Assembly (NCBI GenBank): GCA_922989275.2
Contig: OV277869.1
Coordinates: 3,153,190-3,217,189, forward strand
DNA: 64,000 nt
Reading direction: 5' to 3'
Source of the DNA: Gari tellinella
Lineage: Eukaryota > Mollusca > Bivalvia > Cardiida > Psammobiidae
Made by a program: the position numbers and the translations under genes. Under the pieces are notes generated by a model that worked only from the letters and a program-made list of their open reading frames with translations, ran no database searches and was not told the DNA's origin. Positions 1 through 64,000 of this stretch are shown here, piece by piece. The first letter of the stretch is position 1; each line of letters opens with the position of its first letter.

Positions 1-274
1 AGGCTATGGGGTAGTTGGTTAAGTCATTGTGCATTACTGTTTCTACTTTACTGTTTCATTGTCGAAGAGTGCAAGTGTCATATGTGTTTGTTTATTCCAA
101 ATTTTGATAATTATATTATTTATTGATGACGTGGTAACAAGTCGAATAAAAGTTAATATTGTTGTACACCTCAAACATCACTTGTTTTGTTCTCCCAATA
201 AAAGTTTGATTGTACAAGTAATTCAGTGTCTCCTGCAACTTCAAATGGACAACTTCAGGTTCCAATTTATTATT

Positions 275-523
275 TACTCATTATCCCCTGAAACTTCCAA
301 TGGACAGTTCCAATTTACAGTAAAGGCTGGTCCATTTTAGACTATTTAGGGTTGTTTTTCATAATATATTGCAAAATGACAAACAGTGATGTCCCTGATT
401 AGAGGGCTCCTGCAGGAGCCCTCTAATCAGGGACTTCACTGTTTGCATTAGACAAGTGTACTCTTCACAGGTACACTTTTGGTAAAGGACGCATATATGG
501 GTCACTAGAGCTCAATGAGTTAA
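275..523. repeat. Family E palindromic MITE copy
   Basis: The element starts near a CTCATTATCCCCTGAAACTT-type end and finishes at TTAA. Its centre is a near-perfect palindrome (about 391-450) built on an AGTGAAGTCCCTGATTAGAG-type arm. Related copies lie at 8551-8801, 12120-12371, 15835-16074, 47674-47911 and about 51111-51355. It is non-coding. A half-copy of the same left end sits just before it, near 210-265. Confidence 0.75.
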
Positions 524-543
524 GTGTCCATTTTTCTGCCCCT

Positions 544-751
544 TTAACCCATTACCTCATAAACATGCTTTTTTACGCCTTCACTTTATTCCTCCCCCGA
601 AGAAAATAGTTCCATTTTATACATTTAATGAATATGCACCCTTACAAATATTTTCTATATCCTGGCAGGCGCATTCTGCTTTACTTTCAACCTGTTTTAA
701 GTGGTCACCTATCTTTCAAAACTAGAAACTGGCTATTGGGTAATGGGTTAA
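544..751. repeat. Family P1 piggyBac-like MITE copy, left half of core deleted
   Basis: It begins TTAACCCATTACC and ends GGTAATGGGTTAA, with TTAA on both sides. Only the right half of the central palindrome (GCGCATTCTGCTTTACTTTC) remains. The family is described at 8256-8509. Confidence 0.8.
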
Positions 752-832
752 GTTATGAAAATCAATGTGTGTTTGAGTTTGGAAAAGTGCTCACAACTAC
801 TATACCCTTTAACCTACAACTGGCAGCCCACA

Positions 833-1029
833 TACAGTCGAACTTCGATATCTCGAACTCACTTAACTCAAACTATCCGATATTTCAACACATGAACAGC
901 ATTATTTCATGCTAGGTTAAGTCAAATATACCCATATTTCAAAGTTAAAACATGGCTAAGCCACGTTTTAACTTTGAAATATGGGTATGGTCGACTTACC
1001 CGAGTTCGAAATAGTGAAGTTTGACTGTA
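833..1029. repeat. Palindromic MITE, TACAGTCGAACTTCGATATC ends
   Basis: The terminal inverted repeats are TACAGTCGAACTTCGATATC and a degraded reverse complement ending GACTGTA. The centre is a palindrome around 945-990. A second copy is at 48813-48988. TA flanks suggest a Tc1/mariner-type element (inference). Confidence 0.75.
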
Positions 1030-1237
1030 GTTTCCAAAAATGCCGACCCCCATGACCTTAACCTCAGTCTCTGCTATTAAACTTCATAATGTGCCACTGG
1101 CTAGCTTTATTATTGTCAGACGACTCTTGTTTACAATGTAATGTAAAACGACAAACGGAAGAACCAGATCAGAGGGCTCCTATTAGAATTCTCTGATTTT
1201 GATCTACAATGTTTAGGAAGTGTATTCTTCCGAGGTG

Positions 1238-1420
1238 AACCTGCGGACGAGGTCCAGTAGTAGCACACTCGACTACAATGTCAGAGGTTGTGAGTTTGAT
1301 CCCACACCAGACCAAGTCCTTTGCATGAGACTTTATATACACTGAGCATCTAAAAGAACCAGAGAACTCTGTTGATAATCGATGTAAATGAGGTGTTGAA
1401 CAACCACTTACTGCAGTACC
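1238..1420 (+). repeat. tRNA-derived SINE-like element
   Basis: A Pol III A-box-like stretch (GTAGTAGCACACTCGACT) is followed about 35 bases later by a degraded B box (GTGAGTTTGATCCCACAC), the spacing of a tRNA-derived SINE head. The B box is imperfect and no cloverleaf closes, so this is not a tRNA gene. The element end is uncertain. Confidence 0.45.
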
Positions 1421-1447
1421 ATAAAGAACTCCATCACAGATGACAGC

Positions 1448-1661
1448 TTAACCCTTAGCCTGCCACTCACGACTATAGCTCCATATGCAAACAGCTTGGA
1501 TCCGGATGAGACGCCGAGTAACTCGGCGTCTCATCCGGATCCAAGCTGTTTGACACTCGGACAACATTTTCAGCAATTTTGAGCAACTTTGAAGCACTTT
1601 GAAACTTGAAGCAGACGAGAAATATAGCAGACGACAATTTATTTGGCGGGCTAAGGGTTAA
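1448..1661. repeat. Family F TTAA-flanked palindromic MITE
   Basis: It is bounded by TTAACCCTTAGCCTGCC and GGCGGGCTAAGGGTTAA. The core palindrome is GCTTGGATCCGGATGAGACG and its complement. A nearly identical copy at 3151-3349 differs mainly by a short deletion, suggesting recent activity. TTAA at both ends suggests piggyBac-type mobilisation. Confidence 0.8.
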
Positions 1662-1698
1662 TGCAGGATAAAGGAGTTTTCTGCATTATAGTTATCCT

Positions 1699-1899
1699 GC
1701 ATTACCCCATAGCTTGCTTCTAGTTTTGAAATTAGCTGACATTCTGCTTTACTTTAAGCCTGTTTAAAACTAACATTTGGTAAAATATAGAAAATAAATT
1801 TTATCATACATATTTATGACTATAAATTTCAACTATTTCCTTCAGTTGAGGAATAAATTAAAGGTGTAAAAAGGTGTATTTATAGGGTAATGAGATTAA
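1699..1899. repeat. Family P1 MITE copy, degraded
   Basis: ATTACCCCATAGCTTG at the left, a shortened core, and GGGTAATGAGATTAA at the right. It is diverged and has lost its central palindrome. Confidence 0.65.
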
Positions 1900-2228
1900 T
1901 CAACTATTTGTATTTAAGATCGTTGTAACACAATTCTGAGTGTAAACAAAGTCACAAGGTCAGTAAAGGGCAGCCAATAGTGCATAGCTAAGTGCTACAT
2001 CTCTCGGTGCCTGGGATAAACCCCTGAATAATTGATGCCGACTCCGTCCTTGCATGATCTTATCTAAATGCCATAGGCCTGTTGTTGTTAACTCTGTCTT
2101 AATTGAGGTATTGGAGGCTGAGGGCTATAGCCAAGCTTGCTGTAGTCAACAGTGTAGACATGGAACAACAATCTCAGTTTGCCCAGTGAGACCCAGACAT
2201 ACCCACCGAAGTAGGTCAGGAAATGTCT

Positions 2229-2482
2229 TTAACCCTTTACCCCATAGCCTGTTTCTAGTTTTGAAGATAGATGACCACTAATAAAGCAGATTGAAAGTAA
2301 AGCAGAATGCGCCTTAAGGCGCATTATGCTTTACTTTCAGCCAGCTTTAAGCTACCATCTGCTAGAATACAGAAAATATTTCTTATGATACATGTTCATT
2401 AATGTATAAATTGGAACTATTTTCTTCAGCGGAGCAATAAATCAAAGGCGTAAAAAGGTGTATTTATTGGGTAATGGGTTAA
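2229..2482. repeat. Family P1 MITE copy, near complete
   Basis: TTAA flanks both ends. The core palindrome reads AAGTAAAGCAGAATGCGCC, TTAA, then its complement. About 254 bp, the typical family length. Confidence 0.85.
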
Positions 2483-2549
2483 CTTTGTCATGATGAGGTA
2501 TAGAAAGCCAAGCTTGCTGTAGTCTACAGTGTAGTCAAGGAACTGATAG

Positions 2550-2897
2550 TACAGCGCTCCCTCTCTACAACGACACCCAATGGGAGACACAGATTGTGTG
2601 CGTTGTACAGAGGGAGTCGTTACATAGAGGTAACTTGACTTACATTTGCAAACAGCTTGAATCCAGATCAGACGCCGCGTTACGCGGCGTCTGATCTGGA
2701 TTCAAGCTGTTTGTCATTTGTCATTATGTTTATTTCTGTCAAAATGTCATTTTTGTAAGAAAAACAGCAGATAGCAATTTTAAGTAGACGATGCATCAGT
2801 GCAAGCATAAAACATACTTTTCTTGGGAACAGCGACAAATGTCGTCGTAAGGAGGGAGCCGTTGCCGGGAGGGCCGTTGTAGAGAGGGAGTGCTGTA
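2550..2897. repeat. Family B Tc1/mariner-like MITE copy
   Basis: The terminal inverted repeats are TACAGCGCTCCCTCTCTAC and GTAGAGAGGGAGTGCTGTA, with TA at each end. The centre holds the widespread palindrome GCTTGAATCCAGATCAGACG and its complement. Other copies: 18103-19130, 26055-26408, 27447-27809, 32608-32971, 41286-41648, 42667-42935, 62128-62412. CAGTG ends with TA flanks fit Tc1/mariner (inference). Confidence 0.8.
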
Positions 2898-3150
2898 CTC
2901 AAATTTATCCCAGGGGTGAATGAGTTAACCCAAACCCAACTCCCCATAAATATGCCTTTAATTTATCCCTCTACCAAAGAAAACAGTTCTAATATATATA
3001 GTTATGAATATGTACCAGAAGCAATAGTTCTATATCCTTGCAGATTGTAGCTTAAAGCAGGCACATTCAGCTTTACTTTGGAAAGTACAATCTACAAAAC
3101 TATGACTTCAATTTTATCCCTTACCATGTTCAAACTCCCCCCTTCAATGT

Positions 3151-3349
3151 TTAACCCTTAGCCTGCCACTCACGACTATAGCTCCATATGCAAACAGCTT
3201 GGATCCGGATGAGACGCCGAGTAACTCGGCGTCTCATCCGGATCCAAGCTGTTTGACACTCTGACAACATTTTCAGCAATTTTGAGCAACTTTGAAGCAC
3301 TTTGAAACTTGAAGCAGACGAGAAATTTAGCAGGCGGGCTAAGGGTTAA
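3151..3349. repeat. Family F MITE, second copy
   Basis: It is almost identical to 1448-1661, including both TTAA flanks and the GGATCCGGATGAGACGCCG core, but lacks a short stretch near the right end. Confidence 0.8.
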
Positions 3350-3433
3350 TATATGGACCCTTCAATATTTTATATATGGCCAGTTTACATAGACTATCTT
3401 GAGGTAAGTCCCCAAAATATTTCAAAGTATTCC

Positions 3434-3500
3434 AAACAGTGTAGACCCTGATCAGAGGGCTCCGCGTGGAGACCTCTGATCAGGGTCTACACTGTTTGTA
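3434..3500. repeat. Perfect-type hairpin, family E core
   Basis: The palindromic arms AACAGTGTAGACCCTGATCA and complement surround a short GC-rich loop. This is the E-family core without recognisable E ends nearby. Confidence 0.7.
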
Positions 3501-3529
3501 ATGGATGCAATGGTGCGTGTACTATACTA

Positions 3530-3665
3530 TAAGTTATATATATTGCATAGCTCCCACGAGTTATCTCAATTAAACGCGCACACTGTACATGAGTGCGCGC
3601 ATGCGCACGAGTGTATGTGGGCGTGTTTAATTAGATAACGAGTGGGAGATACTGCAATATATTGC
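3530..3665. repeat. Inverted repeat with alternating purine-pyrimidine centre
   Basis: Arms around TATATTGCATAGCTCCCAC and complement flank a centre rich in alternating GCGCGCATGCGCAC, which can adopt a cruciform or Z-DNA conformation in principle. No coding content was seen. Confidence 0.55.
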
Positions 3666-3984
3666 TTGTAATATGGCTAAATATAGACCAAGAGGTTGGG
3701 CTCTGTGCAATTTACATCAACTATTGAGCGCTTTTGACATCCATTAGAATCCCCATTTGAACGACCAATCAGTGACAGGAACAACATCGCTATCTGCGCA
3801 AGTTATACCAAATGTTGGGCGCTTTGCTAATCAAAGGTAGTGTAAACCCCATAAAAGAGACCAATCAAAGACTGGAATGTATACTCGTTAACCAATCCGA
3901 CAACTTCCAGCATAGATCGCTTTCGCGGGCAGTGTGTTAAAGTTTTGCTGTAAAGACGAATGTTCTAGTTTCTGGGAATATTTG

Positions 3985-4240
3985 CAGGGTTGCCGTTTCT
4001 CCGGATTTTTCCTAAATCTTCGGATTTTTTTTCTAGTACATGGTAGCTTAAAGCAGGCTGAAAGTAAAGCAGAATGCGCCTTAAGGCGCATTTTGCTTTA
4101 CTTTCAGCCTGCTTTAAGCAGTCACGTGTCAACAAAACTAGAAACAGGCGACGGGGAAAAGGTACGATTCGTAAAATCGCACTTGAAAAATGCAAATTTG
4201 GAAACCTTCGGATTTTTTTTGTCAACTTATGGCAGCCCTG
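3985..4240. repeat. CAGGGYTGCC-ended MITE carrying a P1-type core
   Basis: The ends CAGGGTTGCC and GGCAGCCCTG are inverted. The inside carries the same GCAGGCTGAAAGTAAAGCAG palindrome found in family P1. Other copies are at 14899-15140 and 18166-18416. The terminal sequence resembles hAT-type ends (inference). Confidence 0.75.
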
Positions 4241-4532
4241 TATTTTCGTCACTAGCTTTCGCGCGTGTTTACTTAAAATGATTAATATGGATATCGGCAC
4301 AGTGATGACGGGACGATTTGCAGTAGAGAACACGTTTGCATTTCTCAATCAAATATTTAGCAATTTTTCCTTTGCACAATATTTGGACCCAGATTAAACG
4401 CTTTGTACAAGGCGTCTGTCTGGTCTGGATCCAAACTGGTTGAAAAGGAATTATCAATTTTGCACAAGATCGTTTATTGTTCAAAACAAATCGTGTAATT
4501 TCTCTATTGTGACTTGTGCTGCTATTACTATG

Positions 4533-4723
4533 CCAAGGCTCCAGATAAGAGGAGTTTTTCAAGAACTAAAATCTTTATTTCTGCATTAAACCCTATGGTG
4601 TCACTACTCACTAGAATCGTCTCTTCGAGACGATTCTAATGAATAGTAACACCATAGGATTAAATGTTGAAATGAGTGAGAAAATTTGGATTTGTTCCAT
4701 TTACTCGCTCTTATCTGGGGCTT
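4533..4723. repeat. Family D hAT-like MITE copy
   Basis: The ends are GGCTCCAGATAAGAGGAGTT and its complement near CTCTTATCTGGGGC. The core palindrome is ACTAGAATCGTCTCTTCGAG and complement. Other copies: 8978-9153, 11529-11720, 13343-13494, 16557-16753, 16769-16938, 18869-19062, 31111-31458 (two) and 56164-56338. Confidence 0.75.
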
Positions 4724-5031
4724 TATATCTGCCACACCGGATGTGCGCCAGACTGTGCGGTTAACTAGATGTCCGCCATTACTGTGCGGTTAACTGCATG
4801 GTTTTCTACCAGTTATTGCATGGGCGGGGAAACTCCGCCCACTACAAAGTGTGCGGTATCCAACTTAAACTGGGGTACGTTTCTATAGAAAAATGCCGCA
4901 GCCGTGTTACAAGGGCTGATTGTCTCGTACTTTTGTGTTACTCAGCACACAATCATGCTGCCATTCATGTTTATTTTTAACAAATTTGAAACGATATTCA
5001 GATCAAAACAACTTGGTCAAGTGTTTATAAC

Positions 5032-5270
5032 CCTTTGTGCTAGTTGATTTCTAGATCTCCCTTTGCCTGTTAGTCAAGACTTTACCAGAATTTTGCAAAC
5101 AGTTTGGATCTGGATCAGATGACGGGTAATGTGACGTCTGATCTGGATCCAAACTGTTTGACCCTCATGTTTAATTTCCTTTAGCTTAAATAGCTTTGAA
5201 AAATAATATTTAAAAACAAATCGCAGACGACAATTTAACTTGAAGCAGACAAAAGTTTAAGATGTTTGCA
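5032..5270. repeat. Diverged family F-like element
   Basis: It contains the palindrome 5096-5162 (AACAGTTTGGATCTGGATCA arms) followed by a GCAGACGACAATTTAACTTG tail like that of family F. The ends are degraded. Confidence 0.55.
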
Positions 5271-5431
5271 AACAGTGTAGAATTAGGTCATGCTAGTGAT
5301 GGCGTCCGAAGACCTAGAATTACTTTTCAGCAGATATCTATAAATACGCCATTAACACTTTCAACCCTATTGACGAGTATAGTCGTCATTAAACAATGCA
5401 TGTTTAAAGAGTACACATGTCCTATGCACAC

Positions 5432-5493
5432 AATGTAGACCCTGATCAGAGGGCTCCTGCAGGATCCCTCTGATCAGGGTCTACACTGTTTGT
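5432..5493. repeat. Hairpin, family E core
   Basis: Palindromic arms around TAGACCCTGATCAGAGGGCT with a short CTGCAGG loop. It lies within a diverged element running roughly 5360-5560. Confidence 0.7.
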
Positions 5494-5676
5494 CACTTTC
5501 TAAAGTATTGTTAAAATCCACCCTAAATTGTCATAAATGAACAGTCAGACTTGCTGGGCGATCTTTCAGTAAAAAAAAAACCAACAACATGGCGTGCAGT
5601 CTAGAATAGATCTACAAGTGGCTGCTACATGTAACTGCATACTATGTTTTAAAATACAGGACCCGTCTACATTACT

Positions 5677-5999
5677 TTAACCCATTACCCCATAAATACG
5701 CGCTTTTAAGTTATTACACCTTTGAAGACGGTACTTCTACTTACAGTACAGAAATATCACGAAGTACTTCGGGGTTATGTGTACCATAAGAAATAGTTTA
5801 TATATTTGGAGATGGTGGCTTAAAGCAGTGACCATGTATACCCTATATGTGTATACCACGATAGTTAATATAATCATTGCTTAAAGCAGGCTGAAAGTAA
5901 AGCAGAATGCGCCTTAAGGCGCATTCTGCTTTACTTTCAACCTGCTTTAAGTGGTCACCAATCTTCGAAATTAAAAACAAGCTATGGGATAATGGGTTA
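5677..5999. repeat. Family P1 MITE copy with internal extra sequence
   Basis: It begins TTAACCCATTACCCCATA and ends TATGGGATAATGGGTTA. The core palindrome is at about 5880-5952. Extra sequence on the left makes it longer than other copies. Confidence 0.8.
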
Positions 6000-6039
6000 T
6001 CCTGTTTTAAGCAGTGACCTATCTTAAGAAATATCCGCG

Positions 6040-6488
6040 ATGCGTCAGCCTATCTAATATAATGCGTCGGCTTATATTTGGGCGGGTACATGTACACGTC
6101 TAGCCTTGTTTACTTTTTTCAGTATCAGTCTCGTTCTGTTTGTTCAAGTCATTAAAACACAGCGGATCAAGAATAATGACGGGACGAATCACGATTTTCG
6201 AAATAACCAATTTGTGTACATTATCGCTATGGCGACCACCCGGCAAACTGTCCGAACAAATCCGATACCTCGCTATCGACCAATCAGATCCACCGATTGT
6301 CAATTACCTAAGGTCACATTGTTTACTTCCGGTTCAAAGTTGTGTACGTTTATGCATGTTAAAGAAATGAATACAACAGCTAACGATCCATTAATTGACA
6401 GTGGATTATATTTCATAAATATCAATAATACAAGTATATGACGAAGTTGACTGGATTTTAAAACTGATAATTATTCGGAGTTGACGTC
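6040..6488 (+). promoter_or_regulatory. Putative CERKL promoter and 5' UTR region
   Basis: This is the only stretch directly upstream of the first coding exon that is free of recognisable MITEs. A palindromic CRE-type octamer TGACGTCA (6482-6489) overlaps the A of the start codon. An in-frame TAA at 6468-6470 closes the frame upstream of the ATG. No clear TATA box was seen. The transcription start is unknown, and an upstream non-coding exon cannot be excluded. Confidence 0.35.
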
Positions 6489-6678
6489 ATGGGGGATTTA
6501 GAAGAATACATTTTTGATGAGGATGGTAACCCCATTAAGTGTCCTTACCCTGAACATGTCAATGTTTTTGAAGACGAAGAGGATAAGAAGGATATTTTTC
6601 ATATAAAAGGGGACGGATATGACGTCATTTTGTCCCTGTCTCGGGGACTCATCACCTGGAGCAATGTCAACCCCTCAG
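6489..6678 (+). CDS. CERKL: CERKL coding exon 1
   Basis: Encodes residues 1-63 and the first base of codon 64. It starts MGDLEEYIFDEDGNPIK and includes GDGYDVILSLSRGLITW, matching the first strands of the PH-like domain of ceramide kinases. The donor is CAG|GTACGT. The ATG has G at -3 and +4, and an in-frame stop lies 7 codons upstream. Confidence 0.85.
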
Positions 6679-9600
6679 GTACGTACAACTTTTATCCCAT
6701 TATCACTTTTACTTTATAATTAATTTTTACTGATCAAACTGTTAAACTCATTCACCCTTGACACTTCAAATAGACAATTCCAGTTTTCAATCAAGACTAG
6801 TCCATTTTAAGGGTGCTTTTAATAGTATGTTGCAAAATAACAAACAGTGCAAACCCAGACCAGATCACAGGGACCCGGCACGATTGATTTTTGAGATAAA
6901 ATGTTTTCAAAAGGTATATATAGAGACAAGGGGTACAACTTATTGTTAGTATATTCTCAACCTATCTCGACAAAAGTGGTCATATCACGAATAATAATTG
7001 ATGAAACGACATCCTTTTTGCATTTCTGTCTAGCTAATATAATACCCATCCATAAAAACATAACATAAAACCAACTGTAAGGATGCACTTTCAACAGTAT
7101 TTGCATTTACTCACAGAAATCAACGACTTTTGGAAAACGGGACAGGTGTTCGTTCACTGCTAACACAGCATTGACCACTACTGTATGCTTGTTTAGGCGG
7201 TAATCGAGTGTTACAGTCATTGACAACTGCTGTACGCTTGTTTAGGCGGTAATATCGAGCATGACAGTCATACAGTTCCATAAATATACAGCTTTGACAC
7301 CGATCAAAGCTGATTTCTTCTCAAATCATTGCCGTACCAAAAAAGCCTACATGTACAAGAAGAGCTTTACTGCCGATGAAAACATGCAAATTTGTTGTTG
7401 GTATTGCAATGGTTTGAGTATAAATCAGCTTTGTTCGGTGTAAAAAATGGATATCCATGGAACTGTATGACTGTCATGTTCGATATTACCGCCTATACAA
7501 GCACACAGTAGTGGTCAATGCGGTTTCAGCTGTGAACGAACACCTGTCCCGTTTTCCAAAAGTCGTTGATTTCTGTGAGTAAATGCAATTACTTTTGAAA
7601 GTGCATGCTTACAGTTGGTTTTATGTTATGTTTTTATGGAAGGGTATTATATAAGCTAGACAGAAGTGCAAAAAGGGTGTCGTTTTATCAATTATTATTT
7701 ATGATATGCCCGGTTTTGTCGAGATAGGGTGAGAATATACTAACAATAAGTTGTACCCCTTGTCTCTATATATACCTTTTGACAATTTTTTCTCTCAAAA
7801 ATCAATCGTGCCAGGTCCCTGTGGACCAGATGACTTATATAGCTCTGATCAGAGTCTACACTGTTAGATATATATATACATGTATATAGGACAAGTACAC
7901 TCTTCACAGTTCAGTATGTACAGTAAAACCTCTCTATTACGACCACTAAAACGAAGGATAATTCATAGTATAATAGACAGGTGATAGCTTAAAACAAGGT
8001 GACAGTGAAACAGAAAGCTCCTTAAGGAGCTTTCTGTTTCACTGTCACATTGCTTTAAACAGTCACCTGCCTTAAACACCCAATACTCAACAAAAAATAG
8101 TGGCCGTTATAAAGAGGTTCTACTGTAGTTCACAGATTGTTAATGACACATATACACCTGACTAAGAGTTAACGAGTTATTAGTAATTCTGACCTGAAGT
8201 TCAATAGAGCGGAACTCATACAGTTAAACCTCATGCAAGCGACACTCAGATCAACTTAACCCATTACCCCATAAATACACATTTTTACGCCTTTTATTTA
8301 TTCTTCCACTGAAGAAAATATTTCCATTTTATACAGTCATGAATGTGCACCATAAGAAATGTTTTCTTTATTCTAGCTGATGGTAGTTTAAAGCAGGCTG
8401 AAAGTAAAGCAGAATGCGCATTAAGGCGCATTCTGCTTTACTTTCAACCTGCTTTAAGAGATCACTTGTCTTCAAAACTTAAGAAACAGGCTATGGGGTA
8501 ATGGGTTAAAGCATCATTATAGCTCTTTCAGACAGATGACGGCTTAATCATTAACTCTTTCCTCCCTGAAACTTTAAATGGACAATTCCAGTTTCCATTT
8601 TAGTCCAGTCCATTTCAGACTTTTAAGGGTTGTTTTTGTCAATGTTTGGCATTATGACAAACAGTGAACACCCTGATCAGAGGGCTCCTTTCAGAGCCCT
8701 CTGATCTGGGTGTTCACTGTTTGCACAGGATAAGTGTGTAATTTACATTTACACTGTTTGAAAAGGACGCCTATAGGTGGGACTAGGGCTCAAAGGGTTA
8801 ATGCAGGAAATAAACAGAAGCCCCTCATATAATATTTCTGAATTACCTTTATCCTGCATTAAAGCAGTCACCTACCTTAATAGATAAAAAGTAAAAAAGT
8901 AATATACATGTACCAAGTTAAAGTCTACTTTCAGTCCGAATGACCGCTCAGCCGACTGTACATATACTCTGCATTCTCAGGGCTCAAGATACAGGGAGTA
9001 TTTCAAAAATTAAAATCTTTATATCTGTGTTAAACCCTATGATGTCACTACTCATTAGAATCGTCTCTTCGAAATTTGGTGCTGAAATAAGTGAGGTAAT
9101 GTTGGATTTGCAGTTTACTCCCTCTAAATATCTAGAGACCTGCTCTGTTTTATTGTCTGCTCGCTCAAGAGTACTACTAGCAATGAATACAAGATATAGC
9201 CAAAAACTTAAAGCTGACATATTGCAATTGTTTGTAAGAACATACAAATAAATAAAGGCTCATAATGGAGAAATTACTGTCAGCAATTTATATTGCATGC
9301 ATGTTTATTGGTGGATTGTTGGCATTAATTTGCTGAGACTGATGAATTAATTTAAATCCTTCAGAACCTGGTGAGATTTCACAAAACTAACAATTAATAT
9401 GCCAACAGTTGGATCTAAATAAGACAGACTATGAAAATCAATGAGTATCTATACTCATTGGCTAATAAAATATGGGAACAATCTTGGGAAAGAGTCGTAA
9501 ACTCATGTAAGACAAATTCTTGTTACACTGTTTTCAAAAAGCGTCAATATAGATGTAGGCTATAAACCTTAATCTAGGTAAGCGCAACTCGGCTAATATG

Positions 9601-12600
9601 TGCAAACAGCTTGGATCCAGATCAGATGCCGCATGATGTCATCATGTGGCGTCTGATCTGGATCCAAGCTGTTTGCCACTCATATCAATATTTTCTCAAG
9701 TTTAGAAAAATACAATTTTTTTTTAATTATTATCTTTTTCTAAGAGTGTGTATTTTTAGCAGAGGACAATTCAACATGATATGGACTCAACCCATTACCC
9801 CATAGTCTGTTTCTAGCTTTGGAGACAGGTGACCAGGTAAAGCATTCTGCTTTAATTACAGCCTGCTTTAAGCTATCATCTGCTACAAGATTGTAGCAAA
9901 TATTTCTTATGGTGCATTATTCAATTATAAACTATGGGAAAAATAATGTTAGACAAATCCTTGTTGCACTATTTTCAATAAACGTCAATACAGATAGGCA
10001 GGGAAGGATATATAGTGCAATTGACTAAATGTTGCAGGGTTATAGTGTAGGACTCTGCATTGATTGAGAGGATATTCAGCCTACCCGGACTACACTGGGA
10101 GCCGTTCAGGCGAGAGTTATTGAATACCCGAGTCTTTTCTTGTTGAGATTGTATCACTAATGTTGGTATTGATTTATTGGATATATGTTTTTCAGCTCAA
10201 CCCTTTCCCTACATATACCCACATGTGCAATTAAAGTACTCAAATAAGGTGATATATTAAAGCAGGATGAAAGTAAAGCAGGAAGCTCCTGTAAGAGCTT
10301 CCTTCTTTACTTTCACCTTAATCCTTTAAGAATTCAAGCGCCTAAGTATGTCTACATTAAAGAAAGCAATCTTCACGTAGAAAGTCCTACATGAATTCAA
10401 TATAAAGCACAGACAGTATTTCCAGTATCTTTCCTTAGTCTGAAAAATAAATTCCAGATGGAAGCATAACATGGTTTAAGGTAAAGCAGAATGCTCCTTA
10501 AGGAACTTTCTACATTTCTTTCAACCTGCTGTAAGCAATCACCTGTCTTCAGTTTTAGAAGCAGCTATAGGGTAAAGGGCTTTAGGAAAAAAACTGGAGT
10601 AATTTTTAACAAACAAACTCCAGAAATTCTGACTGTGTGCCACTCAGATGAGAGCAGTTTATGAATATAGAAATTCCTCTCCATTACAACCACAAAACAG
10701 AAGGCTAATTGAATGTATATTAGTCAGGTAACTGCTGAAAGTAAAGTGACAGTAAAATAAGGAGCTTTCTATTATACTGACACCTTGTTTTAAGCAGTCA
10801 TGCCTGTCTGAAACACCTATTAACCCATTACCCCATAGACGGTTTCTAGTTTTGAAGATAGGTGACCTCTTAAAGCAGGTTGAAAGTAAAGCAGAATGCG
10901 CCTTAAGGCGCATTCTACTTTACTTTCAGCCTGCTTTAAGCTATCATCTTCTAGAATATAGAAAATATTTCTTATGATACATATTCATGACTGTAAAAAT
11001 TGGACCTATTTTCTTCAGGGTAGGAAAAAATCAAAGTCGTAAAAAAGCGTATATATGGGGCTAATGGGTTAATGCACACAATTAAGTGGAGGTGCTACTG
11101 TGCCTTAACCCTTTCAAAACTAAATTCTTTGTGGGTTATCAGGTTCCCTTGTGGATCTATTTAATTACCAAAACATGAATCAGTTTACTTAGATTTATGG
11201 GTTGTTTAATAAATACTGATCTGAATTAGGTTCCTGCATGAAGGAGCCCTCTTATCTGGTTCTACACTGTTTGCATTTGTGTGTAATTTATGAGTATATT
11301 TTGAATATGGTCCATGGTATTGAAAGAGTTAAAGCTTCCTTGTTTCTGAAGATAGTCTCACTTATATTGTTATTGATTTATTGAACAATTGTAGTCAGCT
11401 TATACCTTTGGGGGTATGCATTGGGGGTACTGTATCCAATAATTGGTGGCAAACAGTTTGAATCCAGTTCAGGTCCAAACAATGTTAGAAATACAATCAA
11501 TGTTATATCAGAAATGTATAGGTAATATCAGGGCTCAGGATAAGAGGGAGTAAATCGATTAAATCTAACATTTTCTTACTCATTTTAGCCTCAAATCCTA
11601 TGGTTTTACTACTCATTAGAATCGTCTCCGAGAGACGATTCTAATGAGTAGTGACTAGTGACACCATAAGGTTTAATTCAGAAATAAAGATAATACCCCC
11701 ACACCTTATCTGGAGCTCTGTCAAAGAACAGTTTATTTCATTATTAGAGACTTGTCATGATTTCAACATGAAATACATACAACATTCATTTCAATTCACA
11801 TAAAACCATGCCATTCAAAAAAGAATTATAAGAGACTATATGCATAATGTAATTATCACAATAATATTCATTGCAAAAGATGTCTTTATATTTGCAGGTA
11901 AGAAGAAAGGGATCTTTAAGAAGAACAAACATGCAGACAAGCAGACTGTTATGCTGCGGGACGTGTTTGGAGTCGGTATCAAGAGGAAGAAAACAGCAAA
12001 TACTCAAAACAGCACGTCAGATGCCAAGGAAGGAATATGCTTAGGTTTGTATTTGTTATGTCTGATGAATTACGTGCTTTCAGAAGTAGAATGGAATATT
12101 CTATCAATCGATGTCATTTGGTAACTCTTTCCTCCCTGAAACTTTAAATGGACAATTCCAGTTTCGATTTTTGTCTAGTCCATTTCTGGCTTTTAAGAGT
12201 TGTTTTTGTCAATTTTGGCATTACTGACAAACAGTGAAGACCCTGATCAGAGGGCTCCTTTCGGAGCCCTCTGATCTGGGCCTTCACTGTTTGCACAGGA
12301 CAAGTGTATTATTCACATGTTCACTGTTTGAAATGACGCCTATAGGCGGGACTAGGGTTCAAAGGGTTAAAGTTTTACTCTTTTTTTCAATGCAAAGGGA
12401 GGTAATTTGAAAAATCACACTTTTCAAACTGCCAAGAAATGTTTCTGCAAAATTACAGTAGCTTTCAATGTTATTGCTAACATTCATGAAATAAACATGA
12501 CTGACACCTCCTTTATGACTTGTAAAGCAGTTGCAATAAATTGGGGGTAACCTCCCTTTATAAAATAGGATATATCTTTTTGTGTCTTATGACGTTTAGA

Positions 12601-15600
12601 TGTTTATGTCATTATGCAATATTGAGAGATAAAATTTACCACGCTGAGGTGGTTTTCACCCTATTTGAAAGTACAGTTAACCCGTATTATCCCATAAATA
12701 CGCATTTCTACGCCTTTTATTCAGTCCTTCATTGAGTAGAATAGTTCTAATTAAAAATACAGTCAAGAATATGTTCCATAAGAAATATTTTCTATATTCT
12801 AGCAGATGGTAGCTTAAAGCAGGCTGAAAGTAAAGCAGAATGTGCCTTAACCCTTTACCTCATAGCCTGTTTCTAGTTTTGTAGACAGATGACCACTTAA
12901 AGCAGGTTGAAAGTAAAGCAGAATGTGCCTTAAGGCACATTCTGCTTTACTTTCAGCATGCTTTAAGCTAAAATCTGCTAGGTTATATAAAATATTTGTA
13001 ATAGTAATTGTTCATGAGGGTATAAACGGGAACTATTTTCTTCAGCGGAGGAATAAATTAGATACGCTAAAAGTCGCTTCTATGGGGGAAAGGGTTAAGG
13101 CACATTCTGCTTCACATTCAACTTGCTTTAAGTGGTCACGTACCTTTAATACTAGAAACAGGCTATGGATTACCTAACTATTGTCTATTTTTAGGTTTTA
13201 ACCTACATGTAGTGGATCACTTTGGACCCAATGTTCTAAATGACCGTGTGATTCTCTTTGAACATCCCAGCGAGGCTCTTTGCAACAACTATGTGGCACA
13301 GATTGAGTTATTTCTATCTGGTAAGTATAGTCATGTGTAAAGCGGGGCTCCAGAAAAGTATGGGGAGTTTTTCAGAAAACAAAAATCTTTATGTCTGCAT
13401 TAAACCCTATGGTGTGACTCCATAGGATTTGGTTCTAAAATGAAGGGGATTATGTTGATTTTATTCAGTTTACTGCCTCTTATCTGGAGCCCTGTAATTA
13501 AAACTATCAATAATAGAGAGCCCCTATAGGAGACCTCTGATCAGGGTCTACCCTGTTTGCTAATTTTGTAGTAGTTTTGATTAAAGTACCCACAAATTCC
13601 GAGTTAACTGATTCACATTTTGGTATTTAAAAAGATCCACAAAGGAACTAGATAACCAACAAGATTTACTTAGTGTTGAGATAATATGAAATTATTGCAT
13701 TCGCTCAAATCTTATATATTGTATTTCCACCCTGCTAGGCCTTTATGAAATATTAATCTTGTAGACAAATTTTACACATCATATTTTGGCTAAATACGTC
13801 CTTCCCTTAAATTCAAATGGTTAATTTGCCAATCATTTTCTGTCATTCTTTTTGCATGAACACTAAAACAAATGCATTTGTTATATTTTTCTGTTTCCAT
13901 TTGTTATATATTCAACTCCAACTCTTGCCTTACTAGTTGTGAAAGGTGAAATACTTTACAAAGAGAGACAAATACATGTGTGTCAAACAAAAATACTTGA
14001 TTGCACGTCATCATAAAACACTGGTAAGAATATACATGTATCAGTTCTTAAATATTTGTTACTGAACACTTCCAACATGAATGTGTGGAATAATTAACCC
14101 ACCTCTATATTTGACATAGGCAAACAGTGTAGACTCTGATCAGAGGCCGCATTATGCGGCGTCTGATCAGAGTCTACACTGTTTGCTGATAGGAATTTCA
14201 ATATAAAACAAAATGAAAATTTTGACCAGGCATCCCTTTGATAAAAAATGGACTAATCCAATATATAAACATGGAAGAATCCACTGGGCGCATAATGTGG
14301 TATTTGACACATACATCTAGATCTATTAACACCCCCCCCCCTTTAAATATATAGTAAAAAAAACATTTTTTTTTTTAAAAAAGGGGGGAGGGGTGTTAAT
14401 TTAATAGATCTAGATGTATGTGTCAAATACCTGTGGAAGAATCCACTTGGCACAAAAGGGTTAATAATCTGTTATTTGTTTACAGAGCTGAGAACGAGGC
14501 CCAAGTATATCAAGCTGTTTCTCCAACCGTATGCGGGAGCCCCGGTAAAGGGTAAAACAGTCTACAAGAACAAGGTGGTACCGTTGTTTGAAGCTGCAGG
14601 TGTCAACATAGACTGTGTCGGTATGTACAGTTTTAATATATATACAGTGGAGAAGACGTTATTCTTTCCCAATAAATGTGTTTATGCTAAAATCATTATG
14701 TCCATTGCAAACAGTTTTGAGCCAGATCAGACGCCGGGTAACCCGCGTCTGATCTGGCTCAAAACTGTTTGCCACTCAGATTATAAAAACAATTCAAACA
14801 TTTCTAGAAATTGTATGTTTCTACATTTTATTGAACTCATTTGCAGAACAATAAGGTCTTCTCTACTGTACATGTCTTCTGTTGAGGCATGTGCCTCTAC
14901 AGGGCTGCCATTTCTCCGGATTTTTTCCCAGTTCATGGTAGCTTAAAGCAGGCTGAAAGTAAAGCAGAATGCGCCCTAAGGCGCATTCTGCTTTACTTAC
15001 ATCCTGCTTTAAGTAGTCGCATGTCAATAAAACAAGAAAAAGGCTATGGCTATGGCTATGTACCGATTCGTAAAATCGCACTTGAAAAATGCAAATTTAG
15101 AAATCTTAGGATTTTTCATGTCAACTTATGGCAGCCCTGCCTCTATTATTGAAAATACGGTATTTATGAAGTAAAGGGTTAAGTAGTTGGTTTTGAGGTT
15201 TTAGACTGTAATTGAGTTTAGAGTTTTCACTAACTATTTCAGAGCTGGAACACAATGAACACATCAAACAGGAGATGTGCCATATAAACCTTGAGGATTT
15301 TGACTGGTTAGTAAATCTATTTCTTATAGTGAATATTCATGACTACAAATTGGAAATATTTTCTTCAGTGAAGGAATATATTATAGGTGTATTCATGGAT
15401 TAACACATTTAACCCTATCAAAGAGTATACTCATCATTCACAAACAATGTACATGTGAGGAGTGCAGTTGTTCTATGCAAACAATTCCTTAAGGAGCCCC
15501 TGTTCAGGATCTCCACTGTTTGTCATTTTCCAACATATTTTTAAAATCAGTCATAAAAACTTATAAACTCTTTCAACACTAAGTAATTCATGTTGGTTTT

Positions 15601-18600
15601 TAGGTTTCCTAGTGGATCATTTTAGTAACCAAAACATGAACTAATTAACTTGGAGTTCTCGGTTTAGGTTAATAAATACTGGTCTAAATTAGCAAACGAT
15701 GCAGACCCTGATCAGGGTCTACACTGTTTGCAAATGTAATTAGTATATTTTGAACAAGTCCATGGTGTTGAATGGGTAAATTTTAAACTGGAATGCTCCA
15801 TTTAAAGTTCCAGTGGTGAATGAGTTAACCCTTTGAACCCTAGTCCCGCCTATAGGCGTCCTTTTCAAACAGTGTACATGTGAATAGTACACTTGTCCTA
15901 TGCAAACATTGAGGACCCAGATCAGAGGGCTCCGAAAGGAGCCCTCTGATCAGGGTCTTCACTGTTTGTCACAATGCCAAACATTGACAAAAACAACCCT
16001 TAAAGTCAGGATTGAACTAAACTAAAATGGAAACTGGGATTGTCCATTTAAAGTTCCAGTGGTGAATGAGTTAACACAATTCTGATTGTAGTTTCTCTTC
16101 CTTGTGACTTTTACAGTGTTGTTGCCATGGGAGGGGACGGTACAGTAAACAAGGTGGCCAACGGCCTCCTCAACAACTCACAGAAATGTAAAGACGTGGA
16201 AATCAAGCCAGGTTTTACACCTGTACGGGCCAGGACACCTCTTGGCATAATACCCACTGGTACGTTCCTAAACACACTTAGTCCTAGCAAGGAGCATACT
16301 GGTCAGTAGCAAATCTCTCTATTACAACCACTAAATTGTCTTAATTATTAGGTATGTAGGACAGGTGACTGCTTAAAACAAGGTGAAAGTAAAACAGAAA
16401 GCTCCTATAGGAACTTTCTGTTTTACTGTCACCTTGCTTTAATCTGTCAACTTGCTTTTATACAATCAATAAGACTTCGTTTTAGTGGTCTATAATAGAA
16501 AGGTTTTACTGTATTTTGAAAAGGTCCTTGTCAAGTAAGGGAGTTTCAAACCTTTTCAGGGCTCAAGATAGGAGGAGTATTTGAAAAACAAAAATCTTTA
16601 TTTCTACATTAAACCCTATGATGTAGCTGCATGCTCATTAGAGTTGTCTCTTTGAGACGATTATAATCCAATAGTAACACCATAGGATTTGGTGCTAAAA
16701 TGAGTGAGAAAATGCTGGATTTGTTCTGTTTACTCCCTCTTAAATGGAGCCCTACCTGCAATTTGTGATAAGGGGAGTTTTTCAAAAACTAGAATATTTA
16801 TTCTGCATTAATTAAACCCTATGGTGTCACTACTCATTAGAATTATCATCTTAAAGAGACAATTCTAATGAAAAAAGTAACATCAAAGGATTTGGTGCTG
16901 AAATGAGTGAGCTTACTCCCTCTTATCTGGAGCCCTGCCTTTTGTGTTTTAAGTACAACCAACAATGTAGCCCAGACTGTCCATGGCACTGACGATATAG
17001 TCAAACCTTTTATGTTTCAGGTACGACCAATGATATATGTCGTACTCTCCATGGCACTGACGATATAGTCACAGCAGTTCTTCACATCATCATGGGCAAT
17101 AGAATGGGAGTGGATATATGTTCCTCATTCAAGCAGGAGACGTTTCTCCAGTGGTTCTTTAATGCCCAGTATGGGTTTGCAGGAAATGTACTATTTTATC
17201 GACATCGCTACAAGTCTATTGGCAAGCGTGCATTAGAACCAGGATTTATCAAAGCCTTGACTAAAGCAAAATTCAGGTGAGAGGTTTGAGAATTCATTTT
17301 CAATTTAACCCATAACCACATAGTATATATTTTTAGTTTTGAAGATAGGTGAACGATTAAAGCAGGTTGAAAGTACAGCAGAATGTGCCTTAAGGTGCAT
17401 TCTGCTATACTTTCAGCCTGCTTTAAGCCACCTTCATTTAAGATATGAATTATAATTTTATGAAGCATATTCATGACTGTATAAAATGAAATGTTTTTTT
17501 CAGTGAAGGAATAAACTAAAGACGTAAAAATGTGTATCTGTGGAGAAAATGTGTTAAAGAGACTCGCAACCAGATTTAGCATTAAAAATAGTAATTTGAA
17601 AAATATGTGGCAAACGCTCATATAAACGGGTAAGAATTAGTTTAGGATAAGAAATTCTGTTTAAAAAATGCATTTCAATAAAAAAAGATATTGAGCTCTG
17701 GTGGGAATCGAACCCGGGACCTGGCATGCGTGGACAGAAGGCAAAATAAGGAAACCACTTAAACCACTGTGCTACCCAACCATTCATATATCTGGATCGA
17801 TTTAAAGTATTTTTCTGTGTGGCGATGGAGAGTAAATACCACTCCATAATTCGGCTCGGGTTTTTGTCTGAGCCCGTGATCAATTTCTATAGCGTCTTTC
17901 GACGCTATGGATAAAACAATGGAAAATATCTAAAAAACTAAGATTTGAAGACTTTTCTAGAGGGTGTTTTTAGACTGGCCATATTTTCCCAATGCCAGAT
18001 GCACGATAATGCTACCCTTTTGGTTATATTTGAGTATTTTCTTTTATTTTTGCAAATACACCATCTGGTTGCGAGTCGCTTTAAGGTTGTTATAATGGGA
18101 AATACAGTGTTTCCTCCCTATAAAGGCCCTCCCAACAGTGACTCCCTTCTTACTACAAGGTCAGGGCTGCCATAAGTTGACATGAAAAATCCTAAGATTT
18201 CGAAATTTGCATTTTTCAAGTGCAATTTTACGAGTTGTACCTTTACCCCATAACCTATTTCTAGTTTTGTTGACATGCGACTACTTAAAGCAGGCTGTAA
18301 GTAAAGCAGAATGCGCCTTAGGGCGCATTCTGCTTTACTTTCAGCCTTCTTTAAGCTACCATGAACTCGGAAAAAATCCGGAGATTTAGGAAAAATCCGG
18401 AGAAATGGCAGCCCTGCAAGGTTTGCTGCTGCTTCCCAAAAAAGACATTTATGTGTAAACACTTTAACTGTTGCAATACTGCTTCAACTTGTCGTCTGTT
18501 CTATTTACTGTTGCAATACTGCTTCAACTTGTCGTCTGTTCTATTTACTGTTGCAATACTGCCTCAACTTGTCGTCTGTTCTATTTACTGTTGCAATACT

Positions 18601-21600
18601 GCCTCAACTTGTCGTCTGTTCTATTAACTGTTGCAATACTGCTTCAACTTGTCGTCTGTTCTATTTACTGTTGCAATACTGCCTCAACTTGTCATCTGTT
18701 CTATTTTATCAAAGTTACATTTTAGTGGACATTTTGACATAAGAAATATAATGACAAGTGACAAACACTTTGAATCCAGATCAGACGCCACGTGATGCTG
18801 TGTCTGATCTTGATACAAGCTGTTTGCAAATGAAAGCCAACTCTTTTTTTTGCCTCCCTATAACAACTCCAGAGCTCCAGATAAGAGGGAGTAAACTGAA
18901 CAAATTCAAAATTATCTCACTCATTTCAGCACCAAACCCTATGGTGTTACTACTCATTAGAATCGTCTCTTCGAGACGATTCTAATGAGTAGTGACACCA
19001 TAAGGTTTAAAGCAGAAATAAAGATTTTAATTTTTGAAATACTCCCCTTATCTGGAGCCCAGCAACTCCCTTAGAATAACACACAATCTTTGTCTCCTGT
19101 TGGGTATTGTTGTAGAGAGGGAGCACTGTAATGCCATTTTGTCCCATTTTTCGCCTATGTGGGATAGAGATTTGCCCTGTGGGGAATCACTCTATCCTCC
19201 ATACCACATGACGTCTTTTATTGTTTGCCGAGTTTAACCACAAGCGCTGCATGAGGCGAGTAATTAAATGACATCTCGAGGGCTTGGTGCAAAACTATTG
19301 TAACTCCCTCACAATTCTTTTCTGATGACGTTACTATAAACAATGTCATGTTTTGGCAGGAAAAAAAGTACACACAAACCGCAATTATTTCATTATGTAT
19401 ATAATTTTTTAATGATTTAAATGGGAGAAAAAAAATCCACCATTCGTTTTGTTGATGTAGGATAGGAATTTCTCCCCCTTTGGCCAGTGAATTCACGCAG
19501 GGACTCTGCAAGCCTCTTCCCTGCATGAATTTTTTTACCCTCGGGGGAGAAAATTCCTATCCTACATCAACACTCATGGTGGATTCTTATAATCCCCAGT
19601 GTCCTGATCTAGCCTGTCTATTATTCTAGGTCGTACAAGTGTGATGTTGAGTATATTCCCTGTCAGACCGAAGTCCCAGCCAACAGACAGTACCTAGAGT
19701 GTTACAGAGGGTAAGATAATACTTTAGTATTGAGTCATATTAAACAATAACCCTATAGCCTGTTTCTAGTTTCTGTAAGATAATTATGTCTTATCAATTT
19801 AACCCATTATTAGCCTGTTTCCAGTTTTAAAAACAAGGAACTTATAATTAAAGCAGGTTGAAAGTAAAGCAGAACAAAACGGAACTATCTTCTATAGTGG
19901 TGGAATAAATTAAATGCGTACAATGCATTAAAGCGACTCGCAACCAGATGGTGCATTAAAAATAGTAATTTGTAAATATGTGTCAAACGCTTATATAAAT
20001 GGTAAAGAATTAGTTTAGGATAAGAAATTCTGTTTAAAAAAATGTATTTCAATAAAAAAAAATTATTGGTCTCTGGTGGGATTCGAACCCGTGGCCCGGC
20101 ATTGGCGGACAGAAGGCAAAATAGGGGAAACCGCTTAGACCAATGGACCACGGAACTATTCGTTTATCTCGGATCGATTTAACGTATTTCAATGTGTAGC
20201 GGTCGAAAGTGCATACAACTTCGTAATTCGGCTCGTGTTTATGTCTGAGCCCGTGTAGAGAAGCAACAACAACAACTATACCGTCTACTAGTCGGTATAG
20301 AAAAACGATGGAAAATATCTAAAAATCTAAGATTCGGTGACGATTCTTGAGACTTTTTTTGGACTGATCATATTTGTTTAATGTCAGAAGCCAAATAATG
20401 CCACAAATTTGCTTTTATTTGAGTATTTTATTTTATTTTGACAAGTACACCATCCGGTTGCGAGTCCCTTTAAAGCAGGCTGAAAGTAAAGCAGAATGCA
20501 CTTTAAGCCTCCAAAAGGCTAAGATATAGAAATACGTTGTTATGTTACATATGCATGACTTCATAAATTGGAACTATTTTCTGTAGTGGCAGAATAACAT
20601 AAAAGCATAAAAAGGGTATAAAAATGGGTTAAATGATACGAACCATGTCATGAGAAAACCATAGTCAATGTTTTAAAATGCAAATATGGTAGCCTAATTC
20701 AGGATAAAAGTAATGCAGATTGTTCATATAGGTCTGTCCCATGTTATATGTTTGTTACAGTGGAGAATCTGTTATTCTTTCCCGTTTAAACGCAAACGCA
20801 AAGCACTAAAACGTAGAAAAGAGCAATTTTTGGACAATTCTGATAATTCTTGTTTATCTTGGTGGAAAACAGTTTGGAGCCTGATCAGACGCCGGGTTAC
20901 CCGGCGTCTGATCTGGCTCCAAACTGCAAATAATAGTTTTAGCGTAAACGCGTTTATTGGGAAAGAATAACAGATTCTCCACTGTAGCGTTACTCACCTT
21001 ATCACAGTGCTCAATAAAGAAGATGACATTTTTTTCCTATTTTCTGGTATTTATTTTTATTTACACAATTTTTTATTTATTAAACAAGCATTGTACACAA
21101 TCAGTACACATACATTTCATTCAACATTCATATCCAACAAAGATTGTTTACCAATGCAAAAAGCAAACAGAGTAACACATAGAGAAAGACGACAATGTGA
21201 AAGAAATAACCATATTTCATTTGGCAAGAATATTTGGGAGGCAAATCTATTTTTGAATTAAAGCTAAAATTGTATTGTCATGAATACAATTAGTTTAATA
21301 GTTAGTGGTGACAGTAGAATCTCTTTATTATGACCACTTTAATTATTGGGTTAATTACTGGGTGTAAAAGACAGGTGCCTGCTTTAAACAAGGTGACAAT
21401 AAAAGAGAAGGCTCTTTTAGGAGCTTTGTGTTTTACTGTTGCCTTGCTTTAAGCTGCCTTATACAATCAATTAGCATTCCATTTAGTTTTACTCTTCTAA
21501 TGGTTTAGGTGTGATGTATGCTGGACGAAGAGGTATTGTGTAGTCTATTTATCCTAGTTACTAATGTTGTAGGTGTTATCTATGCTGGGTATGGGAGTTA

Positions 21601-24600
21601 ATGTTTAGACTATATACATGTACCCTGGTTACTAATGTTGTAAGTGTTATGTATGCTGGAATGAGAGTTAATGTTTAGTCTATATACCCTGGTTACTAAT
21701 GATGTAGGTGTGATGTATGCTGGTATGAGAGTTAATGTTTAGTCTATATACCCTGGTTAGTAATGTTGTAAGTGTTATGTATGCTGGAATGAGAGTTAAT
21801 GTTTAGTCTATATACCCTGGTTACTAATGTTGTAAGTGTGATGTATGCTGGAATGAGAGTTAATGTTTAGTCTATATACCCTGGTTACTAATGTTGTAAG
21901 TGTTATGTATGCTGGTATGAGAGTTAATGTTTAGACTATATACATGTACCCTGGTTACTAATGTTGTAAGTGTTATGTATGCTGGTATGAGAGTTAATGT
22001 TTAGACTATATACCCTGGTTACTAATGTTGTAAGTGTTATGTATGCTGGAATGAGAGTTAATGTTTAGTATATATACCCTGGTTACTAATGTTGTAAGTG
22101 TGATGTATGCTGGTATGAGAGTTAATGTTTAGTCTATATATACCCTGTTTACTAATGTTGTAAGTGTGATGTATGCTGGTATGAGAGTTAATGTTTAGAC
22201 TATGTACCCTGGTTACTAATGTTGTAAGTGTTATGTATGCTGGTATGAGAGTTAATGTTTAGACTATATACCCTGGTTACTTATGTTGTAGGTGTGATGT
22301 ATGCTGGTATGAGAGTTAATGTTTAGACTATATACCCTGGTTACTAATGTTGTAAGTGTTATGTATGCTGGTATGAGAGTTAATGTTTAGACTATATACC
22401 CTGGTTACTAATGTTGTAAGTGTTATGTATGCTGGTATGAGAGTTAATGTTTAGACTATATACCCTGGTTTCTAATGTTGTAGGTGTGATGTATGCTGGT
22501 ATGAGAGTTAATGTTTAAACTATATACCCTGGTTTCTAATGTTGTAGGTGTGATGTATGCTGGTATGAGAGATAATGTTAAAACTATATACCATGGTGAC
22601 TAATGTTGTAGGTGTGATGTATGCTGGTATGAGAGATAATGTTTAGACTATATACCATGGTTACTAATGTTGTAGGTGTGATGTATGCTGGTATGAGAGT
22701 TAATGTTTAGACTATATACCCTAGTTATTAATGTTGTAGGTGTGATGTATGCTGGTATGAGAGTTAATGTTTAGTCTATATACCCTGGTTACTAATGTTG
22801 TAAGTGTGATGTATGCTGGTATGAGAGTTAATGTTTAGACTATGTACCCTGGTTACTAATGTTGTAAGTGTTATGTATGCTGGTATGAGAGTTAATGTTT
22901 AGACTATATACCCTGGTTACTTATGTTGTAGGTGTGATGTATGCTGGTATGAGAGTTAATGTTTAGACTATATACCCTGGTTACTAATGTTGTAAGTGTT
23001 ATGTATGCTGGTATGAGAGTTAATGTTTAGACTATATACCCTGGTTACTAATGTTGTAAGTGTTATGTATGCTGGTATGAGAGTTAATGTTTAGACTATA
23101 TACCCTGGTTTCTAATGTTGTAGGTGTGATGTATGCTGGTATGAGAGTTAATGTTTAGACTATATACCCTGGTTTCTAATGTTGTAGGTGTGATGTATGC
23201 TGGTATGAGAGATAATGTTTAAACTATATACCATGGTGACTAATGTTGTAGGTGTGATGTATGCTGGTATGAGAGTTAATGTTTAGACTATATACCCTAG
23301 TTATTAATGTTGTAGGTGTGATGTATGCTGGTATGAGAGTTAATGTTTAGACTATATATCCTAGTTACTAATGTTGTAGGTGTGATGTATGCTGGTATGA
23401 GAGTTAATGTTTAGACTATATATCCTAGTTATTAATGTTGTAGGTGTGATGTATGCTGGTATGAGAGTTAATGTTTAGACTATATACCCTGGTTACTAAT
23501 ATTGTAGGTGTTATGTATGCTGGTATGAGAGTTAATGTTTAGACTATATACCCTAGTTATTAATGTTGTAGGTGTGATGTATGCTGGTATGAGAGTTAAT
23601 GTTTAGACTATATATCCTAGTTATTAATGTTGTAGGTGTGATGTATGCTGGTATGAGAGTTAATGTTTAGACTATATACCCTAGTTATTAATGTTGTAGG
23701 TGTGATGTATGCTGGTATGAGAGTTAATGTTTAGACTATATATCCTAGTTACTAATGTTGTAGGTGTGATGTATGCTGGTATGAGAGTTAATGTTTAGAC
23801 TATATACCCTAGTTATTAATGTTGTAGGCGTGATGTATGCTGGTATGAGAGTTAATGTTTAGACTATATATCCTATTTATTAATGTTGTAGGTGTGATGT
23901 ATGCTGGTATGAGAGTTAATGTTTAGACTATATATCCTAGTTATTAATGTTGTAGGTGTGATGTATACTGGTATGAGAGTTAATGTTTAGACTATATACC
24001 CTGGCTACTAATGTTGTAGGTGTGATGTATGCTGGCATGAGAGTTAATGTTTAGACTATATACCCTAGTTATTAATGTTGTAGGTGTGATGTATGCTGGT
24101 ATGAGAGTTAATGTTTAGACTATATACCCTGGTTACTAATGTTGTAAGTGTGATGTATGCTGGTATGAGAGTTAATGTTTAGACTATATACCCTGGTTAC
24201 TAATGTTGTAGGTGTGATGTATACTGGTATGATAGTTAATGTTCAGTCTATATACCCCGGTTACAAATGTTGTAAGTGTGATGTATGCTGGTATGAGAGT
24301 TAATGTTTAGACTATATACCCTGGTTACTAATGTTGTAGGTGTGATGTATGCTGGTATGATAGTAAATGTTCAGTCTATATACCCTGGTTACTAATGTTG
24401 TAAGTGTGATGTATGCTGGTATGAGAGTTAATGTTTAGACTATATACCCTAGTTATTAATGTTGTAGGTGTGATGTATGCTGGTATGAGAGTTAATGTTT
24501 AGACTATATACCCTGGTTACTAATGTTGTAGGTGTGATGTATGCTGGTATGAGAGTTAATGTTTAGACTATATACCCTAGTTATTAATGTTGTAGGTGTG

Positions 24601-27600
24601 ATGTATGCTGGTATGAGAGTTAATGTTTAGACTATATACCCTGGTTACTAATGTTGTAAGTGTGATGTATGCTGGTATGAGAGTTAATGTTTAGACTATA
24701 TACCCTGGTTACTAATGTTGTAAGTGTGATGATTGCTGGTATGAGAGTTAATGTTTAGGCTATATACCCTGGTTACTTATGTTGTAGGTGTGATGTATGC
24801 TGGTATGAGAGTTAATGTTTAGACTATATATCCTGGTTACTAATGTTGTAAGTGTTATGTATGCTGGTATGAGAGTTAATGTTTAGACTATATATCCTAG
24901 TTATTAATGTTGTAGGTGTGATGTATACTGGTATGAGAGTTAATGTTTAGACTATATGCCCTGCTTACTAATGTTGTAGGTGTGATGTCATCTTGCTTTA
25001 AGCTGTCTGTTATACAATCAATTAGCCGTCTATTTAGTGGTTGTATTAGAGAGGTTTTATTTTGTACTATTGTTTTATGTGTGGTGTATGTTGGAATGAG
25101 AGCTATTTTTTAGTCTTTTTACTCTGGTTACTTAGGTTTTAGATGTACTATATAATACCAAGAGACCCAGCAACAACAAACCCTGTCGGTGCAAAGCTTA
25201 AGCTTTGCACCGACGGCGTTTGTTGTTGCTGAGTCACTCGGTTTGTACGTTACAAATGGTGGCAGCGGTGGGATAATGACAACTGCCGGAATGGAGATGC
25301 CTTACCCACGGTGTTCCCAGGGTCCAAGTCTCGGGACGAGACTTCTCGGAGGGGAGAATTATGTAATGTACGTAGTACCTTAGTATATGCAAATGAGGCT
25401 TCCCAAACCGATGTATGTTGGGAAATAGAGTCAATTATATAGCGCAACAAACATCTCTTGGGGTGAGCTTAAGCTTTGCACCGACAAGGTTTGTTGTTGC
25501 TGGGTCACTGGGTTTGCACGTTACACTATTATAATGTTGTAGGTGTGATGTATGTTGGAACGAGACTATATCAGAGGAAGACGAAGTAGTCCAGGATCTT
25601 GTACAGCCGTTTGACCCTCTCGCAGAATCACATGAGAAAGATTCCCTTGTTGGTATGTGGTTTCTGTCTTTTTTTAAGAAATAATAAATCCATACCAGTT
25701 TTTTATCGTGCAATTGAACACTCAGGTAGGAGTTGAAATGCGTAGTAATTTAATCACGAGGCCTTTAGGTATTAATTTATTATTTCGATTCTGACACATA
25801 ATTTAACCTTAATTTGCACCGAAGCAACGGCGCTACATTTCTTGGCGTACGCATTTTCGAAGCCATATGCCGTCACTTTAGAACGTTTTAGCGTGTGAGT
25901 GGTCTATTGAAAATTCAAACACTAAAACGTTCGTTCTTTGATTATATAGGGGCGTGCGTGAAGTGTGTTAGAATATATATTTTTGGAAGGTGAGTGGTGA
26001 GTGGGAAGGGGAATGTTTTAGCCCTTTCCTCCACAGCCTAAAATGCAAATCACTTACAATGCTCCCTTCCTATAAAGGCCCTCTGAACAATGATTCCCTC
26101 ACAAAAATGATCACAGCTGTTCTTCAAAAAAGATCATTATGTCTAAATCTTTCACTGCTGCAGTATAGTCTGCTGAAAATTGTATTATGCTGTTTTTCTC
26201 AAAGTCTTATGTTGGACATTTTGACAGAAAAAAAAGAACGATGGACAAACAGTTTGAATCCAGATCAGCCGCCGCTTAATGCTGCGTCTGATCTGGATTC
26301 AAGCTGTTTGCAAATGTTAGCTAACTTCCTTCCCTACAACAACTCCCTCCAAACAACGCACACAATCTTTGTCACCCATAGGGTGTTATTGTAGAGAGGG
26401 AGCACTGTGTATCCAAACAAGATGAAGCAAAGCAGAAAGAACATTGCGTTGCTACTGTTTACGCTATTTCCAGATCATGTGTACAGAACATGTGAAGAAT
26501 CAGGGCAAACTAGTGTTAACCCTTTACCCCATAGCCAGTTTCTAGTTTTGAATACAAGTTACCCCTTAAAGCAGGTTGAGAGTAAAGAAGAATGCGCCTT
26601 CGGGCGCATTCTGCTTTACTTTCATCCTGCTTTAAGCAACCATCTGCTAGGATTAAATATAACAATATTCCAAATAGGGAATTAAAATAATGTTAATTTA
26701 TAAAACTGCTCTTTTCTACTATTTCAATCTCTAAGGACCTTTTTCAAAGAAAATCAAGAGGTCGAAATATTAGAAAAGAGTAGTTTTATAAATTAATAGG
26801 ATTAAATATATTTCTTTTGGTACATTTTCATGACTGTAAAAACTGGGAACTAATTTCTACAGTGAAGGAATACATCAAGTGCGCTAAAATGTACTTCTAC
26901 GGGGAAAAGGGCTAACACAGGTGGGTTTTTTGGGGCCTTTTCTATAATTTATCTGTTGTTTGTCCTCAGATCTTGCGGAGCTTGAAGAAACACCATGGAA
27001 GACTGTAAAAGGGGACTTCTTGAATGTTTGTCTGTTTACAATACCTGGTCGCAGTGAGCTGGCACCTCGAGGGTTAAGCATGTATACGCATCTAAATGAC
27101 GGAGCCATCGATTTAGTGTTGATAAAAGACGCACCACGAAAAGAGTTCATACGAGTGCTAAAACGGCTTGCAAATTCAAAATACCAGGTTTGTTGATTTC
27201 AGAATGCATGCAAAGAGTTGATTTCAGAATACATGCATTTTGTCTAAAAGTTAATGGGTAATCTAAAGAATAATGTTCATAAAAACAGCATACTTTTATG
27301 TCCAATACTATGGAAAGTTAATCATAAGAATTTTTGCATTGCAATTTGATGGTAAATAACTTTATTGGTAGGGTTTTAGTGTTTAACCCATTCAGCCGTA
27401 GAAGTTGGTGAGTAAATAGACTTACTTTTCAAGAGCTAGTTGGTAAAACAGCGATGCCTCTCTACAACAACACCCAATGGGAGACAACGAGTATGTGTGT
27501 TGTTCAGAGGGAGTCGTTATAGGGAAGGAAGTTGGTTTATATTTGCAAACAGCTTGAATCCAGATCAGACGCCGCGTAACGCGGCGTCTGATCTGGATTC

Positions 27601-30600
27601 AAGCTGCTTGTCACTCGTCACTAAGTTGTTTTTCTGTCAAAATGTTCAATATGTAACTTTGAGAAAAACAGCAGACGACAATTTTCAGCAAACGATATTG
27701 CAGCAGTAAAATCGTTAGACATAGTTGTCCTGTTTAGGGAACTACGACAAGGGTCGTAGTTTGGAGGGAGTTGTTGTTGGGAGGGTCGTTGTAGAGAGGG
27801 AGCGCTGTAGTTTCAGTCACTTTGCAAAGAATAAGGTCTTCGATCCACACTGTGGCTACTATAGGTTAATGCATTGTCTTCTTTCAGTTTGATTTCCCAT
27901 TCATTGAAGTAATTCGAGTGAAAGAAGTGAAATTCAAACTTCGTCTGGCAACTGGATACCGTTACAATGACAAAAACTTTAGTGAAATTGAGTATGAAAT
28001 GCAACGACAAAAACAAGTGGGCAGTTCTGTAAGCAAGTCCATGGAAATATTAGAAATTGACGATTTTAGTGATGATGATGATGATGATGATTCGGATGAT
28101 AATGTGAAACCTAAAAATGGAAAATCTACGCCAACAGACTTTGTGCAATCTATATCATCTAAATCAGACAAACCAAAGCCATTTAAGCGATCGCAGAGCT
28201 TTCAGCCAGTTTTAAAGAGGACAAACACAGAGCCAACTATAGACGTAGTTCATGATCTGACGGACTCTGATCTAGACTCTGATGACAGTGAAAACGGTGG
28301 GGAAATTGTGGTAAGGAGGTGTCACTTATATTTACCCATTACCCCATAAATACCCCTTTTTACGCCTCTAAATTATTCCTCCACTGAAGAAAATAGTTCC
28401 AATTTATACAGTTGTGAATATTTAAAATTAGAAATAATATCTATATTCTAGTAGCTGGTAGCTTAAAGCAGGCTGAAAGTAAAGCAGAATGTGCCTAAAG
28501 GCACATTCTGCTTTACTTTCATTCTGCTTTAAGTGGTCACCTATCTTCTATACTAGAAACGGGCTATGGGATAACGGATTAAGGGCCACACATCTTGGGT
28601 GGGTGCCCACTGGTTAGGGCTGTACATGGGCAGTTATTTCCTACATGATACCTATCCCGATATTTCATTTTCACTACGATGCATATCACAATACGTATTG
28701 CCTATGAGATTAAAAGGCAATGTGTATTGCAATATTTAAGTCGTGATACAATACATATCATGATACAGATGTTTAAATATAAACACAACAGTTGTTAGTT
28801 TGAAACCATGGCCGTGCACCCTGATTGCTTTAATTAAATACGTATATTTACAACTATATCTAAAGTAAAAAGTATGATGTTTGAAAAGGTATTTTCCCTT
28901 CAAACAGTATCATTATACCACTACATCAGTTACTTAAAAATTGATGCCTGCAAAACAAGATGTTAAATCTTGGCCAAGTTTGATAATCACGTAGGATTAA
29001 GCCCCTTGAATTACTAGAGATTGTCAGTTTTAACTCTTTGCATGCTGGGTAATATTTTCGTCTGCAAAAATTTGTCATCTAGCTGCTATCGTTCTAAAAC
29101 TGGAATTTTCAAAATTTCTTTTAAATTCAGTGTCAGAATAGCAAACAGTTTGGATCCTGATGAGACGACGCATTACGCGGCGTCTCATCTGGATCCAATC
29201 TGTTTGCAGACGTAATCACTATGGCGGGTATATCCGCCGCTAGCATGCAAAGAGTTATCCTTGTCCGCTCTGTAACTCTAATAATTGAAGTTTGTCTGTG
29301 TTTCAGTCTATTGGTGCCAATGGTGTCCGGACAGTAAGATCAGCATCAGCAGCAAACCAGATGTTAGTCGGACCCCAGTATAGAATGACCTTTGCAGAGA
29401 TGGACAGAGCAAAGCGGAGAAAGAGGGCAGAGAAGAAAGAAGACAAGAAGAAAAAGAAAGAAGAGAGTAAAAACAGAGCTCTGTGGAATATTGATAATGA
29501 GATGAAGAATGAAGATGCTTTGGAATTTAGGTAAGAGAAAAGCAGAAATCTCATATTTTACTCTTTTGTGTTAAAATATATTTTCTCCTACACTATGGCG
29601 TAAGCCTTTGTCAAAAACTTGTAAATTCCTGCAACTCCCGTTAACACTTTTTAGCTCGACTTTTTCGAAAAGTCGAGCTATTGTAGTCACCCTGTCGTCT
29701 GCGTCAGCGTCTGCGTCAGCATCTGCGTCGGTTAAGTTTTTTGCTTAAGGTTTTTGTAAGAGTTGATTTCTCAATAACTATCAAAGGTATCCATTTGAAA
29801 CTTGGAATAGTTGTTCAGTATCAAAAGGGCAACTCATTGCAACAAGGCAGGTAACCCTGGGATTTGTCTTTTCAGAGTTATTGCCCTTGTTTCATTTGCT
29901 TAAAAAATAAAAATTAACATAACTCAATAACTATCAAAGGTATCCATTTGAAACTTGGAATAATTGTTAAGAAATAACAGGGCAACTCATTACAACAAGG
30001 TAGATAACCCTGGGATTTGTCATTTCAGAGTTATTGCCCTTGTTTTATTTACTTAAAAATTGTAAATGAACATATCTAAATAACTATGAAAGATATTAAC
30101 TTGAAACTTTAAATAGTTATTCAGTATCAAAAGGGCAACTCATTACAATAAGACAGGTAACCCTGAGGTTTGTGTATCCAGAGTTATTGCCCTTGTTTTA
30201 TTGACTTCAAAGTTATAAATTAACATATCTAAATAAGTATGAAAGATATTAACTTGAAACTTTGAATACTTGTTAAGTATTAAAAGGACAACTCATTACA
30301 ACAAGGTAGGTTACTCTGTGATTGTAATTCCAGAGTAATTGCCCTTGATTTATTTACTTAAAACTTGAAAATTGCAATATCTTAATAACTGTCAAAGGTA
30401 TTAACTTGAAACTTTAAATACTTGTGTTATATCAAAAAGGCAACTCATTCAAACAAGAAAGGTGATCGGGGATGTGCCATTCCAGAGTTATTGCCCTTGT
30501 TTTTATTTGCATAAAACTTGTAAATTGAAATTTCTCAATAATTACCATAGGTATTAACTTGAAACTTTGAATACTTGTTCAGTTTCAAAAGGGCATCACC

Positions 30601-31801
30601 TTTCCAACAAAGCAGATAACCATCTGTTTTGTCATAGTTATTGCCCTTGTTTGACTAAGAATTTGTATATGAAATTATATTCAGTAACTGCAGAAAGTTA
30701 TTAATTTCAAACTTCCAATATATTTGAATACTTGTTTAGTTTCAAAAGGGCAACTCTTTACAACAGGGCAGGTAAAGCAGGCAAAGATATTGTCCTTCTT
30801 TTGACTTATAGTTTACTTTTAAATGGAATGTAGACTGTCCAAGTATGTTTAAGTTGTTGTTGCTTACAAACTTTTATGATCAATAGGGCATTAAACACCC
30901 ATACACATTCTTTAAGTTTGAAAAATGTAGCTGTATCAAGTATACGAAAGTCGAGCGTCCAGCACCCGTTTGCGGTGCTCTCGTTATGCTGAATATTTCA
31001 TATGTGATGCACTTAAAAAGTATGACCAGTTAATGTTGATTTTTATGTCCGTTTTTCGGAAATATTTCAGAAAAAATATAAGTAAAAAGAACTGTGCAGA
31101 ACCTAATCAAGGGCTCTAGATATTGGATGTATTTCAAAAAATCTCTATGTCTGTATTAAACCCTATGGTTTCACTACTCTGTAGAATCATCTTAAAGAGA
31201 TGATTCTAATGAGTAGTAAACCATAGGATATGGCGCTGAAATGAGTGAGAAAATGTTGGATTTGTCAGAGCAACAGATAAGGGTAGTTTTTCAAAACTTA
31301 AAATCTTTAATTCTGAATTAAACCCTATGGTGTCACTACTCATTAGAATCGTCTCTTCGAGACGATTCTAATGAGTAGTAACACCATAGGATTTGGTGCT
31401 GAAATGAGTGATAAAATGTTTGATTTGTTGAAATAACTACCTCTTATCTGGAGCCCTGTTTGTTCAGTTTACCCCCTATTATCTTGACCCCTGCCTTGAT
31501 CAGAGGAATCCTTTATACCTCCCTGCAGCAGAGTTAATACTGGAATTAATGAGACCCACCTGCTTCTACGCCATCATGTTTTGTCAATAATTGCTTGAGT
31601 TATGACCCTTGATTCAATACATTAACTATTATTTGGGTATATTAGTGATTTCCTAGGTGATAGTTGATGTTTTATCTGTGTTGACATTTTTTATTTGTGT
31701 TTTTCAGGGTACATCATGGTTTGTTGATGGTATATGGCGTGGGTGTGGACTCCGATACTGTGTTAAATGACAACTCACTGATGTGTCTACCAAGAATATG
31801 A
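6489..31801 (+). CDS. CERKL: Ceramide kinase-like protein (CERKL family), 13 coding exons
   Basis: Joined exons are 6489-6678, 11898-12044, 13195-13320, 14486-14620, 15243-15306, 16117-16259, 17021-17276, 19630-19710, 25543-25652, 26970-27187, 27888-28310, 29307-29530 and 31708-31801. They total 2211 nt, with every junction GT-AG and phase-compatible, giving 736 residues and a stop. Residues about 35-155 resemble the PH-like N-terminus of CERK/CERKL (LRDVFGVGIKRKK). Residues about 160-300 are the DAGK-type catalytic core, with the nucleotide-binding GGDGT at 226-230 and PLGIIPTGTTND at 262-273. Later matches to CERKL include APRGLSMYTHLNDGAID and KRLANSKYQFDFPFIEV. Known family role: CERKL is a lipid-kinase homologue linked to retinal survival, and human CERKL lacks demonstrated ceramide kinase activity; activity here is unknown. 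Vertebrate CERKL is about 530-560 residues. The extra length here is a charged linker (about 534-700). Ordinary CERK is the main alternative; the C-terminal matches favour CERKL. Confidence 0.9.
6740..7890. mobile_element. 960-bp foldback element inserted in a family E MITE (CERKL intron 1)
   Basis: Positions about 6866-7826 form one giant imperfect inverted repeat with its dyad centre near 7350. The left arm (CGACTTTTGGAAAACGGGAC) is mirrored by the right arm (GTCCCGTTTTCCAAAAGTCG). The left arm has an internal duplication of about 50 bp (CTTGTTTAGGCGGTAAT twice, 7190-7256). The outer flanks (6740-6865 and 7827-7890) look like the two halves of an E-type MITE, so the foldback seems to have inserted in that element's palindromic centre. 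It has no coding content. Confidence 0.75.
7919..8130. repeat. Family L palindromic MITE (TACAGTAAAACCTCTCTATT ends)
   Basis: The terminal repeats TACAGTAAAACCTCTCTATT and its complement near AAAGAGGTTCTACTGTA flank the core palindrome GTGAAACAGAAAGCTCC, TTAA, complement. Copies: 16309-16513, 21311-21500 (broken), 33236-33452, about 46356-46502, and a fragment 40140-40235. TA flanks suggest Tc1/mariner type. Confidence 0.8.
8256..8509. repeat. Family P1 MITE, reference copy
   Basis: A complete copy: TTAA, CCCATTACCCCATAAATAC, internal sequence, central palindrome GCAGGCTGAAAGTAAAGCAG to its complement (8393-8456), then GGCTATGGGGTAATGGG, TTAA. A TTAA target duplication with CCC-type ends is characteristic of piggyBac elements (established knowledge), and no transposase is encoded. 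About 20 copies occur across the window. Confidence 0.85.
8551..8801. repeat. Family E MITE copy, complete
   Basis: TTAACTCTTTCCTCCCTGAA at the left and GGGACTAGGGCTCAAAGGGTTAA at the right (in pieces), with TTAA at both ends. The core palindrome is GAACACCCTGATCAGAGGGC and complement. It sits in CERKL intron 1. Confidence 0.8.
8978..9153. repeat. Family D MITE copy, right arm degraded
   Basis: It begins CAGGGCTCAAGATACAGGGA and keeps AAACCCTATGATGTCACTAC. The palindrome is truncated, with only TAGAATCGTCTCTTCGA remaining. Confidence 0.65.
9598..9682. repeat. Hairpin with the common GATCAGACGCC core
   Basis: Arms CAAACAGCTTGGATCCAGAT and complement around GCATGATGTCATCATGTGG. It is surrounded by AT-rich intron with no clear terminal repeats. 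Confidence 0.65.
9789..9940. repeat. Family P1 MITE fragment
   Basis: CCCATTACCCCATAGTCTG followed by a shrunken core and TGCTACAAGATTGTAGCAAA. The right end is missing. Confidence 0.6.
10820..11072. repeat. Family P1 MITE copy, complete
   Basis: TTAA at both ends, with central palindrome AAGTAAAGCAGAATGCGCC, TTAA, complement (about 10866-10937). It lies directly after a broken family L element (about 10665-10815). Confidence 0.8.
11105..11334. repeat. Family M TTAA-flanked element
   Basis: It starts AACCCTTTCAAAACTAAATT, carries AACCAAAACATGAATCAGTT-like sequence and a degraded E-type core, and ends GTATTGAAAGAGTTAA. A related copy is at about 15567-15780, and a reversed fragment lies at about 13500-13690. 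Confidence 0.6.
11529..11720. repeat. Family D MITE copy, complete
   Basis: CAGGGCTCAGGATAAGAGGG at the left, CCTTATCTGGAGCTCTG at the right, and a central palindrome around CATTAGAATCGTCTCCGAGA. Confidence 0.75.
11898..12044 (+). CDS. CERKL: CERKL coding exon 2
   Basis: Encodes residues 64-112 plus one base (147 nt, phase 1 in and out). It contains QTVMLRDVFGVGIKRKK, aligning with the conserved DVFGV(K)LKR stretch of the CERKL PH-like domain. The acceptor is TTTGCAG and the donor TTAG|GTTTGT. Confidence 0.85.
   Translation, partial: VRRKGSLRRTNMQTSRLLCCGTCLESVSRGRKQQILKTARQMPRKEYA
12120..12371. repeat. Family E MITE copy
   Basis: It starts just after CERKL exon 2 with GTAACTCTTTCCTCCCTGAA and ends CAAAGGGTTAA. 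The core palindrome is GAAGACCCTGATCAGAGGGC with TTTCGG between its arms. Confidence 0.75.
12677..13170. repeat. Nested pair of P1 MITEs: one inserted in the centre of another
   Basis: The outer P1 starts at 12677 (TTAACCCGTATTATCCCATA). At 12847 its palindromic centre TTAA is interrupted by a full P1 copy (12847-13098, TTAA at each end), after which the outer element resumes (TTAAGGCACATTCTGCTTC). The TTAA duplication on both sides of the inner copy directly demonstrates the target site. Confidence 0.9.
13195..13320 (+). CDS. CERKL: CERKL coding exon 3
   Basis: 126 nt, phase 1 in and out, about 42 residues ending the PH-like region: FNLHVVDHFGPNVLNDRVIL, then AQIELFLS. The acceptor is TATTTTTAG and the donor CTG|GTAAGT. 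Confidence 0.85.
13343..13494. repeat. Family D MITE copy with collapsed palindrome
   Basis: GGGGCTCCAGAAAAGTATGG at the left and CTCTTATCTGGAGCCCTG at the right. The central hairpin has been deleted to ATGGTGTGACTCCATAGG. Confidence 0.7.
13500..14115 (+). other. CERKL intron 3, AT-rich unique sequence
   Basis: It contains a reversed fragment of family M (13500-13690), then AT-rich sequence with no ORF, splice-compatible exon or repeat I could recognise. Confidence 0.5.
14118..14190. repeat. Hairpin with family E/GATCAGA core
   Basis: The arms AACAGTGTAGACTCTGATCA and complement flank GGCCGCATTATGCGGC; very high arm identity. Confidence 0.7.
14299..14432. repeat. Inverted repeat with poly-C and poly-G arms
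   Basis: The arms GTATTTGACACATACATCTA and complement continue into a C13 tract on one side and a G-rich tract on the other, with an A/T-rich loop (about 14345-14383). It lies in CERKL intron 3, close to exon 4. Confidence 0.75.
14486..14620 (+). CDS. CERKL: CERKL coding exon 4
   Basis: 135 nt, phase 1 in and out. It encodes the start of the kinase-type domain: KYIKLFLQPYAGAPVKGKT, then YKNKVVPLFEAAGVN, aligning with the first beta strand and phosphate-loop region of DAGK-family domains. The glycine-rich loop is shorter in glycine (YAGAPVKGK) than in active ceramide kinases. Confidence 0.88.
14643..14880. repeat. Family C MITE copy, diverged
   Basis: It begins TACAGTGGAGAAGACGTTAT with TTCTTTCCCAATAA and ends TCTTCTCTACTGTA. 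The core palindrome TTTTGAGCCAGATCAGACGC is at 14706-14772. It starts only 22 bases after the exon-4 donor. Confidence 0.75.
14899..15140. repeat. CAGGGCTGCC-ended MITE with P1-type core
   Basis: It starts CAGGGCTGCCATTTCTCCGG and ends TTATGGCAGCCCTG. It contains the GTAAAGCAGAATGCGCCC palindrome and a TATGGC triplication (15043-15060). Confidence 0.8.
15243..15306 (+). CDS. CERKL: CERKL coding exon 5
   Basis: 64 nt, entering in phase 1 and leaving in phase 2. Residues LEHNEHIKQEMCHINLEDFD correspond to the helix before the GGDG loop. The acceptor is CTATTTCAG and the donor TG|GTTAGT. Confidence 0.82.
15567..15780. repeat. Family M element copy
   Basis: ACTCTTTCAACACTAAGTAA at the left and TGGTGTTGAATGGGT at the right, with a short ACCCTGATCAGGGTCTACAC palindrome inside. 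A diverged E-type element precedes it (about 15400-15560). Confidence 0.55.
15835..16074. repeat. Family E MITE copy, reverse orientation
   Basis: TTAACCCTTTGAACCCTAGT at the left and TGAATGAGTTAA at the right. The core is GGGCTCCGAAAGGAGCCC within GATCAGA arms. It ends 42 bases before CERKL exon 6. Confidence 0.8.
16117..16259 (+). CDS. CERKL: CERKL coding exon 6 (GGDGT loop)
   Basis: 143 nt, entering in phase 2 and leaving in phase 1. It encodes VVAMGGDGTVNKVANGLL with GGDGT at residues 226-230, the nucleotide-binding signature of the DAGK/sphingosine-kinase superfamily, followed by GFTPVRARTPLGIIPTG. The TPVRA(R)xPLG(I/L)IP stretch is characteristic of CERKL. Confidence 0.92.
16309..16513. 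repeat. Family L MITE copy
   Basis: CAGTAGCAAATCTCTCTATT at the left and AGAAAGGTTTTACTGTA at the right. The core palindrome is GTGAAAGTAAAACAGAAAGC-like with a CTATAG centre. Confidence 0.7.
16557..16753. repeat. Family D MITE copy
   Basis: CAGGGCTCAAGATAGGAGGA at the left and CTCTTAAATGGAGCCCT at the right. The palindrome is diverged. It is followed immediately by a second D copy. Confidence 0.7.
16769..16938. repeat. Family D MITE copy adjoining the exon-7 duplication
   Basis: ATAAGGGGAGTTTTTCAAAA at the left and CTCTTATCTGGAGCCCTGCC at the right. The right end abuts the first copy of the 68-bp exon-7 acceptor duplication. Confidence 0.7.
16938..17005 (+). pseudogene. Upstream partial duplicate of CERKL intron end plus exon 7 start
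   Basis: This 68-bp segment is tandem to 17006-17073. Both contain CCTTTTxTGTTTxA, a GTACxACCAA stretch and TCCATGGCACTGACGATATA. In this copy the acceptor CAG|G has become TAAG, moving the AG by one base. Read in the exon-7 frame it gives TTNNVAQTVHGTDDIV against TTNDICRTLHGTDDIV in the used exon. No donor follows, so it is probably a dead half-exon. Confidence 0.85.
17021..17276 (+). CDS. CERKL: CERKL coding exon 7
   Basis: 256 nt, entering in phase 1 and leaving in phase 2. It encodes the second half of the catalytic domain: TTNDICRTLHGTDDIVTAVL, then HIIMGNRMGVDICSS and FFNAQYGFAGNVLFYRHRY. The HGxxDxxTAxLHIIMG stretch matches CERKL closely. The acceptor is TATGTTTCAG and the donor CAG|GTGAGA. 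Confidence 0.92.
17305..17557. repeat. Family P1 MITE copy
   Basis: TTAACCCATAACCACATAG at the left and GGAGAAAATGTGTTAA at the right, with palindrome AGCAGAATGTGCC, TTAA, complement with one mismatch. It lies 28 bp after the exon-7 donor. Confidence 0.8.
17554..18084 (-). mobile_element. Family K: TTAA-flanked element with internal tRNA-like Pol III segment
   Basis: The terminal inverted repeats are AGAGACTCGCAACCAGAT and ATCTGGTTGCGAGTCGCT with TTAA outside each. On the - strand, about 17777-17695, an A-box-like TGGTTTAAGTGG and a consensus B box GGTTCGATTCCC lie about 40 bases apart, as in a tRNA-derived SINE head. The second copy is at 19929-20473. No ORF of note. Confidence 0.75.
18166..18416. 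repeat. CAGGGCTGCC-ended MITE, inverted relative to 14899-15140
   Basis: It runs CAGGGCTGCCATAAGTTGAC to AGAAATGGCAGCCCTG. The core is AGTAAAGCAGAATGCGCC, TTAG, complement. It is inserted in a family B element. Confidence 0.8.
18468..18707 (+). repeat. Tandem repeat, about 6 copies of a 40-bp unit
   Basis: The unit begins CTGTTGCAATACTGCTTCAA and ends TCGTCTGTTCTATTTA. Copies differ by single bases (GCTTCAA or GCCTCAA). It expands a stretch that is single-copy in other family B elements. The apparent repetitive ORFs across it are artefacts of the repeat. Confidence 0.9.
18869..19062. repeat. Family D MITE copy, complete, inside a family B element
   Basis: GAGCTCCAGATAAGAGGGAG at the left and CCCCTTATCTGGAGCCC at the right. 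A perfect hairpin CATTAGAATCGTCTCTTCGA and complement lies at about 18954-18992. Confidence 0.8.
19425..19590. repeat. Large inverted repeat in CERKL intron 7
   Basis: The arms GTTGATGTAGGATAGGAATT and its complement AATTCCTATCCTACATCAAC flank a 60-bp loop with a smaller GCAGGGA hairpin. It ends just before exon 8. Confidence 0.8.
19630..19710 (+). CDS. CERKL: CERKL coding exon 8
   Basis: 81 nt, phase 2 in and out: SYKCDVEYIPCQTEVPANRQ, then YLECYRG. This corresponds to the beta-rich second lobe after ALTKAKFR. The acceptor is TTATTCTAG and the donor AGG|GTAAGA. Confidence 0.82.
19799..20633. repeat. P1 MITE remnants split by a second family K element
   Basis: P1-like sequence at 19799-19928 (TTAACCCATTATTAGCCTG) and 20472-20633 (GCAGGCTGAAAGTAAAGCAG, ending AAATGGGTTAA) flanks family K (19929-20473). 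Confidence 0.7.
19929..20473 (-). mobile_element. Family K, second copy, with tRNA-like segment
   Basis: TTAAAGCGACTCGCAACCAG at the left and GGTTGCGAGTCCCTTTAA at the right. On the - strand, about 20153-20070, TGGTCTAAGCGG (A box) and GGTTCGAATCCC (B box) match Pol III promoter consensus better than in the first copy. The acceptor-stem ends do not pair, so it is not a tRNA gene. Confidence 0.78.
20756..20986. repeat. Family C MITE copy
   Basis: TACAGTGGAGAATCTGTTAT and its complement bound it, with TA flanks. The core palindrome GGAGCCTGATCAGACGCCGG has lost part of its right arm. Other copies: 14643-14880, 36000-36249, 38540-38789, 58049-58298, 58513-58762, 61050-61299, 63203-63452. Confidence 0.85.
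20990..21310 (+). other. CERKL intron 8, no recognisable feature
   Basis: AT-rich unique sequence before the family L remnant. Two overlapping short frames are open here, but there is no domain and no coding bias that I can see. Confidence 0.4.
21311..21500. repeat. Family L MITE, interrupted by the minisatellite
   Basis: It starts CAGTAGAATCTCTTTATTAT and keeps the core GAGAAGGCTCTTTTAGGAGC. Its right part (CTTGCTTTAAGCTGTCTGTT, TTATACAATCAATTAGC) recurs after the array at 24990-25070, showing that the array and this element's end were duplicated together. Confidence 0.75.
21500..24989 (+). repeat. Minisatellite of about 54 units of 64 bp, derived from CERKL exon 9 acceptor
   Basis: The unit reads TTACTAATGTTGTAGGTGTG, ATGTATGCTGGTATGAGAGT, TAATGTTTAGACTATATACC, CTGG. 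The 22 bases AATGTTGTAG|GTGTGATGTATG are identical to the true exon-9 boundary at 25533-25554, and GCTGGAATGAGAG in early units resembles exon 9 beyond that. Each unit also has TACTAAT, a branch-point-like motif, a few bases upstream. Many units carry TGTAAGTG instead of TGTAGGTG. Part of the array shows a 640-bp higher-order period. Confidence 0.95.
24990..25145. repeat. Duplicated family L end and diverged minisatellite unit
   Basis: CTTGCTTTAAGCTGTCTGTT to AGAGAGGTTTTATTTTGTAC repeats the L-element right end seen before the array. At 25077-25141 an old unit remains (GTGTATGTTGGAATGAGAGC, then ACTCTGGTTACTTAG). Confidence 0.7.
25165..25530. repeat. Element bounded by GCTTTGCACCGAC repeats
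   Basis: A perfect palindrome GTCGGTGCAAAGCTTAAGCT and complement at about 25183-25215 is followed by GTTTGTTGTTGCTGAGTCAC. The same AAGCTTTGCACCGACAAGGT and GTTTGTTGTTGCTGGGTCAC recur at 25470-25510, a few bases before exon 9. About 255 bp lie between the direct copies. Class unknown. Confidence 0.6.
25543..25652 (+). CDS. CERKL: CERKL coding exon 9
   Basis: 110 nt, entering in phase 2 and leaving in phase 1: CDVCWNETISEEDEVVQDLV, then QPFDPLAESHEKDSLV, an acidic insert between conserved parts of the domain. The acceptor AATGTTGTAG lacks a strong polypyrimidine tract. Its first bases are the source or sister of the intron-8 minisatellite unit. It is supported because exon 8 and exon 10 join only through an exon of this phase. 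Confidence 0.78.
26055..26408. repeat. Family B MITE copy
   Basis: TACAATGCTCCCTTCCTATA at the left and TAGAGAGGGAGCACTGT at the right. The core palindrome TTTGAATCCAGATCAGCCGC is at 26248-26312. Confidence 0.75.
26516..26915. repeat. Family P1 MITE interrupted by a small palindromic insertion
   Basis: TTAACCCTTTACCCCATAGC at the left, core hairpin CGCCTTCGGGCG inside. At about 26652-26807 an inserted inverted repeat (TTTATAAAACTGCTCTTTTC and complement) is flanked by repeated AGGATTAAATAT, an apparent 12-bp target duplication. Confidence 0.75.
26970..27187 (+). CDS. CERKL: CERKL coding exon 10
   Basis: 218 nt, entering in phase 1 and leaving in phase 0: KGDFLNVCLFTIPGRSELAP, RGLSMYTHLNDGAIDLVLIK, EFIRVLKRLANSKYQ. 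The GxFLNVxxxxIP and APRGLxxxTxLNDG motifs are core CERK/CERKL landmarks. The acceptor is TTGTCCTCAG and the donor CAG|GTTTGT. Confidence 0.92.
27447..27809. repeat. Family B MITE copy
   Basis: It runs from AACAGCGATGCCTCTCTAC to GTAGAGAGGGAGCGCTGTA. The core palindrome GAATCCAGATCAGACGCCGC with GTAAC centre is at 27543-27610. Confidence 0.8.
27888..28310 (+). CDS. CERKL: CERKL coding exon 11 with acidic linker
   Basis: 423 nt, phase 0. It starts FDFPFIEVIRVKEVKFKLRL, matching the CERKL NQFNFPFVE segment, and then becomes low complexity: seven Asp codons (all GAT, 28071-28091), followed by Ser, Lys and Asp-rich sequence (SQSFQPVLKRTNTEPT, DSDLDSDDSENGGE). Several potential acidic phosphorylation sites are visible. 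Vertebrate CERKL lacks a linker of this size. Confidence 0.88.
28330..28582. repeat. Family P1 MITE copy
   Basis: TTTACCCATTACCCCATAAA at the left and ATGGGATAACGGATTAA at the right. The core hairpin is TGTGCCTAAAGGCACA. It starts 20 bp after the exon-11 donor. Confidence 0.8.
28590..29020 (+). other. CERKL intron 11, AT-rich with ATACG/CGTAT-like repeats
   Basis: 28640-28770 has repeated short GATACAATACATATCATG-like motifs and imperfect inverted repeats. The rest is unremarkable intron. Confidence 0.4.
29030..29260. repeat. Hairpin-bearing MITE with GATCCTGATGAGACG core
   Basis: AACTCTTTGCATGCTGGGTA at the left and TAGCATGCAAAGAGTTA at the right are inverted ends. The central palindrome is AACAGTTTGGATCCTGATGA and complement. 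A related degraded copy is at about 36950-37130. Confidence 0.7.
29307..29530 (+). CDS. CERKL: CERKL coding exon 12 with basic linker
   Basis: 224 nt, entering in phase 0 and leaving in phase 2: ANQMLVGPQYRMTFAEMDRA, then a Lys/Glu/Arg-rich stretch (KRRKRAEKKEDKKKKKEE) that may be helical and nuclear-localising, then IDNEMKNEDALEFR leading back into the conserved C-terminal strand. The acceptor is GTGTTTCAG and the donor TTAG|GTAAGA. Confidence 0.85.
29650..30990. mobile_element. Unclassified element with about 7 internal tandem repeats of 152 bp
   Basis: It opens TAGCTCGACTTTTTCGAAAA, a palindrome, then GTCTGCGTCAGCGTCTGCGT. From about 29770 to 30830 a unit containing TCAATAACTATCAAAGGTAT, GGGCAACTCATTACAACAAG and AGAGTTATTGCCCTTGTTT recurs every 148-155 bases, about seven times, with increasing divergence rightwards. 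It closes near ACGAAAGTCGAGCGTCCAGC. I saw no coding capacity. Similar AGTCGAGC elements are widespread in bivalves (recollection). Confidence 0.75.
31111..31458. repeat. Two adjacent family D MITEs
   Basis: The first (31111-31265) has a degraded palindrome. The second (31262-31458) has a perfect hairpin CATTAGAATCGTCTCTTCGA and complement, and ends CTCTTATCTGGAGCCCTG. Confidence 0.75.
31708..31801 (+). CDS. CERKL: CERKL terminal coding exon 13
   Basis: 94 nt, entering in phase 2. It completes FRVHHGLLMVYGVGVDSDTV, the last beta strand (compare the HIRLHPRLISLYG region of CERKL), and ends NSLMCLPRI then TGA at 31799-31801. The final codons belong to the first unit of the downstream 80-bp minisatellite. 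The acceptor is GTTTTTCAG. Confidence 0.82.
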
Positions 31802-32525
31802 TCATCTGTAGAAACCAGATATCTTCACACTAGCCTCACTCAGCATGTAAATAACTCACAGTCGTGTCTACAAGAATATGATCATCTGTAGAAATCAGAC
31901 ATCTTCACGCTAGCTTCACTCAGCATGATGTGTCTACAAAGAATATGATCATCTGTAGAAATCAGAACATCATCCAGCATGTAGATATTTCACAGCTTCT
32001 CCTACCAAGAATATGTAAATGAGTAGAAATCAGACATCTCCACACTAGCTTCACTCAGCATGTAAGTAACTCACAGTTGTGTCTACAAGAATATGATCAT
32101 CTGTAGAAACCAGATATCTTCACACTAGCTTCACTCAGCATGTAAATAACTCACAGTTGTGTCTACAAGAATATGATCATCTGTAGAAATCAGACATCTC
32201 CACACTAGCTTCACTCAGCATGTAAGTAACTCACAGTTGTGTCTACAAGAATATGATCATCTGTAGAAACCAGATATCTTCACACTAGCTTCACTCAGCA
32301 TGTAAATAACTCACAGTTGTGTCTACAAAGAATATGAACTGACATCTCTATGTTAGCTTTATATAGTATGTACATATTTAAATCACTGCAGTGTCTACCA
32401 AGAATATAATCATCTGTAGAAATCAGATATCGATCTCCACACTAGCTTCAATCAGCATGTAAATAACTCACATCTGTGTCTACCAAGACATAATCATACT
32501 AGTTTCACTCAGCATGGTAACACCA
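31768..32525 (+). repeat. 80-bp minisatellite overlapping the CERKL stop codon and 3' UTR
   Basis: The unit is AACTCACAGTTGTGTCTACA, AGAATATGATCATCTGTAGA, AACCAGATATCTTCACACTA, GCTTCACTCAGCATGTAAAT. About nine copies are present, some with deletions. The first unit includes the coding end (AACTCACTGATGTGTCTACC, AAGAATATGA), so each later unit carries a relic of the last codons and stop. No clear AATAAA follows. Confidence 0.9.
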
Positions 32526-32607
32526 TGTAATGATAAATCAAATAACAAACAAATCATCATTCTGCCACAGTAGACTGCTCCACGACAGATCATTTAAACA
32601 TCAACAC

Positions 32608-32971
32608 TACAGTGTTCCCTCCCTACAAAGGCCCTCCCAACAATGACTCCCTCCTTACAACAATGCTTGCCACTGTTCCCCAAACAAGACATTTAAGTGT
32701 AACACTTTAACTGTTGCAATGTCGTCTGCTTAAAATAGTCATCTGCTCTTTTTTCTCAAAGTTTCATATAAGAGGACTTTTTGACAGGAGACATATAATG
32801 ACAAGGTGACAAACAGCTTGAATCCAGATCAGACACCGCATTACGCGGTGTCTGATCTGGATTCAAGCTGTTTGCAACTGTAAGCCAATTTCCCTCCCTG
32901 TAACAACTCCCTCCGAACAACACACAATATGTGTCTCCCAAAAGGTGTTGTTGTAGAGAGAGAGCACTGTA
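32608..32971. repeat. Family B MITE copy
   Basis: TACAGTGTTCCCTCCCTACA and AGAGAGAGAGCACTGTA ends, with core palindrome GAATCCAGATCAGACACCGC at 32815-32874. It is the first element after the CERKL 3' minisatellite. Confidence 0.8.
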
Positions 32972-33235
32972 GCTTCATCAGCATGGACAGTCACTTGGAG
33001 AAGACTTTATTCTTTCCGAATTTACTTATTTATGCTTAAGACTATAATGCCCATTTTTCAAGACGATTCCAAAGAGATGTCACAAGACAGGCAGGATTTT
33101 AGATGGAGAAATGAATAATAATTGATAATTTTATAATCTGACTTATGACTACTAGAGAAGGTAAAGTCATTTTCACATATAGAACACATTAATTTTGTCT
33201 TGCCACAATGAAGGAGGAAAAGCTAGATTTAGATA

Positions 33236-33452
33236 CAGTAAAACCTCGCTATTACAACCACTAAAACAAAGGCTTATTGATTGTATATATTAATATAATA
33301 TAGAGGGGAAGGATAAAGCAAGGTAACAGTGAAACAGAAAGCTCCTAAAGGAGCTTTCTGTTTCACTGTCACCTTGCTATAAGCGGTCACCTACCGTAAA
33401 CAACCATATATTTAACATAATTAGGTGGTCGTAATAGTGAGGTTTTACTGTA
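33236..33452. repeat. Family L MITE copy, complete
   Basis: TACAGTAAAACCTCGCTATT and AGTGAGGTTTTACTGTA ends. The hairpin core is GTGAAACAGAAAGCTCCTAA and complement. Confidence 0.8.
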
Positions 33453-33926
33453 TTGCCTTTTCATTGGTGTTGTATGACTTAGCTCCAATGATAAGTGTCA
33501 CTGTTTTAGTTATTAGCCAGCCTATTGAAGAAGAAATGGGGTACTTGTGTAACCAACTAGCATCGGTGTTAGCTGAGTTAAGGTTTCTGGGCTATGCACT
33601 TATACTACATGACTTATTTGCCCTAGGAAGCTGATATTTGATATGAAGGTTCCCTAAGTGTTGAACATTGATATAGTGTAGTTAAAATAGACAAATATAT
33701 TGAATTTTGATCATATTTTCACCTCTTTTGGACATAGTTTTTTTGTCTGAAATCTCAAATTATGAGTGTGGGGCAAGTGTTGAGATGCACCAATACTCCA
33801 TGAAATATTTGCCCTAAGAATAATAATACCGGTAGAATGTTTTAAAAATTGTATCATAGTTTCACCTGCGTAAGTTTTGAGATTCACTTATACTTCTGTA
33901 TGTATGAAATACTGGTACTATGAATC
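33453..33926. other. Intergenic sequence, no supported feature
   Basis: AT-rich unique DNA between MITEs. One short open frame at 33425-33634 overlaps the L element and has no domain. Confidence 0.4.
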
Positions 33927-34178
33927 TTAACCCTTTTCCTCATAGGAGCGCCTTTTAGCGCATTAAATATATTCATCCGCTGAATAAAATAGTTCCAATT
34001 TATACAGTCATAAATATGAATTCTAAGAAGTAATTTCTATATTCTAGTATGTATTAGCTTAAAGCAGGCTGAAAGTAAAGCAGAATGCGCCTAAGGGCGC
34101 ATTCTGCTTTACTTTCAACCTGCTTTTAGTGGTTAACTATCTTCAATACTAAATCCAGGCTATGGGGTAATGGGTTAA
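33927..34178. repeat. Family P1 MITE copy, complete
   Basis: TTAACCCTTTTCCTCATAGG and GCTATGGGGTAATGGGTTAA ends, core hairpin GCAGAATGCGCCTAAGGGCG. Confidence 0.82.
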
Positions 34179-34594
34179 TGTTTGAATGGAGATTCCCTAC
34201 AAGTAGAACATTGACTTTGTGCAGTTTAAAACAAAAACAATTATCTCAAAGCTATGCAACAATTTGGAGAGTAATCACACCATAGGGTTTGATGTAGGCA
34301 TTAAGGAGAAAAAACCATTGGTAATAAAACAGTGTTTTTTTTCACCACTTTGGGAATGAGTTGGTACCCCTTCAATTGGGAAAAATATGCCCTAAAACAG
34401 CGCAAAATACTTGATTTTGGGGAAAAAATTAGTCGTAAAAGGCTCATTTTGGGAAAAAATTGTGTCGTGAAATGCTCATTTTGGGAAAAAAGCCCTCGTT
34501 TTCAATTGGGAACGGGTCCCCAAAAAAAACGCTATTAAACTTTGAATGAGTTCATTATGCTGGTAAATCCATATTTTAAGTATCATTTTCCTCG

Positions 34595-34740
34595 AAATAC
34601 GTACAGCACTAAAATTTCACTTACATTGACGGTTTCGTCTCTCACTGGAGACATCATCAGAAGTGCCAAACTGCACGCTTTTGTCATGCTCGACTGTGAA
34701 AGACGAAACCGTCAATGTAAGTGAAATTGCACTGTTTTCT
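34595..34740. repeat. Inverted repeat TTGACGGTTTCGTCT
   Basis: The arms TTTCACTTACATTGACGGTT and complement (34611-34640 and 34700-34727) flank GATGTCTCC-like sequence. On the - strand, GATGATGTCTCCAGTGAGAG before AAACCGTCAATGTAAGTG resembles Penelope-like element termini (weak inference). Confidence 0.55.
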
Positions 34741-34887
34741 GGAGCCCTGTTGAAGAAACAGTGCTAAATGTAAAATGTATTTATGAAAGACAAGAATGAT
34801 TATACATTTTTTCATCAGGATTAAGTACACAAGCAAGGGTAAATGTACATATATATTACGTTTATAACAAATGTTAGTAATTGTCCT

Positions 34888-35310
34888 TAACTCATTACCC
34901 AATAAATATGCCTTTTGATGTCTTTTATTTTTTCCTCCACTGAATAAAATAGTTTTAATTTATACAGCCAAGAATATGTACCATAAGAAATGTTTTCTAT
35001 ATCCTGCTGCAATATCTTCTACTTAAAATTGTCGTTTACTGTTTTATCTCAAAGTTACATATTGGACTTTTTGATAGAAGAAACATAACGATGAGTGACA
35101 AACAGCTTAAATCCAGATCAGAAGCAGCGTAACACGGCATCTGATCTGGATTCAAGCTATTTGCAAATGTAATCCAAGTCTTACTTTTAAAAAAAGAGAA
35201 ATAAAAAAGAATTATTTTACTTACTTTTGTCTCCCTATAAAAACTCCTTCTGAACAACTTACACAATCTTTGTCGCCCATTGGGTGTTGTTGTAGAAAGA
35301 GCACTTTATA
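34888..35310. repeat. P1 fragment fused to family B fragment
   Basis: 34888-35005 has TTAACTCATTACCCAATAAA and P1 left sequence. From about 35006 it becomes family B interior (AATATCTTCTACTTAAAATT), core palindrome 35099-35163, ending TTGTAGAAAGAGCACT. This suggests recombination or a deletion joining two elements. Confidence 0.65.
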
Positions 35311-35378
35311 TTGAAGTTCTTCACTAAGTTGGCATTGCTAATGGTACCCTATGTGGAAGAAATTGTTGTCTTAGCTCA

Positions 35379-35609
35379 TTAACCCATAGCCTGTTTCTCC
35401 GTTTTGAGGAAATGTGACCACTTAAAGCAGATTGAAAGTAAAACAGAATGACATTCTGCTTTACTTTCAGCCTGTTTTAAGCTACCATCTGCTAGGATAT
35501 AGAAAATATTCATAATTATTACTGTATAAATTTATAATGTAACTATTTTCTTCAGATGGAGGAATTAACTAATTGCTTAAAAAGTAGTATCTATGGAGTA
35601 AAGAGTTAA
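35379..35609. repeat. Family P1 MITE copy, shortened core
   Basis: TTAACCCATAGCCTGTTTCT and GGAGTAAAGAGTTAA ends. The core is cut to AACAGAATGACATTCTGC. Confidence 0.75.
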
Positions 35610-35626
35610 GCATGTGGAAATGAAAT

Positions 35627-35978
35627 ATAGGATCTGTCATGAGTCGATGTTTAAGACAAGCTGATCTCAAATGAGTCTAGAATTGAAATGTTATTAAGCA
35701 TGCCTTGACGAGCTTAATAACTTTTCTATTCTAGACGAGTTTGAGATCAACTTGTCTTAAACATCGACAAATGACAGATTCTTTTTCTCACATAACCATC
35801 GATTTTAAGCTATTTTCTATTAAAGGAAAAGGCATTTTTTGGAACCCCGGTGACGTCAAAATGCCGTTATAAATAGTGACGTTATATTGATGTCATCAAA
35901 CTAATCTTACACATGTTGGAAATAAGGATATTCGTCATTTGTTGTTCGCTATAGAAAACAAGAGTAGTTATGTGAGAA
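35627..35978. repeat. Family I inverted-repeat element, copy 1
   Basis: The arms GAGTCGATGTTTAAGACAAG and complement flank GCTTAATAAC palindromes, followed by a conserved tail with GGAACCCCGGTGACGTCAAA and TAGTGACGTTATA. The second copy at 61479-61827 is highly similar throughout. Confidence 0.8.
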
Positions 35979-35999
35979 TAATTTATTATGCACTACAAC

Positions 36000-36292
36000 T
36001 ACAGTGGAGAATCTGTTATTCTTTCCCAATAAACGCGTTTACGCTAAAACTATTATTTGCAGTGCAAACAGTTTGGAGCCAGATCAGACGCCGGGTAACC
36101 CGGCGTCTGATCAGGCTCCAAACTGTTTGCCACCAAGATAAACAAGAATTATCAGAATTGTCCAAAAGTTGTTCTTTTCTACGTTTTAGTGCTTTGCGTT
36201 TGCGTACGTTTGCGTTTAAACGGGAAAGAATAACAGATTCTCCACTGTATGACGTCACCAATGACGTCAGAATAACAGATTCTCCACTGTAT
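36000..36292. repeat. Family C MITE copy with an extra right terminus
   Basis: The full element is at 36000-36249 (TACAGTGGAGAATCTGTTAT ends, core GGAGCCAGATCAGACGCCGG). A second copy of only its last 20 bases (ATAACAGATTCTCCACTGTA) follows at 36272-36291 after two TGACGTCA-like motifs. Confidence 0.8.
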
Positions 36293-36950
36293 TATTACAT
36301 ATATTGCAGTCTACAATGCAACTTGCAAACATTCCATTTCTTTTACATATGATTTTGTATTTTTTGTAACAATTTTTGTAACAGTTTTTCTCAGAGAATA
36401 TTAATGTAATCATGCCCAAATTTGCAATATATGTGTATTGAATAATGTTTTGTAATTTTGTTAATATTTTGCATATTTTTATTTTATATTTTTCTTAGAA
36501 TATTTGTGTTAATCTTACACAAGCTTGAACAGAACATGTAAAACTGAGAAATACAGGTTAGTTTGACTTACTCAAGTTCAATATATAACAAGCTGCTAAT
36601 CACTCTAGGAGCCATATTTTTAGCCATAATTTCATAAAACCTGCTCAGAATGATCACCTTGACAAAATCTATGCAATGTAGTAATATGGATAACTTTGAT
36701 ATAAAAAATAGGTCAGTAGACCAAATCATAATAAAAGTTTCTGAGTACGCCATTGCCCCCATTGTAGGCGTAATTTTTTTAAACTGGCTGAGAATAACAT
36801 TGATAAAATCTAGGTCAGGTGACTTTTGGTCAGTCATTAACATTTCTTATGGTAAAATTGTAGTTTCCATGGAGATAGATCTCACAATCTATTGCTGAAA
36901 ATATTGAATTATTTTTCACAATGTTTATGTATATGTATGTTTAACTCTAA
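36293..36950. other. Intergenic AT-rich sequence
   Basis: T-rich stretches, then 36590-36900 where short frames are open on both strands, but with no recognisable domain. I treat it as non-coding. Confidence 0.4.
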
Positions 36951-37389
36951 CCCTGCTATCGGTGAATACGTGATATCTTTGAGCAACTGTTTGGATCCTG
37001 ATGAGACGCTGCCTAACAATTGTTTGACACTATGGTCCCGTTTTGAAAAGAAATTTTAAAAATGCTATTTTTGGAACGGTAGCAGAAAACAATTGGTGCA
37101 GACGAAAAAATACACAGCATGCAAAGAGTTAAAGATATTTGATTCTATATGTACGTTTTTAGAAATTTATTCTGTAATTAGTTTACAGATCAAGATGTTA
37201 ACGTGGTGGTTATTGGCATGATAATAACACTTTTGTGATAAGTTTCGTAACCGTTTTATTTTTACATGTTTACTAAAAACGTTAAGATTTTTCTCATGAG
37301 TGTATACTGTTAAGAAATGAAATAAATTTTATAAATCATTGCTGTCCCTGTATATGTTTGTTTTCTCAGACAAGTCCCGTATCCAAATA

Positions 37390-38115
37390 TTTCAATTGTT
37401 AACCCCTTCACTCTCAATGACACCATAAAGCGCATTTGCAAACAGTTTTAAACCCTTTCATGATCAAATATATCGTGAAGTTTTTACCCCTTCCCTGCCA
37501 TATTGTTGTCTGCACTATCGTTTTAAAGTTAAATTTAAGGCAGTATGACTGAAGAAATTTCAAAATGACCCTTGCAGAAATGTTTCCAATCTTTTTTCAA
37601 TTCATTGGAATTCCTAGGAATTCCAATGTTTTACCATGTGGAAAACATTGGAACTTTTTGGATTACAAAATCCTAGTAATCCTAGTTATTCCATGGAATA
37701 CATTGGAATATTTTGTTGAAATACATTTGAAAACATTGCAACTTCCTGTTGACCTAGTTATTTGAATTTTAGAACGGGAGGGAATCTCTTCTGACATAAG
37801 TTCTATTGTTAAAAAAGTGTCCCAGTACCTTGCAATTTTTAAATTCCAATATATTCCTATCTTTTCCAACTGGGAAAATATTGAAATTGCCCTGGCACGG
37901 CGAAGTGGGAATACATTGGAAAGTGTCACAATACCATGCATTATTTTCTAATGTTTAGTTCCAACGTATTCCGAGGAATTCAAAAACAAAACATCCAATG
38001 TTTTCCTATGAATTCCAACTGAAATTGCGCAAGGGGAGTGTCGAACGCGGCATATGATCAGGATCAAAACTGTTTGCAAATGCGCTTTATGACGCCATTG
38101 AGAGTGAAAGGGTTG
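37390..38115. repeat. Family N element split by an ATTCC/GGAAT-rich segment
   Basis: The left half at 37390-37560 (AACCCCTTCACTCTCAATGA, then GCGCATTTGCAAACAGTTTT) and the right half at about 38035-38115 (ATGATCAGGATCAAAACTG, then GCCATTGAGAGTGAAAGGGT) are inverted ends. Between them, 37585-38030 is dense in ATTGGAAT, TTCCAATG and TATTCC motifs. Other N copies: 39925-40135, 40740-40960, 46500-46740, 48303-48520, about 53390-53535, 53788-53960. Confidence 0.65.
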
Positions 38116-38214
38116 ATAATGAGCAGACATACTATTTTGTGTATTATTTGTGTAGCAATTAAATGTCCTTTCTGTTACTGCATTCTCAGCCAATCTCTTT
38201 GTATATCATTCACA

Positions 38215-38310
38215 AATTTGTCTAACCTTTGTTTTCTCGTGCTCCTCTCTTTCTCACTCACTCTTACTTTCTCTTTCTCGCTTTTATCTCTCTCCTTCTC
38301 TGCTTTTTGT
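38215..38310 (+). repeat. Polypyrimidine tract
   Basis: An almost pure C/T stretch (CTCTCTTTCTCACTCACTC, TTTCTCTTTCTCGC) on the + strand. Confidence 0.6.
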
Positions 38311-38539
38311 CTGTACTGGTCAACATATCGCACAGAATTATTTACGTACCGTCGGCACTTGGTAATTAATAGTAGCTAATATACATTACTTTGAATTACA
38401 ATGTTAATCTCCCATAGACCAAATTGCAACAATTTGCATATTTTTTACATCTATCCAAAAATCCCACTGTCACTCTGTGACATTGCTGTCTGGGCTATAC
38501 GACATTCTTTTGCTATGCGACATTCTTCGGAATGTCACA

Positions 38540-38789
38540 TACAGTGGAGAATCTGTTATTCTTTCCCAATAAACGCGTTTACGCTAAAACTATTATTTCC
38601 AGTGCAAACAGTTTGGAGCCAGATCAGACGCCGGGTAACCCGGCGTCTGATCAGGCTCCAAACTATTTGCCACCAAGATAAACATGAAATATCAGAATTG
38701 TCCAAAAGTTGTTCTTTTCTACGTTTTAGCGCTTTGCGTTTGCGTATGTTTGCGTTTAAACGGGAAAGAATAACAGATTCTCCACTGTA
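38540..38789. repeat. Family C MITE copy
   Basis: Complete ends, TA flanks, core GGAGCCAGATCAGACGCCGG. It is close to identical to 36000-36249 and 61050-61299. A TATGCGACATTCTTTTGC-type repeat flanks it on both sides (38500 and 38850). Confidence 0.82.
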
Positions 38790-39024
38790 GGAGCAAGTAA
38801 CTTTAAAGTCTCTTGGTCTTTGTCAATATATGACATTGCTGTCTGAGCTATGCGACATTCTTTTGCTATATTGCATTCTTTGGAATATCACATAGGGGCA
38901 AGTAACTCTAATGTTTCTTGATTTTCTTTATGTATTATTAAGAGTTTTTTGTTCCTTATTTTATAAAACACGAATGACACAAATCCAAAGCCTGGATTGA
39001 TAAGCTCGGTATAATAAAATAAAT

Positions 39025-39275
39025 ATTAGAGGGCAGTTTGCGTGACATTCAAACTTTGTCAACCCTCGAACATAAGAATGTCACAATCGGCGCCGCCTCG
39101 GGGTGACATTCTATTTTTCGGGTTTACAATTTGAATGTCACGCAAACTGCCATCTAATATTTATATATTATTGATATGTACTTTCCCCGCCTCCGCCTCG
39201 GGGTGACATTCTGTTTCTCGGGTTGACAATTTGAATGTCACGCAAAATGCCATCTAATATTTTATATATTATAGA
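39025..39275. repeat. Inverted and tandem GAATGTCACGCAAA element
   Basis: AGTTTGCGTGACATTCAAAC (39035) is inverted at 39150 (GAATGTCACGCAAACTGCCA). The right arm with CCTCGGGGTGACATTCT is repeated in tandem at about 39190-39265. Confidence 0.65.
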
Positions 39276-39470
39276 TATGTCCTTTTCTCTCTGACTCGCA
39301 GCAATATTCGCCTTCACTCGACACTTTGACTCAACCCATATTATACAAACAAGTAAATAGTAACGTAGAACATGAAACAGTTTTATTCAAGCAACTGAAA
39401 TATAAAATTCAAACGGTCACTGAATAACAAACATTTTATGATATATTGAACTGACGTTGGGGTCAAATAT

Positions 39471-39830
39471 AGAGGATTATCAATTTATATGGATTGATAT
39501 GAAAAATTTATCACGAGAATGGGTTGTTATCTGGTTAAAAAACGAGTCCGCAGGACGAGTTTTTTTTAACCAGATAACAACCCATTCGAGAGATATATTT
39601 TTCATATCTATTCAAAGGAATTGATTATTCTGTTTATTATATAAATTTTAATGACGTTTTTACAGAAAAAACTAACACAATTGATTACCGCGACGTCACG
39701 AAACAAATTATGACGTGACTTCACAAAAAGTGATATCATCACTACATGTAGTGATTATATCAACTGTGACGATATCAAATTTATCTAAGTGAGAAATCTC
39801 TAAATCATCGATAGGTATGCAATAAACATT
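39471..39830. repeat. Family H palindromic element, copy 1
   Basis: A hairpin with arms GGTTGTTATCTGGTTAAAAA and complement around AGTCCGCAGGACGAGT, and a tail GAAATCTCTAAATCATCGAT. Copy 2 is at 59870-60241. Confidence 0.75.
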
Positions 39831-39924
39831 TTTATTGGAGATTACTCTTCAAACGTATCACACACACAACGAAACACTATGTTTAAAACGACAGGTACTT
39901 AGAAATGTTGACGAATTATGAACA

Positions 39925-40740
39925 TTTCCATGATCAAATATATCGTGAGAGTTTTACCCCTTCACCGCCATATTGTTGTCTGCTTCAATATTGTTGTCTG
40001 AAGTATCGTTTCAAAGTTAAATTTAAGGCAATATAACTGACGTAATTTCAAAACGAGTTAAGCGGCTTCTGATCAGGATCAAAACTGTTTGCAAATGCGC
40101 TTTATGGCGTCATTAAGAGTGAAAAGTTTAAAACACGATGAAAAATGAAAACAGAAAACTCACGAAGAACCAACTGTCTTAAACACAAAACAGTTAATAT
40201 AATTTAGTAGCCGGTATACAGGTGTTTTACTGTATATAACTGATCCCTGTTGTTTTGTTATTTTAGGGTTAACATGTTTTGGGGTAGTGGTTTGTTTTGT
40301 AATATTTACATTCAACCCATTCAATTCCATTGAAAAATGTGTCGTTTAATTCGTATAGATGCAATTGCTCAAAGAAGCGGGACTTGTGGATAAATTTCGC
40401 AGAAGAGGCGGGGCATATGCATTTTTCATTCGCAAATTAATCTTAGGAACTCGGACAGCAAACATTTTGTGGATATTTCAAAACAAATTTCTTAAGATAT
40501 GTATGCCTTCCTATTAATTAATGGAAACCATGCTTACCTACTAAAATTCTTCTTTATTAGTGAGAAAAATTGTAAGAAAATTGATATACCTTATAAACAA
40601 CAGATATCTGCATTTCTTTATGCCAATAAAAAAATCGATATATTTATCCTACTTTACAAAGCGCGATTCATGGTATTTGCCGGTAATTTTCTGTCATTTA
40701 TTTCGCTTGAACGCCGAAAAAAATCAGTTCATTTCCTAAT
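39925..40740. other. Intergenic AT-rich DNA with N and L fragments
   Basis: 39925-40135 is a family N fragment with inverted ends, and 40140-40235 an L remnant. The remainder is AT-rich. A 99-codon open frame at 40499-40798 is low complexity and runs into a MITE, so I do not call it a gene. Confidence 0.4.
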
Positions 40741-40960
40741 TAACCCTTTCACTCTCAATGACGTCATAAAGCGCATTTACAAACAGTTTGGATCCTGATC
40801 AGACGCCGCGTTACGCGGCGCCTGATCAGTATCCAAACTGTTTGACACTCTTATCGATATTTCGTAGTCATACACCCTTAAATGTAACTTTGAAACGTGC
40901 CTTGCAGACAACAATACTGAAACAGACGACACTGAAGCGGTGAAGAGGTAAAAATCTCTT
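40740..40960. repeat. Family N MITE copy
   Basis: TTAACCCTTTCACTCTCAAT at the left. The core palindrome is AACAGTTTGGATCCTGATCA with GCCGCGTTACGCGGC centre (40784-40846). The right tail has GCAGACAACAATACTGAA. Confidence 0.75.
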
Positions 40961-41246
40961 AAATAATTTAAACTCGCAATATTTTGCAACAACCTTTCAA
41001 AACGGATGCATGAAAGCACTAATAATCTTATTACGACACTTAACTAGACTGAACTGTAAAACATAAAACAAATTGTACGATAGTTCTCGTGAACAAGCAG
41101 ATAGTGAAATGTTATACAAATACAACAATGTTTGAGTCTCTTGTTTTACATTCAACATGCCGAAACTCTGGACCTGTAAGCAAGCGACTTTCCTGTCAGT
41201 AAGTTGATTAATTCGAGTATTTGCAAACAATTAAGTCGGCCGTTAC

Positions 41247-41252
41247 TTTATT
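41247..41252 (-). terminator. Possible polyadenylation signal of the GABA-B-like gene
   Basis: TTTATT on the + strand is AATAAA on the - strand, about 440 nt after the stop codon. It would place a complete family B MITE inside the 3' UTR. Unconfirmed. Confidence 0.3.
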
Positions 41253-41285
41253 TAACATCTAATATGGATCCAAACAAATTGCAAG

Positions 41286-41648
41286 TACAGTGCTCCCTCC
41301 CTACAACGACCCTCTCAACAACGATTCCCTCCAGGAAACAACTCTTGCCGCTGTTCCCCAAACAATATAATTATATCCAACCTTTTCCAGGCTGCAAAAT
41401 ATATCGTTTGCTTAAATTGTATTTACAATTTTTCTCAAAGTCAAATAATGGACATTTTGACAGACAAAAATCACAATGACGAGTGGCAACAAGCTCGAAT
41501 ACAGATCAGACGCCGCGTTCCGCGGCGTCTGATATGGATTCAAGCTGTTTGCAAATGTAAGCAAATTTCCCCCATTAACAACTCCAGCCGAACAACACAC
41601 ACAATCTTTGTCTCCTATTGGGTATTATTGTACGGAGGGAGTACTGTA
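41286..41648. repeat. Family B MITE copy, 42 bp beyond the receptor stop codon
   Basis: TACAGTGCTCCCTCCCTACA and ACGGAGGGAGTACTGTA ends. The core palindrome is GAATACAGATCAGACGCCGC. It probably lies in the 3' UTR of the receptor gene. Confidence 0.82.
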
Positions 41649-41689
41649 CAAGTCAAGTCTTGATAGACAAGCAAAGGTCCAAGGTCAAA

Positions 41690-41830
41690 TTAACTGTCCA
41701 TGCGTGCTTGCAGAGCGGTCTGTGTTGGTTGCCTAGCACTGCCGAATGTGATGCTCGACATAGCTGTCTGGTTCCTGATACTCCCCACCTCTGTGTCGCC
41801 CACTGATGACTTTTTGTACACTGCCAGAAC
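41690..41830 (-). CDS. GABBR1-like: GABA-B-like receptor terminal exon
   Basis: 141 nt, phase 0: VLAVYKKSSVGDTEVGSIRN, then QTAMSSITFGSARQPTQTAL, QARMDS and stop TAA (41692-41690). It follows FTPK at the end of TM7. The Ser/Thr-rich tail lacks the leucine-heptad pattern of GABBR1/2. Confidence 0.78.
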   Translation of the reverse strand, partial: VLAVYKKSSVGDTEVGSIRNQTAMSSITFGSARQPTQTALQARMDS

Positions 41831-44800
41831 CTGTAATGATAGTTGATATGTCTCCACACTTAACCCTTTCCTCACAGTTTGTTTCAGTGTTGAACTCAGA
41901 TGGTTGCTTAAGGCACATTCTGCTTTACTTTCAACCTGCTTTTAGTGGTCACCTGTCTTCAATACTAGAAACAGGCTATGGGGTAAATGGTTAAGGCACA
42001 TTCTGCTTTACTTTCAACCTGCTTTAAGTGGTCATCTGTCTTCAATACTAGAAACAGGCTATGGGGTAAAGGGTTAAGGTAGACTGAAAGTCTGCTTTAT
42101 GTTCCCATCTGCTAGGATATTGAAAATATTTCTTATGGCACATATTCATGACTGTATAAAACGGAACAACTTTCTTCGGTGGATAGATGTTTAGTGTCAA
42201 AGTACGAATTTTATCAATGGTTTTTAGCATTCACTGGTATGTTTACCGTGGTCAGTAGGACAGGGTTATAAAACGTTGGCGTCGAGTCTGAGACTGTTCT
42301 CAAGCATTTGATTGGTCAGATTTGAGGTTTTGGTCAAATCTGACCGTTACCAATCAATTGTTTGAGAGCGGTCTCAGACTCGACTGAAATTTTCTACAAC
42401 CTTCAGGCAAGGTCACCTTACCTTTGGAGTAAAGATGACCACCTGCGTCACAGTTGTCCCAATTATAAGACAGCTTGACGTCATGCCATACAATATAATG
42501 ATCTGCTGGTCCAGTAACAAGGTCAAGGTCAACCCAACAGCGCTCAGTACCACCACGTTGTACAGGCATAAACCGATCTGATGGGAGTCGTTCAGCGCTT
42601 CGATTTTTACCTGAAAATTAACAATGAATACGTTTGTTTTATATGATGAATACAGTATTCGCCATCCAAACAACGGTTCCCATCTTACAACGACCATTGC
42701 CGCTGTTCCCAAACCAATATAATTATGTCAACATCTAAACGGCTGCAATATAGTCTACTTAAAATTGTCGTCTGCTGGTTTTCTCAAATTTACATATAAG
42801 ATATTTTGACAGAAAAAAAAGACAATGACGAGTGGCAAATAGCTTAATCTGGATTCAAGTTGTTTGCAAATGTAAGCCAACGAACATATTTTGTTTGTCT
42901 CCCACTGGGTGTCGTTGTAGAGAGGGAGCGCTGTAAATATGAATTTTAGAGAATGGTGGTACGGAACAATAAAAGTCATTGTCTACTTTTAGTGTCTAAT
43001 GTTTTAGCTTTAACAATTTGTCTTAAAGAAACATCACTATCAATGTTTATCAATTGGGATGCTGATCAAATGCCAAAGTACCCGGCGTCTAATATGGATT
43101 CAAACTATTTGCTAAAAATCAATGGTAAGTCATTGAAGGGGTTAAATATCCGAAATGTTTTGATTAATACATACATTTCTTGTCTCCCAGGCCAGAAACG
43201 CTCCGAATGACAACAGTGCGCCCTCTAGTATGTAAAGTATCCATGAGAAGATGGCCGACTTCTCAGAGTAACACATCCTGACAAATGGTCGCACTTCCAT
43301 GTCATTACCCAGTACGTGTATCTAGAGATCATATAGAACAGAAGATGATGTCCTTTCCATTTCAAACGAAAGTAAAAACGGTAACGTAGTTACTTTATAC
43401 CAACAGACAGAAAATGCTGGAGAAACATCTTATCTGTTCAGTGGTTATTTCTAGCATTATGTTACTGTATTAAGCTATTACTCAATCTACGTTAAGCCTT
43501 CTGGAGTGTGTGGGGGATTACGAAAGGTCAAACTACGTCACTGATTAGTAATACTTTGGTAACCGCCCTTGTCACGTAAAAGGCAACTTCCTCTCATCTC
43601 AAGTTTCCGTTATGCAAATTGCATAACAACGGATGTTACGTCAAGCGCCCACGTTATTTACATTTTTGGTTAGATTGCCATAGTAAGGCTAAACTCATGA
43701 TAGTTACGTTGCTAGGACGTGGCTGGAACGTGCGCACCTAGTCCTGACTTTAAGTCACATTATTATTCATTCGAGTTCGTACAGACTGTATATAAAGAGC
43801 GTGCGCGCTCTGCGAGGTTGAATTAGAACTGGCAAGATGTAGTGATACGTATAGTACAGGTCTTAGAGAGATGTAGGTGTGAAGTTAGAAATGCTGGTTT
43901 ATAGAGAACGTGCCTGGGAACAGTTTAGGAAATAAAAGTTATAGACAGAAAACGTTTGCCTTGTTATAAAACAGATCCATGAACCTGGGTTACACAACGC
44001 TAAATGGATTTAAAACATCGAACAACGCTATACATCAATGCAATAAAATATAAAAAAAACAATAACAAACGTTTGAGAACATTTGACTACTTATTTCAAT
44101 CTAAATGGAAAACAATTTAGATAACCCGGCGTCTCATATTGATCAAAGTTGTCCGTGAAAGATATAATTGTTTAAGGAATGAACATGTTTCTGGTAAATG
44201 CTTGCGCTTGGCTGTGCCAAAGTGCTTTTACGTTAAACTTACCTAGCCAAACTCAGGCGTTTATACACCAGTAAACCACAGAAACACGTCGTTTATTCTA
44301 TATGTTTATATTCTTCCTTGTTTAGATTTTTTTTATGTGTATGAATATTGCGAAGCTCAATCGCTTTTACTAGCAAAGATAGTGAGCCCCCAAGGTCTTC
44401 ATGTTATTCCTTGCTAGTAAAAGCGACTGAGTTTAATAACCACATTCATACCGGAAGTATTCAATTGATCATTTTTATTTATATTTCATTTTTAACCGAG
44501 ATTCATAATAACATGTAAGCATGTAACCACTTTGCCCGTTGCTATGCGTTGCCAATCGTAGTACGATCTCTATATATGGTATGAAAACTACATGTAGTCC
44601 CAAACACATATTATAAATATAGGATAAATGCAGACTTTTAACAGGTAAACCATCTCGTTATGTTAGAAAAAACATTTTGAGATATTTAAAATTACATAAA
44701 TCTACGCAATATTGGTTTTATAAGCATCTTAAATGTAGGTTGCGTTTTTTTAAACCGATTTACTCACACGCCATGCTTGATCGAAACTGATGAAAGTGGG

Positions 44801-47800
44801 AATGCAGGTCCATGAGGTCATCCTATACGGTGTATTTTATTATCGGAATTTTCTATGCTCACGGTAAGGACATTTAATTATTTATGCTTGACTCTTTTTA
44901 TTTTTATTTGCACATTGCAACATAAACTTTTCACATGAATATTGAAATAAGGCACCGTTCTACATATGTCGCTGCGTTTCAAAAGTAGAGTGTTTATGTT
45001 AACTCTGTCAGGTATCGGTTTCCCATTGATAAAACTGAAAATAGGTCCTAACTGGGTCAGTATTACTCCGCGCTAAAACCACGCCTACACCACGGAATTC
45101 TTAGAAAGTGAAAACCGGTTTATTCTAGTCTTGAAATTAACATTCATGGGAAAATACAACTCTATTTTGACAAAGTGTTTATATAAGGACGGGGCAGGGC
45201 GAATATAGATATACACAAATAGACATTACCTCCTTATCCAGTGACTTCACAATCATGCTCTGGGGACTAACAAGCTCCCATGCAATTAGAACTGTTAAGA
45301 CCATGGCAAGCATCCCAGATATGATAGCCAACAATTGATAATCTTTGATGCTCTGAAATACAAAATATTTAAAAACAACTTACTCCATGTAATTGATGCA
45401 CAAAAGCATACTAATAGATTTAAACATCTACGTGTCATAAACGTATTTGTCATAATTGCTGTAAACAGCTTGGATACAGATGAACCACCGAGAATAGTTC
45501 GGCCTGATCGGAATCCAAATCGTTACTAAGTTGATATGAAGATGGGCTATTTGTTGATTGTCGGTAAAACAGCGTTTACCACAGGGATACGATAAAATTT
45601 TCAAGTGCGATTGTAGAAATTGTACCTTGAACCATTTCGCTGCCCGGCTGTATAACACTTAACATAATTATACAAACAGTTTGGATCATGCGGCGTCTGA
45701 TCAGGATCTGAACTGTTTGACACTCTAATTAATGTTCCCGAAGTAAAAAAGCAAAAGGTTCTAACATTAAAAAGTAAGAGCAGAAATTTGAAGATTTCGG
45801 AAAAACATCCGTAGATCCGGAGAAATTCAGAAAAATCCGAAAATCGGAGAAATGCCAGCCCTGTTACTATCTAATAACCTAAAACCATTTCTACCTGTAC
45901 ATTGCTATTAACTACGCTATATCATTCATCTGCAAAATTTATCATCTGCAACATTTTTTATTTATCTTCATTTTCTCTAGAAAGTATAATCAGTGTAAAA
46001 AGTTGAGACGTAGAATTAATCACATCATTTAATCACGTAATCACCCGTAAGGTATAACAGATTGAAATGTGAATCGATAGTAAAACATAGCTTTTTATTA
46101 CCATGAACAAGGAGTAATTATATTCTGGGTTCTGTTCTAGGTACTCGCCGATAACATGTGTTGACGTTCGCTTGAATTTTTCTTATTAGATCGCAGTGGC
46201 TTACTTTTCACGGTACGACCGAATTTACGATCAAAATTGCAAACAATTTGAATCCAGGTAAGAAGCCGATAAATTCGACGCCTCACAGGGATCCAAACCG
46301 TATGGCACTTCATGAAAGTTTCTGAAGGAAATGTAGATAAGTCAACTCTGAGAATTGTTGCAGACCACTAAACTGTGTAAATTATTAGATGTTTAAGACA
46401 GGTGACTGCTTAAAGCAAGATGACAGTATTTAAAACAGAAAGCTCCTTTATGAGCTTTCTGGTTTACTGTCACATTGCTGTAAGCTGTCACCTGTTTTTT
46501 AACCCTTTCACTCTCAATGACGCCAAAAAGCACATTTGCAAACATTTTTGATCCTGATCAGACGCCGCGTAAAGCGGTGTCTTATCAGAATCAAAATTGT
46601 TTGCCATTTGATTTTAAAATACGTCAGCTATACTGCCTTCAATCTAACTTTGAAACGATATTGCAGACACCAATATTGGATACGACAATATGGCGGTGAA
46701 GTGGTGGTAAAAGCTTCACGCTAAAAGTGATCATGAAAGGGTTTTAACCCTTTACCTGATAGCCTATTTCTAGTATAGAATATAGGTGACCACTTAAAGC
46801 AGGTTGAAAGTAAAGCAGAATGCGCCATATGGCGCATTCTGCTTTACTTTCAGCCTGCTTTAAGCCATTACCTGCTAGAATAAGGAAATTATTAAATATG
46901 ACACATATTCATTACGGTATATATTGGAACTATTTTCTTCAGCGGAGGAATAAATTAAATACGCTAAAAGTCGCTTCTATAAGGGAAAGGGTTAAACAAC
47001 CAAATATTCTTCCTTTAGCAGTCGTAATGCACAGGTTTTACTATACAAACAAATGGATTTAATTGTTTAGGCAATCTGTCAGAGTGCCACAATTTGTGTT
47101 TTGTAAAATACTTAGTAATATTTCTGAGAAAATACAATATTTTTGTTTCTTTATTATAATATATTCAATTTAACGAATAAACAATCGCTAAAACACGGAA
47201 TCGTTGAACCCATAAAGCTTTTAATTGAACTCAATGTCCACAAAAGACATAAGAAAACAGTGCATACCCTTTATAGACGTAATTTGCACCGTTTGCTATT
47301 CCATATGAAGTGCTCTGCTGTATTGACAAATATTACCGTGATTTTTTTTTTAGATCAGCATGGTATATCTACAGGTATAAGAAAATCTTACAACTAGCAC
47401 ACATGGGGCCCGCTTCCTAAAACTTCGTACGACAAAAGTTGCAGTAAGTCTCAATTATAATTGATCTTTTCCATCTAATCCTGTCTTGTGACATCTCTTT
47501 GTAATTGTGTTGAAAAGACAATTCCAAGGAGATGTCACACGACAGGATTAGATAGAGAAATCAGAAATTAAATAAAATGTATTTTAAAGTTTTGACTTAC
47601 GACCGTTTTGTCGTACGAAGTTTTATGAAACGGACCCCTGGAGAGTTTATTGCAATATTCTGACATACATCGGTTAACTCATTATCCCCTGAAACTTCCA
47701 ATGGACAATTCCAGTTTGCAATAAAGACTGGTCTATTTTAGACTATTTAGTGTTCTTTTCTGTAATAAACTGCGAACTGACAAACAGTGAAGTCCCAGGT

Positions 47801-50800
47801 CAGAGGGCTCCTGCAGGAGCCCTCTGACCAGGGACTTCACTGTTTGCATAGGAGAAGTGTACTAATTTGGTAAAGGACGCATATATGCGTCACTAGGGCT
47901 CGATGAGTTAATAAAGACAATATTTAAAGAGACAGCACGACTACTCTGTAGTACTTTAAAAGAATATCTAATAAGGACATGAAACTGTTAGTTACCCTTC
48001 GCAGCAGTTTCTTGTTTGTGAATATCCTGTAAACCCTCCATGTTTTCGAAAATAGAGCCCCAAATGCCGACGTGAAGCCAAACGCGAAACAGAAGATTTT
48101 TACCTGTATAATAGATAAAAAGAAACACTATTTGGTATTTAGGCAAATTGACTGACTAGTTGTATTTAAGTGTCACTTATGCCATAGCAATGAATTTACT
48201 TTGAAATTCGTATATGTTCGAATTAAAGAAACTGAAGGTATTGAAATTAAACTGTAAAAGAAATGGATTATGTGACTGATTTACGAGTAGTTTGAGTTTC
48301 AATTAACCATTTCACTCTCAATGACGCCATACAGCGCGTTTGCAAAGAGTTTGCCCAATGCGGCGTCTTATCAGGACTCAAACTGTTTGACACTCTTATC
48401 AATATTTATTAAGTCATACAACCTTAAATCGAACTTTAAAAGTGTCGTCTGATTCAGTATTGTTGTCTGCAAGACAACAATACTGAATCAGACGACAATA
48501 AAGCGGTAAAGGGGTAAACATCTCTCGAATAATTTGATCATGAAATAATTAATGCTACCTGGTATATTTTTTGAATACCAAAGCAAAATGTTCTTACTCT
48601 ACATATAGCTGAATTGTTGGTTTCTGCTGGTTTCATAAAGACTGTCACATAGCAAAATATACAACCAACAAGCAAGACATTGTTGATGTTAGGTGAAGAT
48701 AGTTTTACTGACCTGAAATAAAGTCAAAAATAATATGAATGTAGAGTAATCGAAAAACTTAGTATTTAGTATACCACAGTCAATCTTATCTCAAGCGACC
48801 ACTAAATAAAATACAGTCGAACTTCGATATCTCGGACTTGCATAAGTCGAACTATCCGATAGTTCGACACATGAACTGCATCATTTCATGCTCGGTTCAG
48901 TCGAACATTCCCATATTGCCACGTTTTAACTTTGAAAACGGGTATGTTCGACTTAACCAAGTTCGAGATATCGAAGTTCGACTGTACTCATAATAAGTGT
49001 GAATTAATGTGTTTGCGTAATGAAGATGAGTTTGCGGTTTTAAATTTATCCCGCATTTAAAAGTCAGCAGTTTGCTTTGAGAAATTCAGACACGCTACTG
49101 TAGTAGGTGTTCGATTGAATGTATAACGTATACAGTGAAGCTCGCTTATAACGAAGTCAAGTTCTTTCGTTATATCAGGAATAAGTTATATTTTGTTGTA
49201 TCCAATATTTCGTTATAACCATAATCAATTTCGCTATAAGCGAGATTCACTGTATATACGAAGTTGTCAATTGGATTCGTATCCGCATTTCGTGATATAT
49301 GTATTCATGTGAAAACATGTACTGAGTGAAATAAAGAATTTGAATTCGATATCACATTGTCGGAGCATAAAGTCATATTTCCTTTCCATTTGACATCCCT
49401 GATAGCATTAAGTATTGACAAAAAACACTTGTCATTCATGAATTACCTAAATAAATTGCTTAAATGCATTATCCAAGCGCAATATAAGTAACCACCATTC
49501 CTATAAAAGTATTCCCGCTGTGACCTTTGGTAAGATGACTTTATTCACAAGGGTTGAGGCTGTGTAATTGTTTTGTATTGGTTAAGTACATAAAAGCAAG
49601 AACTAAATACAATATAGTAATTTAATCCATTAACTCAGAGCAATTTATTCATACCTTGGATATTTCGGCTTTGTCGCAAAGCCTTCATCAACACACTGAG
49701 AAGTAGTCAGTGGGTATCACGTGACTTTGAGTTGTCACGTGATACCAGGAGACGGCTGTAAACTGCCGGCAACTCCAATCCCTCGTCTCTGTTGAGAGAT
49801 GGTCGTCGCTGCTTTATGAGGATGGCTTCTTTCACTCTGCGCTGTGCATGTCTTCTGACGATAGTACTTTGGTTTTCAGAGGATCTATGTGGTGTCCAGT
49901 ATTTTCACAGTGTTCGTGAAGTGCCGAGTTTGTTCGAGACACATGCTCTTTCAGTCTGGTTTCAAGTGGTCTTCCTGTCTCACCAACATAATAGTTTCTG
50001 CAGTTTTCACACTTCACATAATAAACAACCCCGCATTTTTTAAACATTTCTGTCTTGTCTTTCACATGTGTGACTATTGAGCGGATAGAGTTGACTGGCT
50101 TGTGGTACATGTTCACACCATGCTTTTTGAAGATTCTATTTAATGTTTCTGAAGTTCGCCGGATGTATGGGGTGCCAACATTTGGTCTTCGTTGGTTAGA
50201 TTGCTGGTGTGTTGTTTTCTCTTTGTTGTTTTGTTTATTTGGAATTGAGAACATCCATTCTGGATAGCCGTTTGCCCTGAGTGCACCTTTGACATGGTCT
50301 TTCTCCTTGGTTTTGTCTGAATCTTCGGTCACCAATTTCTCTGCCCGGTGGAACAAGGTCCTCATCACAGATCTTTTATGTTCCAGGTGATAATTGGAAT
50401 CAAAATTCAGATATTGGTCTGTGTGTGTTGGTTTTCTATATACTGTGACCTTGGTGGACCCATCGTCCTTACTATGAACACAGGTGTCCAAGAATGGAAT
50501 TTGACCATCCTCTTCTCTTTCCGAGGTGAATTTAATGTTCTCATCTATGGAATTCAAGTGGTATGAAAACTCATCGATCTCATACTCGTGGAGTTTAGTC
50601 ATCGTGTCATCCACGTATTTAAACCATAGAGAGGGTGGGTTCCTTGCTGTATCCAGTGCTTCCTTCTCAAAATGCTCCATGTAGAGGTTGGCTACTATGG
50701 GAGAGACTGGAGACCCCATCGCCGCCCCTTGCTTCTGCTGAAAATATTGACCTTTATAGATGAAATACGTGCTGTTAAGTGCCATTTCCAGGAGGTCACA

Positions 50801-53800
50801 TACACTGCTAACTGTGAGCTTAGTCCTCTGGTTCAGTTCGCTGTCTTGTTCCAATCTGTTTCTAATCACTCTCATGGCTTGCTTCACCGGGATGCTTGTA
50901 AATAGGGCTGATACATCGTATGACACAAGTTTGTTTGTGGGTGGCACCTCGAGATCACTAATTTTCTTTACAAAGTCCACACTGTTTCCTATGTGGTGTT
51001 TTGTCTTACCAACAAGAGGACCTATGACAGCGGCTAAATAGTATATTTCCATATACAGTAGTTTAACATCAACACGTACTTCAATCAACAAGTCCTAAAT
51101 ATAGTAGCTTGAATCTTTCCTCCCTGAAACCTCAAATGGACAATTCTAATTTTCAATTTAGTCTTAGTCTATTTGTGACTCTTTAAGGTTGATTTTTACC
51201 AGATATGTCAAAATGACAAACAGTGTAGACCCTGCTCAGAGGGTTCCTTTAGGAGCCCTCTGATCAGGGTATACAATGTTTGCAAAGGACAAGTGTACTC
51301 CTCACATGTACGCCATTTGCAAATGACATATGCGTGACTAGGATTCAAAAAGTGTAAATATCAACACGTTCTTCTATCAACAAGTACTAAATATAGTAGC
51401 TAAATATCAACACGTGCTTCAATCAACAAGTACTAAATATAGTAGCTTTATATTAACATGTACTTCAGTCAACAAGTACTAAATATAGTAGCTTTATATC
51501 AACACACACTTCAATCAATAAGTATTAAATATTGTAGCTTAATGTCCAATTAGATTGATTGAGTTGGGTTTTACGGCACCGCGACACATGAAATGGTCAT
51601 ATGGCGCCAGTAGGGTACTACGGTAGTGCAGTACAAGCGTTTATGGCATCACCTCCTGCGATGTATTTGTTTTATTGGATGCTTGCCCAGCATGCCAACT
51701 ATTCAGAAATAATAAGCGAAAACAAGAACAAATATTGTACTCGAATACATACGGATTATTTCTGTGAATGACATTAAATGTCAAGAAGGCCAAGGCTAAA
51801 ACTGTTCCTAGAGCAGAGCAAATCGTCATCGGAATATACACAGGCAGTGGTATTGTGACTTCTGATTTTAAAACATATGTTGAATCGCGAGGAATGTACC
51901 CATCTGTGAAACCAAAAAATAAATGGTTCATACATTTAAATGGCATTAATCACAAATACCATATTATTACGTTCCTTAGTTTGACACCAGTATTCATCCA
52001 AATGTTAAAACTCTATAAGTCTAAATTCAGAAAATTTTACTTAGTCTATTGATCCCTAGCGACATGTTTACTCGTCCAAAACTTCCAGTATTCCTGTGAA
52101 GAATGTACTTGTCGTATTCAGACATTCCAGGGGCCCGTTTCATAAAACGTCGTACGACAAAAACGATCGTGAGTCAAAATTTAAAAAAAAAATCTGATTT
52201 CTATATCTAATCCTGTCTTGTGATATCACTTGTGAATCGTCTTTTACAAGATAGGATTAGACGGAGAAATAAATAATAATTGAGACTTTAATAATCTGAC
52301 TTACGACAAAATTTGTCGTACGAAGATTTATGAAACTGGTCCCTGATCCATATCAATCGGCCCATAGAGGAGCCCTTGATCGGTGTCTGTACTGTTTGCC
52401 ATTTTGCAATACATTGTTAAAGAACAGCTCTAAAAAGTAAAAACAACTTGGTTATACTTAATTGGAAACAGGAATTGCTCATCTAATGATTCAGGGAATA
52501 ATGATTTAAATGAATATGTAAAATACTTATCATGATCTTAAGGACCTATCTCACGCAACATTAATCAATTCACCATTTTTATTTTAAAATGGTTTGATAT
52601 TTTCGTAAAGTTTAGCATAGTGACATCTAAATACACTAAGGCTCCTTTTTGATAAAATATTTTAAACTGAATCACAGAATTTGCAAATACTGACGATCAT
52701 TTGAAATAAATATCTCTTTCTAAAATTCTCAAGATTTGTGAACAACTCTGGTAAAACGGTACTGTTTAATTACGAACATTATCTTTACAAGAAAACTTGC
52801 AAATTACATACTTTTCCATTGGATGCCATCTCCTTCCCACTCAAGTACTCTTGGATCCAGGTCCATTCTATATCGTCCTACTGGTTTCCGCACTCCATCT
52901 GTGTCACACAATAGAAATTATTAGTATCTGACAAGGGCCCGTCTAGTGAAACGTCCTACGACAAATATTGTCCTAAGTCAGATTCTAAAATTTACAAATT
53001 ATTATTCAATTCTCCATCTAATCTTGGCTTGTGCAAAATTTGAAAAACAAGGCATGGTTAATGTGTAGGTATAGTTATCTGAAACTACAAATGAGCGCTA
53101 TAGATATTAACATATTTACGCCCATTGAATTTATCCATGCTTATATATTGGATTAGCCCATCATTTTCTTTTTGTTTTATATTGAAATTCCTATCAGCAA
53201 ACAGGGTAGGCTATGATCAGACGCCGAAGTATGCGGCGTCTGATCATAGTCTACACTATTTGCGTATGTTCATGTTATGGACGCTGGGTACTCATAGTTT
53301 AAAGCACAGCTATAAGTAGTCAGTAATTTACCCAATCACTGCCTTATACCAAGTGCTTAAACCTTTCAAGATCTATTTTATCGTGAGAGTTTACCCCTTT
53401 ATCGAAATATTGTCGTCTGTGTTAATATTGGTGTTCATAGTCAAATTTAAGGCAGTATGACTGAAGAAATTTTAAAACAAGTGGCAACCTGTTTGCAAAC
53501 GCGCCTTTTGGGGTCATTGGTAGTGAAAGGGTGAACTCTTAGCGTGCAAACAGATTGACATATGACGAGACGCGTAACGTGGATACTTATCATGATCCAA
53601 TAATGTTGGACATTCTTACCCTGTTTTTTTTAAAAGAAATTTTGAAAACTCATCTTTAGAACAGAAGCAGACGGCAATTGTTGCAGATGAAAAAAGCAAA
53701 ACAAGTTAAAATGTTAGAAAATGTTGTGACCCGCGAATGATAAGTACAAGTGTTAAAAAATTGCTTTTTACTGTACCACTGTTATCCATTTCAACCTCAA

Positions 53801-56800
53801 TGACGTCATAAGGCGCATTTGCAAACAGTTTTGATCCTGATCAGGATAAAAACTGTTTGCCACCTGTTTTGAAATAACGTTAGTTATACTGCCTAAAATC
53901 TAACATTTAAACGATATTGCAGACAACAATGTTGAAGCAGACAATCTTTAACTGTCAGGATAGACAACACTGACATTTGCATACGGTTTAGATACTGATC
54001 AGAAGCCGCGTAATTCGGCGTCTACAGAGGATCGAAACTTTTCGACAAACATATTAGTTTTTCATAAATATTAAAAACACGCAAATTTCTCAATTGCATA
54101 ATCGAAACAGATGGAAAATAAAAGCAGACGAATATATGTTAGTGACTGTGTTAGGTAGCTATTTACATCTTAATGAGAGCAAAAAGGTTTACCATTGTAT
54201 CATATTTAATTATTTACGATTAAAAACTAAAAACAGTTATTTGCAGCTGAAATTCTATTTCTAAATTGCCCACTACAAGCAGTAAATATTCCATTTCAAT
54301 AATAGATATCTATAATCGTGTCACGTATGCAAGTCTCGCTGTCAGTGGTTGTTCTAGTTGTGTCTAAGAAATATTTACGTCCGCTCAGACAATTAATTGC
54401 AGCTCTCGCGCCCGTCTTACGAAACGTCGTACGACAAATACAGTCGTAGGTCAAATCTTTAACACCAGTTAACATCGGCTCATTCTTGCGGGTACGTCTC
54501 GTTGTCATTCAGACATAGCCGATATTTAGTGCGGCATTGTCTATTATAGGGTCATACATGTACCTACGTCAAGTCATTCGAATAAGAGTATGAAAACTAA
54601 TGCAATGAATGTACTTGAGAGCACTGATGATGGTTTCAAACTGAAATACAGAGGTATGGGGTGAAAAGAAAACCTGGACCTCATTTCAAAACAGCATGCC
54701 ACTTTCCTGGTCCCGAAATTCTAAAGTTTTGACTTACGACCATTTTTGTCGTACAACGTTTCGTAGACGGGTCCCAGAACCGCTGGAATACAGTTACGCA
54801 TACTAGTGCACTAGTATTCAAATATAGAACTCTATTTCCTATGAACACAACATGTTAGATATCAAATTATAAGAAAATTGTCGCCAGAAGAGAATTTAGA
54901 CTCATGTTGGCATAATCATGCAAATGCAGACCCTGATCAGATAACATTATATTATTACATTGTTTAGAAAAAGCACACATATACGCTAATAGCAAGAAGG
55001 ATTAAATATATTTGCCATTTATGACTTAATTATTTAAGTACAGACATACAAGTATGTTATTGCAATTTTAATATCTAGATTGTTTTTGGAAACATTTCTT
55101 AAAATGGCACATTTTAGTAATACTCACAATCTTAACATTTCATAAATATTATGTGAACATTTCTAATACTAATAACGCTAATACGTATGTATTCAGTACA
55201 AACAATCTGTGAAGCGTATGTGAACATTTCCTACGCGGACGGTGTAGACCCGTGTCAGAGCACTCCTACAAGACACATCTGATCAGGGTCCAGAATGTTA
55301 TTTTGCAATAATTTGTAAAATACTTAGTTTAATTATTAAAAAACATACTAGACTTCATTAGAAACTGATACTGTATACAAAATTACACATATGCTAAATG
55401 ATCACCTTGTATTTGTTCAATGAGTACGTTGATGATCGGGTCGGCACCAAGACGAAAGTCCACGTTCCCGGACACACCTAGCAGAGACTGGTTGCCCACA
55501 CACTCAAATATCACTTCATTGATGTAGTAATCGTAGTCGAACTCGTCCAGCGATTTAGGATACCCTGAAATGAAACAGTGTAAAAAGTTTCAAGAACACA
55601 TTTCCGTTAAACAAAGCGGAATAAACAATAATTTTGTTTCCTTCTTGGTCAAGTGAGTGAGTGATAGAGCAAGCGAATTGGGTTTTACGGCACTGTAACA
55701 CTGAATAAGTCACATTTTCTTGGTCAAGTATGGAACAATAACGAGTTATATAAAAATGTTTAAGATCGAGAAGGGGAACTAGAGACCGTACAACAGGCAA
55801 AAGACCGTCATTTTTTTCCACATTGGATAAGCTCCACAAATGTAGAGATAAATTATATAAGAACAAATTCAATACATTATCATATAGCATCTTAAAATAT
55901 CCTAGTTTAATATCTTAAAAAGTGACGTATGACAGTGACTGTGCTCCTGTGACAAGTACACTTATCCAACATAAAATGTAAATCCTTATCAAAGGTATTG
56001 TAGCAAGGGCAACACTGTTTGCCTCTCTGAAACATACTAGACCAAAACAACCCAAAAGAATTTAAATGTACTATATTTATCCGAAAACTTGAAATATTCA
56101 CTTGGAGATTGAAAAGGTCAATAAACATTCTAGTGAGTTTTGACTTAATGGGAGATGGACCTGCAGGGCTCCAGATAAGGGGAGTATTTCAAAAACTAAA
56201 ATCTTTATTTCTGCTTTAAACCCTATGGTGTCACTACTCATTAGAATCGTCTCAAAGAGACGATTCTAATGAGTAGTAACCCCATAGGATTTGGTATTAA
56301 AATAAGTGTGAAAATGTTGGATTTGTGAAGTGAACCCTGGACCTATTTACGTACTCATCTCCTTCAGTTTCTTGTCAGCACATTCTAAAGCCAGGGCTGT
56401 AACCCATATATGATCGTAGCAACGCCCGTTAATCACCTCGAAATGTCTCAGGTCCCACCGGTAGGTTGGGTAGTTTTCCAACCTGACCTGAAACTCTTTG
56501 GCTGTAGAGAAAACAGAATTAACCCATTACTCTATATATACTCATTTTAACGGCTTTAATTTATTACCTCCCTGACAGAAAATAGTTCAAATGTATACAG
56601 TCATGAATATGCATCGTAAGAAACGTTTGCTATATTCTAGCAGGTGCTGGCTTAAAACTGACTGAAAGTAATGCATTCTGCTTTACTTTCAACCTGCTTT
56701 AAGTGCCACATGTCTTTGAACCTAGAAATAAGTTATTGGGTAACGCGTTGATATAAAAGTAGCAAAATATAACAAGATTTTCCGCTGATAGAGACTTCGA

Positions 56801-59800
56801 CATTGCAACGAGAGACAGTGTGACAATAGAGTAACAACGAAATCTTATCTTAGAACGACGATCATAACTATGTTTTACTCCGCCGTCGACGGTGCAACCA
56901 ACGCAAAACGATAAATTAATATCGCTGTTTCGTCTTCCTCGTGGAGAGACCAATAATGGACATTTAATTGTTTTATCTGTTTTATAGACAATGAAACTTA
57001 GCAAATACTTTATTAACTCATTTTTATACGTTTTGCTTATTACATCAACATAATAATAATTGAAAAGTGCCATGACAAAATCTGACGTATTGCATCGCAC
57101 CGTTGTCATCCCAGGCTCGGTATCCGAGTTTAGTCTACACTGCCGAATACCGTATATAATGCAGCTACATAAAACATTTTAAATGCATGTGGGTGTCAAA
57201 TATTGTAGATCAAGGCCAGCCGCAGCGTCTTTGACCTTGATCTACATTGTTTGCAATGTAATAAGACATGTTTTGTTATGGCAAGGCTAAAATAATTTCC
57301 CAAATCAAAGACTATTGTGGTTCATGTTCAGCGATTTGATAATAACTTGAACCTTCCAACGCTTCACCCCAAGCCCTAATGTTATTTATAACTCGGCGTC
57401 TGGTCAGGATCAAAACTGTTTGAAACTCATAACGATATTAATTGAGTCAATTAACATAGAATTTAATTTTTAAAAATTAAAGGAGACAACAATTGTTTAA
57501 CCATTTCCCCAATAGAAGCGACTTTTAGCGCATATAATTTATTCCTCCGCTGAAGAAAATAGTTCCAATTTAATCAGTTATGAAAATATAGTAAAGGAAA
57601 TATGTTGGCTGTTCTAGCACATGGAAGCTTAAAGCAGGCTGAAAGTAAAGCAGAATGCGCCTTAGGGCGCATTCTGCTTTACTTTCAACCTGCTTTAAGT
57701 GGTTACCTATCTTCAATTCTAGAAATAGGCTATCAGGTAAAGGGTTAAAAGCACATGGCGTCATGCAGTGCTTATGCCGTGATGGCAGTGAAAGAATTAC
57801 AAGAAGTGCTACAAGATGGTTTTAAAAATGAAACACACCTGTCATATTGGCGATTCCTCTTTGTTCGAGAGGGTTTTTCGAATAAAAGTGTGTGAGGATT
57901 GAACCTTCCACCACTGCTGCCATCTCGTCCGCTGTACAGTCAATGTCCTCGAGGTCCGACTTAAAGAAGTTGATGCTGTACCAGCCAACAAACAACCATA
58001 CTATCCTCGGGCCGTAATATCCGAGCTTGTACGCCTAGAGCAAACAGCAAAACGGAGAAAACGTTATTCTTTCCAGTTTAAACGCAAACGAAACGCAAAC
58101 GCATCGCAATAAAATGTACAAAATAACAACTTTGTGACAAATTTGACTTTTCCTGTTTATACAAGTGGCAAACAGTTTGACGCCTGATCAGACGCCGGGT
58201 AACCCGGCGTCTGATCTGGCTCCAAACTGTTTGCAATGGACATAACAGTTTTAGCGTAAACGCGTTTTTTGGGAAAGAATTACATTTTCTCCACTGTAAC
58301 CCTTTCAATGCCTTTATGACGTCATAAACGGTCTCAAACAGGCACTGCCATAACATCGTCTGCAAGCAAACTTATCGTCTGTTTTCATTTCTAAAGTTTT
58401 AGAATTTAAGGCAGCTTGAATTACAAAGCATTTTACAATGAATGTCAAAATTGTTTGATCCTAAACAGACGCCACGCGTTGTGGCGTCTGAAGTGGAATC
58501 CAAATGTTTGCATACAGTGGAGAATCTGTTATTGTTTCCCGTTTAAACGCAAACGTACGCAAACGCAAAACACTAAAACGTAGAAAAGAACAACTGTTGG
58601 ACAATTCTGATAAATCTTGTTTATCTTGGTTGCAAACAGTTTGGAGCCTGATCAAACGCCGGGTTACCCGGCGTCTGATCTGGCTCCAAACTGTTTGCAC
58701 TGCAAATAATAGTTTCAGCGTAAACGCGTTTATTGGGAAAGAATAACAGATTCTCCACTGTACGTAAGTGTTATATAGTCTTGCAGAGAAATGGTTAAAT
58801 ATGTTCATGGACTAGTTATAATTATGCAAATGCTGTCATGATTGCGTATGTTTGAAACAAAGCAAAAGGGCATTAATGACAAATGACAAAGACAAAGAAC
58901 ACAGTACATTATTTCGGTGTAATTCTTTGGATATACTAGTATATACTTCATGTATATAAACCGTACATTTGACCTGCTAAATAAAGCACTATATACTTGG
59001 AACTAGCACATACCTATATTTTTATTCTGATTTATATAAAAGTAAGATGAACACTTACCGCACATATCATTTTCTTAGCTTTGTCCTCGTACATAGCGGT
59101 CACGATGATACGAACATCATGATTCTACAAGAAATATATACATATAAAAATAAAGTGATCAAAAGTGTTGTAGATACCAATTAATACACAGAATAGCCTT
59201 TTTTATATTTTCTTCAACATAATTACGTTAACGTGCAAACATATCATCTACTGTAATTTACAAAGTTTAGAAATTTAGGTATTTTCACTTTCAAAATATT
59301 ATTTTTATGCATAAAAATGGATCCTGATGAGACATTGCGTTACGCAGGGTTTGACTGGGATCTAACCTGTTTGAAAATGTAAGTGCGATCGAGCTTTTGA
59401 TAGTAAATAGGCTAATATCAAAATCATTTATTTAATTTATCACATGTATTTGTGCTATATAAGCATTGATTTTGTTATTGCGATTTAAATGTTAATGTTT
59501 CTATTGTTTAACATCTTGGTGTTCCTTATTTCAAAATGATTTTGAAATATATGAATGAACATACAACAAAGAATCTAAACTGTTAACAAAAATCCATTGG
59601 TGATTACAATGATTTTCGTCTGAGCGTACGAAAAGCAAATTGGAATTAGATACATTTACATATTAATTACTGTTATAATTATTTGTTAGTATCTACTTAG
59701 AAATTTTAATCGATGTTTGGAAAGTAACGAATACCTTTAAATTTTCCACCCGTGACGTTGGGTCATTTCCAAATATTTCTTGAGAAACAATTTTGATATC

Positions 59801-62013
59801 CGTTCCCCTAACTCTGTGTGCAAAATCATCTGTTACCTGAAATGTATATTATCAGTTCGTGAAATATATAGAGGATAATCAATTCCTTCGGGTGGATTTG
59901 AAAAATATATTACGGGAATTGGTTGTTATCTGGTTAAAAACAAGTCCGCAGGACGAGTCTTTTTACCAGATAACAACCCATTCGAGTGATATATTTTTCA
60001 TATCCATCCGAAGAATTGATTATTCTATTTTTTATATACATTTTAATAACTTTTTTCATAAAACACACAAAATTAATTGTTTACGTGCAACATCACAAAA
60101 GATATTGTGACGTGACGTCATAAAAAGTATACCGTCACTGCAAAAGTGATATCATCACTAGTGATGCTATCAACTGTGACGCATATGAAATGTATCTAAC
60201 TGAGAAATCTCTATAAATCATCGATAGGTATGTAATAAACATTCTTACCACGTGAAAAATACACTGTTTGTTACCTGAAATATATATGAGTTTTACCTAA
60301 ATCTTACATTATAATTATCTGAAATATGTATAATATATAAATTTAAGTTATCTGGTCTATGGATAAGATATAATCTGAAATTTATATTATACATGTTACT
60401 TAAATTATACTATACCGTTATCTAAATTGAATGCGTATGATATTACGGATATGTTCTGCTATGTTTAAATCTAGTCGAAGTTTATAAAGCGGAAGATACT
60501 ATGTCCGTGAATGTGTTAGATGGCATCAAAATGGTTAACTAGCTAGCAAAACTAACTTACCACGGAGAAGAATTCCCTGGCCTCATTAATAGTTGCCACC
60601 TTTTTCCAGTTGAAGAAATTCAGTAATGCTATTTTCGCTGGATTTAGCATATGGGAGGGACCAGCCATGCGGAAAAACTTGGGAAAGCGCGTCCTGTCGG
60701 ACAAAACTGGCGACGATGAGCCATATGATAACTGAAATTAATAAATATAACTTTAATCCTTTCCCCCATAGAAGCGCATTTTAGCACACTTAATTTATTT
60801 CTACACTGAAGAAAATAGTTCAAAATTCATATAGTCATGAAATGTACCAGAAGAAATTAGTTCTAAATCCTAGTAGATTATAATTTAAAGCAGGTTGAAA
60901 GTAAATCAGAATGCGCCTTAAGGTGCATTCTTTTTTTTATTTCCAACCGGCCTTAAAAGTGGCCATATGTCTTAAAATCTAGAACCAGGCTACGTTGTAA
61001 AGGGTAAACTAGCCTCAGTGCCGATCATGTGCAAACAGGTTGACACTCATACAGTGGAGAATCTGTTATTCTTTCCCAATAAACGCGTTTACGCTAAAAC
61101 TATTATTTGCAGTGCAAACAGATTGGAGCCAGATCAGACGCCGGGTAACCCGGCGTCTGATCAGGCTCCAAACTGTTTGCCACCAAGATAAACATTAATT
61201 ATTAGAATTGTCCAAAGGTTGTACTTTTCTACGTTTTAGTGTTTTGCGTTTGCGTACGTTTGCGTTTAAACGGGAAAGAATAACAGATTCTCCACTGTAT
61301 ATGTCTAAATGAGATTTAACTTTTCAGCAAAGCTACTTAACATTATCAACTTTAGAAATAAAAGCAAACGATATGAATTCATTCAATACATTTTAAATGT
61401 AGCTCTTGTATTCGATATATCTACATCAAATTTCATTGGCTTTAAGAGATATGTTTGTAAAGTATACCATTGTATATATAGGATCTGTCATGAGTCGATG
61501 TTTAAGACAAGCTAACCTCAAACGAGTCTAGAATTGAAATGTTATTAAGCGAGCATTGGCGAGCTTAATAACTTTTCTATTCTAGATGAGTTTGAGATCA
61601 ACTTGTCTTAAACATCGACGAGTGACAGATTCTTTTTCTCTCATTACCAACGATTTAAGCTATTTTTAAAGCAATATTCATTTTTTTGGAACCCCGGTGA
61701 CGTCAAAACGCCGTTATAAATAGTGACGTTATAGTGACGTCATCAAAGTGATCTTACACATGTTGGAGATAAGGATATTCGTCATCGTTGTTCGCTATAG
61801 AAAACAGGGGTAGTTATGTGAGAAATACACGTCCGTTTCTTCGATATAATGATATTGACAAATTAAGCCACTTACCTGTGTTAAATTGAGCAGATACGAA
61901 ACCTGTGATGTCGCCTCCGAAGCAATGGAACAAGCGTCGCCTAGCAACATAGTAAATGGTGGGTTGTTGTTGATCTGCTCGAACATCCGGTACACAGCTA
62001 TCCCTGGGTCACA
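41690..62013 (-). CDS. GABBR1-like: GABA-B receptor subunit 1-like class C GPCR, 15 exons, 5' partial
   Basis: Exons in coding order are 62013-61876, 60731-60561, 59836-59735, 59124-59059, 58034-57839, 56501-56355, 55564-55406, 52898-52812, 51903-51753, 48712-48598, 48103-47996, 45352-45230, 43321-43175, 42610-42422 and 41830-41690. All have GT-AG ends and compatible phases (2040 nt, 679 residues plus stop). The first seven or eight exons encode the Venus-flytrap ligand-binding domain (LSYGSSSPVLSDRTRFPKFF, DIDCTADEMAAVVEG, NQSLLGVSGNVDF), and the rest the seven-helix domain (SSPNINNVLLVG, FGFTSAFGALFSKTWRVY, GAFLAWETRN). Identity is clearest to GABBR1. The tail after TM7 is only about 47 residues, with no coiled coil and no RSRR-type retention motif. 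The signal peptide and first flytrap exons lie beyond the window. Subunit 2 or an orphan paralogue is the alternative. Confidence 0.88.
41860..42077. repeat. Stacked P1 MITE right halves
   Basis: After TTAACCCTTTCCTCACAGTT, two successive right halves (41908-41994 and 41991-42077) each begin TTAAGGCACATTCTGC and end GGTTAA. This pattern is expected after repeated insertion at, and deletion around, the central TTAA. Confidence 0.75.
42422..42610 (-). CDS. GABBR1-like: GABA-B-like receptor exon, TM6-TM7
   Basis: 189 nt, phase 0: VKIEALNDSHQIGLCLYNVV, VLSAVGLTLTLLLDQQIIIL, then SSCLIIGTTVTQVVIFTPK. The LNDSxxIGxxxYNV motif and the terminal F(V/T)PK are class C GABA-B landmarks. Confidence 0.9.
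42667..42935. repeat. Family B MITE copy, core mostly deleted
   Basis: The right end GTAGAGAGGGAGCGCTGTA is intact. The palindrome is reduced to AGCTTAATCTGGATTCAAGT. Confidence 0.65.
43175..43321 (-). CDS. GABBR1-like: GABA-B-like receptor exon, extracellular loop 2 and TM5
   Basis: 147 nt, phase 0: IHVLGNDMEVRPFVRMCYSE, then IFSWILYILEGALLSFGAFL, AWETRN. The Cys of MCYSE matches the conserved ECL2 cysteine (EHC in GABBR). Confidence 0.9.
43507..43996 (+). mobile_element. Possible solo LTR
   Basis: It starts TGTGTGGGGGATTACGAAAG and ends CCTGGGTTACACA. Inside are a TATA box (TATATAAAG, 43796-43804), then about 125 bases later an AAATAAAAG polyadenylation-type signal, the order expected in a retrotransposon LTR. 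No internal region, second LTR or target duplication was found. Confidence 0.4.
43997..45229 (-). other. Intron of the GABA-B-like gene
   Basis: It contains an inverted repeat at about 44345-44450 (TCGCTTTTACTAGCAA and complement) and otherwise AT-rich unique sequence. No exon was recognised. Confidence 0.45.
45230..45352 (-). CDS. GABBR1-like: GABA-B-like receptor exon, TM4
   Basis: 123 nt, phase 0: SIKDYQLLAIISGMLAMVLT, then VLIAWELVSPQSMIVKSLDK. The W-x-x-V-(D/S)-P motif at the end of TM4 is shared with GABBR1/2. Confidence 0.88.
45353..46500 (-). other. Intron with degraded MITE fragments
   Basis: It includes a CAGGGCTGGC-type fragment near 45780-45865, a weak GATCAGGAT core near 45670-45720, and a family L copy at about 46356-46502. 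No exon was recognised. Confidence 0.45.
46500..46740. repeat. Family N MITE copy, degraded
   Basis: AACCCTTTCACTCTCAATGA and AAAGTGATCATGAAAGGGTT ends. The core GATCCTGATCAGACGCCGCG is diverged on the right arm. Confidence 0.65.
46744..46995. repeat. Family P1 MITE copy, complete
   Basis: TTAACCCTTTACCTGATAGC and AAGGGAAAGGGTTAA ends. The perfect core hairpin is AGCAGAATGCGCCATATGGC. Confidence 0.82.
47405..47641. repeat. Family G MITE, GGGCCCG(C/T)TTC ends
   Basis: GGGGCCCGCTTCCTAAAACT and GTTTTATGAAACGGACCCCT ends share the TCGTACGACAAAAG inverted repeat. The interior is TAATCCTGTCTTGTGACATC and its inverted partner. Copies: 52130-52346, 54408-54775, partial 52935-53060, and about 33045-33150. 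Confidence 0.75.
47674..47911. repeat. Family E MITE copy
   Basis: TTAACTCATTATCCCCTGAA and GGCTCGATGAGTTAA ends, with a near-perfect hairpin GGGCTCCTGCAGGAGCCC in GGTCAGA arms. Confidence 0.82.
47996..48103 (-). CDS. GABBR1-like: GABA-B-like receptor exon, TM3 and intracellular loop 2
   Basis: 108 nt, phase 0: VKIFCFAFGFTSAFGALFSK, then TWRVYRIFTNKKLLRR. The FG(A/S)(L/M)F(S/A)K(T/I)W(R/W)V pattern is the TM3-ICL2 signature of GABA-B receptors. Confidence 0.93.
48303..48520. repeat. Family N element remnant
   Basis: AACCATTTCACTCTCAATGA at the left. The GTTGTCTG/CAGACAAC hairpin is at about 48455-48500, and GCGGTAAAGGGGTAAAC at the right. Confidence 0.6.
48598..48712 (-). CDS. GABBR1-like: GABA-B-like receptor exon, ICL1, TM2 and ECL1
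   Basis: 115 nt, entering in phase 2: SVKLSSPNINNVLLVGCIFC, then YVTVFMKPAETNNSAICR. SSPxxNN(L/V) is the strongest GABA-B landmark. The donor AGA|GTAAGA was chosen because it makes CRVKIFCFAFG align without a gap to GABBR TM3. Confidence 0.9.
48813..48988. repeat. Palindromic MITE, TACAGTCGAACTTCGATATC ends, copy 2
   Basis: TACAGTCGAACTTCGATATC and GATATCGAAGTTCGACTGTA are a perfect terminal inverted repeat with TA flanks. It is better preserved than the copy at 833-1029. Confidence 0.85.
49131..49256. repeat. Small MITE, ACAGTGAA(G/T)CTCGCTTATA ends
   Basis: ACAGTGAAGCTCGCTTATAA at the left and TATAAGCGAGATTCACTGT at the right, about 125 bp. The interior repeats TTCGTTATA motifs in both orientations. 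Confidence 0.75.
49630..51110 (-). mobile_element. 5'-truncated Penelope-like retroelement
   Basis: It is on the - strand, like the host gene, in the intron between the TM1 and TM2 exons. It comprises the reverse transcriptase and GIY-YIG ORF (51091-49832), a short frame-shifted C-terminal remainder, and a 3' segment with CTTTGCGACAAAGCCGAAAT typical of Penelope-like element ends. The left boundary is near 49630, and the right boundary enters a 52-bp tandem repeat. Confidence 0.82.
49832..51091 (-). CDS. Penelope-like reverse transcriptase with GIY-YIG endonuclease, N-truncated
   Basis: A 419-codon ORF. RT motifs: VSYDVSALFTSIPV (motif A Asp), GAAMGSPVSPIVANLYMEHF (motif B), WFKYVDDTM (catalytic YVDD), then TVYRKPTHTDQYLNFDS. 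The C-terminal part has GVVYYVKCENCRNYYVGETG followed by RPLETRLKEH, a GIY-YIG nuclease core with the conserved Arg and His. Full Penelope-like proteins are longer, so roughly the first third is missing. The frame stops at HSAE, while a +1-type shift would continue with VKEAILIKQRRPSLNRDEGL and reach the usual end, so one indel disrupts it. Confidence 0.9.
   Translation of the reverse strand: MLIEVRVDVKLLYMEIYYLAAVIGPLVGKTKHHIGNSVDFVKKISDLEVPPTNKLVSYDVSALFTSIPVKQAMRVIRNRLEQDSELNQRTKLTVSSVCDLLEMALNSTYFIYKGQYFQQKQGAAMGSPVSPIVANLYMEHFEKEALDTARNPPSLWFKYVDDTMTKLHEYEIDEFSYHLNSIDENIKFTSEREEDGQIPFLDTCVHSKDDGSTKVTVYRKPTHTDQYLNFDSNYHLEHKRSVMRTLFHRAEKLVTEDSDKTKEKDHVKGALRANGYPEWMFSIPNKQNNKEKTTHQQSNQRRPNVGTPYIRRTSETLNRIFKKHGVNMYHKPVNSIRSIVTHVKDKTEMFKKCGVVYYVKCENCRNYYVGETGRPLETRLKEHVSRTNSALHEHCENTGHHIDPLKTKVLSSEDMHSAE
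51060..51545. repeat. 52-bp tandem repeats interrupted by a family E MITE
   Basis: The unit contains ATCAACACGTACTTCAATCA, ACAAGTACTAAATATAGTAG. One unit borders the Penelope-like element (51060-51110), then a family E MITE intervenes (about 51111-51355, core GACCCTGCTCAGAGGGTTCC), then three to four further units follow (51356-51545). Confidence 0.75.
51550..51665. repeat. Short interspersed repeat with GGGTTTTACGGCACCG
   Basis: GATTGAGTTGGGTTTTACGG and ATATGGCGCCAGTAGGGTAC. A related GGGTTTTACGGCACTG fragment is at 55650-55710. Probably a SINE fragment. Confidence 0.5.
51753..51903 (-). CDS. GABBR1-like: GABA-B-like receptor exon, linker and TM1
   Basis: 151 nt, entering in phase 1 and leaving in phase 2: GYIPRDSTYVLKSEVTIPLP, then VYIPMTICSALGTVLALAFL, TFNVIHRNN. 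It aligns without gaps to the flytrap-TM1 linker and TM1 of GABBR1/2. Confidence 0.9.
52130..52346. repeat. Family G MITE copy
   Basis: GGGGCCCGTTTCATAAAACG and TTATGAAACTGGTCCCTG ends with TCGTACGACAAA inverted repeats. Confidence 0.75.
52812..52898 (-). CDS. GABBR1-like: GABA-B-like receptor exon, end of flytrap domain
   Basis: 87 nt, phase 1 in and out: GVRKPVGRYRMDLDPRVLEW, then EGDGIQWK. It corresponds to the VGxY/YD segment preceding the linker in GABBR1. Confidence 0.87.
53190..53270. repeat. Hairpin, GATCAGACGCCG core
   Basis: Arms GGCTATGATCAGACGCCG and complement with an AAGTATG centre, flanked by inverted TTATGGACGC-like ends. Confidence 0.65.
53390..55405 (-). other. Long intron with N and G family remnants
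   Basis: Two degraded family N copies (about 53390-53535, 53788-53960), a core fragment at 53990-54045, and a family G element split between about 54408 and 54775 by inserted sequence. The rest is AT-rich with no exon recognised. Confidence 0.5.
55406..55564 (-). CDS. GABBR1-like: GABA-B-like receptor exon, flytrap lobe 2 to lobe 1 return
   Basis: 159 nt, phase 1 in and out: YPKSLDEFDYDYINEVIFEC, then VGNQSLLGVSGNVDFRLGAD, PIINVLIEQIQ. It matches the DFNYxxxxxxxxIxxAMNxxSFxGVSGxVxF ... LIEQLQ segment of GABBR1. Confidence 0.92.
56164..56338. repeat. Family D MITE copy
   Basis: CAGGGCTCCAGATAAGGGGA start. A perfect hairpin CATTAGAATCGTCTC, AAAGA, complement. The right end is lost just before the next exon. 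Confidence 0.75.
56355..56501 (-). CDS. GABBR1-like: GABA-B-like receptor exon, flytrap domain
   Basis: 147 nt, phase 1 in and out: KEFQVRLENYPTYRWDLRHF, then EVINGRCYDHIWVTALALEC. YD(A/H)IWxxALAL is the GABBR hallmark. In GABBR1 the acidic agonist-contacting residue lies just before it, and here the spacing and residues differ (INGRC). Confidence 0.9.
56519..56750. repeat. Family P1 MITE copy, reduced core
   Basis: TTAACCCATTACTCTATATA at the left and TTATTGGGTAACGCG at the right. The palindrome is trimmed to TAATGCATTCTGC. Confidence 0.72.
57497..57748. repeat. Family P1 MITE copy, complete
   Basis: TTAACCATTTCCCCAATAGA and ATCAGGTAAAGGGTTAA ends. The core is AGCAGAATGCGCC, TTAG, complement. 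Confidence 0.82.
57839..58034 (-). CDS. GABBR1-like: GABA-B-like receptor exon, flytrap lobe 2
   Basis: 196 nt, entering in phase 0 and leaving in phase 1: AYKLGYYGPRIVWLFVGWYS, then SDLEDIDCTADEMAAVVEGS, NPLEQRGIANMT. VGWY and the CTxDEM(x)xxVEG block match GABBR1 specifically, including the Trp reported to line the agonist pocket. Confidence 0.93.
58049..58298. repeat. Family C MITE copy, left end degraded
   Basis: TTATTCTTTCCAGTTTAAAC at the left and ACATTTTCTCCACTGTA at the right. Core CGCCTGATCAGACGCCGGGT and complement. Confidence 0.72.
58513..58762. repeat. Family C MITE copy, complete
   Basis: TACAGTGGAGAATCTGTTAT and ATAACAGATTCTCCACTGTA ends with TA flanks, core GGAGCCTGATCAAACGCCGG. 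Confidence 0.85.
59059..59124 (-). CDS. GABBR1-like: GABA-B-like receptor exon, flytrap domain (22 residues)
   Basis: 66 nt, phase 0: NHDVRIIVTAMYEDKAKKMI then CA. It matches the DARIIVGLFYExxARKVFC segment of GABBR1, retaining the pocket Tyr. Confidence 0.88.
59735..59836 (-). CDS. GABBR1-like: GABA-B-like receptor exon, flytrap domain
   Basis: 102 nt, phase 0: VTDDFAHRVRGTDIKIVSQE, then IFGNDPTSRVENLK. It matches the DLxxRxxxxxIEIxxxxxFxxDPxxxVKNLK segment. Confidence 0.87.
59870..60241. repeat. Family H palindromic element, copy 2
   Basis: It is closely related to 39471-39830: the GGTTGTTATCTGGTTAAAAA hairpin with AGTCCGCAGGACGAGT loop, and the same GAGAAATCTCTATAAATCAT tail. It begins about 35 bp upstream of the 59836 acceptor. 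Confidence 0.75.
60561..60731 (-). CDS. GABBR1-like: GABA-B-like receptor exon, agonist-site lobe
   Basis: 171 nt, phase 0: LSYGSSSPVLSDRTRFPKFF, then RMAGPSHMLNPAKIALLNFF, NWKKVATINEAREFFSV. LSYGSSSP with its agonist-contacting serine is preserved. In GABBR1 the next block reads FFRTHPS, and here it is FFRMAGPS, so the His position is not kept. Confidence 0.93.
60753..61006. repeat. Family P1 MITE copy, diverged
   Basis: TTAATCCTTTCCCCCATAGA at the left and TTGTAAAGGGTAAAC at the right. Core CAGAATGCGCC, TTAA, GGTGCATTC. Confidence 0.75.
61050..61299. repeat. Family C MITE copy, complete
   Basis: TACAGTGGAGAATCTGTTAT and its complement as ends, core GGAGCCAGATCAGACGCCGG. Confidence 0.85.
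61479..61827. repeat. Family I inverted-repeat element, copy 2
   Basis: It matches 35627-35978 end to end, with arms GAGTCGATGTTTAAGACAAG and the GGAACCCCGGTGACGTCAAA tail. It ends about 50 bp from the donor of the receptor exon at 61876. Confidence 0.8.
61876..62013 (-). CDS. GABBR1-like: GABA-B-like receptor, first exon in the window
   Basis: 138 nt, phase 0: CDPGIAVYRMFEQINNNPPF, then TMLLGDACSIASEATSQVSY, LLNLTQ. C(N/D)PG and the LLG-x-x-CS block with its pocket Ser match GABBR lobe 1. The phase-0 acceptor (CTTTCAG) shows that more exons lie beyond 64000. Confidence 0.9.
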
Positions 62014-62127
62014 CTGAAAGCATGGGTACATTTGACAATAATAACATAGATGCACAGCAGAGAATACTATACACAGACACACACAACGCATATCTACATA
62101 TATCCATCATCTGACATAGAACACATA

Positions 62128-62412
62128 TGCAGTGCTCCCTCTCTACATCGACACCCAATGGGATACAAACATTGTGTGCGTTCTTCGGAGGGATTCGTTA
62201 TAGGAAGGGGAATTGGCTTACATTTGCAAACAGCTTGCAAGCCGTTTGTCACTCGTCATTAAGTGACGTCTAAATGTCTACTAATATGTAAATTTAAGAA
62301 AAACCAGCAGCCGACAATTTCAAGCAGACGATATTGCAGTTGTAAAGGCGTTAAACGCAATTGCCCTGTTTAGGGAACAGTGACAAGGGTCGATGTAAGG
62401 AGGGAGTCGCCT
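62128..62412. repeat. Family B MITE copy, core deleted
   Basis: CAGTGCTCCCTCTCTACATC at the left and GATGTAAGGAGGGAGTCG at the right. The palindrome is reduced to GCAAACAGCTTGCAAGCCG. Confidence 0.68.
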
Positions 62413-62868
62413 CGGTTGAAAGTATTTTCCCGAAAGTTGACAATTTTAGTGTCACCCTGTCAGACATGTGATATTTATATATTGCAAAGGTACATAACAT
62501 AACAGGTACATGGTCTATACGGGCTATAAGAATACCTGTAGAAAATTAAATGTATGTAATGGACAGAAACTGTAATATTTTCCAGTTAAAACGAAACTAT
62601 ACGCAAATGCAATGCAATAAATTGAAGCTATAGTATATGTAGGTTTTTGAAAAGGTTTTCGATTCATTGTAATCTTAATAGCCAGCAGTTTATTCCCGGT
62701 GTGTGAACTGGCTCCATTTTATTTGCCATGTACATAATTGTTTTTGGCCTTCGTGGTCAATTCATGCTCATCACAGCTCCCAACTGTTGTTACAGTTACA
62801 TAAACTATCGTGATAGTATTGCAATAGTGAATCTAATTAGCGATATTCTATCGTGATTTATGTATATT
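62413..62868 (-). other. Receptor intron, no recognised feature
   Basis: AT-rich sequence with a faint family C-like stretch (AACGAAACTATACGCAAATG) near 62590. No exon was identified. Confidence 0.4.
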
Positions 62869-63114
62869 ATAACCCTTATCCAATAGAAGCGCCTTTTAGC
62901 GGATATGATTTATTCATCCGCTGAAGAAAATAGTTCCAATTTAATCAGTAATGAATATGTATTATAGGGAATATTGTCTATATTATAGCACATTATAGCT
63001 TAAACCAGACTGAAAGTAAAGCAGAATGCGCCCTAAGGCGCATTCTGCTTTACTTTCAACCTGATTTAAGTAGTCATCTATCTTAAGTACTATAAATAGG
63101 CTATCAGGTAAAGG
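62869..63114. repeat. Family P1 MITE copy
   Basis: ATAACCCTTATCCAATAGAA and CTATCAGGTAAAGGGAC ends, with both TTAA flanks mutated. Core AGCAGAATGCGCCCTAAGGC. Confidence 0.78.
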
Positions 63115-63202
63115 GACGCAGCCTCCCGTCAAGAACTACTTTATAAAATAAGACCAATATGTACTGTTACAACAGAAATTATCTTATTTGGTAACCCAGC
63201 TT

Positions 63203-63452
63203 TACAGTGGAGAATCTGTTATTCTTTCCCGTTTAAACACAAACGTACGCAAACGCAAAACACTAAAACGTAGAAAATTACAACTTTTTGACAATTCTGA
63301 TAATTAATGTTTATCTTGGTGGCAAACAGTTTGGAGCCTGATCAGACGCCGGGTTACCCGGCGTCTGATCTGGCTCCAAACTGTTTGCACTGCAACTAAT
63401 AGTTTTAGCGTAAACGCGTTTATTGGGAAAGAATAACAGATTCTCCACTGTA
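63203..63452. repeat. Family C MITE copy, complete
   Basis: TACAGTGGAGAATCTGTTAT and its complement as ends, core GGAGCCTGATCAGACGCCGG and complement. Confidence 0.85.
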
Positions 63453-64000
63453 GCTGTGGAAGCTGTGGGAGCAAACACCTGTATCTTTGCTGCCGTGCAA
63501 ATTTTTATCATGAAAACAAAAATGAGAGCCTCATGAATATTGCATGTGTCATTCCATATCCCCTGCCAGACCTTACAATAACATTCATAATCTACCAATA
63601 TTTCAATCGACCATTTCTCTAATTGCATTTTTGCTGTGTTTTGTATTTTATTTTATTTTCTGCATTAAAATTGTTCGATAGTTTATTGACATATTTCTTT
63701 CATCGATTTCAGTTATGATACAGATATGCGTATCTATAAGGACACACCCACTGCCATGGAACGGATCAAAATAAGCAAGATGTTTGCTTCCAATCCAATC
63801 CATTTCCAAGAATCACCGTGTATTATATGTATGTGTATATATATTTGTAAGATATTAAGAAATATCTATGTTTAAACTATACGCGATTACACTTGTCTGT
63901 ACGCGATTGCAAGTGTCTGTACGCGATTAAATGTCAATTAAAATTTATTTGATCCGACACAAAAACGTTTGCGTCTTCATATGAACAAATACGCAAAATC
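63453..64000 (-). other. Right edge: receptor intron
   Basis: AT-rich. Near the end ACGCGATTGCAAGTGTCTGT recurs in short tandem (63880-63930). A weak exon-like frame on the + strand at 63713-63830 is discussed in the findings. Confidence 0.4.

Follow-up and report, generated by a model that had tools for sequence, protein, structure and literature searches.

A large, probably mirage-type minisatellite derived from the intron 8/exon 9 junction of a CERKL-like gene in the bivalve Gari tellinella

Results

The host gene is CERKL-like. The window analyzed here comprises 64,000 nucleotides of Gari tellinella DNA (assembly GCA_922989275.2, contig OV277869.1, positions 3,153,190 to 3,217,189) and contains a gene whose closest relatives among the best protein matches are bivalve CERKL proteins (~61%). 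These proteins were used in tblastn searches to locate the exons (Table 1), and exon ends were picked as GT or AG dinucleotides near the tblastn matches. All 12 introns have GT and AG ends, which were selected as such; the frame is open throughout, and the spliced translation of 736 codons has no internal stop. Pfam detects DAGK_cat (E 2e-21) and CERK_C (E 5.8e-26) in the product of an approximate exon chain. The protein also carries a CX3CX2C motif, of which C222, C226, and C229 are at least 90% conserved among 16 sequences; the part of PMC3069040 consulted deals with the role of this motif. Together, DAGK_cat, CERK_C, and CX3CX2C place the predicted product in the ceramide kinase/CERKL family. 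Among solved structures, it has five matches at E 8e-7 or weaker, all of them to diacylglycerol/acylglycerol kinases or BmrU. Rfam returned nothing at the gathering threshold over 6000-33000 of the window.

Table 1. Features of the CERKL-like locus, in window coordinates. Slashes within motifs mark splice boundaries.
Feature	Position	Strand	Details and evidence
CERKL-like gene, coding span	6489..31801	+	13 coding exons, 736-codon open frame
Exon 8	19630..19710	+	ends ...CYR plus GG, donor AGG/GTAAGA; tblastn, spliced frame
MITE-like repeat copy, left edge of array	21311..21487		blastn within window, alignment
64-bp minisatellite, mirage-type	21497..24988	+	inside intron 8; TRF, unit counts
Partial second copy (end of the left-edge MITE-like repeat), right edge of array	24986..25059		blastn, alignment
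Degenerate unit outside the homogenized array	25065..25146	+	79% identity to consensus over 82 bp
Insertion, left end near-palindromic	25157..25525		blastn within window, alignment
Source segment of unit	25532..25565	+	11 intronic + 23 exonic bases, spanning the acceptor of exon 9
Exon 9	25543..25652	+	GCDVCWNETISEEDE...SLV, donor TTG/GTATGT; protein homology, spliced frame
Last coding exon	31708..31801	+	ends ...NSLMCLPRI stop; tblastn, spliced frame
Second exon-derived minisatellite, 80/160 bp	31772..32488	+	TRF, sequence, alignments

Intron 8 harbors a large tandem array. A sequence-only reading of this DNA had described a 64-bp minisatellite of about 54 copies. It lies within the intron (19711-25542, 5832 bases), and TRF bears it out with 54.3 copies at 93% matches. 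A motif search allowing up to 5 mismatches finds 55 junction-like sites in the array. At its edges, the first two units and the last agree with the consensus at 51, 34, and 33 of 64 positions, the second value being lowered by an indel and the third by truncation. The remaining 52 units agree at 58-64 of 64, except for two indel units at 52 and 53. A run of seven units reappears with an offset of 10 units.

Assembly errors are common in tandem arrays, and the BflGb6 mirage minisatellite of amphioxus seems to be wrongly assembled in the draft of that genome. Nevertheless, it is very unlikely that the copy number, or even the array itself, is an assembly artefact: its patterned unit differences, its block duplication at a lag of ten units, and its diverged edges are what real DNA would be expected to show.

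The array was copied from the exon 9 junction. The unit consensus is identical to the source segment at 31 of 34 positions (11/11 intronic and 20/23 exonic), so the similarity crosses the exon 9 boundary, as it had to if the sequence-only reading was right, and this homology supports the claim that the gene's own exon 9 acceptor gave rise to the array. The reported identity over 22 bases to the true boundary also holds: the window has 23 occurrences of the 22-mer AATGTTGTAGGTGTGATGTATG, one of them at the true boundary (25533) and the others as exact matches in 22 of the 55 units. Chance similarity was rejected on the basis of three controls. The best match to the reverse complement of the whole window is 23/34; the junction alignment scores 54, whereas none of 300 shuffles exceeds 24; and when 25 boundary stretches from the gene are compared, the next best scores 21. 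No junction match within 4 mismatches is present on the minus strand. Identity of the units to exon 9 follows no trend along the array (rho 0.12, p 0.38).

The copied exonic bases encode CDVCWxE, in which CDVCW is half of the conserved CX3CX2C motif. At the same place, five related clam-type sequences read GCDVCWNE, GCDVCWHE, GCDTCWKE, GCDTCWTE, and GCDVCWNE. Since related proteins conserve the motif that these bases encode, copying ran from the exon to the array, and the opposite direction was rejected. The true exon 9 boundary is intact, with AG before and GT after the exon in an open gene; support for exon 9 itself comes from protein homology and reading frame, not RNA.

The array is bordered by copies of a repeat that is probably MITE-like. 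This repeat has relatives at 16304-16512, 7920-8126, 33314-33451, and 46374-46505. Its left-edge copy and its partial right-edge copy form a direct repeat, which indicates that a piece of the repeat and a unit were duplicated together. The array had been described as lying immediately upstream of exon 9, but 554 bp intervene. They contain the partial second copy of the MITE-like repeat, a single degenerate unit, and an insertion with a possible target-site duplication (ACTATATAAT / ACTATTATAAT, with a one-base gap).

The presence of MITE-like copies on both sides could suggest that a transposable element carried the 64-bp repeat, and that its likeness to exon 9 arose by chance or through capture from elsewhere. 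We consider this scarcely credible. The match extends over the acceptor, its exonic part encodes CDVCW, which is conserved, and chance is excluded by the controls above; outside the array the only unit matches in the window at E<0.01 are the degenerate unit at 25065-25146 and exon 9 (the next is 13549-13571, E 0.03). Since none of the unit matches listed in the window search falls within another copy of the MITE-like repeat, a transposon-borne origin was rejected within the window.

The units are of two types. About 54 decoy acceptors had been proposed, but the copied AG is retained in only 34 of the 55 units (as TAG, followed by GT to give AG/GT in 33 of the 34). The other 21 read TTGTAAGT, where the AG is displaced by one base (TAAG) and a donor-like GTAAGT is created; these units are weaker acceptors with a donor-like site. 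Translation from a decoy into CDVCWYES and a stop had also been predicted. This is correct for most TAG units, with exact GCDVCWYES in 21/34 and variants in 10 more (31/34), but not for TAAG units, which translate to GVMYAGMRVNV-stop in 20/21 cases and to a near variant in 1/21. The stop had been expected to truncate the kinase-like domain; it would lie between the DAGK_cat and CERK_C matches, so its use would leave the catalytic domain itself uncut and remove CERK_C. As noted from the sequence, a TACTAAT-like motif does lie upstream; its branch A is at -9 in the five units inspected, the position at which the real site carries TTATAAT.

Splice-site models give conflicting views of the decoys. 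In a position-specific acceptor model, which was built on 11 sites and judged noisy (leave-one-out 0.1 to 13.2), 0/56 decoys reach the score of the real exon 9 site. In a smoothed model, the true site is equalled or exceeded by 32/55 units, including 31/34 TAG decoys; it comes 62nd among 379 AGs, and only one of the gene's 12 acceptors scores lower. Thus, these two small-sample models conflict and do not clearly separate decoys from the real site. Among donors, that of exon 9 scores 9.7 versus 5.3 for the array's GTT/GTAAGT, while TAG/GTGTGA of acceptor-type units scores 7.5 as a donor. The gene's 12 real donors include two with scores of 3.5 and 4.3, and by that standard the donor-like sites of the array are not weak. 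A donor-type unit lies 25-300 nt downstream of 19/34 acceptor-type units, which gives 38 possible pseudo-exons, and 36 of these have an in-frame stop.

These properties might fit a splice rheostat, in which some transcripts splice from exon 8 to array acceptors or take in pseudo-exons bounded by acceptor-like and donor-like units, meet early stops, and are destroyed, so that array length sets CERKL output. The interleaving of 34 acceptor-type and 21 donor-type units, the stops in 36/38 possible pseudo-exons, the decoys that match the real site in one of the two acceptor models, and donor-like scores inside the range of real donors all favor it. There is also a partial precedent by analogy, which makes copy-number tuning of CERKL output possible: in the accessible part of PMC5954066, the human ABCA7 intronic VNTR is associated with skipping of exon 19 and with reduced expression. 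Against it, no decoy equals the real site in the position-specific model, the excerpts available on known mirages report them as silent (PMC3087553, PMC3902484), and the ABCA7 isoform that retains the VNTR unit itself is reported in the same part of PMC5954066 to be unchanged with length. Overall, we regard a rheostat as unlikely, albeit with a real chance of being correct. A broader version is quite unlikely. Here, the gene would have made its own rheostat from competitor acceptors and from donors arising after one G-to-A change; the number and type of units would set productive CERKL mRNA, and mirages outside amphioxus would represent a general form of length-dependent splicing control.

Another candidate role is a zero-length recursive splice ladder, in which splicing to an AG/GT unit acceptor leaves GT as a donor and a second splice, to exon 9, undoes the error. 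GT does follow AG in 33/34 acceptor-type units, and the joined product would be unchanged. The regenerated donor AGG/GTGTGA scores 4.9 in a model trained with the exon 8 donor, versus 4.0 for exon 8's own donor when left out. In the fairer model, which leaves the exon 8 donor out for both, the order is reversed (1.5 versus 3.5), and AGG/GTGTGA fits the consensus at 4/9 positions versus 6/9 for the exon 8 donor. Furthermore, an intron of 5832 bases is short for recursive splicing. Such a ladder is therefore highly improbable.

A second minisatellite spans the stop codon. Its unit includes the last codons, the stop codon, and the 3' flank of the CERKL-like gene. No acceptor is involved, which suggests that the copying is independent of splicing and blind to splice function.

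Discussion

We propose that the array is a large mirage-type minisatellite derived from the intron 8/exon 9 segment and that it is probably spliced out silently. A segment reaching from the end of intron 8 into exon 9, of which it includes the first 23 bases, would have been duplicated beside a MITE-like element, and this segment then expanded to about 55 copies, all within intron 8, presumably through unequal exchange or slippage. The real junction stayed intact, and the whole array would be removed along with intron 8. Silence might arise because the copies end before exon 9 becomes purine-rich and lack its donor, making them poorly defined exons. This account perhaps applies, since GA-rich motifs occupy 6 positions in exon 9 just past the copied part versus 2 in the whole array, a post hoc count biased by choosing the motifs after seeing exon 9. 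The smoothed-model decoy scores, the 38 possible pseudo-exons, and the donor-like sites within the real-donor range count against a silent array. Regardless, the array is most likely an unusually large but harmless mirage rather than a new control device.

Mirage minisatellites are described in amphioxus at Adh3, the globins BflGb6 and BflGb9, and TnC, with PGBD5 similar, and the excerpts available report normal splicing (PMC3087553, PMC3902484). By analogy, the undisturbed splicing of mirages with like anatomy favors a silent array in the clam. According to the same excerpts, they share with it minisatellite-like tandem copies that span an intron-exon boundary, an intact true boundary, and splice signals (AG/GT) kept by many units but not all; the Adh3 unit is 10-72 bp, compared with 64 bp here. 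With its boundary-spanning unit, retained boundary, partial dinucleotide retention, and homogenized core with diverged edges, the clam array can be assigned on its sequence to the mirage type. It differs in belonging to a bivalve gene, in the 554 bp and inserted element that precede the exon, in the split between acceptor-type and donor-type units, and in copy number (55, versus 6 and 3 in two BflGb6 haplotypes). The IFI6 (6-16) minisatellite is said to supply multiple splice donor sites; these are donors, not acceptors as in the clam array.

Two further systems are partly comparable. The portion of PMC5954066 consulted describes the human ABCA7 intron 18 VNTR as a large intronic array with a splice dinucleotide per unit, variable in length, and with skipping of the neighboring exon tracking array length. 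However, its 25-bp unit starts with a donor dinucleotide and is not described there as an exon-junction copy, and the clam array is described here from one sequence. In intron gain via tandem genomic duplication of AGGT, copies of an AG/GT segment likewise yield paired splice sites (PMC3443670, consulted in part), whereas the clam copies sit within an existing intron, with no new intron shown. Among the matches listed in open-licence literature, titles and abstract openings contain no mirage-type array in a mollusc, and in the one mollusc gene-structure paper listed (PMC3862624), mention of minisatellites is confined to the references.

The finding extends mirage minisatellites from cephalochordates to a bivalve, with copy numbers far above the globin examples. 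The presence of two exon-derived minisatellites in one gene suggests that minisatellites in the Gari tellinella genome may often start from exon sequence. The clam array is also a natural test of splice-site choice, with one true acceptor to be recognized by the splicing machinery next to dozens of near-identical copies.

A CERKL-like host gene

Mapping bivalve CERKL (ceramide-kinase-like) proteins onto the window, with exon ends placed at GT and AG near the protein matches, gave 13 coding exons on the plus strand. The spliced coding sequence (6489-31801) comprises 2211 bases and forms an ATG-to-stop open frame of 736 residues. The approximate chain matches the Pfam domains DAGK_cat (2e-21) and CERK_C (5.8e-26), and its top protein relatives come from Mya arenaria and Ruditapes philippinarum (61%); Dreissena polymorpha has 56%. 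Query cysteines 222, 226, and 229 form a CX3CX2C motif that is at least 90% conserved among 16 aligned sequences; it is reportedly important for the activity of rice and human ceramide kinase (PMC3069040). Intron 8 interrupts it: CYR plus GG ends exon 8, and the rest of G plus CDVC opens exon 9.

Repeats and insertions around CERKL-like exons (window positions)
Feature	Position	Details
40-bp tandem array	18467-18706	intron 7; six copies, 97% matches
MITE-like repeat	21311-21487	adjoins 64-bp array on left
64-bp minisatellite	21497-24988	Tandem Repeats Finder: period 64, 54.3 copies, 93% matches
Partial copy of the same MITE-like repeat's end	24986-25059	right edge of 64-bp array
Degenerate unit	25065-25146	between array and exon 9
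Insertion	25157-25525	between array and exon 9; near-palindromic end 25157-25242; possible target duplication, 10-11 bases
80/160-bp minisatellite	31772-32488	starts inside last coding exon; unit includes last codons, stop, 3' flank

The array copies the exon 9 acceptor

A motif search found 55 junction-like sites inside the 64-bp array, spaced 64 bases apart with three exceptions (71, 70, and 66). Outside it, the search returned a degenerate copy at 25069 and the true junction at 25533, and on the minus strand no junction-like site within 4 mismatches. The exact 22-base junction string is present in 22 of the 55 units. Without gaps, the unit is identical to the exon 9 boundary at 31 of 34 bases (intronic 11/11, exonic 20/23), while the best reverse-complement control in the whole window reaches 23/34. 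The unit aligns with a score of 54 at exon 9, against 21 at the next of 25 gene boundary stretches and at most 24 across 300 shuffles. The core of the sequence-only reading, that the array is built on the CERKL exon 9 acceptor, was therefore right. Mean variation among units is 0.022 at exon-derived and 0.056 at intron-derived positions.

The unit's most variable position is 10, the last intronic G. The AG is kept there in 34/55 units (acceptor-type), 33 of them as AG/GT; the other 21 read TTGTAAGT, where only an AAG one base on remains and a donor-like GTAAGT is created (donor-type). Of some 54 decoy acceptors originally proposed, not all thus keep the AG at the copied position. Joined to exon 8, acceptor-type units are predicted to give GCDVCWYES-stop in 21/34 cases (31/34 with the listed variants), and donor-type units GVMYAGMRVNV-stop in 20/21; the earlier prediction of CDVCWYES and a stop is right for most of the former. 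The predicted stop lies past the DAGK_cat match and ahead of the CERK_C match. The two types are interspersed along the array, whose first 18 units include 11 of the 21 donor-type ones. A donor-type unit follows 25-300 nt downstream of 19/34 acceptor-type units, making 38 possible pseudo-exons, 36 with an in-frame stop.

Splice-site strength and the fate of the decoys

Two acceptor models that take the other 11 acceptors of the gene as training set rank exon 9 in conflicting ways. In the position-specific model, exon 9 is second of 379 AGs (19730-25700), above 56/56 decoys including the degenerate one; in the smoothed model it is 62nd, with 32/55 decoys scoring equal or higher. The smoothed model places exon 9 second lowest of the gene's 12 acceptors, exon 8 being lower. 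Trained without each intron's own site, it ranks the true acceptor 60/365 among AGs in intron 8, 29/119 in intron 7, and 12/335 in intron 1; in the remaining nine introns the true site takes a rank from 1 to 5. From -18 to -4, the exon 9 acceptor is also the poorest in pyrimidines among the 12 (8/15 vs 10-12).

GA-rich motifs, from a set picked after seeing exon 9, occupy 6 positions right after exon 9's copied part vs 2 in the whole array, and over 37 bases purines make up 59% there vs 43% in the array. The exon 9 donor scores 9.7 and is without counterpart in the array copies. Exon definition is a reasonable candidate cause of the array's putative silence.

Functional decoys are a putative reading of the junction copies, under which array acceptors or pseudo-exons would divert transcripts and array length would set CERKL output. 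The array's donor-like sites cannot be dismissed: GTT/GTAAGT scores 5.3 and TAG/GTGTGA, taken as a donor, 7.5, in the range of real donors, two of the gene's 12 scoring just 3.5 and 4.3. We regard such a splice rheostat as unlikely, though these donor-like scores make it slightly less so and a silent mirage slightly less probable. The human ABCA7 intronic VNTR offers a functional contrast: skipping of exon 19 and reduced expression are both reported to correlate with its length, but retention of a VNTR unit is not (PMC5954066).

In our view the array is probably a mirage minisatellite of large size that is removed silently during splicing. Mirages, tandem copies spanning an intron-exon boundary of the host gene, are known from amphioxus, where they are described as leaving splicing undisturbed and varying in length, with somatic instability in Adh3 (PMC3087553); TnC and PGBD5 are reported as further cases (PMC3902484). 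The CERKL array shows all four mirage features tested: a boundary-spanning unit, a true boundary with an open gene, partial dinucleotide retention, and a homogenised core with diverged edges. No molluscan mirage was among the matches listed in the literature searched for arrays of splice junctions.

Direction and growth of the array

In the exon-derived bases, the unit reads C-D-V-C-W-Y-E and the real exon 9 C-D-V-C-W-N-E; relatives have GCDVCWNE, GCDVCWHE, GCDTCWKE, or GCDTCWTE at that place. Judged from these sequences, exon 9 must be the source and the array the copy, because the coding motif is kept across clams. Three unit/exon differences over 34 bases suggest that the array is not very recent, the gene having stayed open meanwhile.

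A unit-like stretch comes after a MITE-like repeat copy at both array edges, so a segment made of repeat and unit was duplicated, and units in between multiplied. A run of seven consecutive units recurs ten units apart, with at most one mismatch each, and is a block duplication.

The MITE-like repeat at the array's edge belongs to a family with further copies at 7920-8126, 16304-16512, 33314-33451, and 46374-46505, with mutual matches on both strands. The insertion, which contains a direct repeat of 60 bp (at 25195-25254 and 25466-25525), supplies most sequence just upstream of exon 9. Elsewhere, a 420-residue open frame on the minus strand (49835-51094) resembles a reverse transcriptase that ends in a GIY-YIG-like stretch, an arrangement found in Penelope-like elements.

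A second exon-derived minisatellite

Nine distinct arrays, drawn from 17 Tandem Repeats Finder rows after overlapping rows and units <20 bases were left out, were compared with exon boundaries. Two are clearly exon-derived: the 64-bp array and the 80/160-bp array, whose unit scores 109 at the last-exon boundary (shuffled maximum 20), array and exon physically overlapping here. Arrays at 41908 (28 vs shuffled 23) and 63880 (18 vs 17) are marginal, and the remaining five score below their own shuffled maximum at exon boundaries. The 40-bp array gave nothing above shuffles against exon boundaries. As the 80/160-bp array lacks an acceptor, copying blind to splice function would most simply account for both exon-derived arrays.
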